Below are positions 1 through 37,898 of a stretch of 37,898 nucleotides of DNA, in pieces. The number at the start of each line of letters is the position of its first letter. Position 1 is the stretch's first letter. A program made the position numbers and the translations under genes. Where the stretch lies: positions 1 to 37,898 of IMG/VR virus record IMGVR_UViG_3300030098_004252, one strand, 5' to 3'. The notes below the pieces were generated by a model. That model searched no databases. It had not been told where the DNA came from and worked only from the letters and a program-made list of their open reading frames with translations. This DNA is from a virus.

Positions 1-387
1 CCCAGCCGGTATTGGCAACACACCGCCTAGCTTGAACTCGTCCCTATCTGTAGCCGTAGCCACCGTAGGGGCCTGGGTCATGGCCGCCCTTCTAAAGCCC
101 TCTGCGCTTGTCATCTCAGGCTGACCGGGCTGGCGATCATACACGTAAAGACCAGAGCCAATGGCCGTTCCTGTAGGTAGCGTTGCCATCTGCTCAGGGG
201 ACACGGTGCGCTGCTGCTTTAGCCTGTCGAGAGGAGTCTCTGGCTGTGGCTCAGGCTGTTGCGGTTGCTGTGCCTGGACAGGGGGAAGGGTCTTGTATAC
301 CTCCATGACCTGGGCCTCAGTAGGAACAGTGTCCGACTCAAGGCTGATGATCCTGCCGTCAGGAACTTCAAAGTCATAGATAGGCAT
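1..387 (-). CDS. Large ejection-type virion protein, N-terminal part (continues at 34831-37898)
   Basis: This is the 5' part of a 1148-residue protein cut by the window ends. Reading leftward from ATG at 387 the frame is open to base 1. It continues in frame into the 34831-37898 segment if the 8-base sequence shared by both ends is counted once (129 codons here plus 1020 there). The N-terminus reads MPIYDFEVPDGRIISLESD, a form I know from many large phage internal/ejection proteins (family memory, not a search). A Gln/Pro-rich linker follows at about residues 36-50. A good ribosome site, AGGTGAG, precedes the ATG, and the upstream gene stops 7 bases earlier. The likely role is an internal virion protein that enters the cell with the DNA. 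Start and continuity are well supported; function is inferred. Confidence 0.8.
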   Translation of the reverse strand, partial: MPIYDFEVPDGRIISLESDTVPTEAQVMEVYKTLPPVQAQQPQQPEPQPETPLDRLKQQRTVSPEQMATLPTGTAIGSGLYVYDRQPGQPEMTSAEGFRRAAMTQAPTVATATDRDEFKLGGVLPIPAG

Positions 388-394
388 CGCTCAC

Positions 395-2062
395 CTACTC
401 AGGCTCAGGGTTGCGAACCCCCACCAGCTTAACACCAGAGGGAGGGGTTTGCGGCTGCGCCATCGGCTTGGCCGTTGGAACCACGGTCTCATAGGTGTTA
501 TCTAGTCGCGTGCGCCTCTCCATAAGGCTTTCGTAGGCCTGGTCTAGCGCCTCGGACTTTCTGACAGCACCGCTAAGCTTTGATAGCTGCTCTTGCACTG
601 CGCCCTGTAGCTCGGCCTGGCCACCCTCCCTGGCCAGCGCATCGATGACCGCCGGGTCTGCATACCAGTTAGAAGGAAGTGGCTGCGACTGGCTAAGCCC
701 CAGGAACCCCTCTTCCGCTGGCTGTCCAGGCAAGGGCCGATCAAGTGCGCCAGCCACCAATGGAGTCATTGCGTCTAGGGCACCCCGTGCCTGGGCCTGC
801 TGCTCTACCGCGCTTACCTGGGCTGACATGGTGTTGTTTAGGCCGCGATCTACAGAGGCGATCTCACTGTTAATGGCCATCTTCTTAGAGTCGTCCTTGA
901 GCCCGGTCTTGTTGGCGTGATCTACGATGATCTTACGGGCGCTATTAAACTCTTTATCATTAGGCGCTGCGTTGGCTAGGCCGCTCATAAAGGCAGGGTC
1001 TTTGACAGCAGCGGAGAAGTCTCCTCCCCACTTGGTTCTAACGTAGTCTAGGAACCATTTCTTGCCACCACCCCTCCGCATAGATGCGGCCATCCTGCGC
1101 TGGAACTTCTTTAGCTTGGCCTCGTTAAGCTTGATCTCCGAATCTCGCTTGAGTCTTTTGCTCTCATCATCAGCAAGCTTACGGTCAAGCTCAGCCTGGT
1201 CTAGCATGGCCTTGATCATAGCCTTCTGCTGTTCAAGCTCTAGCTTGGCTGCATCAAGTGAGGCCTTGTCCGCCGCGATGCCCGCCTCTCTTACTCCCTT
1301 TTGGATCTTGCTCTTGGCTGCTCCAGTAAGGGCCTGCATTACAGACTGTGGCTGAACATCTACAGCGCGTGTAGACTCCGCCAGTAGCTGCTGTCGTCGA
1401 GCAGGGTCTGTCTCAGCAGCCATAGCCGCCTGGAACTCAGCAGAGGTCTTGGGGATAAACCGCTCTTGAACCTCAGGGCCAATGGCCTGCATGGCAGCGG
1501 CCTCTTGCTGACGCATAGCATCTAGCTCAGCCTGCTGCTCTCCCATCCTGAGTAGCTGTTCGTGGTTGTACCCCATATAGCCAGGAGCAGTGGGGATTGC
1601 CACAGCGCCCATTGCCTGGGCGGTGGGCACGCCAGTGCTTGTCATGCCAGTCTGGACGTTCCCTACTGGCCCAAGGTTTATGGGCTGCTGCTGCTCTCTC
1701 TCAAACTTCTGGGCGTTCTCGATGGCAAACTGGAGCATTGGGTCTTGTGCTCTTTGCTCAAGCGTCTGCCTGTACTGAGAAATGTTTTGAGCCTGCTGCA
1801 TGGCCTCTTCTCTGGCCTGCCTTGCTTGCTCTACCCTCTCTTTCTCTTCGCTTACGGCCTTGGAGTAGGCCATCTCATCTCCAATCCTAGAGATGCCTGC
1901 GACAGCCATGTTGGTAAGGGGGTGCTGTAGCGTCTCCGCCAAGGCGTCAAAGCCATGCGGGGTATCTGGTGCAGCCGCACGGCTAATGGGCTGCGAGAGC
2001 CTGGCCGTCTTATCTACGCCGGAAAAGGTTCTTCCGAGCGATCCTGGGAGAATCCTTGCCAT
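395..2062 (-). CDS. Internal virion / ejection-type protein, long coiled coil (555 aa)
   Basis: A 555-residue Gln/Ala/Glu-rich protein, largely predicted helical. Charged heptad-like stretches occupy roughly residues 70-130 and 250-330, the latter dense in K, E, D, L and A, as expected for a coiled coil. A Pro/Gly/Thr-rich segment lies around residues 135-175. No catalytic motif is visible. It sits between a small Ala-rich protein and the 1148-residue ejection-type protein, the place where podoviruses keep their ejection/internal core proteins. That position and the composition are the basis of the call. Ribosome site AGGTGA lies just before the ATG, and gaps to neighbours are only 7 bases. 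It could instead be a tail accessory protein. Confidence 0.65.
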   Translation of the reverse strand: MARILPGSLGRTFSGVDKTARLSQPISRAAAPDTPHGFDALAETLQHPLTNMAVAGISRIGDEMAYSKAVSEEKERVEQARQAREEAMQQAQNISQYRQTLEQRAQDPMLQFAIENAQKFEREQQQPINLGPVGNVQTGMTSTGVPTAQAMGAVAIPTAPGYMGYNHEQLLRMGEQQAELDAMRQQEAAAMQAIGPEVQERFIPKTSAEFQAAMAAETDPARRQQLLAESTRAVDVQPQSVMQALTGAAKSKIQKGVREAGIAADKASLDAAKLELEQQKAMIKAMLDQAELDRKLADDESKRLKRDSEIKLNEAKLKKFQRRMAASMRRGGGKKWFLDYVRTKWGGDFSAAVKDPAFMSGLANAAPNDKEFNSARKIIVDHANKTGLKDDSKKMAINSEIASVDRGLNNTMSAQVSAVEQQAQARGALDAMTPLVAGALDRPLPGQPAEEGFLGLSQSQPLPSNWYADPAVIDALAREGGQAELQGAVQEQLSKLSGAVRKSEALDQAYESLMERRTRLDNTYETVVPTAKPMAQPQTPPSGVKLVGVRNPEPE

Positions 2063-2069
2063 CTGTCAC

Positions 2070-2582
2070 CTACCAAAACTTTAAGTACTTAAGGCCTTCT
2101 TTAATGTCATGGCCAATGTTTTTCTCACCCTCTGTCCTGGCCTGAGATTTGCCGGGAGCCTTGAAGACTTGCGCGTCGATAAACGCAATCATCTCCGGGT
2201 CATCTCCATAGATAGATCGTAGCTCTCGGACAGACTGCTTGTCGTATCGCTTGGCCTTTCTTAGCTCTTCGATCTCTTGCAGCACGGCTTTCTTTTTGCC
2301 GGCGGTTTGTTTCTGGGCCTCTTGTATTTGCTGGGTGACTTCGGTCTTCGCAATTGCCCCCTTGGCAGCAGCGTCACCCATGGCCTGCCTAGACGCGGCG
2401 GACCCAGCCATGCTTCGGCCTCGGCCTCTCATTCCCATAGCTGCGGCCTGGGCTGCGCCTCTTTGAATGGCCGCTGGTACCTCCTCAAGCTCAGAGGTAA
2501 AGCGAGATCTAAGAGCGTCTGTTGCTGCGCCACGGCGTAGCTCTTCTTGACTAACTGCTGCGGCCTTTTTGGGTGGCTTCAT
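2070..2582 (-). CDS. Small Ala/Lys/Gln-rich virion protein, probable ejection-set member (170 aa)
   Basis: A 170-residue basic, Ala-rich protein. The N-terminus is helical and charged, with a low-complexity Met/Gly/Arg patch near residues 48-58 and a helical Q/E/K-rich stretch near 80-112. I do not recognise a family. It is the first of three consecutive genes (this one, the 555-residue coiled-coil protein and the 1148-residue protein) placed after the tail genes. This matches the three-protein ejection sets of P22- and T7-like phages (established for those phages, inferred here). The ribosome site AGGAGA precedes the ATG at 2582. Its product probably sits inside the head and is released early in infection. 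Confidence 0.55.
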   Translation of the reverse strand: MKPPKKAAAVSQEELRRGAATDALRSRFTSELEEVPAAIQRGAAQAAAMGMRGRGRSMAGSAASRQAMGDAAAKGAIAKTEVTQQIQEAQKQTAGKKKAVLQEIEELRKAKRYDKQSVRELRSIYGDDPEMIAFIDAQVFKAPGKSQARTEGEKNIGHDIKEGLKYLKFW

Positions 2583-2594
2583 TATGATTGTCTC

Positions 2595-4649
2595 CTAGGT
2601 AACGTGTTTCTTACCAATAATGTATAGCCAGCACCCGCCATAGCCAATAGCTAAGTCAGTCTCTCTCAAGGCGGTGGACTGCCATTCAACTCTTTCTGCT
2701 GCTGGCTCGCCTGAGTCAAAAGCGTACGGAATGTTAGCGCCTGCGTTTGTTGGGTCCACTGAAAGCCTTACCTCTAGGTACTGCTCCGTCCCATTGCCAT
2801 CCCCAACAGCGCCGCCAGAAAAAGCGTACGTGCCTGCGGCTCCGCCTACTCCGCCAATGGTTGTCCTGGCGTGCGTATACGTGTTGGACTCTCCAACGTA
2901 ATAAGGCTTCCCGTTTAGCCCCTTGCCCGCTGCCGCATATTGCGACCAGTACCCTGCGCCGTTCTTGCCTGTCTCCAGCACCAGCGGGACAGACCAAAGC
3001 TTATACTCGTTGAACGCGTCTACTGCCCGAAGGCCAAGGTTAACAGAGTCTATCTGCCCATCCGATAGCTCTGCGCTGCTGTTGTTAACCCATGTTGAAT
3101 ACGCCACCTGAGCGTAGTTAAATGCGTCACCCCTTACGCCGGATATCATTCCAACGCCAACCTCGTACTTAATAGTGTCGGTTGGCTCCGACATGTTCCT
3201 CCACGCAGACCTTCCTGCCGACGCGTTTGACGGCCCCTCTGTGGCCATTAAGAGCCTATCAGAGGTGTAGTTCATGGCGAACACTACATGGTGGATTGTC
3301 ATGGGGTGGGTTATCGGGATGATCCTTCTGTCGACGTAAGGGTTAAGCACAAGCCCACCCGGAGCGCCCGCTGGCAAGTCAGCGTAGAACGGGCCCCTGA
3401 CATAGGGAGCAAATGGGTAGTCGTCCCTTACAGACATTCTGTTAAAGGCAAACCCCTGGCCGAGGGGAACTGTGAGAACCTCATAGGCAGCGTCTTGCTT
3501 TACGGCCTCCGCCTGGTGAGTCATTGAGAACTCTCCGTAGCCTCCCCTTAGTTTGTTCCTGACTTGTTTGTCTATTGCCTCAAGCCCAACCCCGCTTACA
3601 ACGCCCTGGGTTCCAGAGTCATCAGCGGTAATAAGATTGCCTGCGGTTGGCTTTGTTACCGTGACATCGGGGGCGCTCTTAGATCCTCGATGCGCCGGAA
3701 TGTTTTGGATGTCATCCCCGGCGTCTCTGTCCGTTAGCTCAATCTTAAACTTGAGCGTTACCCACAGGTTTACAATCGCACAGTGCTCTCTTCTCGTGAC
3801 GTCTTTGTCATGAAGGTTTGGGGCCTTTATGCAAAGCATGTACGTCTTGTATGGGTTGATCTCCTTGTTAACCCCCTCGTATGTAAGAGGGTTCCTTCTT
3901 TCGCTCTTGGCTATGTAGTTAGTGCCAGGGAACGACAGGGACAATAGCTCTCCAGTAGGCTTGGTAAGCGCGCGGGATGTCCTGGCGTCAACAGAGCCCT
4001 TAGAGAAGAACATCTGCTCTTTCTCTAGAATGGACAACTCAATGTCGTAGGCGTCTGTCCTAAGGTAGTTCTTCATCCCCATGAATGGAGGCGTGGTAAA
4101 GACCCTTGGCGTTTGCGAGGCTGCGCCGTACTCGGTTGTGCCTACGACTGCTGGGTTGCCGTTTGTGCCCATAAACAGGGCTATCTGGTATCCGTTGTGA
4201 ACGGCTGTCGACGAGAAGTAGTCCCCAGGGTTGCCGTCTGCAAGAGGGGTCTTTCCGTACCACTTAGACAGGATAGCCGCAGGCTCGTCTGATTGGTCAA
4301 AAGAAAGCCCAACAGAAGTAAGCACCGGGATCGGAACTCCCTTTGTTATCCTGGGGTCTTCTCCGTCAAACACGTCCTGCAAAGGAGGTAGGCAAAACGG
4401 GATGTAAAACGGGGCGTCTATGTCAAAGCTTTGCTCATCAGAGCCAGGGGTTCTGTTGTCGTAGAAGTACTTAGAGTCCAGCCAGGGCACGTTAAAGTTC
4501 AGCCTGAACGTGCTGTACTTTCTCTTTCTTTGATTAGCGTCAACTCCAGATGCGACGATCTCATCTCTCATGTCCTCGATTGGCTCGAAGGCATGATCAG
4601 GAGTTAGCTCTACCCCTCTGGGTATCTTCTTTCTGGTTACCTTGGCCAT
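2595..4649 (-). CDS. Virion / tail protein of unknown fold (684 aa)
   Basis: I chose the ATG at 4649 (MAKVTRKK), not an upstream in-frame start at 4682. This ATG shares its A with the stop codon of the preceding gene (TAATG) and has GGAAG at a good distance. The 684-residue product is rich in aromatic residues, Gly, Pro and Asn, with no low-complexity helix, as in beta-rich virion proteins. No enzyme motif or repeat is evident. It follows the tail hub and two other unknown tail genes. The size and composition fit a tail appendage, spike or outer capsid protein. A host-polysaccharide-binding or cleaving function is possible but nothing in the sequence shows it. Confidence 0.6.
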   Translation of the reverse strand: MAKVTRKKIPRGVELTPDHAFEPIEDMRDEIVASGVDANQRKRKYSTFRLNFNVPWLDSKYFYDNRTPGSDEQSFDIDAPFYIPFCLPPLQDVFDGEDPRITKGVPIPVLTSVGLSFDQSDEPAAILSKWYGKTPLADGNPGDYFSSTAVHNGYQIALFMGTNGNPAVVGTTEYGAASQTPRVFTTPPFMGMKNYLRTDAYDIELSILEKEQMFFSKGSVDARTSRALTKPTGELLSLSFPGTNYIAKSERRNPLTYEGVNKEINPYKTYMLCIKAPNLHDKDVTRREHCAIVNLWVTLKFKIELTDRDAGDDIQNIPAHRGSKSAPDVTVTKPTAGNLITADDSGTQGVVSGVGLEAIDKQVRNKLRGGYGEFSMTHQAEAVKQDAAYEVLTVPLGQGFAFNRMSVRDDYPFAPYVRGPFYADLPAGAPGGLVLNPYVDRRIIPITHPMTIHHVVFAMNYTSDRLLMATEGPSNASAGRSAWRNMSEPTDTIKYEVGVGMISGVRGDAFNYAQVAYSTWVNNSSAELSDGQIDSVNLGLRAVDAFNEYKLWSVPLVLETGKNGAGYWSQYAAAGKGLNGKPYYVGESNTYTHARTTIGGVGGAAGTYAFSGGAVGDGNGTEQYLEVRLSVDPTNAGANIPYAFDSGEPAAERVEWQSTALRETDLAIGYGGCWLYIIGKKHVT

Positions 4650-5965
4650 TATTCTTCCAGAGGCTCTAGGATTGTAAGACACCCGTTAATAGAGCAGTTG
4701 TCCCAGGGTGCCCCCATAAGGCTGGTGCCGCCAAAAGGTGTTGGCTCCATGGTCTTAGACATAAACGTGGCAGGAACCGTGTTGGCCCCCCACCTGCTGG
4801 GTGACATCCCTCTTGTCATTGATACTTGAGAGTTGTATCCGGCAGAGGTTGTGTTTGGGACGTACCACGGGAGGATCACAGAAAACCTTACCCGCGCACC
4901 CTTTCTTACAGGAATGTTAAGGCCAGACACCCGAATCATCCTTCCCTGTAAGCCATCCCCCGTGCTTGTCCCTGTGTTAAAATCAGGCGACTGAGGCTGC
5001 ATATCAAAGTATTGAATCTGAGTGTTGGGCTGCTGACTAACCTTGTAAGCACCCATGTCCCTGCTGTTAAACGTGGCCTCAATGTCGTTGTACTCTCTCT
5101 CCTCAGTAGAGAAGGGGTTGTCGACAGAAACCTGAAACATCACATCCTTGGCTGCAAACTGAGTAAAGTCGGCCCCATCCCTGGTGTTAGACCTATACTC
5201 ATAAGGAGCGTCGTACCACCCAGAGACGCTCCCCGCGGCGTACTTGTCGTCTTCAGGCCAGGGCTTGTCAGTCCTGACAAACAGCATAATGTCATCAAGG
5301 ATTACGGGGTCGTTAAACTCCCAGGAGTGGGACCAGGCAAACTGCCAAGCTCTCTCCGGCCTGGGCTCCCAAGTCTCTTGGTCATAGGTTGTTACATCGG
5401 CCTTGCCAGACCAGGCGTCTTGCCACGCCAAAGTATGCCACCGCCGGTCCTGTGACATCTCTTCAGACAGAATGTCGGGCGGGCCAAGCTGTATGTCATT
5501 GCGGCCAACAACGTTGGTCCCCTTCATCCTCCACTTGTTCTGGAATCCATCTGGCGGAGTGTAGCCAGCCTCTTGGGCAAACTTCTCTGGGTAGTTAGCC
5601 CCGGATATGTTTGTCGCGTGAGAGCTGTACTTCTGGTTAACAATGGGGAGCCAAGGAAGCCACTGGCCAGATATTGGATATGACGTGGCGTCTGTCATGA
5701 CGCACTTAATGTCGCCAAAGCCAGGAAGGTTTGAGCCGCTGCCGGCAACAGTGGACTTAGGCACCGGGACTATGGGAGACGGCTGCATTCCAAAAACAAA
5801 GCTAGACTTTGTAAACTGCTCTGAAAAGTCTCCCTGCTCAAGGTTGTTAAACCTGTCTACTGACTCTCCAAGGGCTCTGTCTACCCTGGTTCCATCAACA
5901 GCGGTGCCATCAGACATCTGAACGTCGGTGAGAACCCTGATTGATTTTTTATGAGAGTGGCTCAT
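4649..5965 (-). CDS. Virion / tail protein of unknown function (438 aa)
   Basis: A 438-residue protein, very rich in Trp, Asp, Pro and Gly (Trp clusters near residues 102-105 and 175-215), typical of beta-structured virion proteins. I do not recognise a family. Its ATG overlaps the stop of the 194-residue gene (TAATG), and its own stop overlaps the next start in the same way, so the three are translationally coupled. The C-terminal third contains a segment reading RFSVILPWYVPN, which may mark a beta-sandwich. Together with the 684-residue neighbour it may build a two-component tail appendage (inference from adjacency and coupled translation). Confidence 0.55.
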   Translation of the reverse strand: MSHSHKKSIRVLTDVQMSDGTAVDGTRVDRALGESVDRFNNLEQGDFSEQFTKSSFVFGMQPSPIVPVPKSTVAGSGSNLPGFGDIKCVMTDATSYPISGQWLPWLPIVNQKYSSHATNISGANYPEKFAQEAGYTPPDGFQNKWRMKGTNVVGRNDIQLGPPDILSEEMSQDRRWHTLAWQDAWSGKADVTTYDQETWEPRPERAWQFAWSHSWEFNDPVILDDIMLFVRTDKPWPEDDKYAAGSVSGWYDAPYEYRSNTRDGADFTQFAAKDVMFQVSVDNPFSTEEREYNDIEATFNSRDMGAYKVSQQPNTQIQYFDMQPQSPDFNTGTSTGDGLQGRMIRVSGLNIPVRKGARVRFSVILPWYVPNTTSAGYNSQVSMTRGMSPSRWGANTVPATFMSKTMEPTPFGGTSLMGAPWDNCSINGCLTILEPLEE

Positions 5966-6549
5966 TAGAATGACCCCAGCAGGGTAACCGCATTGCCGGA
6001 TGCGTTGTGGTACTGCCCGCCGCTAACGTTTGACTTAACGGAGCCAATAACAAACACAGACCCGACCACCGCGTTGTTGAGTATAGGGTATACCCCGTTG
6101 ATAAACCTACACCCAAGAAAGATAGCAAAAGAATCACTATCAACCTCAACCATGTTTGCTCCAGATCCAGTCGACTGCCTTCTGAAAGTGCACCCAATAA
6201 AGACAGCCGTCGCGCCTCCGCTTACGTGTACCTGGGTTACCTTTGAGTTGTCGTCGGTGCCAACAAACTCAACACCGTTAATTGTTGCGTCCTTTGATAT
6301 GGAAGAGGTCTTGACTGTCTTAATGGAAGATGGAGAGCCAAACATGGACGTAAAGTCCTTGTCGGCAGTAAACGGCCTGGACTCAGACCCAAGCCTAGCC
6401 ACGTTAAAAGACTTCTTAATCTGCTTAACAGGATCGCCGTTGCGGTTCCACGCAAGGTTGGCCAGTTGATCAAGGTTAGACTCTCTAGTTCTTTGGTTGA
6501 GGTCTGAGCCGGTGCTTGCCTCAACGTCGATGATCTCCCTCTCGCTCAT
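5965..6549 (-). CDS. Small tail-associated protein, possible beta-helix (194 aa)
   Basis: A 194-residue protein with two parts. The N-terminal part (about 1-85) is polar, with charged and possibly helical stretches. The C-terminal part (about 88-194) has short repeating hydrophobic strands of the form INGVEFVG, FIGCTFRR, FLGCRFING, VFVIGSV. Such regularly spaced strands with Gly/Asn turns are typical of right-handed parallel beta-helices in tail fibres and appendages. Start ATG at 6549 overlaps the tail-hub stop (ATGA) and follows an excellent AGGAGG. Probably an adaptor or appendage on the tail hub; this is inferred from fold hints and position. Confidence 0.55.
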   Translation of the reverse strand: MSEREIIDVEASTGSDLNQRTRESNLDQLANLAWNRNGDPVKQIKKSFNVARLGSESRPFTADKDFTSMFGSPSSIKTVKTSSISKDATINGVEFVGTDDNSKVTQVHVSGGATAVFIGCTFRRQSTGSGANMVEVDSDSFAIFLGCRFINGVYPILNNAVVGSVFVIGSVKSNVSGGQYHNASGNAVTLLGSF

Positions 6550-9500
6550 CGACCTCGCCTCCTAACGCCTCCCAAGATTCTTACAATTACCTTGGCAGAG
6601 TGAAGGATGATCTTTTCCGCCTTGTTCTGGATGTGCCCCCACATCATGTAGCTTACCGACTGACCCCTAATGCCATCGCTAACACTAAGAAGAGAAGTCT
6701 CCTCCTCATCTGTTATGTAGGTGTAAGAGTTTGCCACCCCAGGCGTGCCCCACGTTGGGCCGTTTGTTGTGTTAAAGGTGTTGCCAACGAGAGCGCCCGT
6801 GGACGCGTTCTTAAACCTAGTCCTTATCGTTTGCTTGTTTGAGGACAGAACAACCGCAGGCTTCTCGCCACTAGTGTTTGCCGCGTCATCTTCAGGGATA
6901 ATATCTACCACCTGTGACGACCACTCTTTGTAGTCCGCTCCTGATATTGTGTTCAGAAGACCAGTAGGCCATGTGGATATAAGCCGATCAGAAGCAGCGC
7001 CTCTCGACGCTCCAATAATCCTCAAGCCCCGCCCCTTGATCTGGGTCTTGCCCTCATCGGCAATGGGCCTAGTCTTGTACGCCCAGTCAACTGGCTGAGC
7101 CACAAGCTCTGTGTGAGGAGTGGTGCTTGTAGCCACATAGACGGACTGGTGGTTGTTCCCCTTCTCGGCGACCCCAAGCCTCGTCTCCTCCCATATGTAG
7201 GCGCGCATTGGGATGTAGCTGTCAAACGTAGAGGCGGCGGTGATTGCCCGGATATCCTTGGTAGATATCTGAATGCTCATACCTTGCTCGGCAGCGTAGA
7301 CGCCTCCGTTAAGCTTTGGCCTAAAGGGAATGTAAATCACCCTGTTGCGCTGACGCTTGTTGAGGTTGAGAGGGGCAGATCCAAACACGGGCCTGTTTGT
7401 TGTAGGGGTGGCCCCGTCGTAAGAGATAGACACCGTGTTCGCCAGGGTCTTAAGGACTTGCCACCCAGCCTCCATAGACTGCCTCTCGGGCGGCAGGAAC
7501 CAAAGGGGCTCAGACCCACCGCCAACCTGTGGGCCAGCACCAGCAGGGATAGTCTCCCAGTTAGTAGAGTCAAACGAAAAGGTCAGCGTTAGGTTGTGCA
7601 GATGGTAGTCAATCGCTGCCCCAGCAGCGTCTCTGTCTCCGGGGATTATCTCAATAGGAACCCAGACAGAGCCCTGAGGCGTGGCCAAGGATAGAGATCC
7701 TCCAACGGTACCAATTGTCGTCTGAGAAGGAATGGGGATTGGCTTGCCTATATACAAGTAGTGGTCGCTGTTGCTGGCGTAAGTAGTGCCCTCGTCAACA
7801 GACCTCCACTGCCCAGCCAAAGACCGCCTGTCTTCGCCAAACTCAAGGCTCCTGTCTAACGACCCTCCCCTTCCGTATCTAAGGATGGAGTAAGGCCTTG
7901 ACCTTGTTTGGCGGTTATCCCCAGTGTCGACGTATCCTGCCTGGTTAACCCTCTCGCCCTGCTCGTCCTGGTTATACGAGCTAACCAAGAACATCTCCTG
8001 GTTGTCACACACAACCCAGGGGTTCCTAATGTTTTTGGCCACTCCTACGACGTTCTCGAAGTCGCCAGCGTTGTACCTCTGGACAGCGTTGCTCTCAAAG
8101 GACCACCAGCCCCACTCTCCCTTAGAGCTAAAACAAAGAGCGCCGCCCATCTCTGGGATGCAAAAGACAACACTCTCTATCTTTGCAAAATAGCAGGAGC
8201 TAACCATCTTGGGGTCAAACCGCAAGCGCATAGACCCTTGCTCGATCATGTCGCTGTATGCGGGCATCCCGTTAAAGGTGGTGTAGTAGCTTGTTAGCGG
8301 GTTGGTAATAAAGTCATTAAAGAACGGCTCTATGTCGTCGGAGATCCTCTCAATTGAAAGGCTTCCGCCAAGACGGTAGCAACCGCGCTTGTCCATCCAG
8401 AACAGGGTGCCAGACGCTTTAAGGACAGAGGTCATAGACGCGCAGCCTATGCCATCAGCAAGGCGGACCAGATTGCCTCCAGTAATAATAAAGCCTGGAG
8501 AAGGCCTAAACAGCCACGTCTCGTTCTCTGTAAAGATAATCAGGTTGCCGGTGTGCTCAGCTATGGCCGTGATGTCTTCCTCTGAGGGAACAAACAGCAC
8601 GTTATCTGGAACAACGCTGGTTGGGTATAGTACATCAGAGAAGTAGATCTCCTTGCCGGAGAACACCGCCAGCCTTGCGTCTATGGAGGTTGCGCCAACC
8701 GGCTTGGGGTACTCAGTCTGAGTGAGATACTCAAAGCCATCAAAGGCCCCATTAACGGCTATGGCATCAACAACAACGGATGATTCAGAGTAAACAGACT
8801 TGGCGGTTAAAAACCTTACCGTCTCTGCCTGGCGAGACCTGTCCCTCCGCATGGTGCCGTAATTCTTAGACTCCCCATCCCCAAGCCATTTGCCTCTAAA
8901 GGAAGAGGGGTAATACGCAAGTAGGCCCGTGTGCTTGTTGCCAAAGTACAAAACGTCGTCTAGCTCTGTGAAGAAGAAGGGGGAGTCAGGGGTTGGGGCA
9001 TGCACCCACTTTTGGTAGTCGGCGGTAAGCACATACGCCCCGCCAAAATAAGAGCCGTAAGTTGCAGACCCCGTGTTTGTTCGAATGAACTGCTGCTCGT
9101 ATGACGACTCATAGTTCCCGTGCCAGTCGGGCATATCTAGGGAGCCGCCAGAGGAGAAGGAAGATGTGTGATCATAGATGGGCTCTTCCCACCTTTGGTC
9201 TGTGGTCAGGTCGTAGATCGACACGATATAGATCGAGGTGAACTCGCCGATAGAGGACGGGGTAGATCCAATAGGGTTTGTTTTTTCAAACTGCCTATCC
9301 CCGGTCCTAACGTTTGCAGAGAACACGCTCACGACCTGCTTGTGGCCGTTGGATGTGTTCATCAGGTAAGACCCAAGATGGTTCTTGTATCCCCATAGCT
9401 CATCAGCGTTTGGGAATACGGAGCCTGCTACGGCCTCCCAGTCGATGGCGTTCATGGTTGTATCAAGCTCTACAACCTGGCCAAAGCCCTCTCTAGTTTC

Positions 9501-9608
9501 TGCCGACATGCGGCGAAAGATCATGTTCTGGTTGAACGCGCCCTTTACCGTAGAAGCCGCCTCAATGCCGCCGGCTATTCCCTCTACCTCTCGACCCCTA
9601 ACGGCCAT
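6546..9608 (-). CDS. Podovirus tail hub / nozzle-like protein (1020 aa)
   Basis: A 1020-residue protein directly after the connector gene. The first half (about residues 60-560) shows repeated strand-rich segments, including SIDARLAVFSGKEIYFSD near 312-330 and NLIIFTENETWLFRP. These resemble the beta-propeller tail-hub proteins of short-tailed phages (P22 gp10 or T7 gp12 class) as I know them. The second half is also beta-rich and may carry extra decoration domains; it is longer than those relatives. Start ATG has AGGAG 8 bases upstream, and the stop overlaps the next start (ATGA). It would join the connector to the tail needle or appendages. Family assignment is from recognition, not from an alignment. 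Confidence 0.7.
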   Translation of the reverse strand: MAVRGREVEGIAGGIEAASTVKGAFNQNMIFRRMSAETREGFGQVVELDTTMNAIDWEAVAGSVFPNADELWGYKNHLGSYLMNTSNGHKQVVSVFSANVRTGDRQFEKTNPIGSTPSSIGEFTSIYIVSIYDLTTDQRWEEPIYDHTSSFSSGGSLDMPDWHGNYESSYEQQFIRTNTGSATYGSYFGGAYVLTADYQKWVHAPTPDSPFFFTELDDVLYFGNKHTGLLAYYPSSFRGKWLGDGESKNYGTMRRDRSRQAETVRFLTAKSVYSESSVVVDAIAVNGAFDGFEYLTQTEYPKPVGATSIDARLAVFSGKEIYFSDVLYPTSVVPDNVLFVPSEEDITAIAEHTGNLIIFTENETWLFRPSPGFIITGGNLVRLADGIGCASMTSVLKASGTLFWMDKRGCYRLGGSLSIERISDDIEPFFNDFITNPLTSYYTTFNGMPAYSDMIEQGSMRLRFDPKMVSSCYFAKIESVVFCIPEMGGALCFSSKGEWGWWSFESNAVQRYNAGDFENVVGVAKNIRNPWVVCDNQEMFLVSSYNQDEQGERVNQAGYVDTGDNRQTRSRPYSILRYGRGGSLDRSLEFGEDRRSLAGQWRSVDEGTTYASNSDHYLYIGKPIPIPSQTTIGTVGGSLSLATPQGSVWVPIEIIPGDRDAAGAAIDYHLHNLTLTFSFDSTNWETIPAGAGPQVGGGSEPLWFLPPERQSMEAGWQVLKTLANTVSISYDGATPTTNRPVFGSAPLNLNKRQRNRVIYIPFRPKLNGGVYAAEQGMSIQISTKDIRAITAASTFDSYIPMRAYIWEETRLGVAEKGNNHQSVYVATSTTPHTELVAQPVDWAYKTRPIADEGKTQIKGRGLRIIGASRGAASDRLISTWPTGLLNTISGADYKEWSSQVVDIIPEDDAANTSGEKPAVVLSSNKQTIRTRFKNASTGALVGNTFNTTNGPTWGTPGVANSYTYITDEEETSLLSVSDGIRGQSVSYMMWGHIQNKAEKIILHSAKVIVRILGGVRRRGR

Positions 9609-9617
9609 TAGCGACTC

Positions 9618-10301
9618 CTACAAGAACAAGATAGACGACGTAACATCCTGAACGTAGTTGGGCCCACCCGTTGTTCTCGATGTCAGATACTGCATGAACT
9701 CTGACTCCCTCTTCCCTAGCTGGGAGATCAACGGCCCATTCTCTGCTGCATCAACAATAGCATACTGCTTATACGCATACAGAGCGATTAGATCGTGGAA
9801 CAGGGTCATGTCGTCGATGTATCCACCAGCGGCGGTCCAGTCTACGTTGGCAGATGGAACGTAAGAGACTCTTATGGTTCCGCTAATGCTGTACGAGAAC
9901 GTCACGCTATTGTTGGAAAAGAAGAACGAGTTGTTTGTCGCCTCTAGTGCCTGAACATTTTGGACCTGGTTTAGAATCCTAGCTGGGATAGCAGAGTTGC
10001 TCTCTTGGCGGTAGATAGCAATTAGCATCTCTAGCTGTGACCCGTTGACAGACGTTGGGCCAAGGATGGGAGTAGCTGCTCCGTCTGGGTTGGTAGTGGT
10101 CAGGTCAAGGCTGGTTGTGTTGTTCAGGGTGTAAACGGCCTGAGTGGCGTATATGTTTGGATCACACTGCATGACCCGGTTCCTAAACTCTTGATAGCCA
10201 ATCTGCAAAAACCTGGTCAGAAGGGCGTTGTCGACAAACGTCTGGTCAGGCTCGTCGATGTAGGTCCGAAGAACATTAGCAATGTAGTCCGTGGTTGCCA
10301 C
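9618..10301 (-). CDS. Head-tail connector / adaptor protein (227 aa)
   Basis: A 227-residue protein. An N-terminal helical region (about 1-45) contains TRFLQIGYQEFRNRV. A beta-rich middle follows, then a C-terminal helical region (about 165-215) with LFHDLIALYAYKQYAI. This helix-beta-helix layout and its place between portal and tail hub match podovirus connector proteins (P22 gp4 / T7 gp11 functional class). It would form the ring beneath the portal that closes the head and receives the tail. It starts with GTG, which overlaps the portal stop (TAGTG). Moderately confident from synteny. Confidence 0.65.
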   Translation of the reverse strand: MATTDYIANVLRTYIDEPDQTFVDNALLTRFLQIGYQEFRNRVMQCDPNIYATQAVYTLNNTTSLDLTTTNPDGAATPILGPTSVNGSQLEMLIAIYRQESNSAIPARILNQVQNVQALEATNNSFFFSNNSVTFSYSISGTIRVSYVPSANVDWTAAGGYIDDMTLFHDLIALYAYKQYAIVDAAENGPLISQLGKRESEFMQYLTSRTTGGPNYVQDVTSSILFL

Positions 10302-12229
10302 TAGAGAATACCTCCGCCCTGCCTAATGTTAGACATGTTGCCTTCTGACCTTCGCGTCATCATGCGCTCTGCGCTGGCCATGCTTCCAATAGCCTGCTGC
10401 TTAGCTGCCTGCTCTTGGGCGATCTGAGCCTGTGCGCCCTGGGATGCAGGAGATGCTATCGTCCTCGCAATTGAGGATGGGTCAGCCTGGGGAGAGGTGC
10501 GTGGGAAGATCTTCTGGGACGCCAAAGCCCCCTCATGCTCTTCCTGAGGAGCCTCGGCTGTCGCGATAGATACCAGTACATCCCGCAAGTATTCCTGGGT
10601 CGGCGGAGGCAACTCATAGAACTCTGAGGTTCTGACAAATTCCCCAAAGACCTTCTTAAAGGTATCGATATCATCCGATGCGAAGATCTCAATCTGACCA
10701 CCCATCTTAACAGCATCGAGCATGTCTTGAGCATGGCCGATAGCCTGTGCCCTCTCAGACACGTTCTTGTTCCCAGTTCGGAAGCTAAGCTCTTGGAGGG
10801 CGTCTTCCTTCTCAATAAGGCCCATCTCAAGAAGCTGCATAACCTTGGCATCTCTATCCTGAGCCTCGTCCCTAAATAGGGAGCCGGCCTGGAGGAAGAT
10901 CTCCGGCTTGTCCACAATGTCTGTGTTCTTCAAGGCCTTAAAGGTCACCTGTCCGTACTGGTCCAGAATGCGAATCATCCTGTCCTCGGAGTAGTGCTTC
11001 TTCATCAACTCAAGAACAAGCCGGCCCAACTCAGTCACACCGCGCTCAATGGCCTCTTGTGTGATTTGAAGCTGGCTAGTGTCCTTCTCTGAAAGGGTTG
11101 TCATCGCCTTGCCAGAGGTGACTCCAACCGCTCTCTTGCCAAGAGTCACAGAGTGAATACCAACGGTGTCCATCATCTCTGACTGAATGCGTGAGATGTT
11201 ATCCAGCATATAGCCAGGCAGTGGGGCTGCTGCAATTTGCTGAGGTGCCCCGCCTGCGGGGTTGTAGTAGATCTTCTCGCCGGGACGCGAGGTCAGCGCC
11301 TGAGAGCTAACGCCAGCGGTCTTGGGGATTAACCACTTGGGATTACCCATAAGCTCAACGTTGTGGATAACCTGGGAGCGTGCCCGGTTGTAAAGCAACT
11401 GCAAGTCCAACGCAGGGGCAACCATAGAGAGGCCCCAGAGACGACGAGGAACCTCAGTGTATCTGTAGATCTGAACAGGGAACGTCTTGGTAGTCCACTT
11501 GCCCTTATGCAGATAAGTGCTGCCAGTAACGATAGCATGGCGACCGTCTCGCCAATACACCTCAATAACCTCAACCCTATCCTTGGGAGGCTCGTTGGTG
11601 GTGCCAGAACTAATAAGACCGTAGTTCTCAGAGTCCGGCAAAGAAGACCGCTCAATCTCCTCTGCGTGCTCAGGGTAGACCTTCTTCAACTCCCGCTTGG
11701 TAGAGTACGACCGAAGGCCAACCCATCGGCTATCGTTAGGATGGATTACGCCCTTCTCAAAGAAGATGTCGTACGCCCCGTACACCTCAGTAACGATGTT
11801 GCTTTCATCGGAGGAGAAGTATGTGTGGGTGGCCGCAGTCCCACAGGTAAGAAGCCACTTAATAAGCTTCTCAATCTCATGCTTCATGTCAGCCCGGTGC
11901 CAGTAATACTGCAAGGCCATCTCGCTAGCCTTGGCCTTAAACACATCCTCAGCTGAAGGCGAGGCCGGCATTACGGCTATCGACGGGTACGACAAAGCAA
12001 GCCGAGACAAAACGTTCCGGTAAATGTTGAGCAGCAGGTTAACCGTAACGCGAGACTGCGACTCAGCGTTCATGCGCGAGGTGACAAACTGGCTGATGTT
12101 CTTGTCGTAAGACAGCCACTGCCTGCCCTCTACGAACTTCAGGGATAAATCCCAAAGGCGGCGCTCGGAGGTCTTCTCGCTCTTAGACTCGGTGATAATG
12201 CCACCGATGTTTTGGGGGAAGCCTTCCAT
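10301..12229 (-). CDS. Portal protein (642 aa)
   Basis: I chose ATG at 12229 (MEGFPQNIGG) because it lies two bases after the stop of the upstream gene; an earlier in-frame start would overlap that gene by 46 bases. The protein is rich in charged helices, with an N-terminal region about binding and entering the head-tail channel and segments such as RNVLSRLALSYPSIAVMPA and LTCGTAATHTYF typical of podovirus portals. The C-terminal region (about residues 560-642) is Gln/Ala/Met-rich and helical, like a barrel/crown. It would form the 12-subunit ring used for packaging and ejection. Unusually, it lies downstream of the capsid gene. Length fits the larger P22-like portals. Confidence 0.75.
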   Translation of the reverse strand: MEGFPQNIGGIITESKSEKTSERRLWDLSLKFVEGRQWLSYDKNISQFVTSRMNAESQSRVTVNLLLNIYRNVLSRLALSYPSIAVMPASPSAEDVFKAKASEMALQYYWHRADMKHEIEKLIKWLLTCGTAATHTYFSSDESNIVTEVYGAYDIFFEKGVIHPNDSRWVGLRSYSTKRELKKVYPEHAEEIERSSLPDSENYGLISSGTTNEPPKDRVEVIEVYWRDGRHAIVTGSTYLHKGKWTTKTFPVQIYRYTEVPRRLWGLSMVAPALDLQLLYNRARSQVIHNVELMGNPKWLIPKTAGVSSQALTSRPGEKIYYNPAGGAPQQIAAAPLPGYMLDNISRIQSEMMDTVGIHSVTLGKRAVGVTSGKAMTTLSEKDTSQLQITQEAIERGVTELGRLVLELMKKHYSEDRMIRILDQYGQVTFKALKNTDIVDKPEIFLQAGSLFRDEAQDRDAKVMQLLEMGLIEKEDALQELSFRTGNKNVSERAQAIGHAQDMLDAVKMGGQIEIFASDDIDTFKKVFGEFVRTSEFYELPPPTQEYLRDVLVSIATAEAPQEEHEGALASQKIFPRTSPQADPSSIARTIASPASQGAQAQIAQEQAAKQQAIGSMASAERMMTRRSEGNMSNIRQGGGIL

Positions 12230-12231
12230 TA

Positions 12232-12522
12232 TTAAGTGCCACCCATAACATCTTTGTTCCAGTTCATCTGGGCCCACAGGCGATCTTTAAGAAGCTGATT
12301 GTCCTGCGCTGCCGCCTGTAGCTTGGGGTTCCTAGACCCGAAGATCTTCCCCATAAGATAGTCCTGAGCCTGGCTACCAAACGCACCGCCAGCCGCCTGC
12401 AATCCAACATTAGCCGCCGTGCCAAGCATTTCGCCAAGCTTGTTCCTAGACTGAGGGGCGGACGCGCGACTAAGCGGCGCATTAAGCATCCCCTGCGCTG
12501 CGAACGATCTAGGATCCTGCAT
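12232..12522 (-). CDS. Small protein between capsid and portal genes (96 aa)
   Basis: A 96-residue protein with an Ala/Gly-rich middle (about residues 35-55) and a polar helical C-terminus rich in Gln, Asn and Trp. No family recognised. A strong ribosome site (AGGAGGG) lies 5-6 bases before the ATG, inside the end of the preceding membrane-protein gene (14-base overlap). Its location in the head gene group suggests a minor head or internal virion protein. The mild amphipathic middle could also contact membranes. Confidence 0.6.
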   Translation of the reverse strand: MQDPRSFAAQGMLNAPLSRASAPQSRNKLGEMLGTAANVGLQAAGGAFGSQAQDYLMGKIFGSRNPKLQAAAQDNQLLKDRLWAQMNWNKDVMGGT

Positions 12523-12712
12523 TATAACCCTCCTCCCCGTATATCACATCCAAGATGGGAGCCCTGTCCACTGTAGACGCATAGTCATCAATGGCCTTGA
12601 TCTCCCGCTTCTCCCTCTCAATCTTCAAGACGATCAACTTGCAGAGCAAAAAAAGACAAGACGCCCCCACGATAGCCAGGGTGAGCAGGCACAACATGAG
12701 GACGTCTTGCAC
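12509..12712 (-). CDS. Small single-pass membrane protein (67 aa, GTG start)
   Basis: A 67-residue protein with one clear hydrophobic segment (about residues 4-30), a basic helix (KIEREKREIK) and an acidic C-terminus. This gives an N-out or N-in single-pass layout with a short cytoplasmic tail. The start is GTG with GGAG seven bases upstream. The gene follows the capsid gene by 24 bases, an odd place for a membrane protein. Possible roles include a lysis accessory, a superinfection factor or a membrane anchor used in assembly; none can be shown. Confidence 0.6.
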   Translation of the reverse strand: MQDVLMLCLLTLAIVGASCLFLLCKLIVLKIEREKREIKAIDDYASTVDRAPILDVIYGEEGYNAGS

Positions 12713-12736
12713 TTTAATCTCCGCTACGCAGAGGGT

Positions 12737-14119
12737 TTAGACCAGCGTGAGGCCTGCCAGAATCGCGTTCTGGTTCGGGTTCGTACAAACGGTATTGTAG
12801 TACCATCGGTAGTAGCCCTCATACGAGTCACGGTTCTGAACTCGAAGGAGAACATCTCCGTCGATATCAGCAAACGCATGAGCCTCAAGCTCAAGAATCT
12901 TCCAGGTGTCCGTGCGAAGGAAGATCAACCCTCCGTTCGGGACGTGACGAGAAGTCTTGATAGGCAGAGCGCCGTAAGCCAACCCAGAGAACCCGCCATT
13001 GAGCGTGGTCGACTTTTCGCCGTTCACGTTCATGACAGCAGAGGTGCCTGCCGTCGTAAGCTGGAACAGAGCAGCGTACTTCTGACGCTGAACCGGGTTC
13101 ATAAAGATGACGTTAGGCTCCTTGCCAGACACAACCAGAACCTCATCCAAGACACCCTGGATTCGAGTTAGGCTGATATCAGCACGATCACCCGCGCCTG
13201 CACCACCGGTAGCAACGTTCTGCGTGACAACCGTCGACTGGAGCGTGTCCTGCCCGGTAACACCAGCGCCAGCAGTCGTTCGGTCAACGCCGAAGTGAGA
13301 CTGAAGACCAATGTTGCCGAAGACTCCGAGAGGCTCGCTGTCGAGGTAATCAAGAGCCGTAGCAGCCGCAACCGTATCCTGCACAGTCGAGACGATAACA
13401 GCGCACGCAACACCAGCCGGCAGAGCCGACAGGTCCATTGTGCCAGCATTGCCACCGCCAGCGGTGAAGGTGCCACCAGTAGCATCAGTGCTAGCAACGC
13501 TGAGGAACGCATCGCCGTTGGCATTAAGGTTCGCGAAGTACGTGTCCATGCGGACAATATCAACGCGAAGCTCAGGAGCACCAGCAGTAGCCGCAGCGGC
13601 AGCGCGAGCAGCCTCAAGCTTTGCAATATCACCGAAGAACTCATACGTGGCCGCAGCCGCGTTGTTGTGTCGCTCGTTGATAAAGCCACAGCATCGACCA
13701 CCGCTAATCATGTTGCGGTCAGCAGTGTCCTTAACGTCGGTGACAAGCTTGTTCATCTCGGCATCCATCCAGCCAATGAACGAGTTTGCACCACCCTTGC
13801 CAGCAGCCGACATGGCAGGTCCAGTAATCTGGAATCGGCCATAGAGGAAGCGGGCGTTAACCTCAAGGCGAGCATAGCCCTGAGCACCAGCGGTCGGCAG
13901 AGCGCCGCCCTCAGCCGCGAAAGCAACGCCGCTAGCACCAGTAACAGGATCGCGGTTACGCGCGATATGAACTGGGATAATAGCGACTCGACCATTCCAG
14001 TCTACAGTAGACTTTTCCATGGTCTGAAGAATGAGCATCTCATTGTTAAGCTGCTCTTGTACGGGTCCAAGATAGAACTCCTTCAGGATTGCTGAAAGAG
14101 TTGATTGATTTGCTGCCAT
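12737..14119 (-). CDS. Major capsid protein, HK97-fold type (460 aa)
   Basis: A 460-residue Ala/Gly/Thr-rich protein. It follows the scaffold gene and has the expected organisation. The N-terminal helical arm is followed by a region with AEGGALPTAGAQG and RFQITGPAMS, resembling the E-loop/P-domain of HK97-fold coat proteins. The C-terminal half contains PNVIFMNPVQRQKYA and YGALPIKTSRHVPNGGLIFL, the A-domain and late strands typical of phage coat proteins. All 21 arginines use CGN codons and none use AGA/AGG, unlike neighbours, which suggests selection for high expression. Ribosome site TAGGAG lies upstream of the ATG. Product: the shell protein of the icosahedral head. Confidence 0.85.
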   Translation of the reverse strand: MAANQSTLSAILKEFYLGPVQEQLNNEMLILQTMEKSTVDWNGRVAIIPVHIARNRDPVTGASGVAFAAEGGALPTAGAQGYARLEVNARFLYGRFQITGPAMSAAGKGGANSFIGWMDAEMNKLVTDVKDTADRNMISGGRCCGFINERHNNAAAATYEFFGDIAKLEAARAAAAATAGAPELRVDIVRMDTYFANLNANGDAFLSVASTDATGGTFTAGGGNAGTMDLSALPAGVACAVIVSTVQDTVAAATALDYLDSEPLGVFGNIGLQSHFGVDRTTAGAGVTGQDTLQSTVVTQNVATGGAGAGDRADISLTRIQGVLDEVLVVSGKEPNVIFMNPVQRQKYAALFQLTTAGTSAVMNVNGEKSTTLNGGFSGLAYGALPIKTSRHVPNGGLIFLRTDTWKILELEAHAFADIDGDVLLRVQNRDSYEGYYRWYYNTVCTNPNQNAILAGLTLV

Positions 14120-14131
14120 AAGGCATTACTC

Positions 14132-14992
14132 CTAAATAAACGGGTTGCTACTCTTCATGAACTCCCTAAGCATCTCCGAAGCGTCTTTAACGCTAGAGGG
14201 TTGCCTTACCTCATTAGCAGCAGAGTCGACAGTTGCTCCGGCCCTCGCCGGTCGTCTTACCTCTTCTGCTTGGGGCTCTGCCGATTGCTGCTGGGCCTCT
14301 GGCATTCCGTTGTTCGCGATATAGTCGGCCAGTGCGGCCTCCTCTACCTGGGCAACAAAAGCCGAGTACCCCTCAGCAACCTCCAAGGCTGACACATTAG
14401 GGTCATTCGCTACAGCCTGTAGCATCACCTGGCGCGGAACCCCTGGGAAGACCTGGCTCGCTTCTGCGATCTCATGCTCCAGATCATACCGGGCCATCTG
14501 CACCTCTTGCTGGTACATGCGGTCCTCCATGGTCTGGAACTGCTGAGCGTAGGCCTTAGAGGCTGGGTCGTCGTCGTTGATCACCGACTGCAACCACGCC
14601 TCGTTTTCATCCTGGGGCTCTTGCTTGGCGGGTGCCACTGGAGCTTGTTGGCGCGCATCAAACTGTTCTTGAAGCTGCTGCATTTGCTCACGCATATGAG
14701 AGATCTCATCTTTGTAAGCATTGCGAGCCTCAAGGACTTGCTTGAACCGGTCATACGGGACACGGTGGCCCGGAGTGGAGTCATCGTCCTCGGCAGGGCT
14801 GTCATCAGCCTCGAACTCTTGTTCTCCTTGCGCCTCTACTTCTCCAGCCTCCGCTTCTTGGTTAACGTCCTCAGCGGGCTCGGACGAATCTTGCTGGGCC
14901 TCTAACTCAGGCTGCTGCTCTTCAGTGAAATCCTCCTCACTAGCGAGAAAGTCACCTAGCGCACCAACCTCTTCATCATTAAGAAAACCCAT
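14132..14992 (-). CDS. Scaffold protein (286 aa)
   Basis: A 286-residue, strongly acidic, Glu/Gln/Ala-rich protein immediately upstream of the capsid gene. Residues about 10-80 are dominated by E, D, A and S. A long coiled-coil-like helix around 85-125 (FKQVLEARNAYKDEISHMRE) follows, and a short basic/hydrophobic C-terminus (MLREFMKSSNPFI) could bind coat protein. This composition, length and synteny are standard for podovirus scaffolds, which direct procapsid assembly and then leave or are degraded. A ribosome site (AAGGAGAG) lies before the ATG. The 34-base gap before it shows no obvious promoter. Confidence 0.8.
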   Translation of the reverse strand: MGFLNDEEVGALGDFLASEEDFTEEQQPELEAQQDSSEPAEDVNQEAEAGEVEAQGEQEFEADDSPAEDDDSTPGHRVPYDRFKQVLEARNAYKDEISHMREQMQQLQEQFDARQQAPVAPAKQEPQDENEAWLQSVINDDDPASKAYAQQFQTMEDRMYQQEVQMARYDLEHEIAEASQVFPGVPRQVMLQAVANDPNVSALEVAEGYSAFVAQVEEAALADYIANNGMPEAQQQSAEPQAEEVRRPARAGATVDSAANEVRQPSSVKDASEMLREFMKSSNPFI

Positions 14993-15026
14993 AGCACTCT
15001 CCTTTTAACGCCACATGGGCGGGTTA

Positions 15027-16616
15027 TTACGACCCTGATGTATCCATCAGAGAAGGCATTGACAGCGGAACTCCCCACCTATCGGTGTTCTTTTTGGCGT
15101 CCGCTTTCTTGAAGACCTTGCCAGTGTTTAGTTCAAACTGCAACATCTCGCGCAGATTACTGGGCCTTGTAGACTGAACGTCATCTTTGACTTGCTCGAT
15201 TTGATCGAGCCCCATAAGCGTCAGCGCATAGGCGAAGATCATATCATCGTGCTTCTTAGGAGCGGCCTCTGGCTTGCCTCTGTCGTTGTAGATAAACGTA
15301 TTCATCTCAAACTTCATTCTATCATCAGTAGGCACAAGCCACTTCTTTGATATGTATTCATGAAGCCTCGACAGCATCACCGGTCTTGTAGAGACGTTGG
15401 TGGAGAACCCAACTTTCTCAACCCACCTCTCGGCCATCTTGTCGTATTGGGTGCGCTTGAAGATATAGGCGTAACTATTTCCCATAAGGTGCTCAAGAAC
15501 GGAGAGCCCGTATGAGTTGGACTCCACCACCACTAGGGCGTTGTACTTAATAGCCTCCGTCCTTACCCGCTCAGAGAACGCATGAGGCGGCATCCTCTCG
15601 TAGAAGGTTGAGCAAACGGTTGGGGCCTTCTTGTCTGTTACGTCCATAACGCAGAACGACGAGAAGTCTCCAGATGGAGAGCCAGACGCAACGTCAACAC
15701 CGAGAGAGTACACACGGAACTTAGATGGCTTAATGTAGTTCCTGTATCCGCGCTCTAGTTGAACATGTGGATACACCGTGTCGAAGAAGGTCTCGCCGCT
15801 AGATATGAAGGCCTGCTCTGCTGTGGCTGGGTACTCTTGGAGGAACGTATTCCAGTTCCCCATACACTTAGACATGTAAGTGTTATGCGCCCAGTTGGCC
15901 TGCTTTTCTGTTAGTCCGAACTCTTTGGCGTATTCTTTAATCTTAGGGTTTAGTCCACCCTTAGGTTTGCTGGCCACATAGTCCGAGTCATCCATCCAGG
16001 GGAAGAAAAGCTTTGCAAACCCGCTCTGCTCTCGCCATAGCCTGTGGGCATCGTTCATGCCGTTGGCTGTGGTCTCCAGGTATATCTCGGCGTTTGGGCC
16101 GGCTGTCTGGAACGCAGAGGCAATGGCTCTCTCTACATCTCCCCAGAACGCGAACTCTGAGCAGTGGAGGGCTTGGTAGGTCGTTCCACGGAAGTTCTCA
16201 GAGTTTGCCGTAGTAACGCGGATATATCCACCGTGGAAGAAAGATAGCTCGCGAACGTTAGCCTTCTCAGTAGGGAACTTGAGAAACGGAGGAAGGTTTT
16301 CATAGAACCTCTTGTATATCTCAAATATCGCCTGTGCAGACTCTGTCCTGTGGGCAAGAACACCCACCCTGAAGTTGGGAGTGAACAGCGCTCGCCAGAA
16401 GAACCTGGCGGCGATCATGGTCGTCATTCCAAGCTGGCGTGCTTTGAGAATGTAGGTCCATGGGTTCTCCTCCACATGCGAGACAAACTTCTCTTGAGCC
16501 TCGTTCATGGTGAAGGGGATCATGCGGCCCTTCTTGTCCACGATGCTCAGGTGCTGGCAAAAATAGCGGAAGTCTGTGGCGCATCTGGATATCTCCTGCT
16601 CTAGCCTTTGGTCCAC
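15027..16616 (-). CDS. terL: Terminase large subunit (ATPase + nuclease, 529 aa)
   Basis: The DNA-packaging motor that translocates and cuts phage DNA. The deviant Walker A motif KARQLGMTT is at residues 58-66. The Walker B segment ALHCSEFAFW is at 149-158, with the catalytic Glu near 154. The nuclease domain has acidic residues in GVDVASG (D308), GDFSSF (D317), VVVESNSYG (E365) and HDDMIFAYA (456-464), the RNase H-like metal cluster of this family. The length is usual. The start is GTG, overlapping the small-terminase stop (TAGTG), with GAGGAAG upstream. Headful versus site-specific cutting cannot be settled from this sequence alone. Confidence 0.9.
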   Translation of the reverse strand: MDQRLEQEISRCATDFRYFCQHLSIVDKKGRMIPFTMNEAQEKFVSHVEENPWTYILKARQLGMTTMIAARFFWRALFTPNFRVGVLAHRTESAQAIFEIYKRFYENLPPFLKFPTEKANVRELSFFHGGYIRVTTANSENFRGTTYQALHCSEFAFWGDVERAIASAFQTAGPNAEIYLETTANGMNDAHRLWREQSGFAKLFFPWMDDSDYVASKPKGGLNPKIKEYAKEFGLTEKQANWAHNTYMSKCMGNWNTFLQEYPATAEQAFISSGETFFDTVYPHVQLERGYRNYIKPSKFRVYSLGVDVASGSPSGDFSSFCVMDVTDKKAPTVCSTFYERMPPHAFSERVRTEAIKYNALVVVESNSYGLSVLEHLMGNSYAYIFKRTQYDKMAERWVEKVGFSTNVSTRPVMLSRLHEYISKKWLVPTDDRMKFEMNTFIYNDRGKPEAAPKKHDDMIFAYALTLMGLDQIEQVKDDVQSTRPSNLREMLQFELNTGKVFKKADAKKNTDRWGVPLSMPSLMDTSGS

Positions 16617-17149
16617 TATTCTTCCTCTTTTGGCGGCTCCAGTACAGCGTTAAGGACCGGCAGAATGTCTTTTGGGTCCAACACCGTCTTCTGTAGTGCC
16701 AGCACCTTGGCGTGGGTTAGCTGAACGTCAGCCTCTGCCTTCTCGATAGCCAGGCGGTCAAGCTCGTCTTTGACCTCTCGCTGCATCCTTGGGTTCTTCC
16801 TGAAGTCGTCCCTGGTTCTCTCAAGCAGCCACGCTGCCGCACGCCAGTCGTCTTGTGCCTGGAACCTAATGCAGTCGACCAGTCCCGTGGTTGCCTCGTC
16901 GTATGCAATCTCGAAGTCATGCACAAACTGCCTCATGAGAGGGTGTGCATCCGGCGCTCGTCCTGCTGCCAGCCACGCGCGAAGGGTGTGCTCATGTATG
17001 CCGAGCCTGTTGGCTACGATCTTCCTCGTGTAGCCGTTCTTGATTCCCTCGCATATACGCTCTGCGATTAGCGTATTAAACTTGGGAAACCTTTCGACTC
17101 TCAACAAAGGCTTTTTGGTGGCTGCGTCGGCTTCTGTCGCTTGTTCCAT
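16616..17149 (-). CDS. terS: Terminase small subunit (177 aa)
   Basis: A 177-residue protein directly upstream of the large terminase. A helix-turn-helix is visible at about residues 42-62 (RKIVANRLGIHEHTLRAWL), followed by a helical region (about 85-150) that would form the oligomer ring, as in small terminases that recognise the packaging start. The C-terminus is acidic (PPKEEE). The start ATG lies inside the end of the preceding gene (74-base overlap), with AAGG about 10 bases upstream. The next in-frame ATG would remove the HTH, so the longer form is preferred. Confidence 0.8.
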   Translation of the reverse strand: MEQATEADAATKKPLLRVERFPKFNTLIAERICEGIKNGYTRKIVANRLGIHEHTLRAWLAAGRAPDAHPLMRQFVHDFEIAYDEATTGLVDCIRFQAQDDWRAAAWLLERTRDDFRKNPRMQREVKDELDRLAIEKAEADVQLTHAKVLALQKTVLDPKDILPVLNAVLEPPKEEE

Positions 17150-17576
17150 CGCACATGACCTTATGCATGGTGGTTAGGAAGTCCACGATGTCCTGACCGA
17201 ACACGCCAAGATCCATATCGCCAATCTTATCTCCGTCAGGAGCGTTAGACTCCAGGCGACCTTGCATGTTCCTAAGAATGGGAATGCACATCTTGTGCTT
17301 TTTATGCATTCCGATCTGACCAGCGGACAACGCGGCCTCAAGACCCTTGATCTCACTAAGCGCAATGGCGCGAGTAGCAAGGGCGTTTAGATCAGGGTCC
17401 ATGTCGCCAGGGTTAAAGAACAGAACATCAAGGCTCTCCTTAATGGACTTAATCCCCTCGGCGATAAGGCCCTCTACGATTTCAAACTGGGAGATCGGAA
17501 CAACATCAATGTCTAGATCTTCCGGCCTCTCAATCCGTGTAGCCTTCTTAGACAAGATAAACCTTCTGTCGCTCAA
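17076..17576 (-). CDS. Unknown protein upstream of terS (166 aa, TTG start)
   Basis: A 166-residue protein with an acidic N-terminal half (ERPEDLDIDVVPISQF, residues about 16-31), a central helical region and a basic C-terminal tail (SDRSRRSHQKAFVESRK). The frame opens only just upstream of a TTG codon at 17576, with no clear ribosome site; an internal ATG near residue 59 is the alternative. It overlaps the genes on both sides (29 bases with the Lys-rich gene, 74 with the terminase). I do not recognise a family. Position suggests a packaging or head accessory, or a late regulator. Confidence 0.55.
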   Translation of the reverse strand: MSDRRFILSKKATRIERPEDLDIDVVPISQFEIVEGLIAEGIKSIKESLDVLFFNPGDMDPDLNALATRAIALSEIKGLEAALSAGQIGMHKKHKMCIPILRNMQGRLESNAPDGDKIGDMDLGVFGQDIVDFLTTMHKVMCDGTSDRSRRSHQKAFVESRKVSQV

Positions 17577-17832
17577 GAAGTTGCTTAACCCCGAACTGAC
17601 CCATCACTCGCTGCTGCTGATAAACATGCAGAAGAGAAAGGGTAACAACCGTCTCAGCGTCGAGTTCCATAGAATGAGCCAAGGACTCAATCATGCCAGA
17701 GACGCCAGACGGGACGTCCTTGGCTGTCAACTTCACTAGGTTCTTTGGACGGCCTACCGGCGATGCCCCTGTCTTTTTGGTGGCCTTCTTTGCCGGAGCC
17801 TTCTTCGGTGCACTCTTCTTGGTCGTCGCCAT
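17548..17832 (-). CDS. Protein with H1-like basic N-terminal tail (94 aa)
   Basis: A 94-residue protein. The first 25 residues are an Ala/Lys/Pro tail (KKSAPKKAPAKKATKKTG) like a linker-histone tail. The rest (about 28-94) is a compact, mixed helical region with EIV-like and Q-rich segments. Such tails bind DNA without sequence specificity. The ATG shares its A with the transglycosylase stop (TAATG), with GGGGAG upstream. The C-terminal part may be a small DNA-binding or dimerising domain. It is one of six basic-tailed proteins in this phage. Confidence 0.6.
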   Translation of the reverse strand: MATTKKSAPKKAPAKKATKKTGASPVGRPKNLVKLTAKDVPSGVSGMIESLAHSMELDAETVVTLSLLHVYQQQRVMGQFGVKQLLERQKVYLV

Positions 17833-18251
17833 TATCTTTCTCCCCTAAGAAGCTTACGCCTCTTATCAACAATACGGGCAAACCGTCTGCTTTTACGGTA
17901 GCACCTGTTGCCTGAGTTCCAGTGGCATAGCCAGTCCGAGCCATACCGATTACGATAACGGATAATGGCCCCAATTCCAGCCTTAATCAAGTCACAACCT
18001 TTTAACCGCCTGTTTGGGCAGTGGAAAGTTGGCTTAATCTGAAGGGGCCCGTAAGCACCCCTGTTGCTCTTGGCATCACGATTAAACCTGGACTCTGTAT
18101 AGGACAAGGCCACCGCCAGAGCAGGATCTACCCCTCCAGCGATGGCCTCAACTCCTACATCGACACAGGCCGAAAACCTGTCGACCGTCAGCGCAGGCTG
18201 CGCCCAACTCATGGCCAAAGCGCATATGTGGGCAACAAAAAAGTAGTTCAT
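17832..18251 (-). CDS. Exported lytic transglycosylase (SLT family, 139 aa)
   Basis: A cell-wall hydrolase that cleaves glycan strands. After an N-terminal hydrophobic signal or anchor (about residues 1-22), the sequence shows the lysozyme-like core: catalytic Glu in YTESRFN (E53), GPLQI at 68-72, and WNSG at 111-114. Cysteines at about 29, 78, 86, 109 and 117 could form disulfides, consistent with the periplasm. It overlaps the resolvase stop (ATGA) and so lies in the replication-packaging part of the late operon, far from the M15 endolysin. It could be a SAR-type second endolysin or a virion enzyme; the sequence does not decide. Confidence 0.75.
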   Translation of the reverse strand: MNYFFVAHICALAMSWAQPALTVDRFSACVDVGVEAIAGGVDPALAVALSYTESRFNRDAKSNRGAYGPLQIKPTFHCPNRRLKGCDLIKAGIGAIIRYRNRYGSDWLCHWNSGNRCYRKSRRFARIVDKRRKLLRGER

Positions 18252-18694
18252 TCAATCCCCAACGAATACCTACGCGCATACTCAGCCAAGAGCATAGCAT
18301 CGGCCTCCCTATGGGTAATCTTCTCCACATCGGGGAACAACCTTCCGGCCAACTCCTTCGTTATGTTCTTGTCACCCTTGGTCCTGCACTTCATACGTGT
18401 CTGCCACTGGTTAGGGGTAACCATCTCGTACCTCACACGACAGGCAGTAAGAATCCCCATGCAAAAACCAAACGACGTACCAAACTTGAACGTGCTCGCT
18501 ATCCCCTGCTTAGGCATGGCGTTCACCTTCTCGAACATGCATAGCTGCACATTGCTCCCCCAAAAGGACACAAAGTCAGCTATCTCCTTAGACGGCTCAG
18601 ATAGGCGTATGGTGCCCATCCACTGGCCAGACTTGGAGATCACAACAACGGCCCCTGACTGACCAGGGTCTACTCCCATGTAATAATCTTTCAT
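18248..18694 (-). CDS. RuvC-like Holliday junction resolvase (148 aa)
   Basis: A 148-residue RNase H-fold nuclease of the RuvC type. The N-terminal strand carries GVDPGQSGA with the first metal-binding Asp (D9). The second strand carries the acidic residue in FEKVNAMP (E55). The C-terminal helix has THREADAMLLAEY with H128 and D132. These match the acidic cluster that cuts four-way junctions. The ATG shares its A with the helicase stop (TAATG). It would resolve branched replication or recombination products before packaging, fitting the Rad52-type protein on the other strand. Confidence 0.8.
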   Translation of the reverse strand: MKDYYMGVDPGQSGAVVVISKSGQWMGTIRLSEPSKEIADFVSFWGSNVQLCMFEKVNAMPKQGIASTFKFGTSFGFCMGILTACRVRYEMVTPNQWQTRMKCRTKGDKNITKELAGRLFPDVEKITHREADAMLLAEYARRYSLGIE

Positions 18695-20022
18695 TACATC
18701 CCCTCAAAGCGCATACGAGCACCACTGAATCGCACGTCCTCGCGGGTCAAATGGCGCGCAGCGCCATGACGAAATTTATCGATACCTATCTCCGCCAATG
18801 ATCGGTCCACATTGTCGACCTTACTGGGCAGCCAAGGAATCAACGTCAGGTCCGCATCGTCCTCGATAGCACCGCTGCCCTTAGCGTCCGAGATGTGGGG
18901 CCGCTTCTTCGCCCTCTTCGCCTCTAAGATGGGCTGAGACAGCAGGACAACGACGCACCCTAGCTCCACTGCCAAGAGCTTGAGCCCACGGCTGTTAGCG
19001 GCGATACCCTCCTCCTGTGTGCCGTCTCGCCTCGATGAGCCCCCGCGCATCAACTGGAGATAGTCAACGATGACCAGCCCCATCTTCCCGTGCTCGACGC
19101 ACATCTTGCGAGCAGCCCGCCTAATAGCAGAGATGCTCCCGCACTTGGGGCCCTCTACGATGATGGGCAGTGGTGCGATATCGTCACCGGCCTTCTTCAC
19201 ACGAGACAGGTCATAGGGGTCCATGCCTGGCCTGCGCTGTACATGAACGGGCACGCCGGACTCAGCAGCCACCATGCGCCCGTACACCTCCATCTCGCTC
19301 ATCTCGTATGAGCAGATCAAAACAGGAAAGCCGGCCCTAGCAGCAGTAAGGCCAAAGTTGTTCACAGCTAACGACGACTTGCCGTGCGCTGGGCAACTCA
19401 TAACCACCACCTGCCAGCCAGGCCTAAACCCACCGGATAGGACCTCATCTAGAGACAAGATGCCCGTGGGTATAACCGTGTCCTCATACTCGCCCCTCTG
19501 GATAGAGTCTACACGGTTCAGATACTCCCTCATGGCATCGTTAGCAGCCAAGCCGTCGCCGGACGAACCACGCTTATACAAAGCCCTAAGGCTCTCCTCT
19601 GCCTGGTCTAAGGCTTCGAGAGGTGGGAGGTCTGTATAGCCCAGGCGGCTAACAGCATCACCAGCCTCTACGATGCTTCTTTTTAGGCTCTTCTCAAGAA
19701 CAATCTCGCAATACCGCCTAAGGTTGCCAGTAGTCCCAGCACGGTCCATCACCTTGGACAGGAACATCATCCCCCCAAAGGAGTCCCAGACATTCTTATC
19801 AACCATGGCTTGTTTGATTGTCACCTCATCGAACGACCCGTGTACCCGATACAACTCGGACATGGTCTCGAACAGCATCGAGAACTTGTTCAGATAGAAG
19901 TCTTGTTTACGAAGTCCCATGGTCAGGACCTCGTCAATCAGTCTTGGGTCTAACAGCAAAGCCGCGAGAACCTCGCCCTCTGCGTCCAACGAACGCGGGA
20001 CTACCTCTTCCGCAAAAGACAT
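18694..20022 (-). CDS. dnaB: DnaB-like replicative helicase (442 aa)
   Basis: The hexameric 5'-3' helicase of phage replication. The N-terminal DnaB domain spans about residues 10-115 (SLDAEGEVLAALLLDP), a linker about 120-185, and the RecA-like C-terminal domain the rest. Walker A is CPAHGKSS (G214-K215), slightly different from the usual RPSMGKT. Walker B is VIVDYLQLM (317-325). LLSQP (361-364) and a C-terminal FSGARMRFEG end follow, as in DnaB. No primase domain is fused. The start has a strong AGGAGG. A short hairpin (AGCACGG/CCGTGCT) lies just upstream in the leader. With no phage polymerase or primase visible, it probably recruits host ones. Confidence 0.9.
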   Translation of the reverse strand: MSFAEEVVPRSLDAEGEVLAALLLDPRLIDEVLTMGLRKQDFYLNKFSMLFETMSELYRVHGSFDEVTIKQAMVDKNVWDSFGGMMFLSKVMDRAGTTGNLRRYCEIVLEKSLKRSIVEAGDAVSRLGYTDLPPLEALDQAEESLRALYKRGSSGDGLAANDAMREYLNRVDSIQRGEYEDTVIPTGILSLDEVLSGGFRPGWQVVVMSCPAHGKSSLAVNNFGLTAARAGFPVLICSYEMSEMEVYGRMVAAESGVPVHVQRRPGMDPYDLSRVKKAGDDIAPLPIIVEGPKCGSISAIRRAARKMCVEHGKMGLVIVDYLQLMRGGSSRRDGTQEEGIAANSRGLKLLAVELGCVVVLLSQPILEAKRAKKRPHISDAKGSGAIEDDADLTLIPWLPSKVDNVDRSLAEIGIDKFRHGAARHLTREDVRFSGARMRFEGM

Positions 20023-20034
20023 CGCAGCCTCCTC

Positions 20035-20050
20035 AGCACGGTCCCGTGCT
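20035..20050 (-). promoter_or_regulatory. Hairpin in the helicase leader
   Basis: AGCACGG and CCGTGCT are perfect inverted repeats directly upstream of the helicase ribosome site (AGGAGG) on the minus strand. The RNA would form a 6-base-pair stem with a GGAC loop. It may tune helicase translation. Confidence 0.4.
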
Positions 20051-20108
20051 CACAGGTGTACCCGTCACCGAGACACCACCAGAATCTACACAACACAACT
20101 CACCCCTT

Positions 20109-20192
20109 GCGCGTGCGCGCGCGATAGTATATACTTACTAAGTATCTTAAGTTCTTAAGCATCTAAGGATACTCAAGGATACTAAGATACTA
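20109..20192. repeat. Short-repeat (iteron-like) cluster with GC-alternating tract
   Basis: In the gap between the regulator's stop and the helicase. AAGGATACT occurs at 20165-20173 and 20175-20183, and the related AAGATACT at 20184-20191, with a spacing of about 10 bases. AGTATCTTA (20141-20149) is the exact inverse of TAAGATACT (20183-20191). Two CTTAAG palindromes lie between. Next to this is the palindrome AGTATATACT (20126-20135) and a GCGCGTGCGCGCGCG alternating tract. AT-rich repeats next to a helicase gene are typical of replication origins or a multi-operator; which one is not decided. Confidence 0.5.
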
Positions 20193-20390
20193 TGGCTTCT
20201 CCCATAGCCTGGGGAGGAGATCTGACATCTCCACACCCAAGGCATCACACACCTTTCTCCAGGTAGAGACCTTACCCTCCCTAGCACCTGTCTCCATGTA
20301 GCAGATGCTCTGCTGACTCACGCCTGCCTTCTTGGCCAAGTCACGCTGACTCAAACCAGCAGACTCGCGAAACTCTCGTAGTCGGTTCAT
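20190..20390 (-). CDS. XRE-family HTH regulator (66 aa)
   Basis: A small Cro/CI-type DNA-binding protein. The helix-turn-helix is visible in GLSQRDLAKKAGVSQQSI (about residues 12-29), with the supporting helices TWRKVCDALGVEMSDLL after it. It has only the DNA-binding domain, so it is Cro-like in size. I chose ATG at 20390 because AGGGAG lies six bases upstream; longer starts lack such a site. It is the first gene of the leftward operon, and a palindrome lies inside its probable promoter, suggesting self-control. No integrase accompanies it, so lysogeny is not implied. Confidence 0.8.
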   Translation of the reverse strand: MNRLREFRESAGLSQRDLAKKAGVSQQSICYMETGAREGKVSTWRKVCDALGVEMSDLLPRLWEKP

Positions 20391-20413
20391 GCTCATCTCC
20401 CTGTCGAACCAAA

Positions 20414-20442
20414 ACCGTACCACAACAACAGTCCGTTGTCAC
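20414..20442 (-). promoter_or_regulatory. Candidate promoter for the leftward operon
   Basis: On the minus strand, GTGACA (20437-20442) and TACGGT (20414-20419) are separated by exactly 17 bases, giving five of six -35 matches and the three most conserved -10 positions. The expected start is about 20407, leaving a 17-base leader with AGGGAG before the regulator's ATG at 20390. Supported by position and spacing only. Confidence 0.5.
20425..20439. promoter_or_regulatory. Operator-like palindrome in the leftward promoter
   Basis: ACAAC-AGTCC-GTTGT: perfect 5-base arms around a 5-base centre. It lies between the -35 and -10 elements of the candidate promoter and just upstream of the XRE regulator gene, the typical place for an autoregulation site. 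A second ACAAC (20422-20426) overlaps it. Confidence 0.45.
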
Positions 20443-20520
20443 CATGCTTTTTCAATTCAAAATCCCGGTGCGTCTTTTTGGTCTCCAACGCTCGATTCTC
20501 ATGGCCTAAACTGCTTTCGC

Positions 20521-20538
20521 TAACCGCTCGCGCGGTTA
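20521..20538. repeat. Perfect inverted repeat (hairpin) in the control region
   Basis: TAACCGC-TCGC-GCGGTTA: perfect 7-base arms and a 4-base loop, upstream of the leftward promoter. Could be an operator or the base of a terminator-like structure; no U-run follows on either strand. Confidence 0.4.
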
Positions 20539-20901
20539 ATGTAGTCGGACGCGAAGTTAGGTTAGCCCGTGCCCGTCTCTACTAGCTCTCCTCGGCTAAG
20601 TTACCCGACCACTTGGTTAACTAACTCGCTCCCAGCTAGCCTGCCAGGCACGCCGCCACCCTACACAGACCCACCCACTAGCTCGGGGAATGGAGGGTCT
20701 AGAAGATGCCCTGGGAGAGTGACCCCCAGCACATCCCCACTAAGAAAAGCGACATCGTAACCACACGGAATCAAAAGGGAAATGAAATGAGTTAGAAGAA
20801 AGTGCTAACCCCCTATTGATCCCAGTTTGTGATTCTGGCAGGCTCCAGAACATCAACGAGACAGAACGAGCTAACAACGAGCAGATTAGCGTGTCGCGTC
20901 T

Positions 20902-20938
20902 TTGACAACTTAGTACGATGAGAGATGAGAGATTAACC
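20902..20938 (+). promoter_or_regulatory. Possible early promoter/leader of the first early gene
   Basis: TTGACA at 20902-20907 is a perfect -35, but the -10 at 17 bases (ATGAGA) is poor. GATGAGA is repeated in tandem (20917-20930) and TTAACC follows. The block GATGAGAGATG...TTAACC recurs in the leader of the second early operon (22707-22723). The promoter call is weak; the shared sequence is certain. Confidence 0.35.
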
Positions 20939-20987
20939 GGGCCCGGTGTTCCACTATCAAGGTGGTAGCTAGGGCGCTGGGCTCAAG

Positions 20988-20997
20988 CCTATATAGG
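20988..20997 (+). promoter_or_regulatory. Palindrome overlapping the first early ribosome site
   Basis: CCTATATAGG is a perfect 10-base palindrome. Its last bases (AGG) are the only Shine-Dalgarno-like sequence before the ATG at 21006, so anything that binds the palindrome could control both transcription and translation of the first early gene. Confidence 0.4.
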
Positions 20998-21005
20998 TAT
21001 GAGCA

Positions 21006-21593
21006 ATGTCTAAGTCGACCACTATCCGTATCGCCGAGCGTCCCCATGTTGACCAGACGGTAGAGGAGCTTACCGCCCTCTTCGTCACGGCAGCTAGCGA
21101 GGGCAATCGGCCCCTTATGGACTCCATCGGTCTGGAGCTTAACGTTCGCAGCGCTCAGAAGAAGCGCGCGGCCTTGCTGGCTGTAGACTGGGATGTCCTT
21201 AACAAGGGCGGAAACATCCTCCCTAACGGGGGGCGCATGGGTCCAAAGACTGACATTGCCTTGGTTATCGCTCTGGTCACTAACGCTAGCTTCCTTAAGC
21301 GGAAACTAGACACGGGTAAGGCAGCTTTTGAGGATGCCGATGTCGAGGCTATCAAGGCGACGCTCGATTCCAACGTCCTGACCGGACGTGGTAGTGAGTG
21401 TCACATTAAGTCGACAGACGTTACCGTCCTAGACAATGGCCACCTTCGGGTTATCTGCACACCATCGCAGGCTACCCAAGATGACGTTGACGGGATGAAC
21501 GTGTTTGCCGTTACGACCACGGACGATGGGCCGGTTAAGGTGGAGCGCTGGAAGGCTACCCACCAGGTTCCAATCCAAGGCAGCGCAGCATAG
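21006..21593 (+). CDS. First early protein, unknown function (195 aa)
   Basis: A 195-residue protein of mixed helix and strand composition, with no recognised motif or membrane segment. It is the first rightward gene after the control region and is followed at once by an intrinsic terminator, so it can be expressed as a monocistronic early transcript. Only a weak AGG precedes its ATG, and that lies inside a 10-base palindrome (CCTATATAGG). Such a solitary, separately terminated first gene is often a host take-over or regulatory factor; that is inference only. Confidence 0.6.
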   Translation: MSKSTTIRIAERPHVDQTVEELTALFVTAASEGNRPLMDSIGLELNVRSAQKKRAALLAVDWDVLNKGGNILPNGGRMGPKTDIALVIALVTNASFLKRKLDTGKAAFEDADVEAIKATLDSNVLTGRGSECHIKSTDVTVLDNGHLRVICTPSQATQDDVDGMNVFAVTTTDDGPVKVERWKATHQVPIQGSAA

Positions 21594-21598
21594 CAGGC

Positions 21599-21637
21599 AG
21601 CCCTCAGGACTTAACATCCTGGGGGCTCCTCTATTTT
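21599..21637 (+). terminator. Intrinsic terminator after the first early gene
   Basis: AGCCCTCAGGA / TCCTGGGGGCT form an 11-base-pair stem (one G-U) with a 7-base loop, followed by CCTCTATTTT. The U-run is weak but the stem is strong. It isolates the 195-residue gene. Confidence 0.7.
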
Positions 21638-21702
21638 AAGCCTGGGCGGTTAATTAAACATCTAATGCAACCATTACTCATGAGAAATTAAGGAGAGTAC
21701 CT

Positions 21703-21864
21703 ATGCAGGTACATTGGAAGCGTGAACGCTTAGAGTTTCTGATGCAGTGGCTACCACTCATGGAAAATGAGGTAGACAAGGGCAACGAAGATTACCGGGA
21801 TTACATGTCCCTTTACCGGGAGATGCAGTCTCTCTCTAAGGAGTTCGACGATGCAAGTAAGTGA
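21703..21864 (+). CDS. Small early protein (53 aa)
   Basis: A 53-residue ORF reading MQVHWKRERLEFLMQW and then an acidic helical C-terminus. It is supported by an excellent ribosome site, AAGGAGAG, six bases before the ATG, and by a 14-base overlap with the next gene, whose start also has AAGGAG. Amphipathic and possibly helical throughout. No family recognised. Confidence 0.65.
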   Translation: MQVHWKRERLEFLMQWLPLMENEVDKGNEDYRDYMSLYREMQSLSKEFDDASK

Positions 21865-22537
21865 GGCCATGGTTCAGGCTATCAATACCATCCACGCCGC
21901 TATCTTGAGCAACACCAAGCTTATCGGTCGCGCGATGCGTATTGCTACCGGCAACGAGCTTCGGGTTAACGCCCTTTGCGACGCAAACCTTATTGATAAG
22001 GTCGAGAGCCTTACCAAAGAGGTCGAGTCGCTTAAGGCTGAGAACGCGAAGGTTAAGGAGAGCAAAGCCGAGTGGGTTATGCTCTTCAACGATGCCATTA
22101 GCGAGGCCATCTCTGACCTTAACCGTTCTTGTCTTGACCGAGAGGATGAGATTAAGGACAGCATCGAGAAGCTTGACCGGCGGGTGACCGCTGTTAACAA
22201 GGACCCTGACATTCGTTACGAGCTTATGATGAAGCTTGATAGCCTTGATGACAGAGTCATCAAGCTTTCTAAGCTTGTCGACGTTATCGACGGCGCTGCT
22301 ACCGAGGCTATGACCGACGCCAGGTTCGCTAAGGACAGCGGCTTCAACCTTAGGGCTGACCTCAACAAGCTTGAGGATAAGGTCAACACCCTTACCGGCA
22401 ACGTTGACGGTAGCCTTGACGCGCTAGACTTTAGCGTTGACCTTCTTAAGATGGAAGTCAGGTCGCTGGTTAACAGGGAGTCCGATAAGGCTGACCGGGT
22501 TAGCGAGATCCTGGCCCAGCTTGACGAAGAAGGGTGA
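21851..22537 (+). CDS. Early acidic coiled-coil protein A (228 aa)
   Basis: A 228-residue acidic helical protein. Heptad-like segments include VESLTKEVESLKAEN (about 52-66), LDSLDDRVIKLSKLVDV (about 129-145) and LNKLEDKVNTLTGNVDGSL (about 171-189). No enzyme motif. AAGGAG precedes the ATG, and a strong terminator follows at 22544-22577. It shares style and some wording (LEDKV/LEDKI, LDSLDDR, acidic helices) with the 248-residue early protein, so the two may be paralogous or partners. The function is unknown; a structural rod or a host-protein sequestering role is possible. Confidence 0.6.
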   Translation: MQVSEAMVQAINTIHAAILSNTKLIGRAMRIATGNELRVNALCDANLIDKVESLTKEVESLKAENAKVKESKAEWVMLFNDAISEAISDLNRSCLDREDEIKDSIEKLDRRVTAVNKDPDIRYELMMKLDSLDDRVIKLSKLVDVIDGAATEAMTDARFAKDSGFNLRADLNKLEDKVNTLTGNVDGSLDALDFSVDLLKMEVRSLVNRESDKADRVSEILAQLDEEG

Positions 22538-22543
22538 GAGATA

Positions 22544-22577
22544 AACCCCCTAGGTTAACGCCTAGGGGGTTTTTTTT
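22544..22577 (+). terminator. Strong intrinsic terminator
   Basis: AACCCCCTAGG and CCTAGGGGGTT form a perfect 11-base-pair stem with a TTAACG loop, followed by a run of eight T. Immediately after coiled-coil protein A and before the next early promoter. Confidence 0.9.
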
Positions 22578-22627
22578 AAGCTGGAAAAGCTAGCTGGTAA
22601 GAGACTCATGCTAACTGGTGCAGCTCG

Positions 22628-22677
22628 CAACTAACTAATTTCACTTTCTTTTTGCTCGTGTTGATCCCAGTTAGTTG
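22628..22677. repeat. Inverted repeat around the second early promoter
   Basis: CAACTAACT (22628-22636) and AGTTAGTTG (22669-22677) are perfect inverted 9-base arms. The right arm lies in the spacer of the promoter. AACTAACT also occurs at 20619-20626 in the control region. Looks like an operator pair for a shared regulator. Confidence 0.45.
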
Positions 22678-22689
22678 TTCATGTATAAT
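22661..22689 (+). promoter_or_regulatory. Consensus-like promoter of the second early operon
   Basis: TTGATC (22661-22666), a 17-base spacer, and a perfect TATAAT (22684-22689). It leads directly into the 22715 gene after the 22544-22577 terminator. The -35 and following bases, TTGATCCCAGTT, also occur at 20816-20827 in the control region but without a -10 there. Host sigma70-type polymerase would be used. Confidence 0.8.
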
Positions 22690-22714
22690 TAGCTATTCGC
22701 TGAGGAGATGAGAG

Positions 22715-23068
22715 ATGTTAACCATGAGAGAGTTAAGGCATCTTACTAAGTCGACTTATGTTTTCTTTGTTAAGACTGCCCCGCGCACTATCTATTATAG
22801 TCGCAGCACTTATCACCCTATGCAGCGAGGTTGTGACCTTGATGGCTGTGCTTATGGCAGAGCGATTAAGGTGATTGGCGGCTTCGCTGCTATCGTTGAC
22901 GGGCTAACTGAGGTCCTGTCTCTGGGTAGCTACTATGGCCAGCTACAGTTTACCTTCTTGTTCGATAAGTCAGGAGCGGTAGGAGGTAAGGGCAACGGCT
23001 TTATGGAGTGTTACGAGGACGGCAAACCGCACTGCGACAAGTGCAAAGAGAGGAACCATGAGCAGTAA
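22715..23068 (+). CDS. Early protein with Cys-rich C-terminus (117 aa)
   Basis: A 117-residue protein starting directly after a consensus promoter and GAGGAG. The C-terminus holds four Cys in about the last 35 residues plus one pair near 40-45 (RGCDLDGCAYG; CYEDGKPHCDKCKER), a possible zinc site. The body is mixed strand/helix with aromatic residues. No family recognised. It leads the second early operon (22715-27833). Confidence 0.6.
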   Translation: MLTMRELRHLTKSTYVFFVKTAPRTIYYSRSTYHPMQRGCDLDGCAYGRAIKVIGGFAAIVDGLTEVLSLGSYYGQLQFTFLFDKSGAVGGKGNGFMECYEDGKPHCDKCKERNHEQ

Positions 23069-23294
23069 TATTGTGAGGGCTACGGAGTGGCCATCCACCA
23101 CGCTAACCCCTATCCCCGGTGTTAACGTGCCGGGACTTATTGAGCACACAGCGCTGGTCTTTAAGACGGACCCGCGCTTTGCTTTTAGTACGCTGGTTAT
23201 TAACTGGCCTGACCTAACGGTGATGGAGGCTCACCGTCTAATGAATGGAGAGTATGAGGTAGACGGAGATTCCGTCGTTATTACATTTGTCTAA
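23058..23294 (+). CDS. Unknown early protein (78 aa)
   Basis: A 78-residue protein with a hydrophobic middle and an acidic end (EYEVDGDSVVITFV). The ATG at 23058 overlaps the previous gene by 11 bases and has GAGAGGAA upstream. No family recognised, and no membrane segment long enough to call. Confidence 0.55.
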   Translation: MSSNIVRATEWPSTTLTPIPGVNVPGLIEHTALVFKTDPRFAFSTLVINWPDLTVMEAHRLMNGEYEVDGDSVVITFV

Positions 23295-23307
23295 TAAGGA
23301 TTTATCA

Positions 23308-24054
23308 ATGAAGGTTGATGCTGTTAAGTATTCTATTCGCGGCCTTATCAAGGCCACCCATGTCGCCCTTAGCAGGGGCAAGGCTAATGAAGATCGCATC
23401 AAGAATGTTAGCGATGAGATGGAGGAAGTAAGGGGCATCGCGAGCGCTGCTATTGAGAGGACCGAGGAGGCTACCGAGCAGGTTGTGTCGATAAGGGACG
23501 ACATCGGTGACCTCGTTAATGATGAGGTGTCCAACGTTATCTCGGACTACGTTAGCGACGAGCTTAATAGCGAGTGGCTAAGCGAGATGGTTACTGACGA
23601 GCTAGCTGGGTTTGGGATTGATAACTACGACTGGAAGAGGGACCTTAAGTCTGAGATTCTAGACGCCATCGCTGATGACGATAACGACTTCAGCGGCCAG
23701 CTAGACGCTCACGGCAACCTCATTACTGACCTTGAAGAGAAGGTCGCTACCGTGTCCTCGGGCCTTGAGGATAAGATTGACACCTTAGGCGAGAGGCTGG
23801 AGGGCACGCTATCAGAGATGGAGGACGCTTACTGCGACCTTCCCGCTACAGTAGAGGCTGTGTGCAAAGACCAGTATGAGTTCGAGGAAGAACTTAGGCT
23901 CCATGAGCACCGGCTAGGCTCCCTTGAGCGGAAGCTAGGCGTTCATCCCGAGGAGTTTAAGAAGGATGACCCGCGCCTAGATGAGTTGGTTAACGCTGTG
24001 CAAAAGCTGTACGAGCTTAACGGGATGGACCTTAACTTCGGCCTGGAGGACTAG
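23308..24054 (+). CDS. Early acidic coiled-coil protein B (248 aa)
   Basis: I chose ATG at 23308, with AAGGA eight bases upstream, over a TTG in the same frame at 23287. The 248-residue product is strongly acidic and helical: EMEEVRGIASAAIERTEEATEQV (about 34-56, in two stretches) and LEEKVATVSSGLEDKIDTLGERLE (about 140-165). A central, very acidic block (about 70-130) holds many D and E. It resembles coiled-coil protein A in composition. It may form a long oligomeric rod or mimic DNA (inference from acidity). Confidence 0.6.
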   Translation: MKVDAVKYSIRGLIKATHVALSRGKANEDRIKNVSDEMEEVRGIASAAIERTEEATEQVVSIRDDIGDLVNDEVSNVISDYVSDELNSEWLSEMVTDELAGFGIDNYDWKRDLKSEILDAIADDDNDFSGQLDAHGNLITDLEEKVATVSSGLEDKIDTLGERLEGTLSEMEDAYCDLPATVEAVCKDQYEFEEELRLHEHRLGSLERKLGVHPEEFKKDDPRLDELVNAVQKLYELNGMDLNFGLED

Positions 24055-24057
24055 ACC

Positions 24058-24288
24058 ATGCACATGACCATTAAGCCGGCATACGGGAGGGACTATAGGT
24101 CAAAGGCCGCGCTGCTAGATGACTGGCAGCAAGGCCGCGACTTCATCATCGCTAACGTGGGCGGGCTCTTCCATAGGGATGTAGGTAGGTACATTAACAT
24201 CCATGACGCTAAGCGTTCTGCCCCCATGACAATTAACGCACGCTACAACAAGCTTAGGAATGTGTGCGTATTCGAGGTTAACCCATGA
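24058..24288 (+). CDS. Unknown early protein (76 aa)
   Basis: A 76-residue protein with a helical basic segment (YRSKAALLDDWQQGRDF) and a C-terminal strand-rich part. The start is three bases after the previous stop, with GGAGG upstream. No family recognised. Confidence 0.55.
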   Translation: MHMTIKPAYGRDYRSKAALLDDWQQGRDFIIANVGGLFHRDVGRYINIHDAKRSAPMTINARYNKLRNVCVFEVNP

Positions 24289-24602
24289 GTGATACTACCT
24301 ATGAGATAGCAGCATACGACTGGAATGATAGGGCTACCTATACCCTGTTTATGCTGGAGCAGCACGAGACTTACGGCGAGTTGTCTACGGTTATTGCCAG
24401 GGCCACCGTCTACTACCCCAAGGACCCTGATTACGGTTGGGTCTTGGAGTTTAGCGAGGGCGGCGACCGCTTTATTAGGGGCCTTCTCTGCGAGCGTTAC
24501 TACTACGACGGCTCGCTACAGTCCGCCCAATTTGCAGCTAGTAAGTTCGTCCATCAATACAAAGAGAGCATGGAGAGGGCTAATGATAGAGTTCATGGAT
24601 AA
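24285..24602 (+). CDS. Unknown early protein (105 aa)
   Basis: A 105-residue protein rich in Tyr (YEIAAYDWNDRATYTLF; ERYYYDGSL), with an acidic N-terminal half and a C-terminal helix (QFAASKFVHQYKESMERA). Its ATG overlaps the previous stop (ATGA). No family recognised. Confidence 0.55.
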   Translation: MSDTTYEIAAYDWNDRATYTLFMLEQHETYGELSTVIARATVYYPKDPDYGWVLEFSEGGDRFIRGLLCERYYYDGSLQSAQFAASKFVHQYKESMERANDRVHG

Positions 24603-24981
24603 TAATAAAGACGGTGATGCTTGGATAAAAACAGACAAGTATTCTATCTGGATAGAGGAGTCATCTACTGACGGCTCCATCAGGATAGAGGTGGTGCTTG
24701 GCGACCACTTAGGTCAGGCCGTTGCCAACCTTATGGTCAGTGCGCCTAGGGAGGAGGACGTGCCAACCCCTAAGCCCGAGCCGGCTATCCCTTGGCAGAA
24801 GAGGGCAGTTAAGGCTCTTGTTGATGCCGGGTATAAGAAGCAGGTGATTGCTCTTATGATGTCCTGTCACGTTCGCAGTATTGAGAACTGGTCTAGGGGC
24901 AAGCCCATCACCGGACCTAACAGAGAGCGGCTGCTCCATGTAATGGAGTCCATGAAGGTGGAGGTAGCAGATGAGGATTAA
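24583..24981 (+). CDS. HTH-containing putative regulator (132 aa)
   Basis: I chose ATG at 24583 (MIEFMDNNKD), with GGAGAGG just upstream; the frame is open further 5' but overlaps the previous gene. The N-terminal part (about 1-55) is strand-rich. The C-terminal part (about 70-125) reads as a helix-turn-helix: KALVDAGYKKQVIALMMS, then HVRSIENWSRGKPITGP. An R-S-I-E-N-W helix is a familiar recognition-helix form in Cro/XRE-like domains. It may regulate the early operon. It overlaps the Gp88 gene by 11 bases. Confidence 0.55.
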   Translation: MIEFMDNNKDGDAWIKTDKYSIWIEESSTDGSIRIEVVLGDHLGQAVANLMVSAPREEDVPTPKPEPAIPWQKRAVKALVDAGYKKQVIALMMSCHVRSIENWSRGKPITGPNRERLLHVMESMKVEVADED

Positions 24982-25615
24982 GGATGCCGTTGATATTGTT
25001 GGGGCGGACCTATCCAAGCCATCTAAGATGCCTGGGTTTGGGTTCTCTATCCCTGCGGAGGCCTGCATAACTGGGTCTAAGCTTGCTAAGATACCGGGCA
25101 CGCCATGCCATAAGTGTTATGCCATGAGGGGTAACTACACCTTCCCTAGTGTTCAAGCCGGCCTTAATAAAAGACTGGCCAACCTAAACCATGACCTATG
25201 GGTTGACGCTGTTGTACTTCTTATCGAGAGGCGATGTAAGTCAAAAGGCGTGAATCACTTTAGGTGGTTTGACTCTGGAGACTTACAGGGTGTTTGGCAC
25301 CTGCGTAACATCGTCAAGGCAGTGGAGCTAACGCCTCACATCGAGCACTGGTTACCCACTCAGGAGCGTGGGTTTATCAGCAAGTACCTTAATGAATACG
25401 GTAGCTTCCCTAGCAACCTATGTGTTAGAGTCAGCGGTGTTAAGGTCGGAAGCCCTCCACCCAAACTCCGTGCCTTTAAGGGCATGGTCCATACATCTAG
25501 CGTCGATTCCGGCGTTGGGTTTAAGTGCGAGGCTAAATCTCGCGATAACCAATGCGGCCCTTGCCGCGCTTGCTGGGACACTAACGTCCCTAACGTTGAT
25601 TATTATCAGCATTGA
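24971..25615 (+). CDS. Gp88-family protein (214 aa)
   Basis: A 214-residue protein that I recognise as the phage Gp88 family: KMPGFGFSIP near residue 19, CHKCYAMRGNY at 46-56, FRWFDSGDLQ at 97-106, HWLPTQE at 126-132. A C-terminal Cys cluster (C186, C195, C198, C201 in CGPCRACWD) follows. The Cys pattern suggests metal or Fe-S binding; the biochemical role is not known to me. The family is widespread in phages and plasmids. Start overlaps the previous gene. Confidence 0.75.
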   Translation: MRIKDAVDIVGADLSKPSKMPGFGFSIPAEACITGSKLAKIPGTPCHKCYAMRGNYTFPSVQAGLNKRLANLNHDLWVDAVVLLIERRCKSKGVNHFRWFDSGDLQGVWHLRNIVKAVELTPHIEHWLPTQERGFISKYLNEYGSFPSNLCVRVSGVKVGSPPPKLRAFKGMVHTSSVDSGVGFKCEAKSRDNQCGPCRACWDTNVPNVDYYQH

Positions 25616-25630
25616 TAAGGAGTATATAAG

Positions 25631-25909
25631 ATGCCTGCAACACTTAATGATTGGCCCTCAACTTCCCGTGGTTCTAAGTACGATTGGGACTCTCTCTTTG
25701 ATGGTAGGATTTACAAGCTGGTTAAGGGTGAGGACTTTGACTGTGACCTTGAGTCGTTTAGAGTCCAGGCCTACGGCGCAGCGCGAAGCCGTAGCATGTT
25801 CTTCCGTAGCTCTAAGCTGAGCGACACGGAGCTTGCTATCCAGGCCACTTCTAACGAGGCCGCCTTCTCGAAGAAGGGCAAGTCCACCAATAAGAGCAAG
25901 GATGCTTAG
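25631..25909 (+). CDS. Unknown early protein (92 aa)
   Basis: A 92-residue protein. The N-terminal half contains WDSLFDGRIYKLVKGEDF, and the basic C-terminal end (KKGKSTNKSKDA) is likely disordered. The layout resembles small DNA-binding or regulator proteins but I recognise no family. AAGGAG precedes the ATG. It stands between Gp88 and the annealing-protein group. Confidence 0.6.
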   Translation: MPATLNDWPSTSRGSKYDWDSLFDGRIYKLVKGEDFDCDLESFRVQAYGAARSRSMFFRSSKLSDTELAIQATSNEAAFSKKGKSTNKSKDA

Positions 25910-26108
25910 TGACAGGGTAGTTCTTTCACTAGCAGAGGAAGGGTTGCTCACCGTTCGCGAATACTATCTTGAAGAGGGAGTCCCCTATGACCCTCCTCTT
26001 GTCTCGATTATTGTGAGCGGTGAGCAGCTAGCCTCATTCAACTCGCCAGTGTCAGCGATGGCCTGGTTAATCTATTCCATTGACAGGATAAGTGATGAAA
26101 TTAATTGA
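25902..26108 (+). CDS. Small early protein (68 aa)
   Basis: A 68-residue protein, start ATG at 25902 (MLSDRVVLSLAEEG), overlapping the previous gene by 8 bases. The ribosome site is weak. Helical N-terminus, then a strand-rich part ending in SIDRISDEIN. No family recognised. It overlaps the Rad52-type gene by 14 bases, so translation may be coupled. Confidence 0.5.
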   Translation: MLSDRVVLSLAEEGLLTVREYYLEEGVPYDPPLVSIIVSGEQLASFNSPVSAMAWLIYSIDRISDEIN

Positions 26109-26805
26109 TTACGATGCACTCGCTAGCCCATTCCCTCCAGATGATATCGAGTGGAGGGTAGGGTCTGCGACTAAGACAACCCCGGCTAGGTGCACACTGC
26201 TTGCCTACCTAACCGCACGGGCTGTCATGGATAGGCTCGACTCAGTTGTCGGGCCTAGCAACTGGCAGGACGAGTATAGCCCTGGTCCTGATGGCGGCCT
26301 TATGTGCTCCATTGGTATCTGGGACTCGGCTAAGGGCCAGTGGGTATGGAAGCGCGACGGTGCAGAGAACACTAACATCGAGGCGATTAAGGGCGGCTAC
26401 TCTGGAGCCTTTAAGCGTGCCGCTGTTAAGTGGGGTATCGGTAGGTATCTCTACTCTCTCGGTACCGAGTGGCACCCTACTGTCGAGCACCGGGATGCTT
26501 GCAAGGATGGCGTGGAGTATATCAGGACCAAGGTAGGCGGAGGCTGGGTGTTCGTGCCTAAGCCGGTGCTGCCTGCCTGGGCTTTGCCTGAGCCGCCTAA
26601 GGACCCTAGCTGGCATGAGGAGCAGGCAGCTTTCTGCGCCGAGCTTAGCAGCAACGGTCTTAGCTACGAGGACGTAGCGGACTGGTGTAAGGACATCGGA
26701 AGGCCCCGGCCTAGCCGTATGGATAGTAACGGGCGTAGCCGGTTGCTTGATTACCTCAATAGTGAAGACGGGCTACGACGGTTTAGCTCATGGAGAAATG
26801 GATAA
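26095..26805 (+). CDS. Rad52-family single-strand annealing protein (236 aa)
   Basis: A recombinase of the Rad52/Rad22 type that anneals complementary single strands. The core reads DIEWRVGS near residue 18, then AYLTARAVMDRLDSVVGPSNWQ (about 38-60), then an aromatic strand (WVWKRDGAENTNIEAIKGG) and FKRAAVKWGIGRYLYSLGTEW. These are the family's standard blocks. The C-terminal part (about 170-236) is polar. I chose ATG at 26095 with AGGA six bases upstream; a GTG precedes it. It is coupled by TAATG to the SSB-like gene and works with the RuvC-like resolvase on the other strand (inference). Confidence 0.85.
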   Translation: MKLIDYDALASPFPPDDIEWRVGSATKTTPARCTLLAYLTARAVMDRLDSVVGPSNWQDEYSPGPDGGLMCSIGIWDSAKGQWVWKRDGAENTNIEAIKGGYSGAFKRAAVKWGIGRYLYSLGTEWHPTVEHRDACKDGVEYIRTKVGGGWVFVPKPVLPAWALPEPPKDPSWHEEQAAFCAELSSNGLSYEDVADWCKDIGRPRPSRMDSNGRSRLLDYLNSEDGLRRFSSWRNG

Positions 26806-27350
26806 TGGGATTTCGTTCAAGCGATTATGCAACAGACTACTCACCTCAGAATAAGTTCTCTCCGATACCTGATGGTACCTATGACGTGGTGATTAGCAGC
26901 GCCTACATCAAGGACCTAAAGACATCGGCAGATCAGATTAGTGCTGAGTCCATTAGGTATCTAGCGGAGGTGGGTGATGACGATGTCAAGTCAGGTAAGA
27001 TCCAAGAAGGCGACCCCTCTAAGAACATGCGCGTTGTGTTTGAGGTAGAGGGCGGCCAGTATTCAGGCAAGACCTTCCAGGCTTACTTCCTGTTCTACCA
27101 CTCTAAGGTGGACTCGATGCGACAAGGCCGTAAGTGGCTCGGCATTATGAGCACCGCCGCTGGCGTACCTGACTGGGACAACCCCATGCAGCTTAAGGGT
27201 GCGCGGCTTAGGGTCCGGGTAGAGACAGTGCAAAAGGACTGGGGCCCTGTCGTACAACCCAAGCAGTACTGGCCGGCTAACGAGCCGGGGCCGGGTCTTG
27301 ATGGCGAGCCTGAGCAGGGCACGTTTAATGATGATGACATTCCATTCTAG
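26805..27350 (+). CDS. SSB-like protein, DUF669-type, with acidic IPF tail (181 aa)
   Basis: A 181-residue protein. The N-terminal block (FSPIPDGTYDVVISSAYIKD) and MRVVFEVEGGQYSGKTFQAYF resemble phage DUF669 proteins, an OB-like group found beside annealing recombinases. The C-terminus ends DDDIPF, the same acidic tip bacterial SSBs use to recruit partner proteins. It probably binds single-stranded DNA and helps load the annealing protein. The ATG at 26805 shares its A with the upstream stop (TAATG) and has GGAG nine bases before it. Confidence 0.75.
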   Translation: MGFRSSDYATDYSPQNKFSPIPDGTYDVVISSAYIKDLKTSADQISAESIRYLAEVGDDDVKSGKIQEGDPSKNMRVVFEVEGGQYSGKTFQAYFLFYHSKVDSMRQGRKWLGIMSTAAGVPDWDNPMQLKGARLRVRVETVQKDWGPVVQPKQYWPANEPGPGLDGEPEQGTFNDDDIPF

Positions 27351-27359
27351 GAGATAACT

Positions 27360-27638
27360 ATGAGTGATTATGAAAGACACGAGCCCATGACTAGGGGAGA
27401 GAAGAGGGAGGTAGAGGTAGAGCCTCACCCTGATTACTTCCCCTCGGCTAGTGACCATGCTGAGGATATTATGGCTGCTGCTGATGCGTTCGCTACCATC
27501 GTGTCGCTTATCGACAGGGGCGACATCACGCAAGCCAGGGAGTATGCCTCGTTTAAGGCTGGTCTGTTTGAGAATCAACTGCTCAACCTTTACCCCGTCA
27601 AGTATAGGGAGGAAGGTCGATTGGGCATGAAAATATAA
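27360..27638 (+). CDS. Unknown early protein (92 aa)
   Basis: A 92-residue acidic protein. After a charged N-terminus, residues about 30-75 look like two or three helices (SDHAEDIMAAADAFATIVSL; ITQAREYASFKAGLF). Good AGGAGA upstream. No family recognised. The end of its coding region contains the first copy of a duplicated 14-base block that, in its second copy, forms the next gene's ribosome site. Confidence 0.6.
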   Translation: MSDYERHEPMTRGEKREVEVEPHPDYFPSASDHAEDIMAAADAFATIVSLIDRGDITQAREYASFKAGLFENQLLNLYPVKYREEGRLGMKI

Positions 27639-27652
27639 GGAGGAAGGTCGAT
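27607..27652 (+). repeat. Duplicated 14-base block around a ribosome site
   Basis: GGAGGAAGGTCGAT appears about 27608-27621 and again at 27639-27652, 31 bases apart. The second copy is the ribosome site and start of the zinc-protein gene; the first copy sits in the end of the previous gene. A local tandem duplication is the simplest explanation. Confidence 0.6.
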
Positions 27653-27833
27653 GAGGTATGATCCTTATGAGCCAACCCATAACTCTAGGTACCAGCGGCT
27701 TTATGCCACGGGATACGACCGGGCTCCTGCCGACCCGCCTAACTGCCATGAGTGTCACGAGTACCCAGCTATACTAGATGCTGATACTGATGAGCCTGGC
27801 TTGTGCTATAGGTGTGAGACACTAGAGCGATGA
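27651..27833 (+). CDS. Small protein with two CxxC pairs, likely zinc-binding (60 aa)
   Basis: A 60-residue protein, last gene of the rightward block. Cysteines in CHECH (residues about 32-36) and CYRC (about 52-55) are spaced like a zinc ribbon or knuckle. The N-terminus is Tyr/Arg-rich and polar. It could bind nucleic acid or protein. The ribosome site is AAGGAGGAAGG. The strong terminator at 27870 follows 37 bases after the stop. Confidence 0.65.
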   Translation: MRYDPYEPTHNSRYQRLYATGYDRAPADPPNCHECHEYPAILDADTDEPGLCYRCETLER

Positions 27834-27869
27834 CAGGGCGCACGGTAACCTGATGAAGGCTGCCCTGTT

Positions 27870-27938
27870 GGGCCCCGATACATTTACTAGCCCCCCTCGT
27901 GGTCGGGGTAACTAGGAATGTATCGGGGCCCTTTTTTT
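27870..27938 (+). terminator. Strong terminator between the convergent blocks
   Basis: GGGCCCCGATACATT (27870-27884) and AATGTATCGGGGCCC (27917-27931) are a perfect 15-base-pair stem followed by seven T on the plus strand. Inside the 32-base loop the CTAG and CCCC/GGGG blocks can pair again, making a long nested hairpin. On the minus strand no U-run follows, so it ends mainly the early transcripts. Confidence 0.9.
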
Positions 27939-28299
27939 ATCTGGCGACAGACAAGGTGAACGCGACTATCCCGGTAGTGACTACGCCGATGGTGAACCCT
28001 ACATAAGGGTCATGCCACCAAGGCTCAGGCTCTAACGCGTTGGATAGTAATCGTTCTAACTCTTGTGACTGACGGCCTAAGGCAGACAGGGACTTGGTAT
28101 AAGCCTGGCCCTCCGCCTGTTTGGCCTCTATGCAGTGGTCGAGATCTGCCCTACACAGGGGCATTTCTACGGCCTTCACGCGCATACACGCGCGCGCCTC
28201 AAGCACGGGTATTAGTAGCCCGCTGCAATGCGCTGTGGACCCCTTCTCGATGGGCTCAGCGCGCTCGCACGGTGCGCCTAACATAAGGCCGGCTAACAT
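27937..28299 (-). CDS. Spanin-like (u-spanin candidate) membrane protein (120 aa)
   Basis: A 120-residue protein with a hydrophobic N-terminus (MLAGLMLGAPC), a Cys-rich and then helical periplasmic-type middle (HCSGLLIP; Cys at about 25, 38, 49 and 56), and a clear C-terminal transmembrane helix (about residues 98-117). An N-terminal lipid-anchor-like region plus C-terminal membrane helix is the layout of one-component (u-)spanins, which fuse inner and outer membranes at lysis. The Cys at 11 does not perfectly match a lipobox. A C-terminal WWHDPYVGF before the helix is a pattern I know from aquatic phage proteins of this kind. Last gene of the leftward block. Confidence 0.5.
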   Translation of the reverse strand: MLAGLMLGAPCERAEPIEKGSTAHCSGLLIPVLEARACMRVKAVEMPLCRADLDHCIEAKQAEGQAYTKSLSALGRQSQELERLLSNALEPEPWWHDPYVGFTIGVVTTGIVAFTLSVAR

Positions 28300-28307
28300 G
28301 ATGGCCG

Positions 28308-28466
28308 CTAGAGTGATGGCTTCTTCCTCTCTAGCTGGTCCTTAGCCGCCTGCTGCCTAGCCTTAGCCGGGAGCTTGCCCTTAGGGGTGTGCTCCTCCCA
28401 GCGCTTAGCCATGGCGGGATACTTCTTATGCATCCACCTTCTTTGTGCTTCGGACTTGAAAGGCAT
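28308..28466 (-). CDS. Small basic protein, SEAQRRW-type (52 aa)
   Basis: A short gene read from ATG at 28466, sharing its A with the previous stop (TAATG). The product begins MPFKSEAQRRWMHKKYPAMA and continues KRWEEHTPKGKLP, then basic helix to PSL. This is a pattern I know as a small protein common in diverse phages (KSEAQRRY...HPxxAKRW...TPKGK form). Function unknown; the charge suggests DNA or protein contact. End coordinate is fixed by the TAG at 28308-28310. Confidence 0.7.
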   Translation of the reverse strand: MPFKSEAQRRWMHKKYPAMAKRWEEHTPKGKLPAKARQQAAKDQLERKKPSL

Positions 28467-28696
28467 TACTTCTTCATGGCCTTAAGCATGGACTCGGCTG
28501 CCCTTGCACGCCTGTTGGCTGCCGCGCATGGGTCTTTCTTCTTCGGCCTTATCCGCTCTATGCCACGGATAAGGTTGTAAGCCCCTCGCTTTGCCTTGCT
28601 AACCTTCGGCGGCTTTTTAGTAAGTCCTGCGCTCGGCTCCCCATAAAGCGTGCGATTGGGGCGCGGATCAAGGTCGCCTTTAGGGTTGTCACTCAT
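28466..28696 (-). CDS. Small basic protein of the Lys/Arg-rich cluster (76 aa)
   Basis: A 76-residue protein, Lys/Arg/Pro-rich, with a motif RARAAESML near residues 63-71 that also occurs, with one change, in the upstream 93-residue gene (RARAAEAML). The two may be diverged copies or share an interacting surface. No family recognised. It sits in a run of basic-protein genes at the end of the leftward operon. Confidence 0.6.
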   Translation of the reverse strand: MSDNPKGDLDPRPNRTLYGEPSAGLTKKPPKVSKAKRGAYNLIRGIERIRPKKKDPCAAANRRARAAESMLKAMKK

Positions 28697-28697
28697 G

Positions 28698-28979
28698 CTA
28701 CTTCTTCCCTAACGCTGCCCTCTTCTTCCCCATCTCCCGCCTAATAGGATGGTTAACAGGGAGCTTCTTCCAGTCCTTGGTGTCCATCTTACCCAAAAAG
28801 CGCTTCTTCCAGTCCTTCTTCTTAGCGGGAGTGTCCTCAAGCATAGCCTCTGCCGCCCTAGCTCGCTTGTACTCGTGATTCCTGATGTCGCGTTGCTTTT
28901 GGTCCATTGGCTTGATGCGAGGGTTCTCCCCCATAGCCTCTCTTACTTTGCGCCTGGCGTATCTAATAGGGTATTTCAT
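28698..28979 (-). CDS. Small basic protein of the Lys/Arg-rich cluster (93 aa)
   Basis: A 93-residue protein with about 31 Lys/Arg and 12 Asp/Glu by my count, strongly positive. The motif RARAAEAML lies near residues 39-47, then PAKKKDWKKRF and DTKDWKKLP suggest two short repeated DWKK units. AGGAG precedes the ATG. No enzyme motif. Likely a nucleic-acid-binding or virion-packaged basic protein (inference from charge). Confidence 0.6.
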   Translation of the reverse strand: MKYPIRYARRKVREAMGENPRIKPMDQKQRDIRNHEYKRARAAEAMLEDTPAKKKDWKKRFLGKMDTKDWKKLPVNHPIRREMGKKRAALGKK

Positions 28980-28988
28980 CTAAATCTC

Positions 28989-29687
28989 CTACTTCTGTCC
29001 GGTAGCCCGCTCGAATCGAGCGAGGTGTTTGCGAAGGTTAACTTGGCGACCTTGCGTGTTCCTAAGAGTGGGCCTCTTGGTCTTGGCCTTCTTGCCACGG
29101 TTCTGCTTGTACCACTCTCGGAATAGCTGACGAATGCCACTGTTCTTATCGAGCGTGCGCCAGTTCTTAGGAAGAGGAGGGGCCTTGGTTCCCTTAAGGT
29201 CCAGCACCCCTTCTCGTGCAGCCTTAGCATCAGCAAGGTAGCGAGTCTCTTTAAGCTTTGACTGGAACTTGGCCTCTTGCTTCTTGGCCTTTTTATCAAA
29301 CTCAAACACCTCGTGCGGTGTAGGGCCTTGGGCAAACTTCTCATCCCCTGCCTTCTGCTTAGCGTACTCCTTCTTTACGTTGAAGGTAGACTGGCTAGCG
29401 CCTCCGCCAAACTTCATAAGGTCTTTGCCGCTAGCGCCTCCGCTGTGGGGGCTGGGCTTGTCCGCCTGCTCGGAGTGGTACTTGGCCAGGGCCTTCTTGT
29501 GCTTGGCCTCTTCGCCTTCTCCCATCCCGCTACCGGCAGGTGCCGGAGCAAACGTATGGGGCTTGATCTTAGAGCCCTTGGCCTTCTCGGCCTTTACTGC
29601 TGCGAGGCGAGCCTTGGCGGCAGCGGCCCGGGCTTTCTTCATCCCGGTAAATGTATAGGCGAACTTCTTGTTACCAACCTTTGGCAT
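28989..29687 (-). CDS. Lys/Ala-rich basic protein, MPKVGNKKF-type N-terminus (232 aa)
   Basis: A 232-residue protein. The N-terminus, MPKVGNKKFAYTFTGMKKA, is a form I have seen at the start of small basic marine-phage proteins. A long Ala/Lys helix follows (about 15-40), then a Gly/Ser/Pro-rich middle (about 45-105), and a C-terminal region with FREWYKQNR near 189-197 followed by a very basic tail (GKKAKTKRPTLRN). A close match to that motif (FRKWYTANR) occurs in the upstream 418-residue protein, so the two share a module. Probable nucleic-acid or virion-DNA-binding protein. Confidence 0.6.
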   Translation of the reverse strand: MPKVGNKKFAYTFTGMKKARAAAAKARLAAVKAEKAKGSKIKPHTFAPAPAGSGMGEGEEAKHKKALAKYHSEQADKPSPHSGGASGKDLMKFGGGASQSTFNVKKEYAKQKAGDEKFAQGPTPHEVFEFDKKAKKQEAKFQSKLKETRYLADAKAAREGVLDLKGTKAPPLPKNWRTLDKNSGIRQLFREWYKQNRGKKAKTKRPTLRNTQGRQVNLRKHLARFERATGQK

Positions 29688-29689
29688 TG

Positions 29690-30946
29690 CTATCTCCTGA
29701 ATCCTGGTAGGGCAGACATGGTAGCCCGCATGCTCTTCTTCCTTTTCGCTTCTCGGTCAGCCTTCATCTTAGCCAGCCGTGCTTGTGCATCAGCCTTGCG
29801 CTTCTTAATGGCTTCCATCTTGCTCTTAGACTCTGCTACTTGTGCGGCCTTGGCCTTGTCATCTCGGTACTTCTTGTTCTGAGCAGCGGCCTGGGACTTA
29901 GCGTCGGCAACCATCTGGCGCATGCGAGCCTTGTGCTTGGCGTGCTTGGCCAGTGTTTCGGCGCGACCCTTGCGCCACTTAGCCATGTCCCGCTTGCCGC
30001 GCTCAACCTCAGCAAGGTTCTCGTTGATGACGTTTAGATCCTCCATGCGCTCAGCCTTAAGCCACGACTTGGGGATGCGCTGACCTGTCTTGCGCTTCTG
30101 TGCGATGCGGGCCTTTAGGCCGGTAGGATCTGCCACTTTCTTGGGGGCAGCCTTAGCCGGCGCTGTCTTGACAGGCGCTGCCTTTGTGAGGACAACCTTC
30201 TTCTTCTTGGGCTTGGCCCGGTTAGCGGTGTACCACTTACGGAACTTAGACAGCTTGGCCTTGTATTCAGGGTCACTCTTCTTGGGTAGCTCAGGCCGGG
30301 GCGCTCCCTTAAGTGACGCCGCCTTAGCCTTGGCTTGAGGCTTAGGCTGGGCCTTGGCCGGTCTCTTTTTCTTGCTTGAGTAGGTGGCCAAGGCGCTGGC
30401 CTCTCTCGAAAATGGGGGAGGGTCCACGTCGCCAAACCTTCTCTCGCTAGCAGCCAGCGACTCGATGGAGGTAAATGGCTTGGCCTTGGCAGGGGCCTTT
30501 GGCTTAGCTTTGGCAGGAGCCTTTGCCTTAACGGGCTCGGCCTTAGCTGGTGCCTTGGCTGGCTTGGGGATTCTTTTTCTCGCAGGCTTGTCGTCCTTAA
30601 GCGCCTTCTTCGCAAGCCTAATGTCCCCAAGCACGGCATCGGCCAGGGGAACCCCTGTGACTCTTTTCGCTCTTTCTTTGGTCGCCTCCGCAAGGGCCCC
30701 CACCCCTTTCTTTAGCGCTCTCTTCTGCTCTTCGGCGGAGCCTTTTTTGTCGACGCTGAACCGGACAGCATCCCCGTCGGGGCCGAGCCCCCCGCCAGGG
30801 ACCGCGCGCCTAATGGCCCTTGCGGGCATCAGAAGGGCTCTACTCAGGGCGTTAATAAAGCCCTTGTCCTCTTCCTCGATTGCCCTCTTGGCGCTCTTGG
30901 CCCTTTGTCTTAGTCTAATGATCTCTCGCTGTGCCTTGCTTGCCAT
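29690..30946 (-). CDS. Histone H1-like Lys/Ala/Pro-rich basic protein (418 aa)
   Basis: A 418-residue, very basic protein. Residues about 123-160 consist of repeated APAKAK-type units, like linker-histone tails. Further Lys-rich blocks lie near 192-215 and 244-275, and a long Lys/Arg/Ala helix spans about 315-408. FRKWYTANR (235-243) matches a motif in the next gene. Such proteins bind and condense DNA. In a late phage operon it could be packaged with the genome, coat DNA, or act on the host nucleoid. A ribosome site (AGGAG) precedes the ATG. Repeats this low in complexity can also arise by slippage, so the domain borders are uncertain. Confidence 0.65.
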   Translation of the reverse strand: MASKAQREIIRLRQRAKSAKRAIEEEDKGFINALSRALLMPARAIRRAVPGGGLGPDGDAVRFSVDKKGSAEEQKRALKKGVGALAEATKERAKRVTGVPLADAVLGDIRLAKKALKDDKPARKRIPKPAKAPAKAEPVKAKAPAKAKPKAPAKAKPFTSIESLAASERRFGDVDPPPFSREASALATYSSKKKRPAKAQPKPQAKAKAASLKGAPRPELPKKSDPEYKAKLSKFRKWYTANRAKPKKKKVVLTKAAPVKTAPAKAAPKKVADPTGLKARIAQKRKTGQRIPKSWLKAERMEDLNVINENLAEVERGKRDMAKWRKGRAETLAKHAKHKARMRQMVADAKSQAAAQNKKYRDDKAKAAQVAESKSKMEAIKKRKADAQARLAKMKADREAKRKKSMRATMSALPGFRR

Positions 30947-30947
30947 C

Positions 30948-31247
30948 TTAAAACTCCTGGTTCCAAGCGGCGGCTACGTCTGCCGCTGATGTTGTGTTAG
31001 CGATGTTGGCTGCTGCTAGCTCAAGCTCTTTCTTTCTTCTCATGCGCTTCTTGTCTAGCTCTAGTAGCTTAGCATCACGAAGGTCAATAGCCTGCTGCAT
31101 AACAGTAGAGGTGTGTCGCTTGAGCTTCTTAGTCTCAGCGATAGCCCTGGACCTGCGCTCAATCCTGTCCCTGTCCATGGTAGCTCTCTTCCACATAACA
31201 AAGAAGAACCCGCACACCGCCGTTAGGGCTGGGATTAAGTACTCCAT
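30948..31247 (-). CDS. Membrane-anchored coiled-coil protein, i-spanin-like (99 aa)
   Basis: A 99-residue protein with one N-terminal membrane segment (about residues 3-19) followed by a basic helix (KRATMDRDRIERRSRAI) and a long charged helix to the C-terminus. This N-terminal anchor plus periplasmic coiled coil is the layout of the inner-membrane spanin (Rz-like). No Rz1-like lipoprotein gene is seen embedded in it. The ATG overlaps the previous stop (TGATG). Could also be a holin regulator. Confidence 0.5.
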   Translation of the reverse strand: MEYLIPALTAVCGFFFVMWKRATMDRDRIERRSRAIAETKKLKRHTSTVMQQAIDLRDAKLLELDKKRMRRKKELELAAANIANTTSAADVAAAWNQEF

Positions 31248-31567
31248 CAGAAGTCTTCCTTTTCTTGCGTGGTTGCTTTGATCTTAGCTTTGATTTGAGA
31301 GGCCACGAAGGTTGTTAGAGATCCCGCCCCGATACCAATGATAGCACCCAGGTGGGTAAACCCTCCAGCACTGTACCCGAATATCCCTCCAAGAATTACG
31401 GATACAGCGCGGAGGAGAGGTCTCCTGATGCCTGCATCGGTTAGGATCCTCGGTTTCAATATAGCCTTAGCTGCCTGAGTTAGCGAGGACGAAGCTAGGG
31501 CGCAGATGCAGATGAGAATAACAAGCTTGTCCCATCCAAGACTATCAAGGGTAATTGGCTCACTCAT
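31247..31567 (-). CDS. Putative holin, three membrane segments (106 aa)
   Basis: A 106-residue protein with three hydrophobic segments at about residues 15-34, 52-70 and 72-90, separated by Gly-rich turns (GGIFGYSAGG, IGIGAGS), and a charged C-terminus (KIKATTQEKEDF). Size and topology fit class I holins, which make membrane holes at the time of lysis. It overlaps the neighbouring gene (ATGA) and lies in a group of membrane proteins near the endolysin, which supports the role. Confidence 0.55.
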   Translation of the reverse strand: MSEPITLDSLGWDKLVILICICALASSSLTQAAKAILKPRILTDAGIRRPLLRAVSVILGGIFGYSAGGFTHLGAIIGIGAGSLTTFVASQIKAKIKATTQEKEDF

Positions 31568-31770
31568 TTAGACCTTTCTTTTTTGCACAGCATTCTTAGC
31601 GCGGCCTCAGTCCTAGCAAGCTCCGACTTTGTAAACGGAGTGCTCTTGTTAAAGTCCACGCCCGCAATGCGGAACGCCTTTTTGTTTTGAGAGACAGCCT
31701 TGTTTATCTGGGACTGGCTTGGCTTTTTTGAATAGTACCGGCCAAAACCAGGGGCGTCGCATGACTTCAT
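31564..31770 (-). CDS. Small basic protein in the lysis cassette (68 aa)
   Basis: A 68-residue basic protein without membrane segment. It reads like a small helical protein (INKAVSQNKKAFRIAGVDF; SELARTEAALRMLCKKE). It overlaps both neighbours by ATGA. No family recognised; could regulate lysis timing or be unrelated to it. Confidence 0.55.
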   Translation of the reverse strand: MKSCDAPGFGRYYSKKPSQSQINKAVSQNKKAFRIAGVDFNKSTPFTKSELARTEAALRMLCKKERSK

Positions 31771-32051
31771 CGCGCCTCTCCCGTCTTAGTCTTAGCCGAC
31801 ACTCTGGTTCCTTGGCGGACCATGCGCTCTAGCTTCTCGTCTTGCAGCCTCTCCTTAGTGATGCGCAGGAGTTCCTCAACATGGGCAGCGATAGTATCCA
31901 GCACAGAGTCTAGCTCTTTCTGGTCAGCCTCTCGCTTCTCCTCTAGCCTAGCCATCCTCTTATCGCTCTGCATGTGCAGATAGATAAGGAAGATACAAAA
32001 GATACCAAGTATCCCCTGCTCTGCCAGAGTGCCTAGGAACTCTTCGCCCAC
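31767..32051 (-). CDS. UviB/BhlA-like holin candidate (94 aa, GTG start)
   Basis: A 94-residue protein with an N-terminal single membrane segment (about residues 11-27, EQGILGIFCIFLIYL) followed by a long charged coiled coil (about 30-75). This layout, EQG...F..L..Y plus a K/E-rich helix, is what I know of the BhlA/UviB holin-like family. Starts with GTG overlapping the previous stop (TAGTG). With the three-segment protein nearby it could give a two-holin or holin/antiholin set. Confidence 0.55.
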   Translation of the reverse strand: MGEEFLGTLAEQGILGIFCIFLIYLHMQSDKRMARLEEKREADQKELDSVLDTIAAHVEELLRITKERLQDEKLERMVRQGTRVSAKTKTGEAR

Positions 32052-32434
32052 TAGAAGAACACCGCCACAGCAAAGTCAGCAGCAGCCGTATACTGAAGGG
32101 GCGACTGTGCGTCCTCTCGGTACCCAAGGAACAGGCTTTGCCCGGCAGGGATAACCATGCCCTCTCCTGCGGCGTGAGTCCCGTTGGTACTACTAAGGTA
32201 CACGGGAGCAGCAGAGTCATCGTTGCTGATGATTAAAGACTTGGGGTGCTTAGGCCATGTAGGAGACGACAGCGCATTAGCAACCACTGCCACCGCTGCC
32301 CTTACGGCTGGCATTAGATCTGCCTTAGCCGCTGCGGCAGGAGGGGTGTAAGATGCGGCAATCTTCACAATAACAAAGTGCTGGTCTGCTGTTGGGAAGT
32401 TGGCCTGCTGTCGCTCTGGCATACCTGTACTCAT
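32051..32434 (-). CDS. Small structural-type protein (127 aa)
   Basis: I chose ATG at 32434 (MSTGMPERQ), which overlaps the preceding stop (ATGA) and has GGAGGA six bases upstream. An upstream in-frame ATG lacks a site. The product is Ala/Ser/Pro-rich, with PAGQSLFLGY and LYLSS-like strands such as PVYLSSTNG. It is similar in style to small virion-decoration or fibre-attachment proteins, but I do not recognise a family. Its place downstream of the LamG protein suggests a link to that structure. Confidence 0.5.
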   Translation of the reverse strand: MSTGMPERQQANFPTADQHFVIVKIAASYTPPAAAAKADLMPAVRAAVAVVANALSSPTWPKHPKSLIISNDDSAAPVYLSSTNGTHAAGEGMVIPAGQSLFLGYREDAQSPLQYTAAADFAVAVFF

Positions 32435-32634
32435 GATGGCTCCTCCTGCCATGCTGAAGTTTGAACTAGTGCGAGGGCTGCGGCATGGTCAATCCACCCG
32501 TCAACCGGCTCGGTAAATTTGAGGATAGCTTGCGTGCCATCCAGTGTGTATCGGGGGCTTGTGGTGACGCATGTAGGAGTCCCCATGTGAGACTCTACTT
32601 CCTCTGCTAGGTAGACCCTGTAGTGTAAGATCAT
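32431..32634 (-). CDS. Small protein downstream of the LamG protein (67 aa)
   Basis: A 67-residue protein, strand-rich, with PTCVTTSPRYTLDGTQAILKF and an acidic C-terminus. ATGA overlaps on both sides show it is translated with its neighbours. No family recognised. May be an accessory of the LamG protein. Confidence 0.5.
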   Translation of the reverse strand: MILHYRVYLAEEVESHMGTPTCVTTSPRYTLDGTQAILKFTEPVDGWIDHAAALALVQTSAWQEEPS

Positions 32635-34193
32635 GGCGGTGAATCATCCTTAACGTTAGACGCTATCATGTTAACGGCGGTACCATTGTCTGCTTCAGAG
32701 CCGTAGTCGACAAGTGTTGGGAAGCTGTTGTCTCCAGCCCCAAACCGGTAGAGGTGCTGGGGAGGGAAGGCTAACGTTCGAGGGTCAGGCATGTTGCCAG
32801 AGCCATACAATGCGGTGACGTCAGATGCGCTCAACTCTCTAGTCCACATACTTACCTGGGAGATGTACCCAGAAAAGCTCTGGGAGATCCTAGAGCCACC
32901 GTCATAACGCAAGGTTCCAATAGTAAAGTCCTTCACGTTTAGGGCGCTGCTTCTGGACTTGGAGTATCCCACGTAGTTGCCGTCAGCGTATAGCTTAACA
33001 GCCTGGGCGGTGCTGCCGCTTCCTACGTATGTAATAACAATGTGGTGCCACTCGCCATCTGTGGGGTCGATGCCGTTAGTGTCAGTGGAGTTAACCCAGA
33101 CCTCTTTGTTTGCGCCGTTGGGGCTCGTGTCGGCGTCGTCCTTGCCAAACAAGGCAACGTTGCTAGACGACCCCGCGCTGCCTATGGCCTTAAAGTACGC
33201 AGGGGTGCCACCAGAAGCGCCCTCAATTTGCAGGTAGTAGTACTCGTGGTTGTCGTTGTTAGAGAAAGACCAAAGCGCCTGCTGAGAGGTGGTGCTTGTC
33301 TTAAACCAGATAGCCACCGTCTGGGCGTCAGTCTGCCAGTCGAAGTTTCCTCCAGAGCTAGCTACCGCATCAGCCTCTATGTAGTCATCCACGCCGTCTA
33401 ACAGGTAGCTCATGCCTGCTGGCTGGTCGTCCACTATTGCACTCGGGTGCATGTTGTAGGCGGTGCCATCCCCTGTGCCGGACCCGTAGTTCTTTAGGGT
33501 CGGGAACAGCATGTCTCCGTTGCCAAACCTGTAATAGTAGCGGGGCGATGGAGCAAGGGCCGTCTCATCAACAGGCCGGTTGTTGTTGTAAACGGCTGCA
33601 ACTTGAGACGCAGTAAGCTCGGCCAAGTAAACACTGGCCTGATGAATAAAGCAGTTGGCAGCGTAGCCCGTTGCTCCGCTTACCCTTCTCGCGCCAAAAG
33701 AGAAGGTGTCAGAGTCGAGAGTCCCAGCGCCCACGACAACGGTAGAGGCCGGACCCCCGTCTATGTATATCTTGAGCGCGGTTGCTCCGTCGTATGTCAC
33801 GGTAATGTGGTGCCATGCGTTGTCGTCAAGGCCAGACCCAACGCTTACCCCGCCCGCTCCTCCAAAAAGGTAAACGCCCGCAGAGTTGCTCCATCCGTAC
33901 AGGTTAACCGCGCCCGCTGCGGTGATAGCCAGCCAGTACCTTGAGTTGCTAGCAGAGGTGTTGGTAAACGCCCAGATAGCAGACAGCGGGTCTGTTGTGG
34001 GGGGCACCTTTGTCCACACAGACACGGAGTGTGCGCTGTTGTTAAAGTCAACAGCACCGGATGCGCCGTTGGCCAACACGTAGTCATCAACTCCGTCAAA
34101 CTCGTACGACTTACCAGTAGGGCCTGCGTCAGGAGAGCTAGCCGCGCCTGTCTGAGTCCTCCCATAAGGAGACCATGGGGGAGTGCCAATCAT
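32631..34193 (-). CDS. Tandem LamG/concanavalin-like receptor-binding protein (520 aa)
   Basis: Two lectin-like jelly-roll domains of the LamG/ConA type in tandem. The first spans about residues 28-200 and the second about 270-450, each with FDGVDDY / LDGVDDY, a W-x-K strand (SVSVWTKV; TVAIWFKT) and WHHITVTYDG / WHHIVITYVG. Each repeat ends with a similar stretch (YRFGNGDMLFPTLKNYGS / YRFGAGDNSFPTLVDYGS). The protein ends just where a third repeat would begin. Such folds bind sugars, so this probably contacts the host surface. It overlaps the endolysin gene by ATGA. Confidence 0.7.
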   Translation of the reverse strand: MIGTPPWSPYGRTQTGAASSPDAGPTGKSYEFDGVDDYVLANGASGAVDFNNSAHSVSVWTKVPPTTDPLSAIWAFTNTSASNSRYWLAITAAGAVNLYGWSNSAGVYLFGGAGGVSVGSGLDDNAWHHITVTYDGATALKIYIDGGPASTVVVGAGTLDSDTFSFGARRVSGATGYAANCFIHQASVYLAELTASQVAAVYNNNRPVDETALAPSPRYYYRFGNGDMLFPTLKNYGSGTGDGTAYNMHPSAIVDDQPAGMSYLLDGVDDYIEADAVASSGGNFDWQTDAQTVAIWFKTSTTSQQALWSFSNNDNHEYYYLQIEGASGGTPAYFKAIGSAGSSSNVALFGKDDADTSPNGANKEVWVNSTDTNGIDPTDGEWHHIVITYVGSGSTAQAVKLYADGNYVGYSKSRSSALNVKDFTIGTLRYDGGSRISQSFSGYISQVSMWTRELSASDVTALYGSGNMPDPRTLAFPPQHLYRFGAGDNSFPTLVDYGSEADNGTAVNMIASNVKDDSPP

Positions 34194-34828
34194 GCAACAT
34201 CCTTTTCATGCAGCCACTCCCAAAGGTCTGGATGCACAGGCATAAGCCCTGGCCTAAACGTGCCTATCATCCCCACCTCCTTCCTAGCCTTAGCAATGCC
34301 CGCCTTGGTTCGTGGCCCAATAATGCCATCAGAATCCCCAACATCAAAGCCCTTAGCATTAAGGGCCTCCTGAAGTAGCTTCATGCGCTGCTTCTTGGGC
34401 ACCTGAACATGAGGGCCATCCCTGAATGTGCGCCACAAGGCACCCGCCTCCAAGCCGCATTCTTTGGCCAGCTTGCCAAGGGGGATGTACCAGTTCTTAA
34501 GGCTGCCCTTCTGCATCAGCTGTAGGTCCAGCCCATGCGCCTTGGGCGGCCTGCCCTCGTATATCTCCTCATCATCATCGTCTGCGCCTGTGTACACCCA
34601 CAGGTCAGCGGCCAATGACGGGAAGTAGTTATGCAGGCTAAACCTTTTAACGCCATCGAGCTTGGACCTTCCGGCTGCATAGGCCGCCTTCTGGTTGCTA
34701 ATAGAGCGCTCAGCCCAGATCAAGCAAAGGGACGTGCATGGGTTTGCCCTTCTGTGAACTACTGCAAGATCGTTAACCCTGGCCCTTAGCCACGGGTGCA
34801 AGTCTTCAAGCCTCGGCGGTGTTCTCAT
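34190..34828 (-). CDS. M15-type peptidoglycan peptidase endolysin with C-terminal PG-binding domain (212 aa)
   Basis: The likely endolysin. N-terminal M15 (D-Ala-D-Ala / L-Ala-D-Glu peptidase) domain: YAAGRS at 50-55, the metal-binding SLHNYFPSLAADL with H66 and D75, and DGPHVQ with H140. These form the zinc site of the family. C-terminal region (about 150-188) reads LLQEALNAKGFDVGDSDGII and then GPRTKAGIAKA, the standard PG_binding_1 repeat. There is no signal peptide, so a holin is needed. Starts ATG at 34828 right after the large virion gene's stop. Confidence 0.8.
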   Translation of the reverse strand: MRTPPRLEDLHPWLRARVNDLAVVHRRANPCTSLCLIWAERSISNQKAAYAAGRSKLDGVKRFSLHNYFPSLAADLWVYTGADDDDEEIYEGRPPKAHGLDLQLMQKGSLKNWYIPLGKLAKECGLEAGALWRTFRDGPHVQVPKKQRMKLLQEALNAKGFDVGDSDGIIGPRTKAGIAKARKEVGMIGTFRPGLMPVHPDLWEWLHEKDVA

Positions 34829-34830
34829 GT

Positions 34831-37800
34831 CTACTTCACCCTGTACTTTGGTTTAATGTCTGAGTACCCAACGCCAAAGATGGCGGGGAGCACGAGAAGA
34901 GAATCCAGGCCTAGCTGAGATCCCTCGGACCCATATAGCTCTTGGACCATGTTGGGCAAAGGAACGAGCCCAGACTCAATCATGTCCTGGATAATGATGG
35001 GAGTAACAGACTGCGCTGCCGTCTGGGCAAGGTCAGTCTCTTCACCCTTAAAGTCCTTGCCGACAACCCGGTCCCAAACAAACGAAGCCTGGGGAGACAT
35101 CTTTTGTCTCATAAAGCGGCCCATCTCGTTGTACCTGGTGTAGCCAAAGTCCTTGTCTAGCTCTGCCTCATCTCCTGACAGGTTGTACCTCTTGCCAGTA
35201 TACAGCGTAGACAGAAGCCTAACCGGGCCCTGAAGACCGCCAAGCAGATCGAGCCTGGTGTTAGTGCCTGGCGTCTTAAGCTTTAGCCAGTCACTTCCAG
35301 AGCTCATGTCCGTAGAGAATAGCTCCTTATTAAAGAAGGTATCCCCTGCAAGGTTGGCCAGACCAATAGCGGCAGCAACGCGGGTAGCAGCAAGCATCGC
35401 CTCGCGAACAACGATGTCATCAACGTCGTCGATATATTCTGGGCTCCTAAGCTTACGGGCAGCCTTAAACAGCCGGCTATTCTTTCCAGCAGGGGACAGG
35501 CCAATGGCCGCGCCCTCGGCCACGGTAGCGGCAAAGTTCTTAGGGTCCAGCATCTTGGCCAGGACAGGAGACCTTAGGCCTTGTCTGTTCTTGAGCGCCT
35601 GAAAATCCACAAACGGAAACAGAACGTTCTGAAATCTGGACATCGCAAAGCGAGGGCTAAACATAATCATGTTAAGCGCGGAGTTCCAGAAGCCCGCCTT
35701 CTCCAGGTCCAGCAGGTTGCCCCGCCCATAAGTGATGTTTACTAGATCGCCAACGCTCTTGAAGCCGCTCTTGCCAAACCTGTCCATGTAGGCGTCGTAT
35801 GCCTTGGCCATCTCGTCGGCGTTTAGGTCTTCAAGCCCCAGGAGCCTAATGGCTGCGTTGCGCCTGTCATGGTTAAGCCCAATAGCAAACGTTCTCTCTG
35901 AGAACTCACCGTACTTCTTGAGGGCGCTTGCCGCCCCCTTGGCGGTAGTTAGGGCTGCCGCCCTGACCCGAGACCCCTTGTCTAGTAGCTGCGCGTCTAG
36001 GAGGTCGAGTAGCATCTGGGTTGTGTTCCCGATGAATAGCTCTTCCTTCCTGTCTAGTCCGGCTAGGCTGCCGGGCTTCTTGCCCATCATTACGTTCAGA
36101 GGATCTCTAACATCCCCGATGCCGGTGAAGCTAATGTCCATCTGTCGTAGGAACTTGTTGATGATCTGCTGGCGCGCAGCCTCTTCTTTGGAGATCCCCT
36201 CGTACATTCCAGTAAGCGCCTTGCGCTGACTGAGGAGGGCGTAGTCCCTAGAAGTGATAAGCTTATCCGGCATTGTAGGATGGCGAACCTTGCCAGCAAA
36301 CCCAGGCTTGGCCGACTTCATCATCGCCCTCCACCCCTCCATCTGGGCCATAGGGGCAACGATGTGACCCCAGATCCCCTGCCTTAGGCGAGAGCTTAGA
36401 TCTGCCCCGGCCATAATCATCTTAGGGATAGTGGCAAGCGCCATAAAGTTGTTCTTAACAAACCCGCTAGCGCCCGTCCCATAGTTGGGGTTAAGCCTAT
36501 TAATAACTCTTGATGCCAACTCAGAGTTGCGCTCAAGCGCGCCATACCTGGCCATAAGGTCGTCAACCTCTTTGCCGCTGGCGCTAACGGGGATGCCGGT
36601 CCCATCAATGATAAGGTCGCTAACGCCTTTCCCTTGTCTTTTTGCAGACGCAAGCAATACGTCGTTGATGCTGTTTTGAATCTCAACAGCGTTGGCAGCA
36701 AACCTGTTAAGAACGCTAACTTCATCCAGGCTAAGCTCCGCTCCCTTCTGGGCAGTGGCTCTCTTGATAAGGTTCTGGATGCCAGACGCCCCAGGGGCTC
36801 TCATGTTTTGAAGCTTAAGGCGATCTGACGCAACGGTGCCGGCCTTACTAAGAGCGGCAGACAGGTCGATAATCTCCTGGCCAAGAGAGTTGAGATTAGA
36901 AACAATTGCCTCTGGTATCTCCTGCCCTAGCTCCTCAAACGAGTCGGCTGCCTGCCTGTAAAGGGCCTCCTCTTCGGCCACCTTGGTGAGCCTGGCAAAC
37001 ACACCGGCTGTCTCCTCAAGCGTGCCCACCCTGTTTTCTTGCAGCATCTTCCTTGCCGTCTCTGCTGCACCCTCTGCCGTGTCCAAGCCCTTATCCATGG
37101 CGTCGATAAGAAGCTGCTCATGGGGAGGGGCATTAGGCCTTATTGCCTGTCCTCCTTTCCTGAGCCTGTCTATGTCCCTCTTTCTAAGAGACCTAACAGG
37201 GGCCCCGCTCCGCTCGCCCAAGAACCTGTCAGGGTCAGCCTGGCGGAGTGCCTCGTCAGCCTTAGCAGACTGAACCAGAGCCTCTGTCGCCACCCCGCTC
37301 CTGGCCTTCATTGCTTTAACAGCCGGCTCAGAAGCAACCACCGTCCCCTCTAATAGCTCGTCTAGCACCGACCCCTGTGGTGGCTCATCAAGCCCAGCCC
37401 TAGATGCTGCAACTGGATCGTCAGCGTGCTTTGCTTTGTTGGCGGTCTTAACTGCATCTACAGCGGCATCAGCCTCTTTGGCCTTACCCATGGCTCTGAG
37501 CTTTGTGATGCCCCTGGCAACACCAGGAAGGCCTATGACCTCAAGCCCGGCCTCAACAGGGTTGTACCTAGCGGTGCCAAGGGGGTCTGCTGCCAGGTCA
37601 GCATACCAGGCGGCTACCTCTCCTGGGAATGCACTGGCAAACGACGCCTCGTCTTGACGAGGAACTGCGCCTGCATCGGTCTTAACCATCTCCCGAGGAG
37701 GAGCGCCGTACTGCTCAGTAAGAACATCCTTACCAAACACCTCTCCGACATCTCTAAGGGCACTGGACCCAATGCCTTCTTCCTGTTGCCTGAGGAAGTC

Positions 37801-37898
37801 TCTTTTAGACGCCTCTCGCGCAGCAGCATCTAGAAACACAGACTGCGCGTCTTTGGGCTGACCTATGCCGGACGCCACAGGGGGAAGGAACCCAGCCG
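34831..37898 (-). CDS. Large ejection-type virion protein, main part (starts at 387 through the window junction)
   Basis: The larger part of the 1148-residue protein whose start is at 387. It is helical and Ala/Lys/Leu-rich in its first half. It has a conserved-looking core with FSPRFAMSRFQNVLFPF and a C-terminal block TRLDLLGGLQGPVRLL, then FGVGYSDIKPKY. These resemble the C-terminal regions of large phage ejection / polyvalent (LPD-type) proteins as I know them. It probably travels with the DNA into the cell. The frame is open to the window edge. A GTG near 37878 could be called a start, but the upstream part and its strong N-terminus argue against it. This is the last gene before the endolysin. 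Confidence 0.8.
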   Translation of the reverse strand, partial: AGFLPPVASGIGQPKDAQSVFLDAAAREASKRDFLRQQEEGIGSSALRDVGEVFGKDVLTEQYGAPPREMVKTDAGAVPRQDEASFASAFPGEVAAWYADLAADPLGTARYNPVEAGLEVIGLPGVARGITKLRAMGKAKEADAAVDAVKTANKAKHADDPVAASRAGLDEPPQGSVLDELLEGTVVASEPAVKAMKARSGVATEALVQSAKADEALRQADPDRFLGERSGAPVRSLRKRDIDRLRKGGQAIRPNAPPHEQLLIDAMDKGLDTAEGAAETARKMLQENRVGTLEETAGVFARLTKVAEEEALYRQAADSFEELGQEIPEAIVSNLNSLGQEIIDLSAALSKAGTVASDRLKLQNMRAPGASGIQNLIKRATAQKGAELSLDEVSVLNRFAANAVEIQNSINDVLLASAKRQGKGVSDLIIDGTGIPVSASGKEVDDLMARYGALERNSELASRVINRLNPNYGTGASGFVKNNFMALATIPKMIMAGADLSSRLRQGIWGHIVAPMAQMEGWRAMMKSAKPGFAGKVRHPTMPDKLITSRDYALLSQRKALTGMYEGISKEEAARQQIINKFLRQMDISFTGIGDVRDPLNVMMGKKPGSLAGLDRKEELFIGNTTQMLLDLLDAQLLDKGSRVRAAALTTAKGAASALKKYGEFSERTFAIGLNHDRRNAAIRLLGLEDLNADEMAKAYDAYMDRFGKSGFKSVGDLVNITYGRGNLLDLEKAGFWNSALNMIMFSPRFAMSRFQNVLFPFVDFQALKNRQGLRSPVLAKMLDPKNFAATVAEGAAIGLSPAGKNSRLFKAARKLRSPEYIDDVDDIVVREAMLAATRVAAAIGLANLAGDTFFNKELFSTDMSSGSDWLKLKTPGTNTRLDLLGGLQGPVRLLSTLYTGKRYNLSGDEAELDKDFGYTRYNEMGRFMRQKMSPQASFVWDRVVGKDFKGEETDLAQTAAQSVTPIIIQDMIESGLVPLPNMVQELYGSEGSQLGLDSLLVLPAIFGVGYSDIKPKYRVK

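Follow-up and report, generated by a model that had tools for sequence, protein, structure and literature searches.

We propose, from gene context, that a cluster of five genes for highly basic proteins in an uncultured podovirus-like phage encodes variable late cargo, which may be packaged and injected with the DNA and may work in the way that the T4 internal proteins do. We consider this quite possible, if short of probable, and favour it because the genes are late and fixed in place while their sequences change, their charge persists and they have links to head proteins, a pattern that matches T4. The phage is represented by a virus contig of 37,898 bases, the whole of which was analysed and is referred to here as the window.

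Results

A cluster of basic genes at the end of the late gene block

Identifiable genes of the window include those for portal, major capsid, terminase, an internal virion protein, a DnaB-type helicase, Erf and endolysin. A second contig, G015, spans both ends of the window (window positions 34365-37898, then 1-11533), which shows that they join and that little of the genome is missing. The segments 1-387 and 34831-37878 are probably a single gene split by the contig ends and an imperfect join; its counterpart in the relative G001 is one ORF of 1135 residues. On our reading, a leftward late block starts at the helicase gene (20022), takes in the terminase, capsid, portal, tail and virion genes, continues over the joined ends to the endolysin, the holin-like genes and the basic cluster, and stops at 27937, where convergent early genes abut it. 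Strand and spacing suggest that this block is one operon, and from their position the basic genes would be expressed late.

Five consecutive genes on the minus strand occupy 28308-30946 and encode proteins of 52, 76, 93, 232 and 418 residues. The coordinates, strand and lengths reported in the earlier note were correct, as was the dominance of Lys and Arg (K+R 24-33%, pI 10.4-10.9). The 52-residue protein (28308-28466, net charge +10; ORF, alignment and AF2) has a two-helix hairpin and a basic tail and belongs to the PFKSxxQ family, with its motif at 28368-28466. No family was assigned to the 76-residue protein (28466-28696, net +14; ORF and charge) or to the 93-residue protein (28698-28979, net +19; ORF, charge and family scans). 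The two largest proteins were defined by ORF and alignment: the 232-residue protein (28989-29687, net +35) carries an N-terminal tag, MPKVGNKKFAYT, at 29652-29687, and the 418-residue protein (29690-30946, net +75) contains an APAKAK repeat. Packing is tight, with the 76- and 52-residue genes overlapping by 1 base and the remaining gaps measuring 1, 9 and 2 bases. All five ORFs begin with ATG, and a codon-usage gene caller retained 5/5. Spurious or antisense ORFs were rejected, since both codon usage and the low w values given below argue against them.

We defined a basic gene as one whose product has at least 11% K and a net charge of at least +0.10 per residue. Seven of the 50 window genes are basic by this cut-off, and when the gene order is shuffled a run of at least five of them has P=0.00045, in a post hoc comparison. 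The charges of the five cluster proteins sum to +153, against -172 for the other 45 genes. Outside the cluster, the sole gene with equally dense charge encodes a 68-residue protein (31564-31770, minus strand, net +11; ORF and charge), which belongs to the same gene run and was absent from the earlier list.

All five proteins are very hydrophilic, and a comparison of charge with hydropathy places them far into the disordered range. The C-terminal RARAAExML of the 76-residue protein resembles the 93-residue protein (shuffle p 0.0145). A long C-terminal helix is predicted for the 418-residue protein; AF2 modelling from two sequences gave helices only (pTM 0.28), a fold that is not interpretable, and a PDB search with this protein returned no match.

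The 418-residue protein had been described as histone H1-like, with APAKAK repeats. In composition this holds, in that linker histone H1 and bacterial H1-like proteins have K/A/P-rich repeats of the same kind. The repeats are present, yet short, amounting to 2.3 copies of a 24-bp unit at 30476-30530. Simple repeat expansion was rejected, there being one 55-bp array only. Unlike H1, the window proteins have no H1 domain match, and searches of all five against Pfam, NCBIfam and PHROGs gave no linker-histone or other curated family match. Histone homology was therefore rejected, and the likeness is one of composition alone.

Such a composition would also suit proteins that bind nucleic acids late in the cell and stay unpackaged, coating replicated phage DNA or restructuring the host nucleoid in the manner of small nucleoid-associated proteins. 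Being rich in Lys, Arg and Ala, hydrophilic and disorder-prone, the five proteins fit this role as well as they fit cargo, and a K/A-tailed protein is encoded near terS in eight genomes. However, no known nucleoid-protein family was matched, and such binding leaves the PFKSxxQ-MuF fusion, the head-module locations and the rapid replacement beside conserved flanks, all described below, unexplained. We regard it as somewhat unlikely.

The protein near terS, listed in the earlier note as a sixth protein with an H1-like tail, is real and lies upstream of the small terminase gene. It has 94 residues (17548-17832, minus strand), with a tail of about 22 residues and a VGRPK..KLT domain, and one ORF of 166 residues lies between it and terS (16616-17149, PHROG_4102). 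Counterparts occur in seven relatives, and across the eight genomes the K/A tail is kept at about 22 to 33 residues.

The cluster sits inside a lysis cassette

The left boundary of the cluster is a 99-residue single-TM charged protein (30948-31247) and the right boundary, at the end of the late genes, a 120-residue spanin-like protein (27937-28299). Both are on the minus strand and were recognized by alignment, being 99% and 95% identical in G001, respectively. The same lysis cassette contains, also on the minus strand, the endolysin (34190-34828; PHROG_2649, E 8.5e-12) and a 94-residue holin-like, BhlA-like protein (31767-32051), whose match to PF10960 (E 0.0016, 18.8 bits) is below the curated cut-off of 22.6. 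The spanin-like protein has a signal-like N terminus, conserved cysteines and a C-terminal TM segment, and its lipobox fit is poor. A periplasmic cysteine was present in 0/58 surveyed u-spanins (PMC6139136), and in carrying cysteines the window protein is unlike them.

Because the cluster sits inside this cassette, its cationic products might serve lysis, with the outer membrane as their target or as regulators of holin and spanin, comparable to the phiKT disruptin; disruptins are cationic peptides encoded by phages (PMC12819732). In this group the slot lies between the holin-like and spanin-like genes, and the Streptomyces phage FlowerPower has a PFKSxxQ gene between its peptidase and holin genes. 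Yet the wall of the FlowerPower host has no outer membrane, and in other phages homologues of the same families are found in head modules, away from lysis genes. A disruptin of the phiKT type is an outer-membrane disruptor of a phage without spanins; the window already has its spanin-like gene, though one whose product has cysteines and a poor lipobox fit. Most slot proteins are also much longer than disruptin, and the marked hydrophilicity of the five proteins counts against lysis as well. We consider a lysis role improbable.

The slot is conserved in position and variable in content

We compared the slot in nine genomes, comprising the window and eight relatives. Its place is next to the lysis genes, where the late genes reach their 3' end. 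It follows a single-TM protein of 99-104 residues and is usually closed by the terminal Cys/TM protein, although no right boundary gene was seen in G008. Position is conserved and content is not. Each slot holds between one and five basic proteins, drawn from several unrelated families, and a comparable group occurs in the cultured phage HMO-2011, which gives no support to the earlier note's view that the number in the window is unusual. In HMO-2011, a SAR116 phage, the basic genes (L196:2524-6617) are gp63, gp67, gp68 and gp69, one of which is K/A-rich and H1-like in composition.

Beside the 418, 232, 93, 76 and 52 residues of the window, the slot proteins measure 410, 188 and 125 residues in G001, 922 (+85) and 49 in G005, 1038 (+91), 56 and 57 in G009, 366 and 46 in G006, 416 and 44 in G008, 102 and 66 in G003, 67 in L193, and 75 in G004. 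The 125-residue protein is DUF5872-like (E 1.6e-4, below the curated cut-off), and the 416-residue protein matches ART-PolyVal above the cut-off (E 2.3e-8). By eye, the small proteins of G005 and G009 (MPYKNxxQRxAM...) look to be of the same family as the 52-residue window protein. The site at 31564-31770 varies too, and in G001 holds a different protein of 288 residues. This protein (L158:8952-9818) has a C-terminal domain (...LPQRS.MPVFS...) in common with the 366-residue protein of G006 (L161:13564-14664) and the 416-residue protein of G008 (L166:12298-13548); the N termini of the three differ, that of the G008 protein being ART-PolyVal.

An insertion hotspot at the late-gene end, gathering small unrelated genes that have a common charge without a common function, could produce a pattern of this kind. 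The families are indeed unrelated, their content differs among relatives and the 31564-31770 site is variable. Against this, 9/9 slots hold at least one protein with a net charge of at least +0.14 per residue, conserved modules are under purifying selection, and in unrelated phages the vicinity of PFKSxxQ genes is enriched in basic genes. A hotspot therefore seems to us hardly a likely explanation.

Slot-boundary scans for further relatives yielded 4 and 3 loci only, and an endolysin scan yielded 9. INPHARED contained no close phage by DNA, its portal matches being only 22-29% identical, and gave nothing for the 232-residue protein or for the consensus of its N-terminal tag. The behaviour of the slot is described here from sequence; no paper describing it was found within partial coverage of the literature.

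Turnover proceeds around conserved modules

The closest relative is G001, with a portal dN of 0.001 and slot flanks that are 95-99% identical to those of the window. In the slot DNA, two short stretches align and no more. The 52-, 76- and 93-residue genes are replaced in G001 by the DUF5872-like protein. In the 418/410-residue pair, residues 205-300 are 96% identical with w=0.075 (module at 30047-30334, with FRKWYTANR at 30218-30244), and the N-terminal half is 27% identical. In the 232/188-residue pair, the first 12 residues are almost fully common and the C-terminal module (28992-29255, with FREWYKQNR at 29097-29123) is 90% identical (w=0.20), with 33% identity between them. The combination of low-w modules and divergent remainders indicates that selection at the protein level retains the modules and lets the rest be swapped.

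The modules of the 418- and 232-residue proteins are alike around LKG..P.LPK...FR.WY..NR.K.K (FRxWYxxNR; z 6.3, chosen post hoc), and the similarity of the whole proteins has p 0.02. The FRxWYxxNR motif was not found among the other fetched loci. We looked for the 418-residue protein in 18 related records and found it in 1; this protein and the full-length 232-residue type were seen only in the window and G001. The N-terminal tag of the 232-residue protein is more widespread and occurs also in L063 and L064. At L063:3483-4178 there is a run of three short basic genes, encoding a K-rich protein of 46 residues, a MPKVGNKKFPYT protein of 39 residues and a DUF6321-like protein of 89 residues, beside terminase-like genes.

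The PFKSxxQ family in other phages

Judged by alignment, the 52-residue protein adds a member to a widespread uncharacterized family. It has the two features that define PFKSxxQ proteins, a helical MPFKSxxQ motif at the N terminus and a basic tail after it, and P2, F3, S5, Q8 and A20 are invariant in an alignment of 49 sequences that includes it. A direct scan falls short of PHROG_1375, and the assignment to this PHROG comes from its alignment with sibling proteins that match it directly, L117 among them. AF2 predicts helices at residues 6-15 and 17-26 as a confident hairpin (block pLDDT 90-96), followed by a low-confidence basic tail. Sequence and fold searches of the PDB with this family gave nothing meaningful, and a BFVD search retrieved uncharacterized phage proteins only. 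Scanning viral contigs with the 52-residue protein gave 274 relatives, and a profile-derived scan of 84,980 bacterial and archaeal genomes gave 17 loci, nearly all in MAGs; because the two scans used different patterns, these counts are merely indicative of a viral family.

PFKSxxQ is also found on proteins of 1495, 670, 352 and 238 residues that have no known domains. In one minor-head protein of 1325 residues (L083:7851-11828), a PFVSEKQ motif is joined to InPase and MuF domains, with an intein-like segment as an interruption. Neighbours of PFKSxxQ genes with a PHROG match are for the most part terminase, tail, portal or virion proteins, with some ligase or primase. Basic genes account for 26/214 genes at a distance of up to two genes from PFKSxxQ, compared with 15/384 beyond a distance of four genes (odds ratio 3.4, p 3e-4, from 61 distinct loci that are not fully independent); an earlier p of 0.085 came from a simple gene caller that missed most PFKSxxQ genes. 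In 023Pt_psg01 the PFKSxxQ gene has portal-like genes on one side and head genes on the other, and in C75C1 it follows the major head gene. PHROG_7595 is located between portal/head-morphogenesis and major head genes in KBS-S-2A, between major head and decoration genes in S-CBS2, where it adjoins a weak PFKSxxQ match, and after the endolysin at the late-gene end in ICBM2. PHROG_7595, DUF5872 and DUF6321 are likewise small basic families; in relatives they are found in the same slot or an equivalent one and in one another's vicinity, although by sequence they are unrelated to the five window proteins. A literature search for the virion proteome of any phage carrying these families found none.

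Discussion

Among the three roles offered in the earlier note, packaging with the genome is the best supported, through gene context: late position, head-module homologues, the MuF fusion, ART-PolyVal and a turnover like that of T4 internal proteins. The T4 proteins are basic, packaged, injected, poorly conserved and swapped for other basic proteins in relatives (PMC9026906), and Ip1, Ip2 and Ip3 each inhibit a distinct type IV restriction enzyme (PMC12373910). Just as T4 has IPI, IPII and IPIII, the window has several small basic proteins that are replaced in close relatives; they too are basic and encoded with late genes, lateness being judged from position, and the slot proteins show the same low conservation and replacement. 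T4 packages the ADP-ribosyltransferase Alt as well, which is paralleled by the ART domain in the same slot of G008. In contrast to T4, the window has its slot beside lysis genes. On inspection, a T4-type capsid-targeting N terminus is absent from the five proteins, whose N termini differ from one another (MPFKSEAQ, MSDNPKGD, MKYPIRYA, MPKVGNKK and MASKAQRE), so we do not claim membership of the T4 internal proteins.

A further comparison is with polyvalent proteins, for which packaging and injection have been predicted (PMC5512222). As in those described by Iyer et al. (2017), the genes are late and the slot relatives show an association with MuF and ART domains; polyvalent proteins combine several disparate domains in one polypeptide, whereas the window proteins have no recognizable domain. 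Other points weigh against cargo: the ART-PolyVal and MuF links belong to other phages and not to the window, the slot here is inside the lysis cassette, and the neighbours of PFKSxxQ genes include some ligase or primase genes. With regard to scale, one copy of each protein supplies +153 against about 75,800 DNA phosphates, and bulk neutralization would thus take hundreds of sets per head.

If the five proteins are injected cargo, they would be made late and retained in the prohead, perhaps by charge through an acidic protein of 286 residues (14132-14992, minus strand, net -45; no PHROG match), which adjoins the major capsid gene and is scaffold-like by position and charge. They would stay bound to DNA within the capsid and enter the host along with the genome, where they might shield the incoming DNA or block a host defence. 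Their fast turnover would then be the mark of an arms race against the defences of the host, as it is in the T4 case.

On a broader and, in our estimate, unlikely reading, aquatic tailed phages share modular small basic families (PFKSxxQ, KVGxKKFxYT, PHROG_7595, DUF5872, DUF6321 and others) that would act as capsid-cargo tags and DNA-associated counter-defence, forming a widespread counterpart of the T4 internal proteins, with PFKSxxQ and FRxWYxxNR as packaging signals. Several uncharacterized families of small basic proteins recur in marine phages. Their clustering, their mutual replacement in one slot and one minor-head fusion reduce the problem to a single testable question, namely whether they are injected cargo. 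If they are, a level of counter-defence or early host takeover has been overlooked in many aquatic phages, and the short modules become candidates for packaging signals.
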